46,845 bases of DNA from a virus, in IMG/VR virus record IMGVR_UViG_3300043398_000421, positions 1 through 46,845 of that record, one strand, 5' to 3'. The position numbers and the translations under genes were made by a program. The notes beneath the pieces are model-generated. The model saw nothing but the letters and a program-made list of their open reading frames with translations, was not told the DNA's origin and did not search any database. Positions 1 through 46,845 of the stretch are shown piece after piece. Every line of letters starts with the position of its first letter. Positions within the stretch are counted from its first letter, which is position 1.

Positions 1-651
1 CTGTCGTGGTATTTGCCTCTGGCGAAGATCGCCCACGTCTGCTTCCAGACGGATGGGTGGGGAGATGCGGGGTTTTACCAGGATGAGGGGGTGCGCCGGA
101 TTGAGTTGCACCAGGGGTTTTGCCCAGACTGGCACGTTGAGCCCCTGAATGTCACGGATGAGGAGATCGCGGCGTACGCCGGTGACGTGGTATTCGTGGG
201 TTCCACGTATACGGCGCGGCGCCGGGCGCTGGTGGCGGAACTCAAACGATATCCGGGGTTCAGGAAGTTTGGCTCCCCCGAGGGGGATCTGTGGGGGCGC
301 CCATTCGCGATCGCGATGCGGCATTCGAAGATCGTCGTGGGCGACAACTACACGAACGATGTGGGCGGTTACTGGTCGGACAGGGTCTATTTGGCGCTGG
401 CCTGCGGGGCTTTCTTCGTGACAGCGGACGTGCCGGGGTTGCAAGCGGAGTTCGTTCATGGGCTGGATTTGATGGTGTGGAAGGACTTCCATCAGTTACA
501 CCGGATTATCCGGTCGTATCTAGAGCCCGGTACGGATAAGTACCGGCGGGCCATTGCGGGTCGCGGTCAAGCGGGAACGCTGCGTTCCCATTCGTATAAT
601 CATAGAGTTGCGGATTTCGTGCGGGAACTGTCCCGCGTGGCGGAGGGATAA
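1..651 (+). CDS. Glycosyltransferase, GT-B fold, CgeB-like (C-terminal part, 5' end outside window)
   Basis: The frame is open from base 1, and the first codons read L-S-W-Y-L-P-L-A. This resembles the linker before the C-terminal Rossmann domain in CgeB-type family-1 glycosyltransferases, so the TTG at 13 is probably not the true start and the gene enters from outside the window. The visible part (about 216 residues) has VVFVGSTY, a segment of the type 'IVVGDNYTNDVGGYWSDRVYLALACGAFFVTADVPGL' in which a modified sugar-nucleotide-binding region and the acidic/glycine-rich switch expected of GT-B enzymes can be seen, and a helical C-terminus. It is predicted to move a sugar from a nucleotide donor to an unknown acceptor. 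The gene after it starts 1 bp beyond its stop. Base 571-589 inside it carries a palindrome repeated at 41392. Family assignment is by pattern only. Confidence 0.7.
   Translation: MSWYLPLAKIAHVCFQTDGWGDAGFYQDEGVRRIELHQGFCPDWHVEPLNVTDEEIAAYAGDVVFVGSTYTARRRALVAELKRYPGFRKFGSPEGDLWGRPFAIAMRHSKIVVGDNYTNDVGGYWSDRVYLALACGAFFVTADVPGLQAEFVHGLDLMVWKDFHQLHRIIRSYLEPGTDKYRRAIAGRGQAGTLRSHSYNHRVADFVRELSRVAEG
571..589 (+). repeat. Palindromic repeat, copy 1
   Basis: GCGGGAACGCTGCGTTCCC, with the inverted repeat GGGAACG/CGTTCCC at 573-579 and 583-589 around CTG. It lies inside the coding frame of the first glycosyltransferase. The same 19 bases recur at 41392. Confidence 0.6.
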
Positions 652-933
652 ATGGGGGAGACAGCGAAGACGCTCGCGAAGATGCGTAAAGAGCGGGGCA
701 TGGCGGTTGGGTTGCTGAACGTGGCGATGGGCGCTGAGGGCGACGATTTGTTTATGGCATGCAAGACCATCGGGGCGCTGTATCTGGAGCAGGAAAAGAC
801 CCTGATTGAGGCGCGCGCCTATATCCTGTTACTGGAAGATCGGCTGGTCCATCACGAGCCGGATGCGTTCGGGGATGAGGGGGCCGAAGGGGCCGTATCG
901 CCGCCTGCGGATGGAGCGCTCCCGTGCGAGTAA
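652..933 (+). CDS. Hypothetical protein, 93 aa
   Basis: ATG directly follows the upstream TAA, with the GGAGGG inside the preceding codons serving as ribosome binding site. The protein is helical and charged (AKTLAKMRKERG near the N-terminus; LYLEQEKTLIEARAYILLLEDRL in the middle looks like one long amphipathic helix), with an acidic/Pro-rich tail. No family recognised. It overlaps the next glycosyltransferase gene by 10 bp, so the two are probably translationally coupled and transcribed with the sugar-transfer cluster. Confidence 0.6.
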   Translation: MGETAKTLAKMRKERGMAVGLLNVAMGAEGDDLFMACKTIGALYLEQEKTLIEARAYILLLEDRLVHHEPDAFGDEGAEGAVSPPADGALPCE

Positions 934-1934
934 TTCAAGTATCGGGGCGCCGTGACGACGCCGATCTTGTGGGCTCCAGCCTGGGCAATTGCAACGACAG
1001 GCTGATCGCGAAGTGTTTCGGGTGCCGGGAGGACTTGGGGTCTCCGGTTGAGAATGACGTGCTTAGCGGCTATGACGCGCTGTTCGTGACGATGTCGAAG
1101 CGGCCTGCGCCACACGAGACCCGATGGATGGAGTGCGCGTGGCGATTCAAGGAGGCGTTCCCGGAAAAGAAGTTGATCGTCTACCAGGAGGCGGACGACC
1201 GGTGGCCCACCTACGTGGATTGGCCGTCACAGCGCGACATGTACGAGTTGCTGCAGGTGACGGACCTGTTTCTCGCGCACAACGAGAGCGACGCGGACAC
1301 GTACCGGTTGCTGATGGGCCCGAATGGCCAGTCCATGTACTTCCCGTCGATCCAGGAACTGCCGATGATTGAGCGTTTCTATACCCCATACGTGGCGAAA
1401 ACGGCGGGGTCCGTTTTGGTGAATGCGTTCGACAATAGGTCCGGCGGCTTGTGTGCCGCCCTGATCGCGAAGAAGTGCGGGGCGCAAGAGATTCTACATT
1501 TCAACACCACGACGTATCACGACAACCGGAACGCGGATGCGGCGCGGATATTCGGGCTTCGGATGACCGAGATCCCGAGCATGGGGTGGACATCATGGGC
1601 GAGAGCGATCTCGCCGGCCGCTGTTTACGTGAGTCCGCTGGCGGTGGTCGCCGCCGGTCGCGACACGATCGCGTGTGCGGTCTTGGGCATTCCGGTAATC
1701 GGGAACGCTCATTCGACGCCGCAACAAAAACTCTTCCCGGCCCTCGCGATCAACCCCAACTATATCCCGGGCATTGAGGCTACGTTGGAGAGCGTGCTCC
1801 GCGGGTCGTCGGCGTCTGACGTGGAGAGGATGATCGTGGAGCCGGCAAGGAAGGCGGTGTACGCGGAGTATTCGGTGGAAGCGGGGCTGGCGAAGGCGGA
1901 CGGGATCTTGAAGAGATTGGGGTGGCGTAAATGA
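924..1934 (+). CDS. Glycosyltransferase-like protein, GT-B type
   Basis: The start is GTG, inside the end of the preceding gene. The 336-residue protein has an N-terminal half with a region about host/donor handling (YDALFVTMSKRPAPHETRW) and a C-terminal half with features of GT-B enzymes: VLVNAFDNRSGGLCAALI, then a 'VYVSPLAVVAAGRDTIACAVLGIPVIGN' stretch in which a small Gly/Ala-rich helix followed by GIPVIG matches the donor-binding helix of family 1/4 glycosyltransferases. It sits in a run of sugar-transfer genes. It is more diverged than the others, so donor and acceptor cannot be predicted, and it may be a structural relative rather than an active enzyme. Confidence 0.6.
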   Translation: MRVIQVSGRRDDADLVGSSLGNCNDRLIAKCFGCREDLGSPVENDVLSGYDALFVTMSKRPAPHETRWMECAWRFKEAFPEKKLIVYQEADDRWPTYVDWPSQRDMYELLQVTDLFLAHNESDADTYRLLMGPNGQSMYFPSIQELPMIERFYTPYVAKTAGSVLVNAFDNRSGGLCAALIAKKCGAQEILHFNTTTYHDNRNADAARIFGLRMTEIPSMGWTSWARAISPAAVYVSPLAVVAAGRDTIACAVLGIPVIGNAHSTPQQKLFPALAINPNYIPGIEATLESVLRGSSASDVERMIVEPARKAVYAEYSVEAGLAKADGILKRLGWRK

Positions 1935-2242
1935 GAGATATCGACGAACTGGTCAAAAGGCTCGAGTGCGACGCTCTTGATGAAGAGGGGAGGGCGCGGC
2001 TGGCCGAGATTATTCGGGAATCGGCGAAGCCGGTGCCCCCGATGAAGACTTACGAAGTGGCACTTCTGGGCTCAGAGGGGAAGCGTGTTCGCGTGACTGC
2101 ATGCGAGGTTCAGTTGGCGATGGGGTGTCTGCTGTTCCGGGATAAAAAGGGGCATCTTTGTGGTGGATATGCGCAGGGCGAATGGAAGGCCTTCGCGGAG
2201 GAGTGCTTTAACGATATTGACGCGGCCAAGCCGGAGAAATGA
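1931..2242 (+). CDS. Hypothetical protein, 103 aa
   Basis: The ATG overlaps the stop of the upstream glycosyltransferase by 4 bp (ATGA), indicating coupled translation. The N-terminus is an acidic amphipathic helix (IDELVKRLECDALDEEGRARLAEII). It is followed by a short beta-rich domain (TYEVALLGSEGKRVRVTACEVQLA, then CLLFRDKKGHLCGGYAQGEWKAF), which could be a small beta-sandwich. No family recognised. It ends 2 bp before the end of the opposing HNH gene, so two convergent genes meet here with no room for a terminator. Confidence 0.6.
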   Translation: MRDIDELVKRLECDALDEEGRARLAEIIRESAKPVPPMKTYEVALLGSEGKRVRVTACEVQLAMGCLLFRDKKGHLCGGYAQGEWKAFAEECFNDIDAAKPEK

Positions 2243-2244
2243 TG

Positions 2245-2880
2245 CTACCGAGCGCCGACATTCATGCGATGGGGCAACTGGGGTGGCAACGGCGGCGTTG
2301 GCAGCTTCCTTGATTTCCCCTTAAGTACGCGCATAGCATGCATTTTTGACATCCCGATGATTTTGGCGCACCTGTACGCAGACATCCCTGAGCGGTGCAG
2401 TTCACGCAGGCGTTCTATTTCCGAATCGGAGAACCTGGTGGCTCTATGATTTTCTCCTCGCATCAGAATTTGTTCTGGTTTAACTCTTCTCTTCCAGTGA
2501 TTGTCTCCGCGATACTTTTCTGGATGCGTGGAGAATCCGCTCTTCTCCCCGCTTGCCCCGCGTCCTCGCTTCCACATGTCGTCCATATTGGACCTTGGCG
2601 TCCCTTCGTACAGGTGCGCAGGATTGCAACATTTGGGATTATCGCAGGTATGGCACGCCAGTGCGTTCCCTGTATCTTTTCCATCCAAATGAAGCGCAAT
2701 GCGGTGAGTGAAAAGCCTTCGCCACTTTCCACTTCGAAACACATGTGTGATCCCATATCCCTTCTGGAGACCAAGGAGCCAAGGCCAACACTTGTTTGGT
2801 CCAGCGCTCTTATCAACCCTGGACCAGAATCGCTTGATTTCTTCATGAGTCAAGTCCGGTATCTTCTTTGGCGTTGCCAC
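2245..2880 (-). CDS. HNH homing endonuclease with C-terminal helix-turn-helix
   Basis: This is the only convincing minus-strand gene. GTG start is preceded by GGAGGG about 10 nt upstream. The 211-residue protein carries an HNH_3-type nuclease core: H59, then CHTCDNP at 76-82, CCNPAHL at 84-90 and the catalytic-region N98 followed by DDM. Two Cys pairs probably bind a structural zinc. Residues about 150-195 (SEIERLRELHRSGMSAYRCAKIIGMS) form a helix-turn-helix typical of the DNA-binding tail of free-standing phage homing endonucleases. It makes a site-specific cut that lets the gene spread into phages lacking it. It sits antisense in the glycosylation island with no intron visible around it, so it is most likely a free-standing insertion. 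Confidence 0.88.
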   Translation of the reverse strand: MATPKKIPDLTHEEIKRFWSRVDKSAGPNKCWPWLLGLQKGYGITHVFRSGKWRRLFTHRIALHLDGKDTGNALACHTCDNPKCCNPAHLYEGTPRSNMDDMWKRGRGASGEKSGFSTHPEKYRGDNHWKRRVKPEQILMRGENHRATRFSDSEIERLRELHRSGMSAYRCAKIIGMSKMHAMRVLKGKSRKLPTPPLPPQLPHRMNVGAR

Positions 2881-2924
2881 TGGTGTATACCCTCCAATGT
2901 TACTATGATACCACGGAGCGCAGA

Positions 2925-4280
2925 ATGAATAAGATTCCAGTACTGATGACGACTTACGGAAGGCTCGCGTATAGCATCCAGGCGCTGGAGTCGATCGTCC
3001 GGTTGCCCGGGAATCCGGTGTCGGTCACGATCTGGGACAACGGATCGACCGACGGAACGAAGACATGGTTGAAGTATCTGGATCGCGAGAAGTACTGCAT
3101 CGAAGAGATCGTGGACAGGCCCAGCAACGAAGGGCTACCGCGGGCGGTGAACTACTTCTTCCGAAAGCACCATGACGCGAAGTTCGTTGTGAAGATGGAC
3201 AACGACACGGTTGCGCCGGATTTGTGGCTATTAAACCTACTGGAAGCGTTTCGCCTGTTCGGAGACTCGCACAAGATGGGGGCCGTCAGCGGGACGTGTC
3301 TGAGGCCGAACGGGCTGACGTTTCAGGAATGGGCCGATCGGCACATGAAGACCGTCCCGTGCCTGAAACATCATCTCCATTTCAACGGGTATGTCCTTGG
3401 GACGTGCGTGTTGATTAATATGGAGATGATTCGGCAGCGCGGGCTTCTCTTCGAGCGTCTTCCTTCCAAGATCGGCGGCTGGACCGACTACACGCGAATT
3501 GCGTCGGAGATTGAGGGGTCCTGGAATTTTGCCTTCTACAGCAAGGTCCCTGTGAAACTGCTGAACTTGGCCGCAGAGCATGTGCTTTCGGATGATTACC
3601 CGGAGTACGATCGCGAGATCCTGGAAGTGCGGACGAACGGGAATGCGTGGTGGGACGCCGTCGGTGGGCTATCGGGGGTGAAGCGATTCATCGATGATCA
3701 CGGCGGCCTGATGCCGCTGACTCCAGCGACCGAGCCGCCTCCGCCATTGCCGGTTCCATCGCGCACGCAGGTGCCTCCGTCGGTATGGACGGGAGCGGGG
3801 GAGTTGCCGCTTCGGTCCACGGCTGAGTATTGGATCAGCCGGGTGCAGAAGCACGGGCCCACGGCTTCGACCTTCCTGACGACACCCCCCGAAAAGATTG
3901 CGGAGTTCACGGAACATCACATGGGCGTGATGAGGCGGTACGTGAAGGGAAGCGTTCTGGAGACCGGCTGCGGGTGGGGGCGACTTTCTTTGCCCATCAG
4001 TCGCTTGGCGACGAGCTACGTTGGGGTGGACTTCGTGCCGGCGCTCATCGCCAAGGCGAAGGAGTCTTTGCCTGATTTGGATTTTCGGGTGGCGTCCGCA
4101 GCGGACCTCCCGTTTGAAGACGGTTCGTTCGATGTGGTCGTGGCGGTGACGTGCGTGTCTTCGTTCGCGCACATCTTTGACGCGGTGCTCGCAGAGTGCC
4201 GCAGGGTGCTGAAACCTTCCGGGGTGATTCTTTTCCTTGAGGAAGATTACGCCAGGATGGACTGGAAATTGAAACATTAA
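2925..4280 (+). CDS. Fusion of GT-A family 2 glycosyltransferase and class I SAM methyltransferase
   Basis: I chose ATG 2925, not the in-frame codon at 2868, because GGAG lies at 2915-2918 and the family begins right at the first beta strand (IPVLMTTYGR). Residues 4-240 are a GT-2 catalytic domain: WDNGSTDGT after the second strand, then VVKMDNDT, which holds the D-x-D-like metal/sugar-nucleotide site. A Pro-rich linker (about 265-290) leads to a class I methyltransferase with motif I LETGCGWG at 345-352, then GVDF, and DLPFEDGSFDVVV, the UbiE/Methyltransf_11 signature. The enzyme may add a sugar and then methylate it, capping the glycan, as seen in O-antigen chain-length control enzymes. That coupling is inference. 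Confidence 0.85.
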   Translation: MNKIPVLMTTYGRLAYSIQALESIVRLPGNPVSVTIWDNGSTDGTKTWLKYLDREKYCIEEIVDRPSNEGLPRAVNYFFRKHHDAKFVVKMDNDTVAPDLWLLNLLEAFRLFGDSHKMGAVSGTCLRPNGLTFQEWADRHMKTVPCLKHHLHFNGYVLGTCVLINMEMIRQRGLLFERLPSKIGGWTDYTRIASEIEGSWNFAFYSKVPVKLLNLAAEHVLSDDYPEYDREILEVRTNGNAWWDAVGGLSGVKRFIDDHGGLMPLTPATEPPPPLPVPSRTQVPPSVWTGAGELPLRSTAEYWISRVQKHGPTASTFLTTPPEKIAEFTEHHMGVMRRYVKGSVLETGCGWGRLSLPISRLATSYVGVDFVPALIAKAKESLPDLDFRVASAADLPFEDGSFDVVVAVTCVSSFAHIFDAVLAECRRVLKPSGVILFLEEDYARMDWKLKH

Positions 4281-4289
4281 GGAGGTCCC

Positions 4290-4550
4290 GTGAGCGAAAG
4301 AAGCAATTCAAAGGATGGCCCAAACCTTTATGAGGATATCGTTGCCGTAATTAAGCAGCATGACGGTCTTACGGGGGAGTATCACTGTCCCACGCGTTGG
4401 CCCGCCCACTGCGAGAAAATCTCCATCTCCGTGGATCCGGACCCAGGAAAAACCATACGGCAGGTCTGGGTTATATATGGCCGAACGACGCAGCGTGACC
4501 GAGAAAACCTTGAGATACTTAAAGATCTCAAGCAAAAAGGCTTAGCCTAA
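4290..4550 (+). CDS. Hypothetical protein, 86 aa
   Basis: GTG start 4290 has a strong AAGGAGG seven to eight bases upstream, so translation is well supported. The protein has an N-terminal helix (NLYEDIVAVIKQH), a beta segment (KISISVDPDPGKTIRQVWVIYG) and a charged C-terminal helix. No family recognised. It precedes the Tad1/Acb2-type gene by 12 bp and shares its style of ribosome binding site, so the small genes 4290-5265 look like one unit of accessory genes inserted between glycosyltransferases. Confidence 0.65.
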   Translation: MSERSNSKDGPNLYEDIVAVIKQHDGLTGEYHCPTRWPAHCEKISISVDPDPGKTIRQVWVIYGRTTQRDRENLEILKDLKQKGLA

Positions 4551-4562
4551 AAGGAGAATTAG

Positions 4563-4892
4563 ATGCTCGGACAATATTTGGCAGGAAACCATGTTGACGG
4601 GAACGGTAACCCGTCAGGCGGAAGCGTTGAAGGCATAGGCCTGAAGATCGAATGGCAGGACGGCCCCTTGGGCCGCGGTAAGGACCGGATTGAGCCGAAC
4701 GGCGCCTTCGTCGAGACAGTCATCGACGCGGCGCGTCAGCGGATCGAGTTCTACCAGAAGGCCGGCGGCGGCAAATTCGCCTGCCGGGAGAACGCGATCG
4801 CGTTGACGAAACTGGAAGAAGCCCTGCTATGGCTTGATAAGCGCACGCGGGACCGCGAAAAGCGACAGGTCGAAGGCACGCATACCGCTTAA
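4563..4892 (+). CDS. Tad1/Acb2 hook-domain protein: predicted sponge for immune signalling nucleotides
   Basis: AAAGGAG sits 7 nt before ATG. The 109-residue protein has the hook-domain layout: a short beta region with IEWQDGPLGRG at 29-39, NGAFVETVIDAARQRIEFYQ at 46-65, then FACRENAIALTKLEEALLWL at 72-91 and a closing TRDREKRQVEGTH. The pairing of CRENA-x(3)-TKLEEAL-x-WL with RTRDRE is characteristic of Acb2/Tad1 proteins. Acb2 binds CBASS cyclic oligonucleotides and Tad1 binds Thoeris cyclic ADP-ribose isomers, and both block the host effector. The N-terminal W-Q-D-G-P strand is closer to Tad1-type members, but I cannot tell which signal this protein binds. Assignment is by recalled family pattern, not by a search. 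Confidence 0.8.
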   Translation: MLGQYLAGNHVDGNGNPSGGSVEGIGLKIEWQDGPLGRGKDRIEPNGAFVETVIDAARQRIEFYQKAGGGKFACRENAIALTKLEEALLWLDKRTRDREKRQVEGTHTA

Positions 4893-4902
4893 GGAGAATC
4901 CT

Positions 4903-5265
4903 ATGCAACGGAGAAGTTTCCTCGGAGCCATGGCCGGATTGTTGGCGACGGTAGTCATGGACCCGGAGAAGGCGCTTTGGGTTCCAGGAAAGAAGGTCAT
5001 TTCGATACCGAAGCCGGAACCTGTCGGATACAGCCGGATTTTCTGGGAAGACAGAATGATTGGCGTGTCGCAGTACGCGCCGGGACAGATTGTGTGGGAG
5101 GCACTGGGGAAAGGGATGGTTCGAGTAGACCTCACGGGCCAGAGGATTCCACCGCCTACTCATCTTTTCCACATGGGCCCGGAAACGAAACTGTTTTCAA
5201 CCGCCGAGATCAACGAGTGGAAGGAAGCGTTGCCGAACTTCACGTTCGTGGGAGCGCTGGCATGA
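4903..5265 (+). CDS. Small protein with twin-arginine-like leader, unknown function
   Basis: AAGGAG at 4891-4896 overlaps the preceding stop and gives ATG 4903. The first residues are MQRRSFLGAMAGLLATVV: R-R-x-F-L followed by an uncharged helix, the form of a Tat signal. The 'mature' part (about 100 residues) is beta-rich (PVGYSRIFWEDRMIGVSQYAPGQIV, then GMVRVDLTGQRIPPP) and ends with a short helix. Export of a folded phage protein through the host Tat system would be unusual; the leader could also be a membrane anchor. It overlaps the next glycosyltransferase by 4 bp (ATGA), so it is expressed with the sugar genes. Confidence 0.65.
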   Translation: MQRRSFLGAMAGLLATVVMDPEKALWVPGKKVISIPKPEPVGYSRIFWEDRMIGVSQYAPGQIVWEALGKGMVRVDLTGQRIPPPTHLFHMGPETKLFSTAEINEWKEALPNFTFVGALA

Positions 5266-6362
5266 TCGGCGCCGTCGGCTACTGTCAAAACACTGGGTTG
5301 GGGGTGATGCTGCAGGAGCTTCGAAAGCACTGCGGTGTCACCACTCAACTGGCGATCGCGCACAGCGGGTTCGACGCGCCGTTCGATTTCGAATTGGCGA
5401 CGAATTGTCATCTGAACGGGGCGCCGTCCGACGGGAACCCTTTCGATTTCACGCGGTACAAGTGGGAAGTCCAACGGGAAGACCTCGAGGCGTGGGTTGC
5501 CACGCACGGCGTCAAAACGGCTGTCTTCATCGAAACGCCGTTCGGGAAGAACACGTTTCGGTGGTGCAAGGAACTGGGGCTGAAGACGGCGCTGATCGTA
5601 ATGCCGGAATGGTTCGACTACCGACAGGACACCTACAAGGGGGTGGATCTCTACATCTGCCCGACGTTCAGTTCGTATCAGTCGTTGCCGCTGGACAACC
5701 GGAGGTACATGCCGTGGCCGGTAGATACCGAGGCGCTGAAGTTTCGGTTGCGGGCCGGGAAGGCCAAGACCTTTGTCCACAATGCCGGCAACATCGGGCT
5801 GAATGGCCGGAAGGGGACAAAGGAAGCCGTCCATGCGTTCGCGATGGCTGCGCAGGCCAATTCGGAAATCCGGCTACTCGTTCGGGCGCAACGGGCGTTG
5901 CCGCCGGACCTTGCGGAGTACATCTCCCGGTGTAACGCGAACTTCGATGACCGCATCGTCCTGGACGTGCGATCGCGGGCGACGGTGGCGGAGCTTTACG
6001 AAGAGGGGGATGTCCTGATCCAGGCCCCGCTGTACGAGGGGCATGCACTGACGGCGCTGGAGGGGATGGCTGCGGGATTCCCGGTTATCACGACAGATGC
6101 TGAGCCGATGAACGAATATTCGCAGTTAGGGGACCCTCTGTTGGTTCCGGTTCGTGAACGCATGCCGGCGGGAACCATCAACCCCGCATACGAGATCACG
6201 CTCCCCGACGTGGGGCAGATGGCGAAGGCCATCATCTATTGCGCTGAGAACGACATGTCCGAATTCTCGGACCGGAACCGCCGGTTCGTGGAAGAGGAGT
6301 ATTCATGGGGCCACTTGGGGGATCGATGGCGGGACGTCCTGAGCAGTATCGAATCCCGTTAA
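5262..6362 (+). CDS. Glycosyltransferase, GT-B fold, family 4-like
   Basis: I used ATG 5262 (ATGA overlap with the gene before), giving 366 residues; the frame is open further upstream, but that is shadow. The N-terminal domain opens with VGYCQNTGLGVMLQELRKHCG. The C-terminal domain shows the GT-4 signature: KTFVHNAGNIGLNGRKGTKEAVHAF (the donor-phosphate-binding turn), DVLIQAPLYEGHALTALEGMAAGFPVITTD, in which E-G-x(4)-L-E-x-M-A-x-G-x-P-V-I-T is the canonical nucleotide-sugar-binding helix. This is the clearest GT-B enzyme in the cluster. The acceptor is unknown. It overlaps the aminotransferase gene by 58 bp. Confidence 0.88.
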   Translation: MIGAVGYCQNTGLGVMLQELRKHCGVTTQLAIAHSGFDAPFDFELATNCHLNGAPSDGNPFDFTRYKWEVQREDLEAWVATHGVKTAVFIETPFGKNTFRWCKELGLKTALIVMPEWFDYRQDTYKGVDLYICPTFSSYQSLPLDNRRYMPWPVDTEALKFRLRAGKAKTFVHNAGNIGLNGRKGTKEAVHAFAMAAQANSEIRLLVRAQRALPPDLAEYISRCNANFDDRIVLDVRSRATVAELYEEGDVLIQAPLYEGHALTALEGMAAGFPVITTDAEPMNEYSQLGDPLLVPVRERMPAGTINPAYEITLPDVGQMAKAIIYCAENDMSEFSDRNRRFVEEEYSWGHLGDRWRDVLSSIESR

Positions 6363-7426
6363 GCCGGCCCGCGCGGCTGGATCACGCACGAAGCAACGTC
6401 AGCCGGGCGCTGGAATCCGGGTGGGTCTCGCAGGGTCCGTTTGTCCAGGAGGCCCAAGCGCGGCTTGCGGCATTAACCCGGAGGAAGTACGCGCTGTGCG
6501 TGTCGAGCGGGACGACGGCGCTCTTGGTGGCGTTGCTGGCCGTGAAAGAGGAAATCCGGGCGCAGCGGATTGAGTGCGAGTGGTCGGTGGCGATGCCCAC
6601 CATGACGTTCGCCGCGGTGGCGAATTCAGCCAGGCTGGCTGGGGCGGCGCCGATTTATTGCGGGCACGATGCGGAGTCTTGGCAGGTCCCGTTCTCCGAG
6701 TGGGACAGGGGATATGGCGTCGCAGTATGGATGCCCGCGCCATGCTACGGGGGGAGCGCCGGCCATGTTCCGCGCCGCGAGTACAGGGGAGACTACGTCA
6801 TCTCCGACGCGGCGGAATCGTTCGGGGCCACGGGGGCGTGCCTCATGGGGGACATCGCGTGCGTGTCATTCTTCGCCAACAAGATCGTGACGAGCGGGGG
6901 GGAAGGCGGAGCGTGCCTGACCGACGATGAGGCCCTGCTTAACAGGATGAAGCTCATCGCCAATCACGGGATATCCGGGAAAGACTACCTCGCCAGCAGC
7001 ACGGGGCTCAACGGCAGAATGACCGACATTCAGGCGGCTGTGCTCTGCTCCCAATTGGACAATCTAGACGATTTCCTCGCGTCCAGACATGCGGTCCTCC
7101 ATCGCCTCAGAGGGCACGCGCTGGAGGCGGGATGGCGGGTCCCGACGCAGGATTCCCGAATGGCCCCATGGATATTTGCGGGGATCCCGCCAAACCGGTC
7201 AAGGGTTGTTTCGAGGTGCGATGAACTGGGGATTGAGCACAGGATGCTTTTCCCTTGCGCCCACCAGCGGACGCCCCAAACGATGGCCCAAGCATCGTGG
7301 AAATATCTGGATAATGCCGCTCGCATCAGCGCAAGCGGGATTTGTCTGCCATTGTTCAGCGATATGGCGGATTGGGAGATAGAGGGGGTGTTGGATGTCA
7401 TCCGGGCAGGGGGGGGGGACGAATGA
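6305..7426 (+). CDS. DegT/DnrJ/EryC1/StrS-family PLP-dependent sugar aminotransferase
   Basis: ATG 6305 has GAGGAG five to six bases upstream and gives 373 residues, normal for the family. Recognisable parts: IPLSRPARLDHARSNVSRAL start, GPFVQEAQARLAAL, SSGTTALLVALLA (substrate/PLP-phosphate loop), the S-D-A-A-E-S-F-G segment holding the PLP-ring aspartate, and SFFANKIVTSGGEGG, with the Schiff-base lysine K193. Such enzymes aminate the 3- or 4-keto group of a dTDP- or UDP-keto-sugar. No dehydratase or epimerase that would make the keto sugar is in the window, so the enzyme probably taps a host pool. The last codons include a run of ten G. Confidence 0.9.
   Translation: MGPLGGSMAGRPEQYRIPLSRPARLDHARSNVSRALESGWVSQGPFVQEAQARLAALTRRKYALCVSSGTTALLVALLAVKEEIRAQRIECEWSVAMPTMTFAAVANSARLAGAAPIYCGHDAESWQVPFSEWDRGYGVAVWMPAPCYGGSAGHVPRREYRGDYVISDAAESFGATGACLMGDIACVSFFANKIVTSGGEGGACLTDDEALLNRMKLIANHGISGKDYLASSTGLNGRMTDIQAAVLCSQLDNLDDFLASRHAVLHRLRGHALEAGWRVPTQDSRMAPWIFAGIPPNRSRVVSRCDELGIEHRMLFPCAHQRTPQTMAQASWKYLDNAARISASGICLPLFSDMADWEIEGVLDVIRAGGGDE
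7409..7418 (+). repeat. Ten-base poly-G tract at an operon junction
   Basis: Ten G in a row lie in the last codons of the aminotransferase and end 4 bp before the ATG of the next gene. The tract probably doubles as the ribosome binding site for that gene. Length slippage would change the aminotransferase end and the stop/start overlap. Confidence 0.85.
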
Positions 7427-8037
7427 ACCAGGCATGCATTCTGGTGGGGGTCCCGATTTACGAAGGGATTAAGGCGGCTCCGTACGGCGCCCAGGTCGAT
7501 ATGTTCCGATACACGGACGCCGGGCGGCGCGAGATGGGATACGCCGGATGGGACGACGTATCTCACGTATTGCTGACCGTCGGGCCGAGGATTTCCATCC
7601 GCGAGGCCAGAAACGGGATGGTGGAATCGACGCTCAGGAACGAGAAGTTCACGCATCTGCTCTTCCTGGATGACGATATCGTGCCCCCGCCGAACCTGAT
7701 CCCGGAGTTGCTGAAGGTCCGCCAGCCGATCGTGGGCGCGCTGGTCAACGATGCCCGCGGCAATCCCGTCGTGTTTGCCGGCGATCAATACGGAGAGTCC
7801 CGGTGGATGGATTGCCCCCGTGAAGGCGTATTTGAGTGCTGGGCGATCGGCTCCGGGGCGATGCTGATCGAGCGTCGAGTGCTTGAGGCCATGCAGAAGC
7901 CGTGGTTCTTCTTCGAGCGCAACGGACGATCGATGGACGTGAATTTCTGCCGGGAAGCCAGGGCGAAGGGATTTACGGTCTGGTGCAACGCGACGGCGCA
8001 GTGCGGACAATTGCGCCACGAGAACAAGGTGATGTAG
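7423..8037 (+). CDS. Glycosyltransferase-like protein, GT-A type (204 aa)
   Basis: The ATG overlaps the upstream TGA (ATGA). The protein begins with a beta strand (ACILVGVPIYEG) and has FTHLLFLDDDIVPPPNLI, with D-D-D as the metal/nucleotide-binding motif of GT-A enzymes, followed by IVGALVND and a CWAIGSGAMLIERRVLEA acceptor-side segment and FC..A...G F.VWC..T at the end. This layout (short, 200 residues, D-x-D in the middle) is common among phage-encoded glycosyltransferases. It lacks an obvious C-terminal domain. Closes the glycosylation island; the tRNA array starts 9 bp later. Confidence 0.8.
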   Translation: MNQACILVGVPIYEGIKAAPYGAQVDMFRYTDAGRREMGYAGWDDVSHVLLTVGPRISIREARNGMVESTLRNEKFTHLLFLDDDIVPPPNLIPELLKVRQPIVGALVNDARGNPVVFAGDQYGESRWMDCPREGVFECWAIGSGAMLIERRVLEAMQKPWFFFERNGRSMDVNFCREARAKGFTVWCNATAQCGQLRHENKVM

Positions 8038-8046
8038 GATTTCCGC

Positions 8047-8117
8047 TGCGGGATGGAACAGTGGCTGTTCTCTGGTCTCATAAGCCAGCCAGATGCGTTC
8101 GATTCGCATTCCCGCAA
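8047..8117 (+). tRNA. tRNA-Met (CAT)
   Basis: Cloverleaf drawn by hand: acceptor 8047-8053 pairs with 8110-8116, D stem GAAC/GTTC, anticodon stem CTGGT/GCCAG with loop CTCATAA (anticodon 8079-8081), T stem ATGCG/CGCAT with loop TTCGATT, discriminator A8117. No encoded CCA. CAT could also mark a tRNA-Ile2 if the C is modified by TilS. Confidence 0.9.
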
Positions 8118-8121
8118 TGAC

Positions 8122-8195
8122 AGTGAAGTAGGAAAGCCCGGTAATCCGCCTGCCTTGGGAGCAGGAGCCCGCGGGTTCGAATCCCGTCTTCACTA
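8122..8195 (+). tRNA. tRNA-Pro (TGG)
   Basis: Acceptor 8122-8128 (AGTGAAG) pairs with 8188-8194 (CTTCACT). The anticodon stem is CCTGC/GCAGG with loop CTTGGGA, anticodon 8156-8158 TGG. T loop TTCGAAT. Discriminator A8195, no CCA encoded. Starts 4 bp after the preceding tRNA, so both are probably cut from one transcript. Confidence 0.9.
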
Positions 8196-8198
8196 TTG

Positions 8199-8272
8199 GC
8201 CCCCGTAGCTCAACCTGGAAGAGCGCGCGCCTCGTAAGCGCAAGGTCGCCCGTTCGATTCGGGCCGGGGGCT
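8199..8272 (+). tRNA. tRNA-Thr (CGT)
   Basis: Acceptor 8199-8205 (GCCCCCG) pairs with 8265-8271 (CGGGGGC). D stem GCTC/GAGC, anticodon loop CTCGTAA (anticodon 8233-8235), T arm GCCCG/CGGGC with loop TTCGATT. The outermost anticodon-stem pair is a C-A mismatch (8226/8242), an oddity that modest stems tolerate. Discriminator T8272. Confidence 0.87.
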
Positions 8273-8583
8273 TCCGAGATAACCCACGTAAGGCGTCGTG
8301 GAGTCTGGCTACAGTCTACGCCCCGAAATGCAAAGTCGCTGGACCCGGTTCTTCAGTCCGCAAACCCAGAGAGACGGCACCGGAGGGCGTGTCAGCCGAG
8401 GGCCGACGTTGTTCCACGATGCCGCTGACGACAGTGCTGAGATGGCCGGGCAGCCGGCAAGGTAGGCGCAGAAGCGCAGCCGCAAACTGAAGTGCGGTGA
8501 CACCGGGAGCCGGGATCGTTCCGGCCCCGGTGGCGCATCCCCACGAGCCTTCCGCCCCTTCCCCCGCACTATAAAATCCATGT
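8273..8583 (+). other. Non-coding gap of 311 bp, hairpin-rich, between tRNA array and tail genes
   Basis: No protein-like frame lies on either strand; minus-strand frames here look like Arg/Pro-rich shadow. Inverted repeats by eye: GGCGT 8292-8296 with ACGCC 8318-8322; GCGC 8466-8469 with GCGC 8474-8477; CCGCA 8480-8484 with TGCGG 8493-8497; and the strongest, CACCGGG 8501-8507 plus GCCGG 8509-8513 pairing with CCGGC 8521-8525 plus CCCGGTG 8526-8532. None is followed by a T-run, so a rho-independent terminator is not evident. It may be a structured RNA or an RNA-processing leader. No known RNA family is recognised. Confidence 0.4.
8572..8577 (+). promoter_or_regulatory. Possible -10 element for a leaderless transcript of the tail module
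   Basis: TAAAAT (in an AT-rich TATAAAAT) ends 6 nt before the ATG at 8584, which places the expected transcription start on the start codon. There is no Shine-Dalgarno site before this ATG and no clear -35. A similar layout occurs at 24426 and 39369. Confidence 0.3.
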
Positions 8584-9747
8584 ATGCCGGTAGCGCAGCA
8601 GGAGAACTTCGGGCAGATGGTGGACAGCGTCCGCCTTCGCTTTCCTGAATACGATGTCGCCATGGTCAAGCGCGACATCAACGACAGCGTCCGGACGATC
8701 ACTTCCCGTCGCGCGTGGTCGGGACTCCTGCAGCAGGGAGTCCTGCAGACGATGGCCGCTTACAACACGGGAACGGTGACCCTGACGCCAGGCTCGAATG
8801 TGGTGACGGGCTCCGGGACATCGTGGCCCACCGATGATTCGGCGGACACGACCCTGTCGGAAGCCACCATCGAATCCAATGCGTACATTGACTTTACGCC
8901 TGTCAGCATGTCCGGGATTCAGGCCGGTGTTTATGTCCTGATTGATGCCGGACTGTCCAACCAGGAGGCGGTTTTCGTCATTTCGACCACGCAGACGACG
9001 TTTCGGGCGTATTGCGTGAATACCCACGACGCCGGAGAGACGGTGACGCGGTCTTCCCGGGCGGGGCAACAGATCCGGACACAGCCGGGACAGCCGTTCA
9101 TGACGGTAACGGGAGTCGTGACGGCGACGAGCCTGCTCATCAACATGAATTGGGGCGGCTCGCTCATCTCGAACCACGATTACTCGATATCGCAGGTTTA
9201 CGTTTCGTTGGGCCAAGACGTGAAGCAGATCCTCACCATGGTCAACCCGCAGATGACCTACCGGTTTGCCGTGGACGTGCCGCAGATCGTGCTGAATCAG
9301 CGGGACGCGCAACGATCGGCGACGCAATGGTCGTTCGCGCTGTCCTACCTGCAGCCTGACCCCGGCGGATCTCCTCTCTACGAAATCTACCCCCGGCCGA
9401 CGACGGTTCAGCAGTTCCCCTACATCTACATGCGGGCGTGGAGTCCGATGTCGGACAACAACGCGATTCTCCCCAACGGGATCCGTTCGGATGTTCTGGT
9501 GAAAATGGCGATGGCCGCGGCGGCGCGGTGGCCGGGACATAAGATCAAGGCCGGCGGAATCTATTACGACCCGAAACTGGCGGAGAGTTACCTGCGGGAA
9601 GTAGAACGGGAAATCGAGTTCATGAAGGAAGAGGATGACTCGACGGCGATGATGCAGTTGTTGTGGCAGTACAACTCGTGGCGGGTAGGGGCGGGCGGCG
9701 GACCCGATTGGAACCAATCTCACGATTGGGCAAGCATGGCGGTTTAA
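8584..9747 (+). CDS. Phage tail/head-tail adaptor-like structural protein
   Basis: ATG 8584 is used; there is no Shine-Dalgarno site. The 387-residue protein opens with a helical region (FPEYDVAMVKRDINDSVRTITSRRAWSGLL) of a kind seen in phage connector/adaptor proteins, in which 'IN..VR.I..RR.W..L' recurs. It is followed by a Ser/Thr/Gly beta-domain (TGTVTLTPGSNVVTGSGTSWP) typical of exposed virion domains, and a C-terminal helix ending in a Trp-rich stretch. It resembles tail-tube or collar adaptors of podoviruses, but no family is firmly recognised. It opens the structural module after the tRNA array. Confidence 0.65.
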   Translation: MPVAQQENFGQMVDSVRLRFPEYDVAMVKRDINDSVRTITSRRAWSGLLQQGVLQTMAAYNTGTVTLTPGSNVVTGSGTSWPTDDSADTTLSEATIESNAYIDFTPVSMSGIQAGVYVLIDAGLSNQEAVFVISTTQTTFRAYCVNTHDAGETVTRSSRAGQQIRTQPGQPFMTVTGVVTATSLLINMNWGGSLISNHDYSISQVYVSLGQDVKQILTMVNPQMTYRFAVDVPQIVLNQRDAQRSATQWSFALSYLQPDPGGSPLYEIYPRPTTVQQFPYIYMRAWSPMSDNNAILPNGIRSDVLVKMAMAAAARWPGHKIKAGGIYYDPKLAESYLREVEREIEFMKEEDDSTAMMQLLWQYNSWRVGAGGGPDWNQSHDWASMAV

Positions 9748-9756
9748 GGAGTTGCG

Positions 9757-10161
9757 ATGACAGTAACGGAATTATTGGCGCTTTCCGATTCGGGGACGAT
9801 CGGGATACGCGTTCGATGGGGAACCGGCGAAGAGACGGCGATTTGGGTGGATTCGGCGCTTGCCGCGAACGATGTCATCGCACGGAAGACCCAGGCGAAG
9901 GACACGATCATCGCCGCGCAGGTCGCAGCACGGGCGATTGTCCCGGTTCCGCCATCGGATGCCGATGTTTTGTCGGATGCGTTGTTTGCGGCGGAGCGGC
10001 TCGCGGCCGCCCGAAAGACGCTCGACGAGAGGGGCCTGATCGAGAAGATTGAATTGGACGGCGACCCAGTCGCCGCCACCGTCGCGGATCTTCGGTCCAA
10101 GCTAACCACGGCGAAGGAATCCGCCAAAAACGCCGTAGTGGCGGAAGGCCTGGAGAAGTAG
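9757..10161 (+). CDS. Hypothetical protein, 134 aa, likely structural accessory
   Basis: AAGGAG precedes ATG by 5 nt. The N-terminal half is a mixed alpha/beta domain (TVTELLALSDSGTIGIRVRWG), the C-terminal half is strongly helical and Ala/Lys-rich (LFAAERLAAARKTLDERGLIEKIEL and ATVADLRSKLTTAKESAKNAV), likely coiled-coil. No family recognised. Its place between the adaptor and the fibre suggests a chaperone or assembly role, which is inference from position only. Confidence 0.55.
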   Translation: MTVTELLALSDSGTIGIRVRWGTGEETAIWVDSALAANDVIARKTQAKDTIIAAQVAARAIVPVPPSDADVLSDALFAAERLAAARKTLDERGLIEKIELDGDPVAATVADLRSKLTTAKESAKNAVVAEGLEK

Positions 10162-10167
10162 GGAACC

Positions 10168-13100
10168 ATGGCTGACCGATACGCAGTCGCAACGGGCAAT
10201 TGGAATAGCACGGGAACGTGGTCGGCAACGTCGGGAGGAGCATCCGGCGCGAGCTTTCCCACATCTTCAGATAATGCCATATTCGACGCGGCAAGCGGCG
10301 CGATCACGGTCACGGTGAACGTTGACTCCGCGTGCGTGGACCTGCTGATGAACGGGAGTGGTGGCGCATCGCCGTTTACGGGGACGTTTGCGGGGAATGG
10401 TTCTTCTATCCTTTCCATCTACGGGTCGGTCAGCCTGTCCGGCTCCATGACGCAGAGTTTTGATGGTCCGCTGGTGTTCGCCGCTACATCGTCGGGGAAG
10501 ACCATCACGACTAACGGCAAGGCGATTACGTCTTTCCCTGGTGGTGCGGGCACTCACTTTGATGGGGCTGGCGGCGCATGGACCCTTCAGGACAATTTGA
10601 CCGCAACAGTGTTGCGTTTCACGAACGGGACTGTTGACACAAACGGGAAGACTCTTGCGGTCACCGGGATGTATCGGGACTCGGCGGGTACGGCAACCCT
10701 TACTCTTGGAGCTTCCGTTATCACTTGTACGGGGGCGCGTAATTGGGTATTTACAGTGACAGCCGGATTCACCTTCAACTGTGGGACCAGCACGATCAAC
10801 TTCAACGGCAACAACGGAGAAGAAGACCTTCAGCTTGCCGGGTTGACGTATTACACGGTCGTCGTCGGCGACATCAATGGGACGAATCTTCGTGGGGCAA
10901 ACACCTTCACGAACCTGACATTCGCCAGTGCTACGGCTGCGCGGAGATACGTGCTGTACGATAACCAGACGGTCACAGGCACCTTCACAGCCACTGGCAA
11001 CAACGCAGGCAACCAGCGGATTCAGATTTACCCCAACACCCTCGGCACGGCCCGGACGATCACGGCCGCAGCGGTGTCTTTGACCAACGTCGATTTCCAG
11101 GACATCACCGGCGCTGGCGCGGCGACGTGGTCAGGGACGAGCGTCGGCAACGGCCTCGGCAACACCGGGATCACGTTCACGACGCCGGTGACGCGGTACT
11201 ACATCGGCAACACGGCGAACTGGTTCACGACGGCCTCGTGGTCCACGTCGAGCGGGGGAAGCTCTGGGGCGAGCATTCCGCTGGCGCAGGACGCGGTGGT
11301 TTTCGACGCGAACAGCTTCAGCGGGAACGGACAGACCTGCACGATCAATTGGACGAATTCCAATACAGAGCCTTGGATTTGCGCGAATCTGGATATGTCG
11401 GGGGTGAATCGGACTGGCATCACCATCCCGAACAATACGTCTGTTTATCTATTCACGTCCATCTTCGGGAATCTCACTGGAAACGCTGGCGTAGCGTTTA
11501 CGAGCGTTCATTTTTGCGGACGCGGGTCTCACACTATAACGTCAAGCAGCATGCCTTGCGGCGGCGTCAGGATGTACGGCCCTGGGGGGACATACACCCA
11601 ACAGGACGCGTTTTTGTCCAGCCAGGGCGCCGCAGGATTGGGCTTTTTTTCCGTTAACTACGGAACGTGGAACACCAACGGGTTTTCTTTTGCGCTGAGC
11701 GGAAACCCCGGCAGCTTCGGCCGGACAACCTTCTGGCCCGGCGGCACATTCGGCACAGCGGCGCTGAACTGCGGCTCAAGTACGATCACGCTGCCGAAGT
11801 ACATGTTCTGGGAACAGTTGGGCTCCTTCACGTTCAACGCCGGAACTTCCACGTTCGTACTCAACGAGGGCGGCGGTGGCAGCATTTTCAGGTTCGGTGG
11901 CCTGACGTTTTACAAAGTTCGGCTTACCGGCACAACCGGTACCGGGAGTTCGGACGAAGCCGGAACAATCGCCCATTCACTTCTCGTTGATGGTGCTGCA
12001 AGCTGGACGCTGGGCGCGGTCGGATTCGTCATTGGGAATCTGGATTTCACCCAAAACGGCGGGATGTCCGGGACGTTCACTCAGGCCAACGCGATGACGG
12101 TCACCGGAAGTATCACCCTGGCATCCGGCATGACGGCCACGATTAGCGGGGCAATTTCCTTAACCGGAACCGGCACGCAGACGATCACGAGCGCGGGTAA
12201 GACATTCGGGAGCAACTTCACGCAGTCCGGCGTCGGAGGCACGGCGGCGCTGGCGGATGCTTTCGTCACGACTGGCAGCTACACGCTCACACACGGAACC
12301 CTCGGGACTGGGACCGCATCGGCCAGCTTGGCTTCTCTCGCGTCGAGTAACGCCAACACCCGGGCCATCACCGGCAGCGGCAACATCACTGTCACGGGGA
12401 CCGGCACCGTCTGGAATGCGGCGACGTCCACGAACCTGACCGCGAGCGGATGGACCGGAAGCATCCTCGTGACGAACGCTTCCGGCTCTGCCAAGACAGT
12501 CGATCTCGGCGCGGCCGCATGGGGTGGTGGCCTCACGCTCTCCGGCTCGGGCGCCGGGGCCTACACCGTTCAGGGCGCAAATTCCAGCATGGCCGGTGCG
12601 GCGACGGTCAGCAATACGGGCGGCGCGTCCCTGACGCTATACGGGTCTGCGGGGATGTCCTTCGGTGCGCTGAACTTCACCGGATTCACCGGTACATGGA
12701 CCGGCTCCACGGCGGGCTCTACCGGCGGCAGCGTCACCCTGGCCGCGGGGATGACCATGTCCTATACCGGAACGCTCACGCTGACGGGAACCACGACGAG
12801 AACAATCACGTCGGCCGGGAAGACCTTCGGCGGCTCCATCACGCAGAATGGAGCGGCGGGAACGTACACGATCCAAGACGCGATCGTGGTTACCGGGACG
12901 CTTACGCTGACGAACGGAACCTTCGCGGCCAACTCACTCGCGGTTTCGTTGGGCGCGCTGGCCTTGGGATCCGGCACGAAAACGCTGAACGTCTCCGGAA
13001 TAACGGTTACGCTCACAGGGGCCGGGACTGTCTGGAATGTCGCGACGAATGCGACCGGGTTCACGGGCGTCTTCACGGATTCCACGATCATCCTGAACAA

Positions 13101-13338
13101 TGCGAGCGCATCCGATAAGGTGTTCTACGCGAACAGCCTGACCTACAATGACATCACCGTTTCCGGGGCCGGCTCGGGCGACTTCGAATTCAGAAACGGT
13201 TTCACCGTGGATCTTTTCACGATCCTGAATCCGCCGCACACGGTCAATTGGCAGACCGGCTCGTTGTTCTACTTCACTCAAAAGCCCGCGTTTAGCGGGA
13301 CGTCCGGCAATCTGAACACCCTTGTCGGGGTTGCTTAA
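10168..13338 (+). CDS. Large beta-solenoid fibre/adhesin-like protein (1,056 aa)
   Basis: GGAG precedes ATG 10168. Almost entirely Gly/Thr/Ser/Asn with alternating hydrophobic residues, the composition of a parallel beta-solenoid. A domain near residues 3-48 (Y-x-V-x-x-G-N-W-N-x-x-x-T-W, then a GG-A-S-x-P-x-x-D-N/D-A-I/V-F-D-A) recurs at about 342-390, so the gene carries an internal duplication. The segment T-I-T-S-A-G-K-T-F-G appears near residues 672 and 879 within another repeat pair. No enzymatic motif seen. It is expected to be a fibre or spike shaft reaching out to the host surface or matrix. It is followed by several small proteins that could be its tip or chaperones. Confidence 0.8.
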   Translation: MADRYAVATGNWNSTGTWSATSGGASGASFPTSSDNAIFDAASGAITVTVNVDSACVDLLMNGSGGASPFTGTFAGNGSSILSIYGSVSLSGSMTQSFDGPLVFAATSSGKTITTNGKAITSFPGGAGTHFDGAGGAWTLQDNLTATVLRFTNGTVDTNGKTLAVTGMYRDSAGTATLTLGASVITCTGARNWVFTVTAGFTFNCGTSTINFNGNNGEEDLQLAGLTYYTVVVGDINGTNLRGANTFTNLTFASATAARRYVLYDNQTVTGTFTATGNNAGNQRIQIYPNTLGTARTITAAAVSLTNVDFQDITGAGAATWSGTSVGNGLGNTGITFTTPVTRYYIGNTANWFTTASWSTSSGGSSGASIPLAQDAVVFDANSFSGNGQTCTINWTNSNTEPWICANLDMSGVNRTGITIPNNTSVYLFTSIFGNLTGNAGVAFTSVHFCGRGSHTITSSSMPCGGVRMYGPGGTYTQQDAFLSSQGAAGLGFFSVNYGTWNTNGFSFALSGNPGSFGRTTFWPGGTFGTAALNCGSSTITLPKYMFWEQLGSFTFNAGTSTFVLNEGGGGSIFRFGGLTFYKVRLTGTTGTGSSDEAGTIAHSLLVDGAASWTLGAVGFVIGNLDFTQNGGMSGTFTQANAMTVTGSITLASGMTATISGAISLTGTGTQTITSAGKTFGSNFTQSGVGGTAALADAFVTTGSYTLTHGTLGTGTASASLASLASSNANTRAITGSGNITVTGTGTVWNAATSTNLTASGWTGSILVTNASGSAKTVDLGAAAWGGGLTLSGSGAGAYTVQGANSSMAGAATVSNTGGASLTLYGSAGMSFGALNFTGFTGTWTGSTAGSTGGSVTLAAGMTMSYTGTLTLTGTTTRTITSAGKTFGGSITQNGAAGTYTIQDAIVVTGTLTLTNGTFAANSLAVSLGALALGSGTKTLNVSGITVTLTGAGTVWNVATNATGFTGVFTDSTIILNNASASDKVFYANSLTYNDITVSGAGSGDFEFRNGFTVDLFTILNPPHTVNWQTGSLFYFTQKPAFSGTSGNLNTLVGVA

Positions 13339-13344
13339 CGCGCA

Positions 13345-13749
13345 ATGGCCACGCTCATCTACACCGGCGGAGACACGGTTGTTCTCGGTTATCTGGATGT
13401 CACGGACATCACGGCTCAACCGGCAAACGACTGGATCGCCACCAGTTCTATTGACGGAGGCGGCAATTCAGGAATCCTCTTCGCCACCGATGTCGCGCTG
13501 TTTATTGCGCCCGACTCTAGCGGGCTCCGGGTTTTCGATTACTTGGATTTGGCGAACACGATGGTTCTCCCTGTCGGCATATGGTATGCAGGGGCCAACT
13601 CGATCGACAGCGGCGACAATTTCAACTGGATCTTCTCCGGGGGGCCGGAGTTTGACTTCGCAAGCGACGGGCCCGGCCTTGACGGATATCCGATCATTGG
13701 GGTAGTGAATCAGCGAGTGGAGTCCTGTATCAAGATGGGAGGGTTTTAG
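13345..13749 (+). CDS. Small beta-rich virion-associated protein, 134 aa
   Basis: ATG 13345 lies 6 bp after the fibre stop, with no clear Shine-Dalgarno site. The C-terminal motif S-I-D-S-G-D-N-F-N-W-I-F recalls the end segments of fibre-associated proteins in which a short 'GxxNSGNNxxWxF' pattern closes the domain. All-beta composition, rich in Asp and Gly. No family recognised; it may be a separately coded tip domain of the preceding fibre. Confidence 0.6.
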   Translation: MATLIYTGGDTVVLGYLDVTDITAQPANDWIATSSIDGGGNSGILFATDVALFIAPDSSGLRVFDYLDLANTMVLPVGIWYAGANSIDSGDNFNWIFSGGPEFDFASDGPGLDGYPIIGVVNQRVESCIKMGGF

Positions 13750-13753
13750 ATCG

Positions 13754-14086
13754 ATGGCTTGGAAATCATTACCGGCGGTAACGCTCACCGCAGCCAACAC
13801 GCCGTACCCGATCGACGCAGACCCGCGGATCGTGCATTCCATCTTCATGCAGGAGCACTGGAATAACACGGGACGCCTGTATATCGGGGATGCGGACGAT
13901 TTCGACCCCACGGCAAACCCACCGACGAACCTGATCGGCTACCTCCCGCCGCCCATGGAAGACACGACCGCGCCTTCCTTTACCGTCGGGGAAATCAACG
14001 CGCCGAACGGCGTCAGTACCGGCGATTTCTGGGTTGCGGGAAGCGCACCCGGAGACATCGTCATCCTCAGCTATTACGAGTCTTAA
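13754..14086 (+). CDS. Small structural protein, 110 aa, unknown
   Basis: GGGAGGG at 13738-13743, about 10 nt before ATG 13754, supports the start. A compact beta-rich protein (SLPAVTLTAANTPYPIDADP, then GRLYIGDADDFDP and a final VAGSAPGDIVILSYYES) of the kind that decorates virions. No family assigned. It is packed 4 bp after the previous stop within the fibre cluster. Confidence 0.6.
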   Translation: MAWKSLPAVTLTAANTPYPIDADPRIVHSIFMQEHWNNTGRLYIGDADDFDPTANPPTNLIGYLPPPMEDTTAPSFTVGEINAPNGVSTGDFWVAGSAPGDIVILSYYES

Positions 14087-14089
14087 ATC

Positions 14090-14260
14090 ATGGCAACAAT
14101 GGAACCGACGAAGAATCCCCGGCCAACGGGCCAGAAGGTCTCGGAGATGGACTACACCGGGAGCGTCTCGAACAAGGACCTGAAGCGATTCAAGGCGCGG
14201 TCTACTTCGACGCGAGGGCAGGCGAACCGCAAGACCGGAAGAGGCTCCGGCGGGAGGTAG
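14090..14260 (+). CDS. Short basic protein, 56 aa
   Basis: ATG 14090 to TAG 14258-14260 encodes 56 residues that start MATMEPTKNPRPTGQKVSEM and end in a Lys/Arg/Gly/Ser-rich tail (rough positions 30-56). No Shine-Dalgarno site is clear before it, but it fills the gap exactly between two structural genes and its GGGAGG end supplies the ribosome binding site for the next gene. It could be a nucleic-acid-binding or scaffold-like peptide. It could also be a spurious frame. Confidence 0.45.
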   Translation: MATMEPTKNPRPTGQKVSEMDYTGSVSNKDLKRFKARSTSTRGQANRKTGRGSGGR

Positions 14261-14269
14261 TGTTCACTT

Positions 14270-14926
14270 GTGGCGACGGCGAGCGAAATCATTACGCTTG
14301 TTCTTGACCGGCTGGACGAGGACCCATCCAACCCTCAGTTCTGGTCCAGAAGTGAACTCCTCGTCCTGCTGAATGAGGCTTACGCCGAGTTCAACATCAT
14401 CGCCATAAAGCTCGCTTCCACCGCGTCCATCACGCGGCCGTCCGCAAACATCATCGCCATTCCTCCGACCGCGATCGTCGTCATGGGCGCCCAGGTGTCC
14501 AGCAAGTCGCTCTCCCGGACAACCATGGAATCCATGGACATGGAAAACCGTGGCTGGATGAAAGCCACTGGAGTGCCGGCTCAGTGGGGCTCTGCCGGGA
14601 TCAACCGGATGTTCTTCGATAAATACCCCACGGCCAGTGGGGCTACCGCGACGATTACGACGCTGAATGTCCCGCAGGAAATAGAAGAAGACACCGTCAT
14701 TGACCTGGAGTCCGAATACCTCCTCGCGCTCGAGCAGTACGTCTTTCACGCGGCGAGATTCAAGGAAGGTGGCGCCGAGTTCCAGCAAAGCATGGAGGCG
14801 TACCAGCAGTTCACCATGATTGCCGCACTCGGGGCGGAAGGTCAAGATTCTGAAACGTTTGACCTGTTTGGGCAGGCGACGGTCGCGCAGACGGGGCAGA
14901 GTTACAACACGATCGGGAGGGGATAG
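14270..14926 (+). CDS. Phage adaptor-like protein (head-tail joining type), 218 aa
   Basis: The GTG start lies 12 nt after GGGAGG. The N-terminus, with I-I-T-L-V-L-D-R-L-D-E-D then F-W-S-R-S-E-L-L-V-L-L-N-E-A-Y-A-E-F, is the helical pattern of phage adaptor proteins (DUF6682-like): a short ladder of helices that packs on the portal or tail ring. The middle is beta-rich, the C-terminus helical (FQQSMEAYQQFTMIAALGAEGQ). It resembles its neighbour 14930 and, more distantly, 8584. No enzymatic motif. Confidence 0.65.
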   Translation: MATASEIITLVLDRLDEDPSNPQFWSRSELLVLLNEAYAEFNIIAIKLASTASITRPSANIIAIPPTAIVVMGAQVSSKSLSRTTMESMDMENRGWMKATGVPAQWGSAGINRMFFDKYPTASGATATITTLNVPQEIEEDTVIDLESEYLLALEQYVFHAARFKEGGAEFQQSMEAYQQFTMIAALGAEGQDSETFDLFGQATVAQTGQSYNTIGRG

Positions 14927-14929
14927 CCC

Positions 14930-15733
14930 GTGATTGTCCAGGACATCATTGACCTGATCGTCCCGCGGGTACTCGAAAGTAGCTCGAGTTTCCCGTCTGG
15001 ATTCTGGTCCACCGATGAGGTTGTCGGCTACGTGAACAAGGTCCAGCGGGACATGATCCTGAAGATGCAGGCTCTCAAGTCCCTGGGAGCGGTGGCGTCC
15101 AGCGTCGGGGTCCGACTCTACGCCGAACCGGCGGATTCCATGCAGTTGGACCGGATTGCGTTCGCGCAGCAGCCTCTCGTCCAGACGAACCGGTTGTCGC
15201 TGGATCTGGCAAACCCTGCGTGGCGGGGGGATACGGGACGCCCGCAACTCTTCCATCAGGACGAACTGCCGACGAAGACATTCGAGACGGACTACAAGCC
15301 CATCACGGGGATGGCGGGAACCGGGTACACGAACACCGGGAATTACGGAGTGCTTCGGGGAATGTCCGGCGCGTACACGTATACAGCGACGGGAGTTAAT
15401 GGGCCGTTTCGGCGGGCGTATGGGGCGCGGCCGTACCACAGCACAGGGGTGTCCGCCGTCGGGATGCTGCGACGGATGCTCACAGGGACAACGAATTTCG
15501 AGACCGTGCAGACCGTTCTGCCGGAGGCGGTCAGTTCGCCGCAGGACGTGCTCACGGTCCCTGCGTACATGAAGTGGTATCTGGCTTACGGAACCATGCA
15601 GGCCATGCTCAGCAAAGAAGGCGAAGGGCAGGATCTGCGGCGGGCGGCGTACTGCCAGTCGCGGTATCTGCGTGGGATAAACTTGTACCGGCGGCTCGTG
15701 AACGGGGCGCCGATCGGAGGGGGAGCGAAATGA
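14930..15733 (+). CDS. Phage adaptor-like structural protein, 267 aa
   Basis: GTG 14930, 3 bp after the stop of the previous gene; the GGGAGGGG before that stop can serve both. The N-terminus IVQDIIDLIVPRVLESSSSF, then GFWSTDEVVGYVNKVQRDMI, parallels the beginning of 14270 (helix, F-W-S, helix with N), suggesting a second adaptor copy. The middle is Gly/Thr/Tyr-rich beta, and the end has YMKWYLAYGTMQAMLSKEGEGQDLRRA, a helical segment also typical of such proteins. Role: ring protein at the head-tail joint, by analogy. Confidence 0.65.
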   Translation: MIVQDIIDLIVPRVLESSSSFPSGFWSTDEVVGYVNKVQRDMILKMQALKSLGAVASSVGVRLYAEPADSMQLDRIAFAQQPLVQTNRLSLDLANPAWRGDTGRPQLFHQDELPTKTFETDYKPITGMAGTGYTNTGNYGVLRGMSGAYTYTATGVNGPFRRAYGARPYHSTGVSAVGMLRRMLTGTTNFETVQTVLPEAVSSPQDVLTVPAYMKWYLAYGTMQAMLSKEGEGQDLRRAAYCQSRYLRGINLYRRLVNGAPIGGGAK

Positions 15734-15915
15734 GACTCCAGTGTGATGAATGCGGGAAGAGAGTAGATCTTGCGCCCAAGGAATCGTTTCGTAGGCCGGA
15801 AGGTGGTATTAAGCACATGTACCACTGTCCGGGATGCGGCATGCGGTGTATCGGCATCACCCACGATGAATGCGTGTATATGAGCGAGATTATTGAGGGC
15901 TTGACCCGTGGCTGA
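15730..15915 (+). CDS. Zinc ribbon protein, 61 aa
   Basis: ATG 15730 overlaps the upstream stop by 4 bp. The protein is MRLQCDECGKRVDL first, with a second pair HCPGCGMRC; C5, C8, C33, C36 form a C-x2-C...C-x2-C zinc ribbon, with an extra C40. No other domain. It could be a metal-bound nucleic-acid or protein-interaction module. Its position inside the virion cluster is odd for a regulator, so an assembly role is as likely. It overlaps the next gene by 8 bp. Confidence 0.7.
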   Translation: MRLQCDECGKRVDLAPKESFRRPEGGIKHMYHCPGCGMRCIGITHDECVYMSEIIEGLTRG

Positions 15916-16702
15916 AAATTTCACGTTCACTCCTGCGTGCCAGGAAGACATAAATTTCGGCTTCGCAGAGGTATCGACTCCGCTCCCAGACGGCACCACT
16001 GCGGACCTGAACAAAGTCAATATTTCCAACCTGTTCGAGCCCTACGCCGTCTCATATTCCGCGACGCCAACGTTCAACGTGCAGAACGGCACCTATCAGA
16101 CGATCGCGCTGACGGGGAACGTCACCTCTTCGACGATATCCGCGGGTTCGTATACGCTGCCGGACGGGACGATCCTTGTGCTGAATATCGTCCAGGACGG
16201 AACCGGCGGGCGCACGTTCGCCTTCCCGACCACGCTGACGAACTATGCCCAGATCAATACTCTTGTGGCGCAGACTGCGTCCATCGCCACGACGGTGGTG
16301 CTGATCTACCAGAGTTCGGTCTGGTCGTGTCTGTCGATTTCAACCGGCGGCAAGGTTGAGCGGCTGGTGGCCGGGGGCCGATCGCTGACATCGGGACAGT
16401 TCGCGCTTTCCGGTGGATGGGGAAGTACGGCGTCGGTGGGAAGTATTTCCGGGACGGACACGCGGGGCCGGTTCACTGTAACGAGCAGCGGAACGGGGCA
16501 GGGCGCGTCGCCGACGATCACGATTACGTTCCGTGACGGCGCGTTCTCGGCCGCGCCGTACGCGATCGTGAGCCGAAATGGAGGAAGCCAGTCGTCGGTG
16601 TTGCCGACGTGGACGACGACGACGACGACGATGGTGGCCACGTGGCCAGGGACGCCGATCGCAGCGCAAACTTTTTCCTTTGAGTACATCGTAGTCGGAT
16701 AA
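15908..16702 (+). CDS. Fibre or receptor-binding-like structural protein, 264 aa
   Basis: GTG 15908, inside the end of the preceding gene. The protein is dominated by beta strands with Thr/Ser/Gly (FNVQNGTYQTIALTGNVTSS, then FRDGAFSAAPYAIVSRNGG). The latter half (GRFTVTSSGTGQGASPTITITFRDGAF) resembles C-terminal head domains of phage fibre proteins that fold as a trimeric beta-structure. No catalytic motif. It may be a short tail fibre or the distal part of a composite fibre with 10168 and 19886. Confidence 0.65.
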   Translation: MAENFTFTPACQEDINFGFAEVSTPLPDGTTADLNKVNISNLFEPYAVSYSATPTFNVQNGTYQTIALTGNVTSSTISAGSYTLPDGTILVLNIVQDGTGGRTFAFPTTLTNYAQINTLVAQTASIATTVVLIYQSSVWSCLSISTGGKVERLVAGGRSLTSGQFALSGGWGSTASVGSISGTDTRGRFTVTSSGTGQGASPTITITFRDGAFSAAPYAIVSRNGGSQSSVLPTWTTTTTTMVATWPGTPIAAQTFSFEYIVVG

Positions 16703-16706
16703 ACGC

Positions 16707-19700
16707 ATGCCTACGTCCACCATCAATCTGGCGAACCGCGGGTTATTCCTCGCGACGCCGGGCGACGTGATTCCGGAGGGTGCGTACACCAATCTCCTGA
16801 ACATGACATCTAACAAAGATGTCTATATCGAGCCGCGCGGGGGGACGGACAGGATCAACGGGAGTCCACTTCCGGCCGCGGTTCATTCCCAGGGGCGGCT
16901 TGAAAACAGGACTGCGGCCTATCTCTACCAGGGCGCGAGCACCGCGCTCTACCGGAACTTTTCCAGTATCGAGACCGGCTACAGCGGGAACCCGCTGACA
17001 TTCAGGGAGGCGACGCCAGACCTGTCCACGGCGCCGCAGATCGCGGCCTTTGACTCGAACCGCAGGGACAAGGACAGCGGGACTGCCGTGACGGCGTTCG
17101 GCATTGCTGGGGCGATGGCCGTCGCCACGGCGGTTGCCGCGAGCGCCCAGACGAAGACGATTGACCTATTCGAATACACCACGAATGGCGCGATTCAGTC
17201 CGCGTGGGCCACCTCTAGCGCGACGATCACGACGACGACGGCGGACCCGGCGCAAGGCACGTACGCGGGCAATATCGCGATTGCCGGGGCGAGCACAACG
17301 GGCACCGCTACGCGGACCGTCAGTTTGAACCTGAATCAGTTCACGACTGCCGGCGACAGCGACGATTCGGACTGGATCAAGGTTTACCTGCGGACGGATG
17401 TCCCGACGAACCTGACGGAAATCCGCATCCTTTTCGATATCGATGCGTCCACGAACGATTTCCAGCACAACTACTACTGGAAGTCCGTTGTCGCCTCCAC
17501 CGCGGCCGGAGGCGCCGCGCTGATCCAAACGTCGTTTCAGGCCTACCAGGCCGGAGCGCAGACGGAAGTCCAGACGCTGAGCGATTTCACCGATACCCTG
17601 GGAACGACGCTGATCCCGCCGCAAATGAGCCTGGGTGTGAGCCAGTGGACCACGCTGTTCGTGAAGAAATCGGATTTTCAGAGGGTGGGGACAGCGAACA
17701 GGGACTGGGGCAATGTCGCCGCGATTCGTGTTGTCGTCATCACGGGGACGGGCGGCGCCGTGAACGTTGGCATCGACGGGATGGTGATGCAGGGCGGAAC
17801 AGAGCACAAACTCGCGGGAGAGTACGACTGGCTTTACCGCTACGAGAACGGGACGACTGGGACAGTAAGCCCGTTTTCCGCCGTGATGTCGGATCAGGTG
17901 ACGATCACCAAGACGGCCGCGACGGTGACGGTAACGAACCCGCGGGATACGCAGGCGACGTTCATCCAGCTTTACCGGCGCGGGGGCGATTTCCCGGAAG
18001 ACTGGTTCTTCGTGACGAGGCAGGCGGTCGCGGCTTGGACGGGAACCGTAACGATTACCGATGGCGTGTCCGACGACAGCCTCGGGGATCCCGCGGATCT
18101 GACCCAAGTCGAATTGTCCAACATGGACGTGGACACGGCCGCGCTGCCAACATCCATACAGAGGACGCTGGATAACGGCGGGTCGTACACGGACTATACG
18201 GCGCAGGCGCCGAGCGGGACGGTGCTGGTGGGCCCGTTGTCCACGATAGCGGACGGAGACTGGATTGCGATCGGGGCCGACCTGCCGTTTCGGAAGATTC
18301 TTCTCGTGGCGGGCGGGGTGAACACGACGACGACCACGATGGTCGTCCAGTACTGGAACGGCGTGGCGTGGACCGCGGTGGCGAATCTTTCGGACGGGAC
18401 AGCGGTGGGGACGGTTTCCATGGCGCAAACGGGGGTGGTTTCGTTCAGCTTCCCGGGCGATTGGGAGACCGTTTCGGTCAACAGCATCAGCGCGTACTAC
18501 ATCCGAATGAGTTCCACGGTTTCCGTCGATAGCCCGACATGGCTTGGCGTCCGCGTCGGGGCGACATTCATCGATGCGACGACGTGCGAAAACCATTTAG
18601 GGCGCCTATGGGTTGACGACACAGAGCACCCGGACAGGTTGTGGTATTCCGACAACCTCGAGCCTGAGCAGTTCTCGGAATCCAACTGGATCCCCGCCAC
18701 GGTTCAGGGCGATCCCGTGGTGCGGCCCTTCGCGCTGGACGAGCAGCTTTTCGCATTCACACAGCAGACCGTCAAGCGCGTCATCGGGCGCGATGCCGAA
18801 TCGTTCCAAGCTATCCCGACTGGGGCGAATCGTGGGCTATTTTCGAAGGCTGCGATCTGCAAAGGGGATACCCAGATCTTCTACCGCTCCTATGACGGGA
18901 TTTACTCCCTGAGCGCGAGTGGATACGAGACCAAGCTTTCTGACCAGATCGATCCGCTTTTCAATGGGCCGGCCGACAACACGGCTCCGAATCTTTACCA
19001 GGTGGACGGTTCTTACGCTTCGACGGAGACCATGTCCTTCTTCAACAAGAAGGTGCGGTTTGGCTACACGGCCACCAATGGGACGCGCTACGAACTCATC
19101 TACGACACGCTGATGAAGCGGTGGGAACCGACGGATCAGCCCGTGTGTTCGTATCTCACGATCGAGTCCGATGGGGACTTGTACTCCGGCAATAGCGATG
19201 GGTACGTTTACAACAGGGAAGTCGGCTTCACCGATGAAGGGACCGCGATCCCGTTCGACTTCACCACGCGGTATATGGATTTCGGCGCTCCGCAGGCGGA
19301 CAAGTACCTGACGGATGCGTTGCTGGATTGCGATCTTGGCGGCGCGGCCGTCACGGCATACCTGTCTTTCGATACCGGGAGTTCGCAGATCAGCCAGGCC
19401 ATCACGGGTACAGGGCGCCAGCGGATCAATATCCCGGTTCCCGAAGAAACGCTGGTGCAGAATGTCGCGCTCCGCGTGGCCGGCACAAACAACAGCGTGC
19501 GGGTGCGATTCTACAAGTTCACGATTGATTACATTCAGGGGCCGATGGCGGTCAAGCGCTTCGACACGATGGAGATGGATTTCGGGTATACCCGGTTCAA
19601 GTTCATCAGGCGCATGTGGATATCGGCGAATGCTCCCGGCGAAGTCACGATGAAGGTGTACGTGGACAATTCGCTGCAGCATACCGAAACGTTCAGCGCG

Positions 19701-19886
19701 TCGGTGCAGCAGGGATGGCAGAAGGTAGAGATCAAGTTCCCGCCTAATCTCAAAGGGAAGCTCTTCCGTTTCGTGTTCACATCGGAGACGGCTTTCCGGT
19801 TGTTCCTCAATCAGTCCGATATTGAATGGCATCCGCTGGCCGGAGAGCGGGGCTACCAGCGCGCACGGATCCAGGCGGTGGGCTGA
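16707..19886 (+). CDS. Large tail hub/nozzle-like structural protein (1,059 aa), P22 gp10/T7 gp12-like
   Basis: No Shine-Dalgarno site is apparent before ATG 16707. The N-terminus ([23 protein letters not shown]) and the region around residues 370-420 ([23 protein letters not shown]) recall the beta-propeller/stabilisation proteins that cap the tail of podoviruses. At about 630-760, [21 protein letters not shown] and later [10 protein letters not shown] are blades of that propeller. The C-terminus is a beta-sandwich with [15 protein letters not shown]. It shares its last base with the start of the collagen-like fibre gene (TGATG). The size is larger than T7 gp12 (about 790 aa). Confidence 0.72.
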
Positions 19887-21247
19887 TGCCGGTAATCAGG
19901 CGGCAACAGGGGACGAACGGATACTACCAAGTGCGTCCGCTGGAGCGCTCTCAAGAGATCCAGGAACTGCAAGAGAGCCTGCGGCTCGCCCATGAAGACA
20001 CCAACGCGGCGTTCCGGAAGATCTGCGACCGGCTGGATGAACTCGAGCGGCTGGAATACGTGGACCCCGATCCGAACGTGACGGAAGAGCAACTTCCCGA
20101 AACCCCGCCGATCGGCTGGCTGCAGCAGATCAATTACCTGGGACAAGCGGGGACGTTGAGCGGACTTCGTGGGCCGTCAGGTCCATCGGGGCCGAGCGGT
20201 CCCTCTGGTCCAAGCGGACCTACCGGCCCGACGGGGCCAACTGGTCCTACCGGGCCAACGGGGCCGTCAGGCCCATCGGGGCCGAGTGGTCCCACCGGGA
20301 ATAACTTCTGGACGGAGTACGGCCCGGGCGACGGCATCTACAACAACAACACGAACGGGACCGTTAACATCCTCAGCACGCTGACGGCGGAAGCGCACGT
20401 TCACGCCGGAACTACTGTGCAGATGTCGGGGATTATCGGGCAGAGCCCGGCCGTTACCGTCACGAGATACCTGGGGATCAACGAGGCTGGCGATGTGGGG
20501 TTTACCGGTTCTGGTGGCGGCGCCACAGGACCTACCGGACCGACGGGTCCATCAGGCCCATCGGGGCCTTCAGGCCCAAGCGGGCCGGCGGGAGACGGAT
20601 ATTGGGAGCCGTACGGCGTCGATGACGCCATCGTCAACAACAACGGAGACACGATTTACGTCACCTACGGCGTGAACGTGATTAGTGATGGGCCGGTTCC
20701 GTATTTGACGCTTAGTTCAACCACGGCGGAGAATGCCGCTCAAGCGGTTATTGGGGCATACCTGCCATCGGTCACTCCGGGCGACCCTCCCACTACAACC
20801 TACTGGCGGCTCGGTTCCGGTGAAGACCCTGATGATATTCCGTTTGCTATTCAACTGTCCGACGCCGGGATGGGGCAGTACTTCAACGCGGATGATGCCA
20901 ATATTGAATTTGTTGGTGGCTATATCTATGTAAACGATAGTGGCCAAGGCGTTCGCGTTGTGGTCGATGGCGGGATCGGCACGGAAGACACGGCTGTGAG
21001 GTTTGACCCCGATGTTGTGTTCTACGGTACGGGAGACCCCAGTGGTTTAGGCCAACTCGCCTACCTCATCGGGGACTACGACTCGCTTTCCTATATTAGC
21101 GACGACCCGAATTTCTCTGTTCAGACCACACTGAACCTGACCTATAACGATTTCGGGACTACCGCGCAGGCAGATGTGTGGGCGGTTAAAATCTTCATCA
21201 ACGAGACAAATTACGTCTACGCCTTGACGCTGGGCGGCATATTTTAG
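19886..21247 (+). CDS. Collagen-repeat tail fibre protein (453 aa)
   Basis: ATG 19886 shares its A with the TGA of the preceding gene. Residues about 20-75 form a charged coiled coil ([30 protein letters not shown]). Two blocks of Gly-Pro-Ser/Thr triplets follow, about 95-139 and 213-235, each followed by a beta-rich module with related starts ([15 protein letters not shown] and [15 protein letters not shown]). The C-terminal 200 residues are a globular beta-domain that may contact the receptor. Such coiled-coil plus collagen plus head layouts are known for phage side fibres, where the triplets trimerise. The repeats are DNA-level direct repeats (ggtcc/gggcc-rich), so copy number can vary. 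Confidence 0.82.
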
Positions 21248-21264
21248 ACCCTGGGAGCATGTCC

Positions 21265-21546
21265 ATGAATGAGATCAATGAACCAACCGTCAACATTTCC
21301 CGCGAAGATCAAATCAGGATCGCGCTTGCATGGGACGACCTGACATGTGAGCTAGACGGGCCGTCCAAGCTGGCGGTCAAAGCCACGTACGATTCGTTGC
21401 CGAATCAAATGAAGCACAGGATGCGGCGCGTCGAGGTTCCAGGAGGGCCCGGGGGCTCCGGTAATCGGCAGGAGCCCCGTATCGGGCCGTTCAGGGTCGC
21501 GCCAAAGGAGCCCATGCCGCCGTCGCCGTTGACCGGCAACGGATAA
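21265..21546 (+). CDS. Hypothetical protein, 93 aa
   Basis: I prefer ATG 21265 over 21259: GGGAG (21253-21257) is 7 nt from the former but adjacent to the latter. The N-terminal helical part (ISREDQIRIALAWDDLTCELDGPSKLAVKATYDSLPNQM) is acidic; the C-terminus is a Pro/Gly-rich disordered tail. No family. Position between fibre and internal-virion genes suggests a structural accessory. Confidence 0.55.
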   Translation: MNEINEPTVNISREDQIRIALAWDDLTCELDGPSKLAVKATYDSLPNQMKHRMRRVEVPGGPGGSGNRQEPRIGPFRVAPKEPMPPSPLTGNG

Positions 21547-21566
21547 TCGAATCAGCGGGAGGGATT

Positions 21567-22220
21567 ATGGGTCTATTCGGAGGCGGAACAGCCAAGGAAG
21601 GGAAGGCGATGGAGCGGCAGGCGGCATCGCGCTACTCGCAATTGGCGGACTCGCTGTCTTCATTGGCGGCACCGCAGCGAAGCCAGGTCTCGGACTACTA
21701 CTCCAGCATCATTAAGGGTGGCCCCGAGGCATCGCGCGTTACGGCCCCGGAAGTCGCCGACCTCAAGCGGCAGTACGCTGGCCTGGACCAGCAGATTCGC
21801 GACAAGTTGCCTGCCGGCGGGGCGCAGCAACGCGCAAGAATGCAGTTGGTAGCGCAGCGGCCAGGGGCCATCTCCGCGCTTCGACAGCGCAAGGTGGAGG
21901 AGGCGCTCCGCGGGCTGTCCCAGCTTTCTCAGGCCAATACTTCCGGCGCCCTCGCGGCCAATCAGGGTGTTTCGAGTTCTGCTCGTAATTTCATGGACTT
22001 GGCGGAGAAAGAGCGTAGCCAATGGACGAACCTTCTCGGCGGGTTGGGCATGGCGTTGGGACAGCAGGCGATCGGCGGGATATTCTCGTCTGGGCCCAAA
22101 AAGCTTCCATCCAAAGTACAGTCGATCCCGATTCCGGGTGTCCCTGTCCCGGCGCAACTCCCTTCTGGGTTGCCTGACTGGCTCACGTCAATCCCGTCGT
22201 TCGGATTGCCGTCTTACTAA
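21567..22220 (+). CDS. Probable internal virion/ejection protein, 217 aa
   Basis: GGAGGG precedes ATG 21567. It begins MGLFGGG, a hydrophobic/Gly start often seen in phage virion membrane-interacting proteins; the middle is a long Ala/Arg/Gln-rich helix (LKRQYAGLDQQIRDKLPAGGAQQRARMQ), and the C-terminus is Pro-rich with a small hydrophobic stretch (LLGGLGMALGQQAIGGIFSSG) that may insert in membranes. This resembles the small ejected proteins of podoviruses, but no family is secured. It precedes two further proteins of the same predicted class. Confidence 0.55.
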   Translation: MGLFGGGTAKEGKAMERQAASRYSQLADSLSSLAAPQRSQVSDYYSSIIKGGPEASRVTAPEVADLKRQYAGLDQQIRDKLPAGGAQQRARMQLVAQRPGAISALRQRKVEEALRGLSQLSQANTSGALAANQGVSSSARNFMDLAEKERSQWTNLLGGLGMALGQQAIGGIFSSGPKKLPSKVQSIPIPGVPVPAQLPSGLPDWLTSIPSFGLPSY

Positions 22221-22235
22221 GGATAGCCAAGAATC

Positions 22236-24380
22236 ATGTCTTTACCGCAAGCATTCGGGACGCTGTTCGAGGGTTACCTGAACGGACGCCAGCACGCGCT
22301 GGACCAGCAGTCGAAATTGAAGGCCGAGGAACGGGCGGCGCTCAATAATAGGGCCAGCCTCTTGGTCAAGATGATGCAGGAGTATCCCGCGACGGAATAC
22401 AAAGAGGTGCTGGGCAAGTCCCTGGTGGAAACCCTCGACGCGATTGATTCCGACGGCAAGCGTAGCGCGAAGCAAAAACCAAATGGCCTGGGATCCATGT
22501 TCCGGGGATTCTTCGGGATACAACCCAAAGAACAGGCCTCTCATCCACTGCAATCGATCGCGGAAGTCATGAAAGAGGCGGAACGGCAACGCCAGGCGCA
22601 CGCCGCGGCCACCGGAGCTATGGGCTCGGTTGCGGGTAGCGGACAGGGCCGCGGTGGGCCACCAGTGCGCCCGCAGGTGCGCGGGACGCCGGAGGGGCCA
22701 TCGCCAACGGACCCAGGACAGGGCGACTTCCTTGGCCGGGCAGTAGAAGAGCCTGCTCCGCCGCGGGCCGTCATGACGCCACAGCACGTCCGGCTTGGGG
22801 ACGCTGAGTACCAAGCGACTCCCGTCGTCACGTCGCCGGCGCTTCGGGCCTACTCGGGCGCTAGTCCCGACGCACGCGGAGACGCAATGGCGCAGCAGTC
22901 GCCCCATCCTGAAGACACGTCGCCAGATCTCGCGGACTACTACGCGGGCCGATCCATGTCCGTTCCGCCGCTTTCCGCTGCCCCCGATATGGGAGGCCTC
23001 GCTCGCCCATCCGGGATGGAGAGAGACGACGCCTCGCTTCCGCAGCGTAGCCCCATTGTCGAGAACTATCTCCAGAAGGCCCGGCCGTCATTCGGTATCC
23101 CACGCTCTGCTCCGCGCCCGCAGCCGATGGGGGGGCATAGTCACGCCGACAGCGAAGCCGAGATCATCCGCAGAAACACCGGATATGGCGGATTCCGCGA
23201 CGAAGAGGCGATTAAGCGCGGGATGGCCGCGCTCCAGGGGCAGCACAAAGCGGAGTCGGACATTTACGGCGATGAATTGGACGAGTGGATGGGCAGCGTC
23301 ATCCAGCGCACGGGACAGTTCGTCTCCGGGCTTCCCGGGGATCAACGGTCGTTTACGCGCCTCATGTCAGAACATCCCCAGTTCGCGCAGGTGATGACGG
23401 AACTGCAGGCGGTGGACCCCAAGGTATTCGAGTCGTTCCGGACGAGCGGGCTTTTCTCGGATTATCAAGGCCAGGGCTTCCAGAAGCCTGACCCCATGGG
23501 CGCACTGGACCAGCAGATCGTGGACGAGGGGCGTGATGCCGGGAAAACCGGGATCCAGATCAGGCAGGAGCGCGAAGCTGCGGGAGCCCCGCTTGACCAG
23601 CAATGGAAGGCGCGTGTCGTCAACGACTACGTGAAGAACGGGTTATCGCCGGACCAGGCCAACCTCAAGTGGGAGGCGTCCAAGAATGTCCGGGATGCGG
23701 CGGCGCTTGCACTGGCTCAAGCGAAAGGTATCCCACTGCACCAGGCGGTTGCCGAAATGGAAAGCGCGTCAAGGGCGAAGCCGATGTCCGAGGTGGTATT
23801 CGACGCGTACATGGCGAAGAACGGCGGCAACGCCATCGCTGCATACCGGGAATACAAGGCCGCAGACGATACTCCGGAAGACGCAACGAAGCGCAGGAAG
23901 AACCAGCTACTTGAGGGGTTGGTGAAGCAGTACGGCGAAACGCCGGCTGGTATCTCGAGAGCCCTGCGTGAAGTGGACGCGATCGGAGACAGGCCGGACC
24001 TGCAGCGCGTCGTGGCGGTAGACCCTGAGACCAAGATGAGCGTATTCGCTTTCATCAATCCGCTCAACCCCGGGAGACCGATCTATACGAAAGTTCTGTC
24101 GCCCGATCAGCCAAACCTTGATCAATGGACCGAAACGGTCCAAGTCCTAGACGGAGAGCGAGACGAAACAGGAAAGATCCGTCCGGGGCTGGGGGTTTTA
24201 GTCCCACGAAAGCAGTACAGCGCAGCCAAAATCATAGACGGGCTCAAAAAACAGACGCTTCGGCGCGATCAGGCGGAAACGATGGCGACGACTCTGAGAG
24301 ACGCGGACCCGAACTCGGCGGCAGCAAGGCAGATTTTCGACTTCATAGACAATCCGGCATCAACGATAGACCGGCCGTAA
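22236..24380 (+). CDS. Probable internal virion protein, 714 aa
   Basis: AGGA upstream of ATG 22236 is a weak ribosome site. The N-terminal 90 residues are helical and basic/acidic (LDQQSKLKAEERAALNNRASLL), followed by a long Pro/Arg-rich disordered part (about 110-290) and a mostly helical C-terminal half (DQQIVDEGRDAGKTGIQIRQEREAAG; then KNGGNAIAAYREYKAADDTPED). No catalytic motif or lytic transglycosylase signature found. The order small ejection-like protein, this protein, giant polyvalent protein fits the ejected proteins of podoviruses, so a role in DNA delivery is inferred. Confidence 0.55.
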   Translation: MSLPQAFGTLFEGYLNGRQHALDQQSKLKAEERAALNNRASLLVKMMQEYPATEYKEVLGKSLVETLDAIDSDGKRSAKQKPNGLGSMFRGFFGIQPKEQASHPLQSIAEVMKEAERQRQAHAAATGAMGSVAGSGQGRGGPPVRPQVRGTPEGPSPTDPGQGDFLGRAVEEPAPPRAVMTPQHVRLGDAEYQATPVVTSPALRAYSGASPDARGDAMAQQSPHPEDTSPDLADYYAGRSMSVPPLSAAPDMGGLARPSGMERDDASLPQRSPIVENYLQKARPSFGIPRSAPRPQPMGGHSHADSEAEIIRRNTGYGGFRDEEAIKRGMAALQGQHKAESDIYGDELDEWMGSVIQRTGQFVSGLPGDQRSFTRLMSEHPQFAQVMTELQAVDPKVFESFRTSGLFSDYQGQGFQKPDPMGALDQQIVDEGRDAGKTGIQIRQEREAAGAPLDQQWKARVVNDYVKNGLSPDQANLKWEASKNVRDAAALALAQAKGIPLHQAVAEMESASRAKPMSEVVFDAYMAKNGGNAIAAYREYKAADDTPEDATKRRKNQLLEGLVKQYGETPAGISRALREVDAIGDRPDLQRVVAVDPETKMSVFAFINPLNPGRPIYTKVLSPDQPNLDQWTETVQVLDGERDETGKIRPGLGVLVPRKQYSAAKIIDGLKKQTLRRDQAETMATTLRDADPNSAAARQIFDFIDNPASTIDRP

Positions 24381-24425
24381 GTCGGGCACCAAATCGCGGG
24401 CAACGGTCCGCGTTGCTGGAATGGA

Positions 24426-24431
24426 TACAAT
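24426..24431 (+). promoter_or_regulatory. Possible -10 element for a leaderless transcript of the giant gene
   Basis: TACAAT (5 of 6 matches to TATAAT) ends 6 nt before ATG 24438, so transcription would begin at the start codon. Only weak AAGG lies close to the ATG, too close for a normal ribosome site. No TTGACA-like -35. Confidence 0.3.
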
Positions 24432-24437
24432 TAAGGC

Positions 24438-27400
24438 ATGGCTTCTTTAGTCGAAGACCTCCTTGGCCCCCCGGGCAATGCTTCCAGCCGGGGACCCGTC
24501 GATAGGGCCAGCCGCGCAGAATCAATCCTCGGGCGTTATCCGGCTCTGACGCCGGACCAGCGCCGGCAAATAGTTGACTCCATCCGAAACGCGAACGTTG
24601 ATGTCACGTTCAGGGACATGCTCCGGAATTCCGGCATGGCCAAGCAGGACACAGGCGCGCTATGGGACATGGGCTTGGAGTCTGTCGATGAGAGGCGAGC
24701 CGCTCGCAACCCAACGGCTGTCCCTCCGGCCCCTCAACCGGCCAAGCCAGCGCTCCCGCCAAAGGCCCCGGTGTCGGCGGGATTCACGGACACCCTGAAG
24801 GCGTGGCCTGGTGAATTCCTCAGCCCGAAAGCCGCTGCTGTTGCCCCTGCAGTCCCTAAGTTGCCGCCGAAGCCGAATACGGCGTTAACGATGGGGGCGC
24901 AATCTCCGGTTCCTGACGCTACGCCCGTGCCAGACTCCACGTTGCGGCCCTCTGCGCCGACTGGCGTGCCCCCGAAGTCTTCGTTGCCTCCGCGGCCGTC
25001 GAGCCAGTTCCCCGCCCCGGTGGGCAGTATCGGAGGCGAAATTAAACCGCCAACCGGAATATGGGCTGAGCCGCAGGGGCCGGTAGGGACTGGAGAATTT
25101 GCGCCAAAAATCAAATCGGGCCCATTGGCCCCTACTGAATCCGGCGGGATCATCAGCGGAATGCTGACGCTTGACCCGGTCAGTCTTGCGCCTCCCCCTT
25201 CTGGTCCCGAGATCGCACGAGAAGAACAGCTTTTGATTTCCGAGGGCCGGGCGCTCGCGGCGGAAACCGAAAAATTCAAGTCTATCCGCGATGCCATTGA
25301 GGCGAAGGTTCCCGGGCTGAAGGCGAGGAAAGCGGCACTGGACACGGAATTGGCCGCTATTCAGGCGGAGGTCGGCAATAGAGACACGCGCGCTCGCACA
25401 TCCGTCTCCGTGCTTAACGCGGAGACGGCGGAGATTGAGAGAGAGGATGCCGCGCTTGAGCGAGCAATCAGCGCCTTCAATTCGGCGGCAACGGCCGGAC
25501 AGATGGATGCCGCCCAATTCAGTGCCGCGAAGACCGCGCTCGACCAGCGTATCGCCTCACTTAGAGCACGGGCTGATTCCCACGCTGCCGCAGTTGACGC
25601 ACACAACAGATCCGAGCAGTCCGACCCGTTGATGGCGAGGATTGCCGCATACCAGAAAGCCGAGCGCGATCTCATCGCCGCATTGGACGCGCAGGCGGCG
25701 CCGGGGTTCTCCGCGAACACGGCGGCGCTCCAGGCGAAATGGGCGGACTACGAGAACCGCGCGACGGCCTTCAAAAAGAAGGTGGACCCGAAGCAGCAGG
25801 GCCAGGTCTACAACCCCGGCATAGGCTGGACGCTATTCGGAGAATTGGGGCTTGCCGCTCCGGTCGCCGGCGCCGTCGGCGCGGCCGGCGGAATCGTCCG
25901 CGCCCTCTCCACTGTTGCCGAGGCGGTTATGCCGGAAAGCGCCGAAGCCCGAATGCAGCGTGAAGCATTAAAGGCGATGGAAGGGCTTTCGTTTGACGAG
26001 CGAATGGCCCGGATGGCCTATCTCCGCCAATCGTCCCCGGATCACGTCCTGCTGAAGAAGCCCGACGAACTGCACGTAGACCCGCTCACGGGGATACTGA
26101 AAGAGAGAGCGGGGCTGATGGAGGCGGCCACCGAGCAGTTGCGAGGGGGCGACTTCGGCGGGGGCGGCTTCAATGTTGACCGGTCCAAGCTGACAGGAAC
26201 GGAGTCCGCGGTGCTTTCGGGCCTTGAGTCAATTGGAAGCAATGCTCCCGGACTGGTGGCTGGCGCGATGGCTCAGACACCAAAGCTCGGGGCGGCCATC
26301 GCTTCCACGCTCATGGGACTCTCTACCGGGGGACAAAGCGCCGGAGAAGGACGCAAGGCCGGATTCAGCCCTGGGAAGGCACTCCTCTACGGCGGTATTG
26401 ACGGACTCGTCGAGACTTTCACGGAATACATCCCGTCTCACATCATGATGGATTACTTGGCCAAGAAGAATCCGTCATTCCTTCGGATGCTGTACGAATC
26501 CTCCATCGCTGAGCAGCCGAGCGAAGTAGCCGCTACCGGGCTCCAAGAGTTGAACCGGTGGCTGTTCAACCCCGACCACAACAACGAGTCGTTCAAGGAT
26601 TTCCTCCTGCGGATGCCCGAGGCGGAGCGGCAGACCATAATTGCCACAACAGTCGCCACCGTCGGACAAACGGGGATGATTCACGCGCTGAAGCGGATGG
26701 GCGAGAGTCCGGATGCCGCCAATGATCTGGCCGCCCGAGGCTTGGCGCGAGAGAAAATAGACGAATTTTTGGCCGCAATTAGAGGGTTGCGTTCGTCAGA
26801 TGCGGGCACGCCTCCCGCAACGGAGCCGTCTTCCGCTGGAGTAGTAACGCCCGAGCCGCCGTCGCCCACTCCGTCGCCCGCAACTCCGAGTGTGGCGCTG
26901 CCTCCGTCTCCTCCGCGCATCTTCCAGATCGGCGGGAACCAGGTTGTCGGAACGTTCAGGGACAACGTGGTTTACGCGGACGGCCGCGTGATCTCGATGG
27001 CCCGGCGCCCGTCGTACATGCACGCGTTGCGGCAATACGACATTCCGCAGATGACGCACGAGCAGGTGCAGGCGCTCCAGGAGTCGCAGAAGCCCCCGTT
27101 GCCGCCGGCGCAAGTGTCTGCGCCGAGCGCCCCGCCTCCGATGCCGGTGCGTCCCGATGCAAATTCGTCGCGGCAGGAGTTGCCGCCGAGGCCCGCGGGT
27201 ATCACGGGGCACGTGCATATCCCCTCGATGAACCGGGATGTCCCCGTATCGGAAGTGGCGGGCGTTAGCCGCGGAGTGGAAGACGTGGCAACCATGGGCT
27301 CGAAGGTCATTATGGCCGATGGCGCCACATGGCCCATCTCGCGCAGCGTCCTTGATTCTCTCGTTGCGGCCGGCGCCGCGGACGTTACGCGGGTGCCACC

Positions 27401-30400
27401 TCAATTCGGTTCCTATGAAGAAGCGCAGGCCGCTATTGATCGGTTTGAGGACGCCCTTGACCTGAAATACGTGGATGTCAGGCATCCAGACGGGCGCTCT
27501 GTCTCGGCGTCGCTGATAGCCACCTCTCCCTATGCCAGCCCAATAACTGCGGCAGATACGGCGGAGTTATTGGCCCTATACGAGGCCAGGGATGCCTTCT
27601 CTCGGGAAGAAACAGCGCGCGACGTTACGGACATTGACCGAAGATTCGAGGCGCTTATCCCGGACACGGCCGAACGCGCATCGTTCGTCCGTAGCGTCGC
27701 GCAGGCGGACCTGCCTATATCCATCCGGAATAATAGCGATGTCCGTGGCGTCGGAGGACTAGCCAACATGATCGTCCACCGGCTCAGCGAGCAGTACGGC
27801 GATCATCCTGCCACCGCGTTCACGATTGAATCCAGCAATGAAGGAACTCCGGGTAGTCCCGGTATGCGCCTGCGCCTGATTCACGAACCTGGCCTTGGTC
27901 CATCGCGGCCAGTTCTGAATGAGGCGCAACGCTGGATGAAGCACCTTTATCCAGAGGAGACTCCGATCATCCCCGGCGCAAGGATCGCGCCTGAGACACC
28001 AGGACTCCCTGAGCGGCCGAGCGAGACGACTTTGCCCCCATCTGCGGACGACGCCGGTGTCATTATCGGGGCCCCCGCTCCGGATACCGGAGAGTTCGAG
28101 GTAAAGGCCCGGGGCGAGACACAGGCCGAAGCGCACGCCGTTGCCATGGAGGCACTCAGGAAGTCCGGGAAAGACCCTGATCGGTATTCCATGGATCCTG
28201 CGGTCTGGAAGAAGGGGGCGGTGCGCCCATCCCGGGGGGGCGTGGAGATTGACGCGAACCCTGAATATACGTTCACCTTCACACCGATTCCCCCCCCCGT
28301 CACCGCCGAAGACATAAAGAGGATACCTGCGGATATCGAGGCAACTGGTCTCAAGAATCTGGAAGAGCGATCCGACGAAGAAATAGCGGAGGCGATGGAT
28401 GACGCCGAGGCCTTGTCGCGGGCGCAGGCGCTGGGCTACGCGAGAAAACTGCTCAAAGATGGGGTTGGGGTCGTCCCGAAAACGCTGGCCGAGAGTTACG
28501 GGATCACCCTGGCAGCGGCTTCCGAAGTAATCGCCGAGGCGCGCAAAGAGGCGGGGCTACCGAAGGCAGGCGCAGTGCCGGACGCACCAAAGGCTTCCCC
28601 GCAGGATACTCCCGGATATCGTATCGAGCCGCTCCCAGACGGCCGCTTCGACATCATCCGCCCTAACGGCAAGCGCTCCTCGATGGGGCCTTTCGCAAGT
28701 AAAGAAGAGGCTGCGGCTGAAATGGCCGTCATGGAAGAGGCCAATCCGCAGAAGGCTCCGGCGCCGTTGAAGTCCCCTGCGGTTAAATCGTCGAAAGCGC
28801 CGGCACCGCCGGCGAAAGCGAAGACTCCCGCGATTAAGCCGTTGCCTCCACAGCCATCGGCCCAGTTGAGCGACGCGGATGCGATGAGGGAAGGTATCGC
28901 GAGCGGGAAGCTCTCCGCGGAAGACGAGGACGCGCTGTCGGTAGACTTCTCGTCCCCCCCCCGCGGAGAGGGCGCCGGCGACATGATGGGCGGCTTCCCA
29001 GTCGTCCCCACGCCGGAGCGGCCGTTCATTACGAAGCGCACTCCGCACGGGCCGAGAGTTTGGGCAGACGCGGCGGCGATAGAACTCATTATCGAGTACG
29101 CGAAGCCGGAAGAAAGAGACGCTGGAAGCAAAACTTCCGCGCTGACGGTCCGGAACGTTGACCCCGGTGCCGTTCAGTGGATGTCGGAGGAAATGGCCGA
29201 AGCGCAGCGTTTCGGCGACGAAGAGCGCGTAAGGCGGCTGGCGGGCCTGCGCGATGTCTTCGCCGAAGCGGTCGCTGACGGTAGAAGCCAAGTCGCGATC
29301 GTCCCGATGAACTCGAACGCCGCCAACATAGGCGGCCCCATGAGTTCGCGCCTTGGGCTAGGCAGGCAACGCGCCGCTCAGCTTGCCAGGCACGAGATGG
29401 TCCACCAAGTTCTCGGTGGAATCCTTAACGGCGCGGATTATACCGCATTGGACGAAGTCCCCGCGATTCGCTCTGGATACCCTGGCCTTGCGAAAAAGGC
29501 CGATGGCTACTACAGGGCGGTCCACGGGACGACGCGCCGCAATCTCGTCACGCGCGTCGAAGAGATATTCACGCATATCCTCGCTGGTCAGGAGCGCGAG
29601 ATCAGGCTGACCGAAGACCAAGCCGTTGCGATAATCTCCGATGCATGGGATAAGCTAAAGGCAATCAAGGGGGGCGCGGCTGCGGCAAAGGTTTTCCGAG
29701 TCGGCAACCCCCGTATTACGGGAAAGGTAGGCGGGTATGTCAAAGAGGTATTTGGACGTGGAGGTCCACAGTCCGTTGGAGACAGCATTCATGGTGCTGG
29801 AAGAGGGGGGCAAGGAGGCGTTGAGGGACTACCTCCGAAGCCTGAAGGAACCGGCGGACTCGACATCGACAGAAGTGAGTCTCCCCCCGAAACCGGAGAC
29901 AAACGGCTAAGCACTCTTGCGCCGGGAGTGCGCACTCCGGTGATCAAGACCGCCGGCGTCATTTACCGGAATACGGAATCCCGGGATGAATGGGCAGCGC
30001 AGATGCTCGCCAAGATCGGCGAGAAGGTGCGCCCCTATCTGAATAGCCTTTACGACTTGGCCGAGGATGTGGCCGAAACTCACGGGTTGCCGCAGCATCG
30101 GCAACAGGAGGTGACGGATGTACGCACTGGAATCGCTGGAAAACCTGGCGAAGCGGCACATAGTGGACTACCAGCCGCTTCTGGCCAAGCGGCTGGAGGC
30201 GAAGGGAATGCTGGAGAAGACAGCCAATCGTCGGGCGAAGTTCGCGCTGGAAACCTACCAGGCCAACCAGAAGCGGTTGCCGGCGGGGGGAGCGGAGGAG
30301 TTGATGTACGAGGTACTGTATCCGATCCCGGACGAAAGGGAAGTTCAGGAGTCGGAGCGCCTCGCACAACAAACGACGGCTTCTACCGAATAACGGAAGC

Positions 30401-33400
30401 CGACCATCTGGGGGAAGGCGGTCCCCGTGAAAAGCTGGTTCGAAACCTCACGGCCATCCGGACGCTGAAATCTCTCGATTCCGAAGGGCGACTCCCGACA
30501 CCTGCTGAAAAGCGTATTCTTGCTGGATACGTCGGATGGGGAAGCCTCGCGCAGGCTGTCTTCTCGGAGAAAAACGCCAAGCTCCCGGAACGGCTTGAAC
30601 TCGAGCGGCTCCTCACGCCGGAAGAACTGGACGCCGCGCGTAAGTCCACGATGAATGCGCACTACACCTCTCCACAGGTGATCAACTTCATGTGGCAGAT
30701 GGCGGGAAGGCTGGGCTTCAGCGGAGGCACCATCCTTGAGCCAGGCATGGGAACGGGCAATTTCTTCGGTCTCGCCCCGGCTTCGGTTCTGCCAAACAGC
30801 ACATTCCTCGGCGTTGAACTGGACCAGATTACAGGGAAGATCGCGCAGTATCTTTACCCGGGCGCGCAGATCATGGTCCGTGGATACGAGACGGTAGTCA
30901 TGCCTGACGGCGCCGTCGATTTGGCGATCGGTAACGTTCCGTTCGGTAATTACAAGCTGTCCGATCCCCGCTACCGGTCCCAGAACCTGTCCATCCACGA
31001 CTACTACTTCGTGAAGACGTTGGACAAGGCGCGCCCCGGCGGCATTGTAATGTTCATCACGAGCCGTTTCACCATGGATAAGATGAGCCCGCGGGTGCGC
31101 GACGCCATGGCTTCCCGCGGCAACCTTGTTGCGGCGTACCGGCTTCCGAATACGGCCTTTAGGCAGAACGCCGGCACCGAAGTCACCACGGATATCATCA
31201 TCCTGCAGAAGCGGCAACCCCAGACGCCGCAGTCTGGCGAAGCGTTTTCGAGTGTGACGGAAATCGCCCCGGGACTCGCCATCAACGAGTACTTCGCCAG
31301 GCATCCGGAGAATATGTTCGGGCGAATGGCGTTGACGGGCAAGATGTACGGGAAGCGGGAAGAGGGCGAGCCTACGCTTGAACCGACGGAGCCGCTGGAC
31401 ACGATGATGGCGAACGCCATGCGCCGGGCTCCGCGCAATGTGATTGACGCGATTCAATCCGCCCCTCCGATGATTGCCGCCGCGGCCCCAGGAGATGTCA
31501 GGGAGTTGGCGTATACCGTTCAGGATGGCAGGCTGCTTCAGCGCGTTGACGGGGCGCTCGTTGCGCCATTGGACAAGAAGCTCGAGACGGAGCCCTACTT
31601 ATCCCAGATGCGGGACTTAGTTCAGATCAGAGACCAGGTCCAGTCGCTGATTACGCTGCAGCGAACCGTGGACGACGACGCCATGCTTGCGGGGCCACAG
31701 GGCCTCCTGAACGAAACGTACGATGCGTACGTGAAGAAGTACGATTACCTGAACGGGCGCCGGAGCCGGATATTTGAGGACGATCCGCAGTACCCGCTCT
31801 TGCTGTCTCTCGAGAACGTCAATCCTGAAGACAAGTCCGTGACCAAGGCGGACATCTTCACAAAGCGGACGATCCCGGCGAGCATGCCGCTGACGGCCGT
31901 ATCTTCCGATATGGCCGAGGCGCTCAGCCAAGTTATCGCAGAGCGGGGCTTCCCGGATCTCGAGTTTCTCGCATCATTGGCGCACCGGCCCGTGGAAGAA
32001 GTCACGGCGGAACTCGTGGACAAGGAACTCGTATTCCTTGACCCGTCTACCGGCAAGTACGACGCCGCATCAACCTATCTGTCTGGGCGCGTGAGAGAGA
32101 AATTGGCCGTAGCGAAGGCCGCAGCGCAGCAGGATAGCGCGTATCAGCCCAACGTAGCCGCGCTGGAAAAGGTCCAGCCTGAAGATAGGCTGCCGCAGGA
32201 AATTTCGTATTCTCTCGGCGAATCGTGGATCCCGGAAGATGCCTACAAGCAATTCATTGCAGAGCGTCTCATGGGGGCAGAGCCTGGCGGAGAAGCCCCT
32301 TACGAAGTCACGGTCTCGAAATTGCCGAATAGTTGGCTTGTGAAGTTTCCGGCGACGGGGGCTCAGCAGTTGGAGTGGAGCGTCCCACAGATCCGCTTGT
32401 CGGAATTGGTCGAGATCGGGATGGACCTGAAGAGACCGACGATATGGATTAAGCATTCTGACGGGTCGAGGTCCATTGATCAGCAGCAGACGATTATCGC
32501 GAGAGAAAAGCTGCTTCAGATTCGGAACGCATTCGAAGAATGGGCGCGCACGTCTCCAGTATGGAGCGGCCGTCTGGCGCGGCTATTCAACGAGACGTAC
32601 AACGCGACAAGGCTTCCGTCTTTTGATGGGTCCCACATGCCGCTCCACGGGATATCCAAGGAGGTTACTCCGTATCCGCATCAGAAAGACTTTGCGTGGC
32701 GGGTGGTGATGGAGCGTCGAGCCATCGCCGCGCACGAGGTTGGGACGGGTAAAACGATCTCCACGATTATCTCCGCCATGGAACTCAAGCGCATGGGCAT
32801 CGCCAAGAAGCCGATGATTGTGTCTCCGAATGGCAGGGTGCGTCAGTGGGCATCGGAGTTCGCGCGGACTTACCCGGGAGCGAATGTCTTGATCATTGGG
32901 CCTGAAGACTTGGCCGGCCCACGTCGGCGCCTGATGTCCGCGAGGATTGCGACGGGCAATTGGGACGCGGTAATCATGCAGCACAGTTCATTCGGGCTAC
33001 TGCCGATGTCTCCGCAGTATGTCGCGAATACCATCCGTGAAGAAATCGCGCAATTGAGGGACGCGATCAAATCGGCGCAAGAATCTGAAGCGGCGGCCGG
33101 CGGCGGGAAGAGTAGCCGGACAGTGAAGCAACTCGAGAAGTCAGCGGCGGCGATGGAAACGAAGCTGCGCGAGCTTCTGGAGAAGCCGAAAGATAACACG
33201 ATCAAGTTCGACGAACTTGGCGTTGACTTCATTTTCGTGGATGAAGCGCACCTCTTCAAGGGACTCCCGGCATACACGAAGCTGGGGAATGTCTCCGGCC
33301 TCGGTGGTCGCAAGGGATCAGGTCGTGCAGCCGACATGAAGACCAAGATTGATTTCGTGCGATCGCGCCGGGAAGACGGTGGCGGGGTGGTATTCATGAC

Positions 33401-36400
33401 AGGAACCCCGATCACGAATTCCACCGTAGAAATCTACACGATGACGCGGTTCGTGGCGCCGGATGTTCTCCGTGACCTGGGGATTAACTCTTTCGATGAC
33501 TGGGCCGCTCATTTCGGGAACGTGGTTGACGTACTCGAGATGTCCCATGACGCCCGGAGTTATAGGCCGAAGACAAAGTTCAGGCTGATCGTTTCGACCA
33601 GCAAGGAACTCAGCGACATGTTCAGGATCTTTACGGACCTGAAGTACGCGGATGAATTGGGCATCAAGCGGCCGAGGGTTTACGGCGGAGGCCCCGAAGC
33701 CATCATCGTTCCGAGCAATGGCGTAACGGAGCCGTTAATCCAAGACATCGTTGAGCGTATTGACGATCTCCGGCGTAACCCTACGAAGCAATTCGAGAAG
33801 GGGGCCGACAACCATCTCAAGCTCAATACCGAGGGACGTCTCGTCGCGCTGGACCCACGGCTACTGAATCCCTCGTTGCCGGACCACCCTGAGTCGAAAA
33901 CCAACATCGCAGTCTCCAGAATATTCAAGGTATGGGAGCGAAACAAAGAGAAGCGGCTGACACAGTTAGTGTTTTCGCAGGGATACCGGCTGGTGAACCA
34001 CGCGACCAAGCAGGAAATCTTCAACCTCTATGAGGACATGAAGAAAAAGCTGATGGCGAAGGGAGTCCCGGCCAGCGATATCGCTTTTGCGTCGGACTAT
34101 GCGGGCAATGAATCGCAGGAACTGTACGACGCAGTGAACGCCGGCGATATCCGGATCGTCTTCGGGACGACAGAGAAGATTGGCGTTGGCGCTAACCTGC
34201 AGCGGCTGATGCTCTATCTCCATAACCTGGACCCGACATACAGACCTGATCAGCTTGCCCAGCGCATCGGCCGAATTCTGCGGCAGGGGAACCAGAACGA
34301 AGAGATCCACATCCTGAATTACGGACTGGAAGGCAGCCTGGACGCGTACATCTACCAAATGATGGAGTCCAAGGAGCGCGAGATCAGGCTGTTGCTCTCA
34401 AAGGGAGAAATGCCTTCCGACGGGGACCCTTTCGGGGAATTCGTCGTTCAACTCGGGCAGATGAAGGCCCTGATTTCCGGGAACACGGACATCATCCGCC
34501 AGATGGAACTCCAGGCGGACATCATGAAGGTCGAAGCGGTCCGTCGCGACAAGGCTTCGCGAGTGAATGCGCTGCGGTTCGAGGAATCCAAGATTCAGGC
34601 CAATCTTGAAAGCCTGCACAAGCAGATACCTATCGTGTCTCAGGTAATCGCTGGATACGACGAGTACAAGGCTGCGGTGAAGAAGGCTGACGATCCAGCC
34701 AACTTTTTCAAGGCCCAAGTGGGCGGCCGGGAGTTTGGGGCCCGCGGGGAGTTGGTCAAATTCATCGAGGCGGCGCCGGAGGAAGCATTCGGAAGTCCTG
34801 CGCTTCTATTCGGCATTCCTGTGAGGTTTGACCAGGTCGGGAAATGGCGAGGCGGTGACGCACAAAGCGTCGGCGAACTGAAGCACTCTCCACATGATGC
34901 GGCGTTCAGCGTATCCGATTTCGGGCGCATATCGGAGTACAGCAACGCGCTGAAGGCGGTTAACGAGATTGCTGACAAAATAAGGTCCGGCGAGTTATCC
35001 GGCCCACAGGAAGTCGTGTTACCGGACGGACGCAAGGTGACCATTGAGCGTGTCCAAGCCTATCGCTACCACCTTGCGAACGAATGGCACGATGTCCCGC
35101 AGACGGCTTCTGGATTCCTGACAAGCATTGTCACCCAACTGAATAACGCCCTCCCGAAAGAAGCGGAGAAACTAGACCGGGAGCTTGAAGGCAAAAACAA
35201 GGAGTTGGAGGACGTCCATTCTCAGCAGGCATCGCTCAACGATCAGGCGGAGAATGTCAAGCTCGCGTCCATGCAGCGCGAGCTGTCCGAGATCATGGAT
35301 AGGCTGAATCCGAGGGGCAGGCCGGAAGATGCGGTGATTGATCCCGACGCCGTTGAGGCGTCCGACGAAGAAGGTGAAGACGAAGAGGCACCGGCGGCAA
35401 AGCCGAAGCCCTCTCTCAAGATTGACCGCAACGAAGACTCGTTCACGCCGTCCCCGTTGCCGCAGCCACCTCCGCCGTTCGGCCAAGACAGGAAGTACGC
35501 GATCCTTCGCGCTGGCACAGGCAGTGAAGAGATGGATAACCGCGGCGCACAGATGGAAGAGGCCGCGGCGCTCCGCGCGAGCATAGACGCCGCATACGAA
35601 AGCGGCAATACGGCCGAGGCGGAGCGGCTGGAGCAGCGGCTTGGCGCGATCGAGGAGGGGCTCGAGCCTGAGTCTGACTTAGAGATTGACGCTGTGATGG
35701 ACGGGGTATCGAGTGAGGAGCAGTTGGCTGGCCTCTACGCCCGACTCGGCCATCCCGGCGCCGACCGTCCACAGATTGCGGCCCAAATGCGGGCCGTTAT
35801 TGAGGATGGGGCGAACAACGAGTCCGGTTTCGTCGGGAGCCCTTATGCTCCATCGGCCCCACGCACGGACCTGACCGACGCCGAGATCATGGATGCGGCA
35901 AAGGATGCTTACGAAAGCCGGCGCGCCATCCACGGGAAATTGAAGAAGGCTCCAGGAGGGGCGTTACAGCGGGCGAAGGAATGGATTGCATCGAGAGGGG
36001 GGCCGCAGGGGCCACCGCCACCGCTGGGCTCGCGGCCACGAGAAGGAGAGCGTGGCTCGTTCTCCATGAAGCCGCGGCCAAAGACGGACGCGGAAGTCGC
36101 CCTCGAGAAGGCCGACGAGATCAAGGAGAAGAACCCGCTGATCGGACAGATTCTCGGGGCGACGGCGGGGCAATCCAAGCCGTCCATCATGGAGCGAATC
36201 CGGGCATCGATGGATCGTCACGCCAAGGATTGGGTCTGGGAGTACTCGACGTCCAAGTTCCCGCAGGTCCAGGAGTGGCTGGCGCGAATCATCGACATCG
36301 TTCCGAACGCTATGAAGCAGGCGACTGCGTCGGTCGATCAGATCCTCGGCCCCGAAGTGGCCCGGGAAGACTCTGAATTGGCGCGGCAGATCATCGTCCT

Positions 36401-39329
36401 TGAAGACGCGATCGAAACGGCGATGCGCCTTGGCCCCGACAAGTTGCCGAACCACTACCTCGGACTGACGGTGGACAATGTGCAGGACTACCTGGACGAG
36501 ATCCAGAAACTGGCGACGCCGGAAGCGAAGGCGATCGTGGAGCGGTTCCACGTCACGATGGAAGCGTCTTTCGGCGACCTCGTCCAGCGCGGGAAGCTGG
36601 ACGAGGCATCAAAGAAGCAGAAGTATTTCCCTAACGTTGTCCTGGACTACCTGAATACGCTTGATCAAGATGCCTATGTTTCCGCCGTCCTTCATACGCC
36701 CGGCGGCCTCCAGGGGATGCAGGACCCGCCGGAAGCTCCCGGCCTGAAAGAAAAAGAACACACGTTGCGTACGAGCGTTCCATCGCGCCTTAAGGAACCA
36801 TTCCGCGGATATACGCTAGAGCGGAAGGGGCACGGCGAAAAGTTCCATTCCGCTGATGTATGGGATGTGACATGGCGATATTTGACCAAGCTGAACGCGG
36901 ATAACCACGTAGACGATCTGAAGGATAGCGCCATTAAGCAGTTCGAGAATACGACGCTGGATCCCGCGAGCGGCCGGATGCGAAAGCTATCTGGGGCGGA
37001 ACGGGCAGCCATACTCGCATCCACCGGAGGCCGAGTTAAGCCGGACGCCACGTATTCGGATCAATCAGGAAACCGGTACTACGGATACCAGGTTAAGCCC
37101 GGAAGCCGCATGTACCGGGCGATGGTCACGAGGGAGGCTAATTGGGAAGCTGCCGTCATCGCCGGGCTAACCGCGGCAGAGCTTGAACAAATCGGCACTG
37201 CGGCGGAGGGCTTGGCGGTTGGCCGCAAGAATCCGGCGGTGCTTCTCCCCATGGAACTCGCGAAGCGGCTGATCAGTTTTCATGAGAGGCCAGATATCGG
37301 CGAGATCGTCAAATGGGCCGTTCGTGCAACATCGAAGTGGAAGGCGATCACCCTCACGAATGCCGGACTGACATACCAGACGAATAATTTACTCGGCGAT
37401 TCGCTTCACGCGCTGTCGTGGGAGCCCGCGACGGTGCTCAAGATGTACCCGGCGCTGAAACTGCTGTGGAAGGACCGGATGCGCACGGCTGACTCCATTC
37501 TCGCCAAGCTGACACGGGCCTCCCTGAAACGCATGGGGATAGCCGACATTGAGTTGACCAACGCCGAAAAGGACATGATCAAGATGATGGAAGACGCCAA
37601 AGTGTTACACGCGTCGGCGACTTCATTCTTTGACCAGTTCGGCGGCAATGCAAGGCTGGACGATTCCGAGATCTACCGGCGCACGATGAAGACTGGATGG
37701 GAGAAGACGAAGCTGCAGGGCAAGAAGGTTCTGGCGGACCTCTGGAATCACATGGGGATGCGGACGATCGGCGAATACCGCGAAGCGTTGCCGCGTGTGG
37801 CAATGTGGATGGCGATGAACGATCACATGGAGAAGAGCCGGGCATCGTTCCGGAAGAAGTTTGTCGCCGACTACAAGAGAGCCAACAAGGGCATCCCCCC
37901 GGGTGCCAAGATCGTCCGAAAGGCGGAATCGTCGAAAAACTTCCTGCGGCCATGGCAAAAAACATTCGGGCTGACCAATGAGCAGGCGAGAGACGCCGCC
38001 CCTCGCGACATCTTAATCAATTATTCGAAGAAGACGTGGCGGTTCTCAACGTATATAAGCGGATTGGCGCTTCCGTTCGCCACGTACAACCTGAAAATCG
38101 TGGGCTCGGTTCTCCGGCAGGCGAAGAGTCCGTACTTCTGGGCTATTCAGGGCGGCTTGCTGACGGCGGCGTGGCTTTGGAACAACATGTACTACCCCGA
38201 TGATGAGCGCGACGCGCCCGAATGGATGAAGTACAAGTTGCATGTGTGGCTGCCAGCGAATGATGTTGACCCGAAAACCGGGAGAACGACCAGGAAAGCG
38301 CTCGTTGGTAACTGGCTGCCGCTCAATATCGCGGGTACGTGGGTGGGGCTCGACAAGTGGTCTTCGTACCTTGGTGAGATATACAGGGGCGATTCCGATA
38401 CGAAGAAAATCGCCGGGAACGTCATCGAGGACTGGACCGGCTACAACCCCGTATCGGGGACAGGTATCGTGGCCGTAAATAGCGCATGGGCCAAGACCGC
38501 GGCCGCGATGGTCGGCCCTCTCGTTGCCGCGTTTGAAGGGCTTGTCTATAACCGCAGGGGCGCGACCGGCCGCCCGGTTGTCCCGGAAAGGCTGAAAAAC
38601 ACTCCACGCGGGGACGCGATGGCATATTCGTATGTCATAGAGAGGATGTTGGCCCCGGTGACGCAGGGGGTGACGGCCTATGAGGCCGTAATGCAAGAAG
38701 CGCCGGAAGAAGATGAAGACCTCGACGATGTGAGCAACCCGCTGGCTCACGCAACCGCAGGCGCAAAGTGGGGGTCTTCGATTCTGGGTGCATACCTATT
38801 CGACCGTGGCCCACTGGACCCATGGAAGGCTATCGGTGGTCACGAGATCGATGTTCAGCGTGAGCGGCAGGCGAAATGGCGGAATGAATTGCGTGCTCAG
38901 GAGAACATGCATAACGCCAAGCTACTGGACATCCAAGACCTATATGTCAAATTTGAAGGCGGACGCCAATACACCGAAGAGCAGTTTTCCGGGGAAATGG
39001 AGAAGATCCAAGAAGGGGACGGCCCATACGTCCCAACGCAGACGGTGTGGCGCCTACTGCGATCGCCGCAGACGCGAATCCGCGTGGCGCAGGCGCAATT
39101 TCGCGGGACGAGTGACCCCGAGAAGAAGCGCCAACTCTCGGAAACCATAAACGCCCTGGACAACCAGATATTGGCCGAGTCCCGCAAGGGCGCCCCGAGG
39201 GCCGTACGCCCGGAGTTGCCGCCGATACCTTTTTCGGATACTGCGGCGCCGTCCGGGGTGCCGCCGGGCTCCTATTCGGCTCCGCGCGGGTTCCCGCCAA
39301 GGCCGCCGAGTTTTCAGCCGCAGCCGTAA
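24438..39329 (+). CDS. Giant polyvalent protein (4,963 aa): zincin, N6-adenine methyltransferase, SF2 helicase, large C-terminal domain (DarB-like)
   Basis: An uninterrupted frame of 14.9 kb. Layout, approximate residues: 1-85 helical head; 85-260 Pro-rich linker; 260-455 coiled coil; about 460-490 and 590-760 hydrophobic Gly/Ala segments that may enter membranes; 1652-1656 HEMVH (zincin metal-binding motif HExxH); 1986 onward DarB-type region starting RITEADHLGEGGPREK; methyltransferase motif I LEPGMGTGNFFG at 2100-2111 and motif IV variant NVPFG at 2166-2170; helicase Walker A GTGKT at 2769-2773 (K2772), DEAH at 2935-2938, motif VI QRIGRILRQG with R3276; 3300-3700 coiled coil and acidic linker; about 3730-4963 C-terminal polyvalent domain with WKAITLTNAGLTYQTNNLL near 4301 and a hydrophobic helix near 4563-4585. 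Probably packaged and ejected with DNA to block restriction. Confidence 0.85.
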   Translation: MASLVEDLLGPPGNASSRGPVDRASRAESILGRYPALTPDQRRQIVDSIRNANVDVTFRDMLRNSGMAKQDTGALWDMGLESVDERRAARNPTAVPPAPQPAKPALPPKAPVSAGFTDTLKAWPGEFLSPKAAAVAPAVPKLPPKPNTALTMGAQSPVPDATPVPDSTLRPSAPTGVPPKSSLPPRPSSQFPAPVGSIGGEIKPPTGIWAEPQGPVGTGEFAPKIKSGPLAPTESGGIISGMLTLDPVSLAPPPSGPEIAREEQLLISEGRALAAETEKFKSIRDAIEAKVPGLKARKAALDTELAAIQAEVGNRDTRARTSVSVLNAETAEIEREDAALERAISAFNSAATAGQMDAAQFSAAKTALDQRIASLRARADSHAAAVDAHNRSEQSDPLMARIAAYQKAERDLIAALDAQAAPGFSANTAALQAKWADYENRATAFKKKVDPKQQGQVYNPGIGWTLFGELGLAAPVAGAVGAAGGIVRALSTVAEAVMPESAEARMQREALKAMEGLSFDERMARMAYLRQSSPDHVLLKKPDELHVDPLTGILKERAGLMEAATEQLRGGDFGGGGFNVDRSKLTGTESAVLSGLESIGSNAPGLVAGAMAQTPKLGAAIASTLMGLSTGGQSAGEGRKAGFSPGKALLYGGIDGLVETFTEYIPSHIMMDYLAKKNPSFLRMLYESSIAEQPSEVAATGLQELNRWLFNPDHNNESFKDFLLRMPEAERQTIIATTVATVGQTGMIHALKRMGESPDAANDLAARGLAREKIDEFLAAIRGLRSSDAGTPPATEPSSAGVVTPEPPSPTPSPATPSVALPPSPPRIFQIGGNQVVGTFRDNVVYADGRVISMARRPSYMHALRQYDIPQMTHEQVQALQESQKPPLPPAQVSAPSAPPPMPVRPDANSSRQELPPRPAGITGHVHIPSMNRDVPVSEVAGVSRGVEDVATMGSKVIMADGATWPISRSVLDSLVAAGAADVTRVPPQFGSYEEAQAAIDRFEDALDLKYVDVRHPDGRSVSASLIATSPYASPITAADTAELLALYEARDAFSREETARDVTDIDRRFEALIPDTAERASFVRSVAQADLPISIRNNSDVRGVGGLANMIVHRLSEQYGDHPATAFTIESSNEGTPGSPGMRLRLIHEPGLGPSRPVLNEAQRWMKHLYPEETPIIPGARIAPETPGLPERPSETTLPPSADDAGVIIGAPAPDTGEFEVKARGETQAEAHAVAMEALRKSGKDPDRYSMDPAVWKKGAVRPSRGGVEIDANPEYTFTFTPIPPPVTAEDIKRIPADIEATGLKNLEERSDEEIAEAMDDAEALSRAQALGYARKLLKDGVGVVPKTLAESYGITLAAASEVIAEARKEAGLPKAGAVPDAPKASPQDTPGYRIEPLPDGRFDIIRPNGKRSSMGPFASKEEAAAEMAVMEEANPQKAPAPLKSPAVKSSKAPAPPAKAKTPAIKPLPPQPSAQLSDADAMREGIASGKLSAEDEDALSVDFSSPPRGEGAGDMMGGFPVVPTPERPFITKRTPHGPRVWADAAAIELIIEYAKPEERDAGSKTSALTVRNVDPGAVQWMSEEMAEAQRFGDEERVRRLAGLRDVFAEAVADGRSQVAIVPMNSNAANIGGPMSSRLGLGRQRAAQLARHEMVHQVLGGILNGADYTALDEVPAIRSGYPGLAKKADGYYRAVHGTTRRNLVTRVEEIFTHILAGQEREIRLTEDQAVAIISDAWDKLKAIKGGAAAAKVFRVGNPRITGKVGGYVKEVFGRGGPQSVGDSIHGAGRGGQGGVEGLPPKPEGTGGLDIDRSESPPETGDKRLSTLAPGVRTPVIKTAGVIYRNTESRDEWAAQMLAKIGEKVRPYLNSLYDLAEDVAETHGLPQHRQQEVTDVRTGIAGKPGEAAHSGLPAASGQAAGGEGNAGEDSQSSGEVRAGNLPGQPEAVAGGGSGGVDVRGTVSDPGRKGSSGVGAPRTTNDGFYRITEADHLGEGGPREKLVRNLTAIRTLKSLDSEGRLPTPAEKRILAGYVGWGSLAQAVFSEKNAKLPERLELERLLTPEELDAARKSTMNAHYTSPQVINFMWQMAGRLGFSGGTILEPGMGTGNFFGLAPASVLPNSTFLGVELDQITGKIAQYLYPGAQIMVRGYETVVMPDGAVDLAIGNVPFGNYKLSDPRYRSQNLSIHDYYFVKTLDKARPGGIVMFITSRFTMDKMSPRVRDAMASRGNLVAAYRLPNTAFRQNAGTEVTTDIIILQKRQPQTPQSGEAFSSVTEIAPGLAINEYFARHPENMFGRMALTGKMYGKREEGEPTLEPTEPLDTMMANAMRRAPRNVIDAIQSAPPMIAAAAPGDVRELAYTVQDGRLLQRVDGALVAPLDKKLETEPYLSQMRDLVQIRDQVQSLITLQRTVDDDAMLAGPQGLLNETYDAYVKKYDYLNGRRSRIFEDDPQYPLLLSLENVNPEDKSVTKADIFTKRTIPASMPLTAVSSDMAEALSQVIAERGFPDLEFLASLAHRPVEEVTAELVDKELVFLDPSTGKYDAASTYLSGRVREKLAVAKAAAQQDSAYQPNVAALEKVQPEDRLPQEISYSLGESWIPEDAYKQFIAERLMGAEPGGEAPYEVTVSKLPNSWLVKFPATGAQQLEWSVPQIRLSELVEIGMDLKRPTIWIKHSDGSRSIDQQQTIIAREKLLQIRNAFEEWARTSPVWSGRLARLFNETYNATRLPSFDGSHMPLHGISKEVTPYPHQKDFAWRVVMERRAIAAHEVGTGKTISTIISAMELKRMGIAKKPMIVSPNGRVRQWASEFARTYPGANVLIIGPEDLAGPRRRLMSARIATGNWDAVIMQHSSFGLLPMSPQYVANTIREEIAQLRDAIKSAQESEAAAGGGKSSRTVKQLEKSAAAMETKLRELLEKPKDNTIKFDELGVDFIFVDEAHLFKGLPAYTKLGNVSGLGGRKGSGRAADMKTKIDFVRSRREDGGGVVFMTGTPITNSTVEIYTMTRFVAPDVLRDLGINSFDDWAAHFGNVVDVLEMSHDARSYRPKTKFRLIVSTSKELSDMFRIFTDLKYADELGIKRPRVYGGGPEAIIVPSNGVTEPLIQDIVERIDDLRRNPTKQFEKGADNHLKLNTEGRLVALDPRLLNPSLPDHPESKTNIAVSRIFKVWERNKEKRLTQLVFSQGYRLVNHATKQEIFNLYEDMKKKLMAKGVPASDIAFASDYAGNESQELYDAVNAGDIRIVFGTTEKIGVGANLQRLMLYLHNLDPTYRPDQLAQRIGRILRQGNQNEEIHILNYGLEGSLDAYIYQMMESKEREIRLLLSKGEMPSDGDPFGEFVVQLGQMKALISGNTDIIRQMELQADIMKVEAVRRDKASRVNALRFEESKIQANLESLHKQIPIVSQVIAGYDEYKAAVKKADDPANFFKAQVGGREFGARGELVKFIEAAPEEAFGSPALLFGIPVRFDQVGKWRGGDAQSVGELKHSPHDAAFSVSDFGRISEYSNALKAVNEIADKIRSGELSGPQEVVLPDGRKVTIERVQAYRYHLANEWHDVPQTASGFLTSIVTQLNNALPKEAEKLDRELEGKNKELEDVHSQQASLNDQAENVKLASMQRELSEIMDRLNPRGRPEDAVIDPDAVEASDEEGEDEEAPAAKPKPSLKIDRNEDSFTPSPLPQPPPPFGQDRKYAILRAGTGSEEMDNRGAQMEEAAALRASIDAAYESGNTAEAERLEQRLGAIEEGLEPESDLEIDAVMDGVSSEEQLAGLYARLGHPGADRPQIAAQMRAVIEDGANNESGFVGSPYAPSAPRTDLTDAEIMDAAKDAYESRRAIHGKLKKAPGGALQRAKEWIASRGGPQGPPPPLGSRPREGERGSFSMKPRPKTDAEVALEKADEIKEKNPLIGQILGATAGQSKPSIMERIRASMDRHAKDWVWEYSTSKFPQVQEWLARIIDIVPNAMKQATASVDQILGPEVAREDSELARQIIVLEDAIETAMRLGPDKLPNHYLGLTVDNVQDYLDEIQKLATPEAKAIVERFHVTMEASFGDLVQRGKLDEASKKQKYFPNVVLDYLNTLDQDAYVSAVLHTPGGLQGMQDPPEAPGLKEKEHTLRTSVPSRLKEPFRGYTLERKGHGEKFHSADVWDVTWRYLTKLNADNHVDDLKDSAIKQFENTTLDPASGRMRKLSGAERAAILASTGGRVKPDATYSDQSGNRYYGYQVKPGSRMYRAMVTREANWEAAVIAGLTAAELEQIGTAAEGLAVGRKNPAVLLPMELAKRLISFHERPDIGEIVKWAVRATSKWKAITLTNAGLTYQTNNLLGDSLHALSWEPATVLKMYPALKLLWKDRMRTADSILAKLTRASLKRMGIADIELTNAEKDMIKMMEDAKVLHASATSFFDQFGGNARLDDSEIYRRTMKTGWEKTKLQGKKVLADLWNHMGMRTIGEYREALPRVAMWMAMNDHMEKSRASFRKKFVADYKRANKGIPPGAKIVRKAESSKNFLRPWQKTFGLTNEQARDAAPRDILINYSKKTWRFSTYISGLALPFATYNLKIVGSVLRQAKSPYFWAIQGGLLTAAWLWNNMYYPDDERDAPEWMKYKLHVWLPANDVDPKTGRTTRKALVGNWLPLNIAGTWVGLDKWSSYLGEIYRGDSDTKKIAGNVIEDWTGYNPVSGTGIVAVNSAWAKTAAAMVGPLVAAFEGLVYNRRGATGRPVVPERLKNTPRGDAMAYSYVIERMLAPVTQGVTAYEAVMQEAPEEDEDLDDVSNPLAHATAGAKWGSSILGAYLFDRGPLDPWKAIGGHEIDVQRERQAKWRNELRAQENMHNAKLLDIQDLYVKFEGGRQYTEEQFSGEMEKIQEGDGPYVPTQTVWRLLRSPQTRIRVAQAQFRGTSDPEKKRQLSETINALDNQILAESRKGAPRAVRPELPPIPFSDTAAPSGVPPGSYSAPRGFPPRPPSFQPQP
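29737..29910 (+). CDS. Possible overprinted small ORF inside the giant gene (57 aa)
   Basis: In another frame than the giant gene, ATG 29737 to TAA 29908-29910 encodes a protein-like sequence with two plausible helices: D-V-E-V-H-S-P-L-E-T-A-F-M-V-L-E, then K-E-A-L-R-D-Y-L-R-S-L-K. Over the same bases the giant frame reads Gly/Arg/Ser-rich low complexity, as if out of frame. An upstream AGG-rich stretch (AAGGTAGGCGGG) ends one base before the ATG, so the ribosome site is weak. It may be a relic of an ancestral gene order. Confidence 0.3.
   Translation: MSKRYLDVEVHSPLETAFMVLEEGGKEALRDYLRSLKEPADSTSTEVSLPPKPETNG
30118..30393 (+). CDS. Overprinted small ORF inside the giant gene (91 aa)
   Basis: ATG 30118 is preceded by AGGAGGTGA at 30106-30114, about as good a Shine-Dalgarno site as any in the window, at proper spacing. 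The product is helical and looks protein-like: A-L-E-S-L-E-N-L-A-K-R-H, then L-A-K-R-L-E-A-K-G-M-L-E-K-T-A-N-R-R-A-K-F, then E-E-L-M-Y-E-V-L-Y-P-I-P-D-E. The giant frame over the same DNA (about residues 1895-1983) is Gly/Ser/Ala-rich low complexity. It ends just where the DarB-type region begins in the giant frame (RITEADHLGEGG). No family recognised. Either a genuine nested gene or a fossil of fused genes. Confidence 0.5.
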   Translation: MYALESLENLAKRHIVDYQPLLAKRLEAKGMLEKTANRRAKFALETYQANQKRLPAGGAEELMYEVLYPIPDEREVQESERLAQQTTASTE

Positions 39330-39344
39330 TATGAAAAATTTCGC

Positions 39345-39374
39345 TTGACAGGCATCGCGGGGGTTAGCGATACT
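39345..39374 (+). promoter_or_regulatory. Sigma70-type promoter for the DNA-metabolism module
   Basis: Perfect -35 TTGACA at 39345-39350 and -10 GATACT at 39369-39374 (4 of 6), spacer 18 bp, with an A-rich GAAAAATTT just upstream as possible UP element. The expected start near 39381 lies about 2 nt before ATG 39383, so the message would be almost leaderless. It follows the stop of the giant gene by 15 bp and opens the third module. Confidence 0.6.
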
Positions 39375-39382
39375 CCCGCGTC

Positions 39383-39658
39383 ATGAGCGATCAACCTAAG
39401 TTGCCACCAACGCCGCAGCCTGCGATGACGGCCACGCCGAATTCTTCGAACATCCAGGCCTACGGCTACGATCCAGCCAACGAAACCCTCCGTGTCCAGT
39501 TCAAGGGCGGCGGGACATACGACTACCGGAACGTCACGGCGGACGTTTACGGGGCATTCCTCGAGGCCCCCTCCGTGGGCAAGTACTTCGCTTCGGTGAT
39601 CCGGCCAGGGCGGACCTTCGAAAAGGTGGAAGAAGTGGAAGAAGAGGCCGGCGAATGA
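39383..39658 (+). CDS. KTSC-domain protein, 91 aa
   Basis: The start ATG 39383 has no Shine-Dalgarno site; it lies just downstream of a promoter (leaderless candidate). Residues 21-72 match the KTSC domain: S-S-N-I-Q-A-Y-G-Y-D, then L-R-V-Q-F-K-G-G-G-T-Y-D-Y-R-N-V, V-Y-G-A-F-L-E-A and S-V-G-K-Y-F. In longer proteins this domain accompanies lysyl-tRNA synthetase C-termini, and it occurs as a lone small protein in phages. Its biochemical role is not settled. Acidic tail follows. Ends in a 4-bp overlap with the next gene. Confidence 0.82.
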   Translation: MSDQPKLPPTPQPAMTATPNSSNIQAYGYDPANETLRVQFKGGGTYDYRNVTADVYGAFLEAPSVGKYFASVIRPGRTFEKVEEVEEEAGE

Positions 39659-39900
39659 AGACCCCGAAGGAAATCATCCTCGAAACTGAAAACGCCCGCA
39701 TGTCGGTGAGTCCGCCGCTGAAGAAGGGCGCGCTGTGCCGCAAGGCGAAGATCAAGAATCAGGAGTACGCGTTTCTGCAGCGCGCCGGCCTGAAGGGAGC
39801 GCCCATCCGCGTGGACACGATGAATCGTGTGCGGAGGGTGCTTGGCTTGCAGAAGATTATGGAGCAGGTCGTCCTGCTCAAGATGGAAGGAGAACAGTAA
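39655..39900 (+). CDS. Hypothetical basic protein, 81 aa
   Basis: ATGA overlap with the KTSC gene and TAATG overlap with the next gene show tight coupling. The protein is basic and helical (SPPLKKGALCRKAKIKNQEYAFL; then MNRVRRVLGLQKIMEQVVLLKM). No family recognised. Could be a small DNA-binding or partner protein to the following gene, inferred from position only. Confidence 0.6.
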   Translation: MKTPKEIILETENARMSVSPPLKKGALCRKAKIKNQEYAFLQRAGLKGAPIRVDTMNRVRRVLGLQKIMEQVVLLKMEGEQ

Positions 39901-41216
39901 TGATCGTTGGACTCACGCACGACAAGGACCGTAGGCCTGTTCAGCGGCTGGCCATCAATACCCGCGTGGCGATCGGGATGAAGGACCCCGCCAAGGGATA
40001 CCCCAAAAAAATCGACTACTTCCTTTTCACCTACAAGAACCCGGAGGGCGAATGGGTGGAAAACAAGGATCTTGCGCGGCGGATGGCCGACAAGTACTCG
40101 AAGGTCGTCCCGGAGAGGGACGGCAAGCCGGAGGTTCGGCTACCGGTACGGGAATTCGAAATTGTCTTCCTTTCGGACTCCATCGATGAAGTCTTCAGGA
40201 CTGAACTCGCCTGGTGGTCCGCTACGGAGAAGATCTGCGGTGGCGACGGCGTCAGCGCACAGCGCATCGCGTCCAAGGTGACGAACAAGGCGTTGCTCGC
40301 CGAATATCCGGGAGCCCGCGCGGTGCCGTGGGCTCCGTGCGGGGACGCTTGCCCCGATCGCCAGTCGAAGGCCTGCAAGCCCAGCGGGACGCTGTTGTTC
40401 ATCATGGCCGCGGACCCGGTTATCGGATCGGTCGCGTCGTTCAACACGACATCGTGGAAGACGGTCGTACAGATCCACTCCTCGCTCCAGCAGATCAAGA
40501 TGCTGACGGGGGGAAGGCTGAAGGGGATTCCACTCATGATGGTCCTGAAGCCCGGGAAAACCAAGTACAAGGACAAGGACGGCGTCGCGAAGTCTGGTAC
40601 GGCGTATTTCGTGAACATCGAGTTCCGTGCGCACGACTTCAAGCGGCTGATCCCCGAACTGATCGAGCAGAGCGCCACCTACAGCCAGGCCAGACTCCTG
40701 AACCCTGGGCCGACAACGACCGTGATTGGCGAAGAGGTTGAAGCGGAAGAGGAAATCACGATCGACGACCTCTCCGAAGAGGAGAAGGCGTCTGTAATGG
40801 GGCCGGAGTTCTACCCCGACAACCGTGAAGAGCCCGTGCGTCCCGCCGTGGTTTCTGTTGGCGGTGGGGCCGGAGACGGAGACTCCGAGGTCCGGGCGGC
40901 CGCGACGATGATCGGGTGCTCGCCGGCGCAGTTGACTGCGTTCCGCGGGGCGCTGAAGAGCGACGCGGCCGTGGCGGATTACCTGACCCAATTGCAGAAC
41001 GAGTTCTCCAGGCTTCAGGTATCCGAAGCGGACAGGCAGTCACTTCTTCAGCGGGCGACGGCGAATCCGTCCGGGGCGATCACTGCGCTACGCGGGATGC
41101 CGGACCCGGCGTACGAGCCGGCGAAGAAGGGCGCGGGCAAGAAAGGCGCGGATGTCCCGAAGAAGCCTGCGGAGCAGCCGGCCCTGGAGCCGTCTGTTTC
41201 GGACATGAACTTCTAG
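39900..41216 (+). CDS. 'Hydrolase or metal-binding'/RDF-like phage DNA-metabolism protein (438 aa)
   Basis: ATG 39900 lies in TAATG. The region at about 140-175 holds C147, C151 and C159 (APCGDACPDRQSKACKPSG then a hydrophobic strand LLFIM), the cysteine pattern that marks phage proteins annotated as 'hydrolase or metal-binding' and relatives of the phiC31 recombination directionality factor gp3. Beta-strands (VQIHSSLQQIKMLTGGRLKGIPLMMVLK; TAYFVNIEF) form the core. The C-terminal third is acidic, then Ala/Lys-rich with a helical part (VRAAATMIGCSPAQLTAFRGALKS). It is the likely first partner of the Cas4-like nuclease and Rad50-like ATPase. The specific activity is unknown. Confidence 0.55.
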   Translation: MIVGLTHDKDRRPVQRLAINTRVAIGMKDPAKGYPKKIDYFLFTYKNPEGEWVENKDLARRMADKYSKVVPERDGKPEVRLPVREFEIVFLSDSIDEVFRTELAWWSATEKICGGDGVSAQRIASKVTNKALLAEYPGARAVPWAPCGDACPDRQSKACKPSGTLLFIMAADPVIGSVASFNTTSWKTVVQIHSSLQQIKMLTGGRLKGIPLMMVLKPGKTKYKDKDGVAKSGTAYFVNIEFRAHDFKRLIPELIEQSATYSQARLLNPGPTTTVIGEEVEAEEEITIDDLSEEEKASVMGPEFYPDNREEPVRPAVVSVGGGAGDGDSEVRAAATMIGCSPAQLTAFRGALKSDAAVADYLTQLQNEFSRLQVSEADRQSLLQRATANPSGAITALRGMPDPAYEPAKKGAGKKGADVPKKPAEQPALEPSVSDMNF

Positions 41217-41218
41217 CC

Positions 41219-41392
41219 ATGACCCCGCGTCCCGAATGCACGGGGGACGGCCGTCGGGATGACGAGGAGGGGCTTCTCGTCTCAGAAGAGGAGTCCGCTC
41301 TCGATATTCCACAGCAGGCGCACGCTGAGCACTTCCGGGTTCCGTTCAAGCGTCCCGACCCGGATGCGCACCTTGGGGCTAATCGCGACTAG
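41219..41392 (+). CDS. Hypothetical acidic protein, 57 aa
   Basis: ATG 41219, 2 bp after the previous stop; no clear Shine-Dalgarno site. Acidic in the middle (RRDDEEGLLVSEEESALDI), basic near the end. No family. The stop codon opens the palindrome at 41392. A short gene, so it may also be a chance frame, though it fits the packed layout. Confidence 0.45.
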   Translation: MTPRPECTGDGRRDDEEGLLVSEEESALDIPQQAHAEHFRVPFKRPDPDAHLGANRD

Positions 41393-41412
41393 CGGGAACG
41401 CTGCGTTCCCGC
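41392..41412 (+). repeat. Palindromic repeat, copy 2 (intergenic hairpin)
   Basis: A nine-base perfect stem (GCGGGAACG with CGTTCCCGC) around loop CTG, directly at the end of one small gene and 19 bp before the next start. No T-run follows, so a standard intrinsic terminator is unlikely. Shares its first 19 bases with 571-589. Confidence 0.65.
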
Positions 41413-41430
41413 ATTAAGGATCAATGATTT

Positions 41431-41646
41431 ATGTCGAATTCAACGAAAACTGAGTTGGCTCCGCTTTCATTTTCGGTTTCCCTGAAGGGCGGGACGGTTG
41501 AACTCGAGTTCAGCCGCTCGATCGAATGGGTGGGGCTCCCTTCTACGGCCGCTCGTGAGATGGCGAAATCCCTCATGGCCGCGGCGGACCGCGCTGACGG
41601 TGTCCCGGAACCTGCGGGATCGCCGCTGATTGTCCTGCCGAACTGA
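41431..41646 (+). CDS. Hypothetical protein, 71 aa
   Basis: AAGGA at about 41415 is too far for a good ribosome site but lies beyond the hairpin; ATG 41431 opens the frame. The protein is beta-rich (PLSFSVSLKGGTVELEFSRSIEWVGLPS), then a helix (AAREMAKSLMAAADRADG) and Pro-rich end. No family. The spacing to the nuclease gene start is 13 bp. Confidence 0.55.
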   Translation: MSNSTKTELAPLSFSVSLKGGTVELEFSRSIEWVGLPSTAAREMAKSLMAAADRADGVPEPAGSPLIVLPN

Positions 41647-41659
41647 CGGAGACACGGTT

Positions 41660-42763
41660 GTGCGCAGTATGGTGTATCGCCAGTCCCTGCTTGAAGATGC
41701 GGCCTGTTTGCATCGTTTCAAGGCCCATCATATTGATGGGGTGGTGCGGCCTGAGAATGAGTTCACGGTCCGCGGGCGCGACATGCACGCCATGCATGCG
41801 GAATACGTGGACCATCTGACCCGCTATCAGATCAGTTCCGACTACGCGATGGCAGAGCAGATCGCCGGCCGGTCGCACTGGTCCCGCGAGGCGGTCCATA
41901 TCTTCAATGGCTGGTATCCAGGGCAGACGTTTGAGCCAGAGACGGTGCTTGGTACTGAAATCAACATCCTGCTGACGGGAGACGGTTCCGTTACGGACGA
42001 CCGTGACAATGCCGCATATTCCGTAACGATAGACAGGCTCGAGATTGACGGCACGAGGGGCCGCGTCGTGGACGGGAAGACCCATTTCGCCGTTTTCGAG
42101 CCCACCACCATTCAGGCGGCGCTATATTCCTGGGCTACGGCCAAGGCCTACCCCTTCCTTGAGGAGGTGGAGTTCAAGTTGGAGTTCTGGCGGTGGGGCG
42201 CCAGCCGATCGCGGTCCTTCACCGTTGCGGAACTGCCGTCGGTCTTCGCGATGGAGGTTCAGCCGTGGATCGATCGGGTGGAAGACGCCCAAGCGAATAA
42301 CCTCTGGCCGCCGATGCCGTCATGGGCGTGCTCGGTTTGCACGATCGATTGCCCCTTGGTGGCGTCGGGTGTCAGCCGGAAGGCGATAGGTCAGATCAGG
42401 TCGGAGGCTGACGCCCAGGCGCTGACGAGCGAGTTGTACGCCATGACCAAAACAGCGGAGCGGCTGCAGATGGCTCTCAAGGGTTATGTCGGGCAGAACG
42501 GGGCGGTTAAGGTGGGGGATGGGATCGAGCTGAACTTTCGAAAGCGGGCGCTGGTCAAGTACTCGCCGGCGAGGGTTCTGCAGCTTAACGACGAGTTCGG
42601 GTTTCGGCGTGACCGGGCGCTACGGGTGGACAAGGCCGAAGTGAAGAAGATCGCGAAGCAGTATCCGGAGTACTTGGCGTCGCTAGAAGAGACGGCGCAG
42701 GATAACTCCACGACAGAGTTCGGATTCGGGATTACGGAGGAGTCGGAAGATGGTGGACAGTAA
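41660..42763 (+). CDS. Cas4/RecB-like PD-(D/E)XK nuclease (367 aa)
   Basis: I chose GTG 41660 because GGAG lies eight bases upstream. N-terminal motif R-G-R-D-M-H (Cas4-type RG...H), then D125 in T-I-D-R-L-E-I-D and D138-G-K140 in V-V-D-G-K-T form the PD-(D/E)XK active site, and Q152-A-A-L-Y156 is the QxxxY motif. Cysteines in the C-terminal half (CSVCTIDC) may bind an Fe-S cluster, as in Cas4/RecB relatives, although the fourth ligand is not obvious. Likely an exonuclease/endonuclease in phage recombination or replication, acting with the Rad50-like ATPase. Confidence 0.82.
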   Translation: MRSMVYRQSLLEDAACLHRFKAHHIDGVVRPENEFTVRGRDMHAMHAEYVDHLTRYQISSDYAMAEQIAGRSHWSREAVHIFNGWYPGQTFEPETVLGTEINILLTGDGSVTDDRDNAAYSVTIDRLEIDGTRGRVVDGKTHFAVFEPTTIQAALYSWATAKAYPFLEEVEFKLEFWRWGASRSRSFTVAELPSVFAMEVQPWIDRVEDAQANNLWPPMPSWACSVCTIDCPLVASGVSRKAIGQIRSEADAQALTSELYAMTKTAERLQMALKGYVGQNGAVKVGDGIELNFRKRALVKYSPARVLQLNDEFGFRRDRALRVDKAEVKKIAKQYPEYLASLEETAQDNSTTEFGFGITEESEDGGQ

Positions 42764-43355
42764 CGCAGACAAGCGGTCCGTTACAACGGATGCTCTTCAG
42801 ACGCTGGGGACGATCATCGGCGCCGGCGAGAAACGGGACGCGATTCACCTTGCGGTGGACCCGGCCATCGCGGGAGAGAATCTTATCCCTGGCGAAGACG
42901 TGGGGCTCGTGAACGGCGTCGCCGTTAAGTGCGACAGGCCGCTGGGTATCGTGGACCCGTTCCTGAAGGCGTCAGTTAAGAAGGGAGAGCGTTTCTGGCT
43001 CGTGGTCTACCCCAGACAGATCACGTCGTTGCGGCATGTGTGGAGTCATCCCGCATTTCCGGAAGAGCCCGAGTTCACGCCGGAGCAGGTAGGGTTTGCC
43101 CGAGAAGTAGCCATGGTGCTCGGGAAGGACCCTTCGCTGGAATGGATCGAGACGTTTGCCGCGAAGGTGGGGGTGACCTACAAGGATCTGATGAAGGGAG
43201 CCAAAGAATGGGTCCAACACGAGGACTACTTGGTCCGTGGGGGCCTGCTTGAGGGGGAGCATGTCCCGGATGAATTTTGGGACCACTATGAAGCCGTGAC
43301 GGGCGAGACGGTTCCCACGAGGAAGCGCGAAAGTTTCTTTAGTTGTTCGTGTTAG
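42750..43355 (+). CDS. Conserved phage protein of unknown function, 201 aa
   Basis: ATG 42750, inside the end of the nuclease gene (14 bp overlap). The N-terminal part, G-E-K-R-D-A-I-H-L-A-V then L-I-P-G-E-D-V-G-L, recurs in phage proteins next to Cas4-like genes. A beta-strand (FWLVVYPRQITSLRHVWSHP) and helical middle part follow, and the C-terminus ends in F-F-S-C-S-C, two cysteines that recall metal or lipid attachment. Function unknown. The conserved neighbourhood suggests a partner of the nuclease. Confidence 0.65.
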   Translation: MVDSNADKRSVTTDALQTLGTIIGAGEKRDAIHLAVDPAIAGENLIPGEDVGLVNGVAVKCDRPLGIVDPFLKASVKKGERFWLVVYPRQITSLRHVWSHPAFPEEPEFTPEQVGFAREVAMVLGKDPSLEWIETFAAKVGVTYKDLMKGAKEWVQHEDYLVRGGLLEGEHVPDEFWDHYEAVTGETVPTRKRESFFSCSC

Positions 43356-43379
43356 GGGAAATCAAAGGGGAGGGTAGCA

Positions 43380-43565
43380 ATGGGGATTTACGAAGTTATC
43401 GGGGTTTGCTATGTCGTGTTCACCTCAACACTGGGGTCCGTCCTCGTGTTGGCCGGGTTCGCACGGGCGAGCGCTAACGCCTATCGCATGATCGTGACAG
43501 GGGAACGGGAAGAGGCGAAGCTTTCCAGCGGGCAACGCATCAGCGTCGCGGAGGCTGCCCGATGA
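43380..43565 (+). CDS. Small membrane protein, 61 aa
   Basis: GGGGAGGG precedes ATG 43380 by five bases. Residues 7-27 (VIGVCYVVFTSTLGSVLVLAG) form a clear transmembrane helix; the rest is basic and charged, so likely a single-pass protein with a cytoplasmic tail. Its last four bases overlap the ATPase start (ATGA). Function unknown; a membrane anchor for the recombination module is only inference. Confidence 0.65.
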   Translation: MGIYEVIGVCYVVFTSTLGSVLVLAGFARASANAYRMIVTGEREEAKLSSGQRISVAEAAR

Positions 43566-45475
43566 GAATCAACAAGGTATCGCTCAGGGGGTTTTCGGCC
43601 CACAAAGAGACGACAGTCCAGTTTGGCGCCGACACCGTCACGTTCATTTGTGGTGGCCTGAACAGCGGGAAGTCGTCCATCGCCCAGGCGATCGAACTCG
43701 CGATCACCCGCGAATGCGAGCGGTATCGTAAGAGAACTGACGATCAGCGGCAGTTCATCCACGACATTGGCGGGAACGACCGGTTCACGGTGTCGGTGGA
43801 GACCAACGCCGGCACCGCAACACTCTCGCGCCCGCGGACGGGGTCCGCTTCGTTCACATGGGACACGGGCTCCCGCGCAGTGTCTGGCGACGAGGGGCAT
43901 GCACTGATGCTGGACAAGCTCGGGGCTCCATCCGTGGAGGTGGTGACCGCCGTGATGGCGACGGCCGATATCTTCGACAGGGATCCGAAGGAGCAGCGAG
44001 CCATGGTGCTCGGGCTGATCGAGCCGAAATGTTCATGGGAGGATATCCAGAACTGGTACGCGGACGCGGGTCACGACAAGGAAGGGCTGAGGCTGATCCC
44101 CGAGGTTTCCAGTCTCGCCGGAATCGACATCGCCTACAAGGCGGCGTTCGACGAGCGGACGGCCGTGAACCGGTCTCTGAAGGACCTGCGCCCCCCAGAC
44201 ATCGCCACGGATGCGAAACGCTACGATATCCCGGCGATCGAAGCGCGTATTGGCGTCCTCGAGTCCGAGCGGCGCGAACTCGACAAGCAAATGGCTGTGC
44301 AGGAAGCGGCCAAGAAGAACAGCCCCGCCGTAACGAGAGCACGGGTCCTCCAGTCGATCGAGGGGCTCGCGGCGGAAGCGTTGAAGTCGGTAGCCTGCGG
44401 AGACAAGGAACTCGCCGAAGCCGTGAAGCGCAGAGACGAGGCGTGGAAGGCGCACCAGGCTGCCGCGAAAGCGCGGAATGAGGCCAGCGATGTCATCGCT
44501 GAACTCAAGGCCGAGGTGGCGCAACTCTCGAAGAACGTGGACCAACTCCAGAAGTTCAACGGAATCTGCGTGGCCGGCCAACACGAGTGTCCCGCGTCTC
44601 GCGATTCCATGGCGATCGCGTTGAAAGCCCAAGAAGGGCGGCTCGAACGATCGTCGTCCATGCTCCGGGAAGCGCAGATAAAATTCGGCGCCATCGAAAA
44701 GGCTGCCGTGGACACCGCTGCGGCCCGGGGGGCGGATGCCTCCGTGGCTGACATGGAAGCAGCGCGGACGGCTAAGGCGAAGCGCAACGAAGAACTCCGC
44801 AGGCTGCAGGCCGAACTCGCGGCGCTTCCTGCCGAAGAAGGCTCACCCGAAGACAATACCGCGGCGATCGCCACCAAGATCGCGGAGTACGGAGAGCGGA
44901 TCAAGATCGGAAAGGGCCTGCTTGCCGAAGGTCAGCGGATGGCGGCCCAGATGCAGGCCGTCGAACGTGTCGCGGCCCAGCGGAAGGAACTGGAACAGAA
45001 GAAGGTGCATCTCGAGAACCTGTGTTCGTTCTTCGGCCCTGAAGGCATCCGCGTCAGGCTGATCGAGAAGAACATCGCCGCCTTCGAAGGGACGGTGAAC
45101 GCGGCTCTTTCGCAGTATGGCTTCGAGTTCACGTTCAAGGCGAACCCGTGGCAGATCCTCGCGAAGGGGCGTGATGTCAATCGCCTGTCGCGGAGCGAGC
45201 GGTTCCGGCTTGGAGTCGCGCTTCAGGTTGCGATCGCGAAGGCGTCGGGATTAGACTTCGTGCTCGTGGACAACATGGAAATCCTGACGCCGCAGGCCAG
45301 GGTCGAAACGCTGAAGTTGCTCAAGGAAGCCGGGATCGGGCAGGCGATACTCATCCTCACGCTGATGGTGACTGAAGCCGAATTCTTGGAGAAGCGTAAC
45401 GCTGCGGCTGCGGGAGGGCCGGCGTTCTTCCTGGTTCGGAACAACGGCGGAGTCTCGGAGGTGGCCCGGTGTTGA
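43562..45475 (+). CDS. Rad50/SbcC-like AAA ATPase (637 aa)
   Basis: ATG 43562 overlaps the previous stop (ATGA). Walker A G-G-L-N-S-G-K-S at residues 31-38 (K37), the middle is a long charged coiled coil with C336 and C343 (C-x6-C-P), a hook-like cysteine pair, then a signature motif L-S-R-S-E near 540 and Walker B in V-L-V-D570-N-M-E, where the usual Glu is Asn. This is the ATPase of a Mre11/Rad50-type complex or a relative (phage T4 gp46 class). No Mre11 nuclease is in the window; the PD-(D/E)XK nuclease upstream may fill that role. Probable function: DNA end processing during phage replication/recombination. Confidence 0.83.
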   Translation: MRINKVSLRGFSAHKETTVQFGADTVTFICGGLNSGKSSIAQAIELAITRECERYRKRTDDQRQFIHDIGGNDRFTVSVETNAGTATLSRPRTGSASFTWDTGSRAVSGDEGHALMLDKLGAPSVEVVTAVMATADIFDRDPKEQRAMVLGLIEPKCSWEDIQNWYADAGHDKEGLRLIPEVSSLAGIDIAYKAAFDERTAVNRSLKDLRPPDIATDAKRYDIPAIEARIGVLESERRELDKQMAVQEAAKKNSPAVTRARVLQSIEGLAAEALKSVACGDKELAEAVKRRDEAWKAHQAAAKARNEASDVIAELKAEVAQLSKNVDQLQKFNGICVAGQHECPASRDSMAIALKAQEGRLERSSSMLREAQIKFGAIEKAAVDTAAARGADASVADMEAARTAKAKRNEELRRLQAELAALPAEEGSPEDNTAAIATKIAEYGERIKIGKGLLAEGQRMAAQMQAVERVAAQRKELEQKKVHLENLCSFFGPEGIRVRLIEKNIAAFEGTVNAALSQYGFEFTFKANPWQILAKGRDVNRLSRSERFRLGVALQVAIAKASGLDFVLVDNMEILTPQARVETLKLLKEAGIGQAILILTLMVTEAEFLEKRNAAAAGGPAFFLVRNNGGVSEVARC

Positions 45476-45648
45476 TCGTCGCGCTTAAGGTCATCGTGCT
45501 CGTTACACTGGGAGTCTTAGGGAGCGCCGCGATGGTCATCTTTCGTGACTCTCTTGCATTCTTCCGGATTTATCGAGAGGCACCGAGATTTCTCACGCGC
45601 CATAAGGCGCGTGAGTTGGGTTCGCAGGAGAAGAGGCGTGACGATTGA
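45469..45648 (+). CDS. Small single-pass membrane protein, 59 aa
   Basis: GTG 45469 follows GGAGGTGG closely and overlaps the ATPase stop by seven bases. Residues 1-26 (MLIVALKVIVLVTLGVLGSA) form a transmembrane helix, followed by F/R-rich amphipathic part and a basic tail with a perfect hairpin in its DNA at 45592-45615. Below common length cut-offs, but the ribosome site, overlap with neighbours and sequence all support it. Function unknown. Confidence 0.6.
   Translation: MLIVALKVIVLVTLGVLGSAAMVIFRDSLAFFRIYREAPRFLTRHKARELGSQEKRRDD
45592..45615 (+). repeat. Perfect hairpin within a small gene, upstream of the next start
   Basis: CTCACGCGCC and GGCGCGTGAG form a ten-base perfect stem with loop ATAA, GC-rich, in the coding part of 45469-45648 and 11 bp before the AGGAG that drives the gene starting at 45638. 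It could regulate that start or stabilise the RNA. Confidence 0.75.
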
Positions 45649-46054
45649 GGATATATCGGAACTGGCCGTGATCGCTATCATCGCGGGGACATGGGCCGTA
45701 TCGATGGTCGGAGTCGCACTGTTTTTAATCGAATGGGGCATCCACGTCGAGATGACCATTGAGCCGCCGGGGCCACCGTACGGATTAGCCACTTACTCGG
45801 AGTTCGTCGAGTGCTTCAACCAGCAGGCATGGTTGCCAGTAAGCCAGAAATTCCGAGGATCATGGTTCTGCGGTAAGTCAGCGCACAGCCAAATCCATGC
45901 GTCAACATTTCGGTTCCACCACATAAACATGATCTCCGGCCCCGTAGACTTCCTCCGGGTGCGGGTGTTCTTATGGCGGATGGCGAGGCGCCGACTCCGG
46001 GCCGCTGATCCATCCCTCACATACCGGTTCACCTACAGGATAGTCAGGAGATGA
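45638..46054 (+). CDS. Membrane-anchored hypothetical protein, 138 aa
   Basis: I chose GTG 45638: AGGAG (45626-45630) lies seven nt upstream and the frame then gives M-T-I-E-D-I. Residues 8-30 (LAVIAIIAGTWAVSMVGVALFL) are a transmembrane helix. The rest is a basic/aromatic domain with FHHINM and a run of Arg-rich residues near the C-terminus. No family recognised. Overlaps the previous small membrane protein by 11 bp, so both are probably co-translated; together they could form a membrane-bound pair. Confidence 0.6.
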   Translation: MTIEDISELAVIAIIAGTWAVSMVGVALFLIEWGIHVEMTIEPPGPPYGLATYSEFVECFNQQAWLPVSQKFRGSWFCGKSAHSQIHASTFRFHHINMISGPVDFLRVRVFLWRMARRRLRAADPSLTYRFTYRIVRR

Positions 46055-46055
46055 A

Positions 46056-46094
46056 ATGACAATCTTCTGGAATTATTCAAATGACCGCAGATAG
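46056..46094 (+). CDS. Tiny ORF (12 codons plus stop) upstream of the methyltransferase
   Basis: ATG 46056 lies five bases after AGGAG (46046-46050) and encodes M-T-I-F-W-N-Y-S-N-D-R-R. It ends at 46094, overlapping the methyltransferase start at 46081, which has no ribosome site of its own. It may be a leader peptide that couples translation, or the ribosome site may simply serve the next gene. Confidence 0.3.
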   Translation: MTIFWNYSNDRR

Positions 46095-46731
46095 CCGTCG
46101 TCGCCCATCTAGCGTGATGGAGGCGCGAGACCCGGAAGTTTTGGCGTCGATGCTGGCTTTCTATGCGCCTACCGCAACTCGGATCGTTGATTGCACGGCC
46201 AATGAGAGGAGGATGTGGAAAGGGCTCGACACTGGACGAGTGTCGTTTTGCGACATTGACCCCACAATGCGGCCTGACTTTGTGGCCAGCTTCGCAGATC
46301 TGCCGTTCGAGGATGGGTCAGTTGACGTGCTGGTCTTCGACCCTCCCCACCTGCCGAACGCGGCGTCCTCGCCGAAGTCGGATCAAGGATTCGCTCGTCG
46401 CTACGGCTTGTCGATGGGCGGCGGCAACCCAGATATCAACCACTTCTTCCCGCCGTTTCTAAGTGAGGCGCGGCGTGTTCTGGTAAACGACGGCCTGATC
46501 TTCGCAAAACTGAAAGACTTTGTTCATAATCACGCCTACCGTTGGACGTTAACCGACTTCATTAATGCCGTTCGCTCGCAACCGGGGCTGACCCCCTGTG
46601 ACTTAATCGTAAAGCGCGACCCTTCAGGCGGCCGAATGATGTCAGGCAGGTGGAAGAATGCGCATCACGTCCGCAACGCGCATTGTTGGTGGGTGGTTGT
46701 CCGTAACGGCCGCTGCGAGGGGAAAGCATGA
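46081..46731 (+). CDS. DNA methyltransferase-like protein (class I SAM), 216 aa
   Basis: The N-terminus (VLASMLAFYAPTATRIVDCTANERRMW) holds a degenerate motif I. The catalytic motif IV is L-V-F-D87-P-P-H90-L-P, of the (D/N)PP(Y/F/H) type, followed by a GG-N-P segment and L-I-F-A-K-L-K-D-F. This is typical of small phage N6-adenine/N4-cytosine methyltransferases and related enzymes. A DPPH motif rather than DPPY occurs in several phage proteins. Predicted to methylate phage DNA to evade restriction, but an RNA or protein substrate cannot be excluded. Confidence 0.7.
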   Translation: MTADSRRRPSSVMEARDPEVLASMLAFYAPTATRIVDCTANERRMWKGLDTGRVSFCDIDPTMRPDFVASFADLPFEDGSVDVLVFDPPHLPNAASSPKSDQGFARRYGLSMGGGNPDINHFFPPFLSEARRVLVNDGLIFAKLKDFVHNHAYRWTLTDFINAVRSQPGLTPCDLIVKRDPSGGRMMSGRWKNAHHVRNAHCWWVVVRNGRCEGKA

Positions 46732-46845
46732 TTCAAGGACATCTATATAATTCCCCGCTCTTTGACATGCCAGTCGTCCAGGTCGAAGGACTTCCGGAGG
46801 GATGTCTGGCATTAGTCCCTGAGCGCAGGCCGCGGGAATCCGATG
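46728..46845 (+). CDS. Partial gene at the window end, hypothetical (39 codons visible)
   Basis: ATG 46728 overlaps the methyltransferase stop by 4 bp (ATGA), with GAGGGG upstream. Visible protein begins M-I-Q-G-H-L-Y-N-S-P-L-F-D-M-P and runs off the end. No family recognised from this part. It belongs to the same operon. Confidence 0.6.
   Translation, partial: MIQGHLYNSPLFDMPVVQVEGLPEGCLALVPERRPRESD

Follow-up and report, generated by a model that had tools for sequence, protein, structure and literature searches.

DarB of phage P1 (2,255 amino acids) is an antirestriction protein that protects DNA in cis. It is located in the phage head, to which its N-terminal 30 residues target it, and is believed to enter the cell (PMC9024508). 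A set of much larger DarB-like proteins (phrog_10089) is found in Bcep22-like phages and comprises JC1 gp69, Atu_ph08 gp21, POI1126 gp30, the PEp14 protein and VvAW1 gp1. JC1 gp69 was detected in CsCl-purified virions by mass spectrometry with 51 unique peptides, and the products of the two genes upstream of it, gp67 (196 amino acids) and gp68 (510 amino acids), are likewise present in virions (PMC9144972). No domain is commoner in polyvalent proteins than the zincin, and a single polyvalent protein in which a zincin is fused to an adenine methyltransferase and SNF2 pair has already been published (Iyer et al. 2017, PMC5512222). The same authors described the LPD36 motif (GXGU) N-terminal to the methyltransferase in polyvalent proteins (Iyer et al., PMC5512222).

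The window, i.e. the whole stretch of DNA that was analysed, is a virus record 46,845 bases long, which may be a fragment. No near relative at the DNA level was found in the phage collection. Searches with exact peptide patterns gave no close relatives among viral contigs (patterns from the module, the zincin region, the C-terminus and the 1,059-amino acid gene) or among genome contigs (module only). The giant gene is one ATG-to-stop open reading frame of 4,963 codons (Table 1). Its GC content by codon position is even along the whole length (0.61-0.75 at the third and 0.36-0.56 at the second position), which is the pattern expected of coding DNA throughout. The motifs HEMVH (residue 1652), NVPFG (2166), GTGKT (2769), DEAH (2935) and QRIGRILRQG (around 3275) are present, as is LEPGMGTGNF.

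Table 1. Position and basis of assignment of features in the window.
Feature	Position	Strand	Basis
Whole gene, 4,963-amino acid DarB-like polyvalent protein	24438..39329	+	Open frame, codon GC, PHROG match
Protein of 217 amino acids, at the position of bbp12 (231 amino acids)	21567..22220	+	Gene order and size only
Protein of 714 amino acids, at the position of bbp11 (720 amino acids)	22236..24380	+	Gene order and size only
Domain common to Bbp10, Jess A gp39, NVP1185O_18 and VvAW1 gp1, residues 590-789	26205..26804	+	tblastn, phmmer
Probable zincin, residues 1530-1770; HEMVH 1652-1656; candidate third ligand VEEIFTH 1707-1713	29025..29747	+	Motif, A2
LPD36-like GxGG motif (LGEGG), directly before the methyltransferase	30390..30431	+	Alignment A1
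N6-adenine methyltransferase, TaqI-like (LEPGMGTGNF, NVPFG)	30600..31230, approximate	+	PHROG, A1, M.TaqI profile
SNF2/SF2 helicase-like motor (GTGKT, DEAH, TGTP, QRIGRILRQG)	32640..34440, approximate	+	Pfam, PDB profile
C-terminal region, residues 3642-4963	35361..39326	+	Weak profile alignment to VvAW1-like C-termini

Residues 1891-3637 match the PHROG profile phrog_10089 ("DarB-like antirestriction") with 1308.6 bits across the methyltransferase-SNF2 module. P1 DarB aligns collinearly with the window protein in blastp, with E-values of 4e-19 for the methyltransferase part and 3e-12 and 1e-6 for further segments. Within this region, residues 1985-3400 contain the LPD36-like motif, a TaqI-type N6-adenine methyltransferase and an SNF2 motor. 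Pfam recognised SNF2-rel_dom above its cut-off (E 3.3e-9), and Helicase_C scored slightly under its own. A profile made from A1, an alignment of nine module sequences with 36-39% identity, matched M.TaqI chains and ISWI/SNF2 chains in the PDB. The catalytic motifs of methyltransferase and helicase are intact in the window protein and conserved across A1, in which both glycines of the GG pair in LGEGG are also invariant. With the PHROG and PDB profile matches, the methyltransferase and the helicase are far beyond chance. In a FastTree phylogeny of 89 modules the window sequence groups, at a large distance, with those of L015, L019 and L022 (support 0.999).

Most of what the original prediction had read from this gene is borne out: a single frame of 14.9 kb with the motifs at the places given, a DarB-type polyvalent protein (by the phrog_10089 profile, the blastp match to P1 DarB and the M.TaqI and SNF2 profiles), and a length like that of proteins in Bcep22-like podophages, in which proteins of this type with 4,500-5,000 residues are known. 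The domain search that it had proposed recovered the methyltransferase and helicase segments with PHROG, Pfam and PDB profiles. As is typical of polyvalent proteins, a single chain encoded by an invasive element joins unrelated enzymatic domains, the methyltransferase and SNF2 domains being firm and the zincin probable.

Comparable giants are encoded by Atu_ph08 (4,877 amino acids), Mwe-JY07 (4,985), POI1126 (4,841), PEp14 (4,914), JC1 (4,515) and VvAW1 (3,640). The peptidase reported among them is M15-like by Pfam and not an HExxH zincin. The window protein resembles the Bcep22-like set in size (3,640-4,985 amino acids in the set), in the methyltransferase and SNF2 module (31-38% identity), in being encoded by one giant gene near virion genes, and in the zincin motif, which many of the set possess. 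It differs in that its HExxH motif lies before the module whereas theirs lies after it, in flanks that are almost unrelated in sequence, and in giving no Pfam matches to InPase, LPD3, LPD38 or LPD39, unlike the set. With P1 DarB it shares the collinear methyltransferase and SNF2 domains and the NVPFG motif; P1 DarB is half as long and has no HExxH, and in P1 a zincin-like motif (HELGH) is found on the separate protein DdrB. The example WP_004096050.1 from Acetonema longum (Iyer et al. 2017) has the same three enzymatic domains and an LPD36-like motif; neither an ART nor a GGDEF domain was detected in the window protein.

Outside the module, residues 590-789 form a stretch with relatives of a different kind. 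The best tblastn hit in the phage collection has an E-value of 2e-10, and phmmer scores range from 31 to 59 bits. The matches are Caulobacter phage Jess A gp39 (59 bits), Bbp10 of Bordetella phage BPP-1 (2,052 amino acids; 55 bits, tblastn E 3e-10), the giant Vibrio phage protein NVP1185O_18 (38 bits) and the N-terminus of the DarB-like VvAW1 gp1 (31 bits). Bbp10 is annotated within the structural cassette of BPP-1, where it is preceded by bbp12 (an internal virion protein of 231 amino acids) and bbp11 (720 amino acids). Like the window protein, it thus stands third after a small and a medium-sized protein, and it also carries an HExxH motif. It is under half as long, and the matches found include no DarB module. 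In Bbp10 (L097:5347-11505) the HExxH motif reads HESGH and stands at residue 797; residues 594-752 of Bbp10 match DarB-like proteins encoded by PBC5 and Itty13, in about the place that the InPase domain occupies in related giants.

The textbook parallel to such a trio of small, medium and giant proteins is gp14-gp15-gp16 of phage T7. The same order is seen in JC1, VvAW1, L015 (200 and 496 amino acids before the giant) and L019 (194 and 505). Among 52 loci, a simple criterion of protein size finds it in 19, so that it is not universal. Neither of the two smaller neighbours of the giant gene matched a known ejection protein in sequence, and shared ancestry with such proteins is not supported by sequence; the reading as an ejection trio is accordingly drawn from gene order and one shared domain and does not amount to proof. 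On these grounds we read the window protein as the putative third and giant component of an ejection trio, bearing a DarB module. The homology of residues 590-789 to Bbp10 is the best new evidence suggesting ejection and, together with the gene position, agrees with what had been proposed from the place of the gene alone.

A zincin is probably located between residues 590-789 and the module. HEMVH at residue 1652 is followed by EE at 1708-1709, i.e. an HExxH motif with a downstream Glu ligand, and both sets of columns are invariant in A2. The spacing of this candidate third ligand is that seen in the zincins of relatives. The best score against the HExxH segments of relatives (7.9 bits) was equalled by only 2 of 300 motif-preserving shuffles, and Bbp10 and homologues that share residues 590-789 also possess HExxH. 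These points argue against a chance match of HEMVH in a single uncleaved chain without protease, a possibility that is compatible with the main reading of the other domains and to which we give somewhat more than one quarter of the weight. In its favour, HExxH by itself turns up in 6.9% of shuffles of the window protein. HExxH followed after 40-80 residues by EE and a small or hydrophobic residue, a pattern chosen post hoc, is rare (0.55% of shuffles), which speaks for the zincin; on these figures the zincin is likely but not demonstrated. Against it, the Pfam profile MPTase-PolyVal (PF18818) does not match the region, the nearest relatives (L015, L019 and L022) have no HExxH, and the score of a Bcep22-type zincin profile was equalled by 72 of 100 motif-preserving shuffles, which leaves homology to that profile unproven. 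Structure models of the region, predicted alone or with 8 aligned sequences, had a mean pLDDT of 48-49 and gave Foldseek hits without meaning, and were therefore set aside. The domain search and structure prediction proposed for this segment gave no profile match and low-confidence models. Taken together, motif and spacing make a zincin the likely identity.

The original prediction had also regarded a protease placed before the DNA enzymes as an addition unlike DarB. P1 DarB indeed lacks HExxH, yet relatives have it. The motif N[PV]PFG could be recognised in 90 related proteins; HExxH lies downstream of the helicase in 40 of these and upstream of the methyltransferase in five (L027, L041, L043, L065 and L077); these figures are motif counts, many of them clearly zincin-like, and not tested domains. 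In L043 the distance from HExxH to the methyltransferase is 526 residues, against 514 in the window protein. The view of the zincin as an unusual addition was rejected, since this census and the published zincin-methyltransferase-SNF2 protein show that neither its presence nor its place is new.

The observations are best explained, with a probability of roughly three in four, by a packaged DarB-type ejection protein that protects incoming DNA. The polyvalent protein would be the largest of three ejection proteins packaged in the phage head and would pass into the cell together with the DNA. The SNF2 motor would travel along the DNA as it comes in and the TaqI-like domain would meanwhile methylate adenines, a modification that would shield this DNA in cis against type I-like restriction. 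Self-cleavage of the polypeptide by the zincin would probably separate the DNA enzymes from its structural parts. Presence in the virion has been established by published work for relatives (JC1 gp69, P1 DarB) and antirestriction for P1 DarB; for the window protein we infer packaging, ejection, podovirus type, cis methylation and self-cleavage. As no terminase, portal or major capsid protein was recognised in the contig, the virion type is deduced indirectly, and the phage is probably podovirus-like.

A mainly structural ejection protein, a conduit like Bbp10 or T7 gp16 in which the DarB module serves DNA entry, e.g. as a motor, rather than protection, would also account for the match of residues 590-789 to Bbp10 and for a gene position resembling that of an ejection trio, and SNF2 proteins do translocate on double-stranded DNA (PMC5512222). 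We consider this unlikely, given that a pure motor would have no use for methyltransferase motifs, yet these are intact and conserved, and that the characterised homologue, P1 DarB, is an antirestriction protein. Still less probable is a conventional methyltransferase-helicase that is made early after infection and is not virion-borne, as might be suggested by the downstream DNA-metabolism genes and the second methyltransferase at 46081-46731, because the gene is preceded, on the same strand, by structural and tail genes and the JC1 and P1 homologues are virion proteins.

The window protein is ordinary in kind, a divergent addition to the known family of giant DarB-like proteins. Its main new feature is the extra segment, which also occurs in a protein from the structural cassette of another short-tailed phage. 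Residues 590-789 tie the giant DarB-like family by sequence to such a protein from a different podovirus, and this link allows a test of the idea that the giant antirestriction proteins, rather than being passengers of the head, are ejection proteins to which enzymes have been added. More tentatively, the DarB antirestriction module may here be inserted into an ejection protein of the Bbp10/T7 gp16 class, between the zincin and the C-terminal region, so that a protein that builds the conduit would also deliver DNA-protecting enzymes and release them by self-cleavage.

Apart from residues 590-789, the flanks of the module have almost no detectable relatives. Residues 3642-4963 gave no matches in phages or plasmids. 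A profile of the VvAW1-like, LPD38-containing C-terminus aligns with them collinearly but weakly, with a score of 37.7 against 30.5 for the best of 60 shuffles; the LPD38 profile PF18857 is silent, though no positive control scored either. This part is possibly a very diverged LPD38-type region, which we regard as a lead.

Several other genes of the record, all on the + strand, could be annotated. Downstream of the giant gene, 41630-45475 encodes an exonuclease-like protein (phrog_69, weak), a protein of 201 amino acids and an SbcC-like ATPase. The 201-amino acid hypothetical protein (phrog_11912) has counterparts with 45-54% identity in large Sinorhizobium, Achromobacter, Caulobacter and Xanthomonas phages. 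The DNA methyltransferase gene near the contig end is separate from the giant gene and matches phrog_24333 (E 1.6e-23). A row of methyltransferase-, glycosyltransferase- and aminotransferase-like genes at 2868-7426 looks like a sugar-modification cluster, and another glycosyltransferase-like gene is found at the contig start. Adjoining tRNA genes for Met, Pro and Thr lie at 8047-8275, of which Rfam at the gathering threshold recovers Pro and Thr only. The sole phage match of a 1,056-amino acid protein (10168-13338) consists of repeated stretches of about 31% identity in Limnohabitans phage DC31. A tail-fibre-like protein with collagen repeats is encoded at 19826-21247; its gene overlaps the end of the 1,059-amino acid gene, which contains an amidase-like stretch.

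Follow-up and report, generated by a model that had tools for sequence, protein, structure and literature searches.

Few well-supported cases of long nested genes on the same strand are known in prokaryotes, and most occur only among close relatives. Rz and Rz1 are phage lysis proteins of more similar size than the pair considered here. Phage genes embedded in the manner of Rz1 within Rz, a class mentioned in PMC9144972, resemble our locus in that a small gene lies wholly inside another, but the host gene of our locus runs to thousands of codons and the overlapped stretch appears to code for a linker. The antirestriction-related ardD inside tniA of Tn5053 also overlaps a mobile-element gene; it sits (PMC3533173) on the complementary strand of one transposon gene, whereas the overlap described here is same-strand, in frame +1 and found in many elements.

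The host gene belongs with the DarB-like large polyvalent proteins (LPPs) covered by Iyer et al. 2017 (PMC5512222), with which it shares methyltransferase (MTase)-like and SNF2-type helicase regions. One DarB-like protein, gp69 of Burkholderia phage JC1, is reported in virions by proteomics, with 51 unique peptides and 15.61% coverage (PMC9144972); BcepIL02, a relative of JC1, carries the nested ORF (L176:6603–6977). Within the searchable text of Iyer et al. 2017, "TnpV", "overlap", "out of frame" and "low complexity" return zero hits each, and the one mention of "reading frame" and two of "nested" concern other things. A literature search, with most subscription journals outside it, returned no description of a gene nested in LPP or DarB-like genes.

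Two families of small proteins are the closest comparisons for the nested product. TnpV (PF14198), like the nested family, comprises small proteins on mobile elements; unlike it, some annotated TnpV genes stand alone, after a serine recombinase or before an LPP gene. DUF1896 (PF08989; structure 2apl) is, like the nested gene, a small gene tied to an LPP MTase gene, in four of five Bacteroidota loci, and may share its fold, but it lies directly upstream of the LPP gene and not within it, and its sequence similarity is not significant.

A giant LPP gene and two ORFs in its +1 frame

The window, by which we mean the whole stretch of 46,845 nucleotides analysed, is one virus record of IMG/VR (IMGVR_UViG_3300043398_000421). 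Its giant gene (24438–39329, plus strand) encodes a DarB-like/PLxRFG LPP of 4963 aa that matches phrog_10089 (DarB-like antirestriction, E = 0, best stretch residues 1891–3637) and phrog_11801 (E = 1.9e-174) among PHROGs and carries an SNF2 domain (PF00176, E = 3.3e-9), so that an N6-MTase-like region and an SNF2-type helicase are found in the same protein that houses the nested ORFs. The N6-MTase-like domain (30402–31799, plus strand) was matched by 104 phage records, at 36–43% identity among the 30 best listed. Upstream of the giant gene, at 19826–21247, lies a gene with long collagen-like repeats.

A first-pass annotation had placed two protein-like ORFs out of frame within the giant gene. 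Both are present at the positions given, on the plus strand and in frame +1 of the giant ORF: a 57-aa ORF at 29737–29910 and a 91-aa ORF at 30118–30393, with its TAA stop at 30391–30393 and its end 9 nt before the MTase match. Under a codon model trained on the window's own genes, usage switches exactly over 30118–30393 (nested frame +0.30, giant frame −0.27) and, more weakly, over 29737–29910 (+0.02 and −0.26), in agreement with the annotation's description of the alternate frame as the protein-like one. Sliding segments of the same length as the 91-aa ORF gave, across the whole giant gene, a mean of +0.21 for the giant frame (SD 0.13, lowest −0.25) and of −0.48 for the +1 frame (SD 0.17, highest +0.28), extremes that the 91-aa ORF exceeds in both frames, and the largest excess of +1 over the giant frame was found in segments starting at 30018–30288. 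The giant frame looks natural between and after the ORFs, as had been noted, scoring +0.24 over 29911–30117 and +0.23 over 30394–30700. The first of these intervals (29911–30117, plus strand) holds a giant-frame mini-domain with EWAAQMLAKIGEKVRPYLNSLYDLAED; motifs of this type were seen in 14 of the 71 viral loci inspected, counting the window, and precede the nested gene in 13 phage LPP loci besides it.

Recurrence of the nested gene across LPP loci

Relatives of the locus were collected through the methylase-like domain at 30402–31799, directly after the nested ORF. A single-sequence search of viral contigs with this domain gave no relatives and an alignment-based scan found them. The resulting 164 LPP loci are the window, three phage records, the 80 best of 313 confirmed loci in IMG/VR and the 80 best of at least 586 in GTDB species genomes. 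In most of the viral loci a codon scan returned a +1-frame ORF of roughly 80–180 aa ahead of the MTase domain, and the encoded proteins are alike (W..h.P..y..L...G.L......a........L...G....eA.e..re..l..P.e). A profile was built from these nested proteins without the window and run on all six frames of all loci; many of the viral matches are themselves members of the profile, while the genomic loci and several viral ones (L030, L043, L082, L083) are not.

A relative of the 91-aa protein was found nested in the LPP ORF at 139 of 164 loci, window included (77/84 viral, 62/80 genomic), and all 141 nested matches are in frame +1, with none in frame and none in +2. Collapsing at 95% identity leaves the match in 58 of 63 viral representatives and 54 of 71 genomic ones. 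Among the 25 loci lacking it, 12 run off the contig, four have a giant ORF broken by a stop or shift and nine are unexplained. The four with a broken ORF were matched only outside the giant ORF: in L096, L140 and L157 the small gene is nested in a fragment of the giant frame upstream of the break, and in L129 the giant frame has a stop inside the small gene. P1 darB (L178) and the LPPs of a mycobacterial plasmid (L179) and a Gluconobacter plasmid (L181) gave no match to the nested profile. One nested protein matched 21 phage records, and under none of these matches is a nested gene listed separately.

The window's own protein is recognised by the profile with E = 3.2e-4 among 20,751 ORFs; it is also the single match among the 669 ORFs of the window (E = 9e-5), and its 17.9 bits compare with 12.0 for the best of 2000 shuffles. 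A direct search of viral contigs and phages with the 91-aa sequence gave no relative, and it matched no Pfam or PHROG family; weak Pfam matches of the window's small proteins to AbiEi_3, RNA_helicase_helical and Retrotrans_gag, far below cut-offs, were dropped. Specifically, it has no match to TnpV (PF14198) above the gathering score, which its relatives L041 and L016 reach. In hhalign comparisons the phage-group profile aligned weakly both with the window protein (probability 10%, E 0.003) and with TnpV (37%, E 3.6e-4). We read the window protein, on these comparisons, as a divergent member of the family.

Recurrence bears directly on the suggestion, also made at first pass, that a continuous ancestral domain only looks out of frame because of compensating indels in the assembly. 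Two errors would indeed produce a +1 excursion followed by a return to frame, and in one record, that of phage PBC5 (L086, AF448724), a one-base difference puts the upstream half of the LPP in frame with the nested protein. Yet the same excursion occurs in 138 other LPP loci from phages and bacterial genomes, isolate genomes among them, and each ORF brings its own start, its own stop and often a Shine-Dalgarno (SD) sequence. The probability left to assembly error is, in our judgement, negligible.

Probable signals for initiation inside the giant gene

Six nucleotides before the ATG at 30118 stands AGGAGG (30106–30111, plus strand), the correctly spaced SD sequence that had been ascribed to the second ORF. 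A TGA at 30112–30114 (plus strand) completes AGGAGGTGA and also closes the nested frame 3 nt ahead of its ATG, so that SD and stop interlock as AGGAGGTGAcggATG and the stop-to-stop ORF starts at 30115. In the family, an SD match of at least 5 bases precedes 86 of 127 nested starts, as against 15.1% of 2246 control regions treated alike, the start being chosen in members and controls as that with the best SD within the allowed range. Counting back from the chosen start, 59 of 127 members have a nested-frame stop within 30 nt and 88 have one within 60 nt. SD and stop of the window together point to independent initiation at the nested ATG.

The same stops weigh on programmed ribosomal frameshifting, by which the upstream half of the LPP would be fused to the helical domain to give a short LPP with a TnpV-like C terminus. 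Such a product is suggested by phrog_938, a 2185-position profile named endolysin that carries the nested protein C-terminally, as does PBC5 orf33; the one-base difference in PBC5 may explain why this "endolysin" ends in the nested protein. Because the nested frame of the window is closed by a TGA 3 nt before its ATG, a ribosome in the giant frame has no room to shift into the nested ORF, and the upstream stops of the other members leave little. We consider frameshifting very improbable, if a shade less so than assembly error, and reject both explanations.

Selection on the nested frame and retention of the giant frame

Selection was examined on relatives since the window member has no close relative among the loci collected: 151 pairs of loci, the window not among them, that differ by 4–30% of nucleotides over the nested gene. 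In 150 of the 151 pairs the nested frame shows the higher amino acid identity of the two. For 38 pairs sharing no locus, identity exceeds the permutation expectation in the nested frame in all 38 and in the giant frame in nine; purifying selection thus acts on the nested frame in relatives of the window ORF. One way for the nested genes to fail would have been stops in the alternate frame along with a conserved giant frame, and the relatives present the opposite, with the alternate frame as the conserved one. As nested-frame conservation exceeds that of the giant frame, the structured, conserved product is expected to be the nested one, and the giant frame over these bases appears mainly to have to stay open.

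At fourfold sites the nested gene shows 308 differences among 1213 and the flanking giant domain 2142 among 5475, the latter total including 6 sites from one of the 38 pairs (L003–L164) for which the flank coordinate was misplaced; an earlier pair set agrees. Fewer fourfold differences in the nested gene are what double coding predicts. Resampling of synonymous codons in the nested genes gave 5.1 expected giant-frame stops per gene with a mean probability of 0.028 for none (3.2 stops and 0.01 for the window's gene), a figure that is partly selected because an open giant frame was a criterion for calling a match nested. A less biased form of this evidence is that, of 143 loci with a small gene in the region, only L129 has a giant-frame stop within it.

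Relation to TnpV and DUF1896

Pfam TnpV (PF14198) was matched by 26 of 50 nested proteins at E ≤ 0.01, the best at 2.6e-44, and the nested ORF of a gut element (L003) matches at E = 3.2e-39. Comparison of profiles by hhalign joined the proteobacterial-phage group to the Bacillota-like group (E 5.7e-14) and the latter to TnpV (E 4.6e-8). Judged from these alignments, the nested family grades into TnpV, with the link running through the Bacillota group.

AlphaFold2 models of the window protein (pLDDT 92.4) and of a second member, L041 (pLDDT 87.0), are both all-helical. Their best solved structure is in both cases 2apl (PG0816 of Porphyromonas gingivalis), with Z 7.7 and 2.4 Å over 63 residues for the window and Z 6.8 and 2.6 Å over 66 for L041, the next structures standing at 4.4 and 4.5; helical proteins may attain scores such as these by chance. 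When solved structures were searched by sequence with the nested alignment, designed helical repeats and chance matches came back. The 2apl protein belongs with DUF1896 (PF08989), matching its alignment at E 1.1e-26.

We sought DUF1896 in 119 genomes of one order, which holds the Paludibacteraceae MAG of one of our loci (L113), and found it in five. The DUF1896 gene lies directly upstream of the LPP methylase gene in four of five Bacteroidota loci, its stop overlapping the LPP start or ending within a few bases of it. Comparison of profiles showed no significant similarity between DUF1896 and the nested family (E 0.89 and 0.029, with probabilities below 2%), and DUF1896 was not among the families matched by the 50 nested proteins. 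Because fold and place agree, we regard DUF1896 as a candidate un-nested counterpart of the nested gene.

The 57-aa ORF and other occupants of LPP genes

Other nested ORFs were sought in the 164 LPP genes, taking those of at least 45 aa without overlap to the TnpV-like family. Among 2736 such ORFs, 26 score above zero and 15 above 15, and 15 of the 16 that exceed 10 are in frame +1; ORFs overlapping the TnpV-like family score above zero in 118 of 147 cases. These counts address the idea that GC-rich codon usage by chance leaves long, functionless +1 ORFs. Simulated giant-frame stops over all members are indeed fewer in the +1 than in the +2 arrangement (5.1 against 6.9), so +1 ORFs are easier to keep, but the gap between 26/2736 and 118/147, together with protein conservation across phyla in the nested frame, makes chance next to impossible as an account of the 91-aa ORF.

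The 57-aa ORF of the window, with a score of 15.5, ranks 13th of the 2736 and is a probable second nested gene. Its ribosome-binding site is poor; its product matched no Pfam or PHROG family, and nothing resembling it was present among the 40 best other nested ORFs listed from LPP loci. A chance origin is for this ORF perhaps a genuine minority possibility. The proposal of nested genes with their own translation thus fares unequally: recurrence, SD and selection argue strongly for the 91-aa ORF, and the codon score argues moderately for the 57-aa ORF.

Several other nested ORFs were seen. One LPP gene (L014:13071–13724) contains in frame +1 a 217-aa ORF with a DUF559 match (E 2.8e-12), which its name suggests to be endonuclease-like and which is possibly a selfish endonuclease housed in a giant-gene linker. 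A second nested +1 family, of 58–76 aa with ...PFDTLQ.W..., occurs in six phage LPP loci at about 15660–15900 (L061:15660–15845, L058:15681–15857, L069:15672–15902, L063, L067 and L071). Two TnpV-like ORFs, both matched by the profile, are nested in tandem in one giant gene (L045:9231–9497 and 9537–9869), and a nested +1 ORF at L012:4263–4463 matches the small phage family phrog_16759 (E 4.6e-5).

Un-nested states and a proposed origin of the overlap

Among the plasmid loci L171, L172, L174 and L180, only that of Acaryochloris (L174) is truly separate: its TnpV gene precedes the LPP gene in another frame and the giant frame is closed. Burkholderia and Pseudomonas plasmids have the small gene annotated and the LPP annotated as starting after it, and their giant frame is open from before the small gene, with alike short N-terminal peptides that bear QLxF-type motifs. 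We had considered L171, L172 and L180 as stand-alone small genes; as their giant frame is open from before the small gene, they are counted as nested with a short N terminus (outside the 164), and their records seem to start the LPP too late. QLDLF/QLSFDF-like motifs in short giant-frame N termini (L171:6536, L172:6539, L180:5536, L127:9611, L153:8651) are reminiscent of the sliding-clamp-binding motif.

Plasmid annotations of this kind, and the low complexity of the giant-frame sequence over the nested gene, would fit a real nested gene whose surrounding giant frame is not read through, the LPP being separate upstream and downstream proteins and the openness incidental. Against this, about five giant-frame stops per gene would be expected, fourfold divergence is reduced in the nested gene, the giant frame of those same plasmids is open before the small gene with similar short peptides at its start, and in 118 of the 125 cases where the 5′ end is closed the giant frame begins 300 nt or more ahead of the nested core. 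We hold this alternative to be improbable, although it is the least remote of those that concern the 91-aa gene.

Some TnpV genes lie away from any LPP and immediately follow a serine recombinase. The TnpV start on a Campylobacter coli plasmid overlaps the end of a gene of the serine-type recombinase family by 4 nt (L169:2597–2941); the recombinase is another possible coupled partner for the TnpV family.

Distances between nested proteins correlate with those between MTase domains (Mantel r = 0.80, n = 61 viral loci, 0/2000 permutations), and the nested gene and the LPP have therefore largely been inherited together. They are probably an old pair of once neighbouring genes. The most likely, and simplest, origin is that a small gene stood directly before a methylase-helicase gene, that the giant frame then grew N-terminally through the small gene, and that further upstream domains were later added to the LPP, a direction that we infer. 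The first-pass alternative of an overlap surviving from neighbouring genes thus persists as a plausible origin, given the small gene before the LPP on the Acaryochloris plasmid and DUF1896 before it in Bacteroidota, with the order of events as its conjectural part.

Proposed reading and implications

The 91-aa ORF is, with high probability, a real and separately translated +1 nested gene for an all-helical TnpV-like protein, over which the giant frame reads the same bases as linker. It belongs to a TnpV-like family of small helical proteins whose genes are nested within LPP genes in phages, plasmids and integrated elements. Recurrence, frame, ribosome-binding-site enrichment, nested-frame selection and giant-frame retention are all read from sequence, and from them we infer translation of the nested ORF. 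Ribosomes in the giant frame would translate the nested bases into a flexible, Gly/Ala/Ser-rich linker that joins a small upstream domain to the methylase, and other ribosomes would initiate at the internal AGGAGG–ATG and make the small helical protein. One stretch of DNA thus appears to encode both a folded protein and the flexible tether of a giant one.

Since the small gene is found within the LPP gene or, in most un-nested cases, just ahead of it, and the two are inherited together, we tentatively propose that the small gene's product is a partner of the LPP, a chaperone or adaptor for LPP folding, loading or DNA engagement, a role to which we give somewhat less than an even chance. Alternatives are a regulator or an independent host-takeover protein.

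A wider reading, which we find evenly poised, is that LPP linkers are habitual +1 housings for small genes, the obligatory TnpV-like partner being the main occupant and others sitting in other linkers, such as the DUF559 endonuclease, the second family of six loci and the 57-aa ORF of the window. So read, the nested pair would be old enough to be shared by phages and mobile elements from Bacillota, Pseudomonadota, Verrucomicrobiota and Bacteroidota. If this holds, injected giants would carry accessory genes inside their own coding sequence, and the sequence of the giant's tether would be dictated by the small gene.

The nested gene recurs with the same partner gene, in the same frame and across phyla, in loci recorded as one giant gene, and it constitutes a large natural resource for studying how double coding is maintained. 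The arrangement also offers a functional neighbour for TnpV and DUF1896. Many DarB-like loci would, by implication, hide an unannotated protein that can be searched for in existing virion proteomes.
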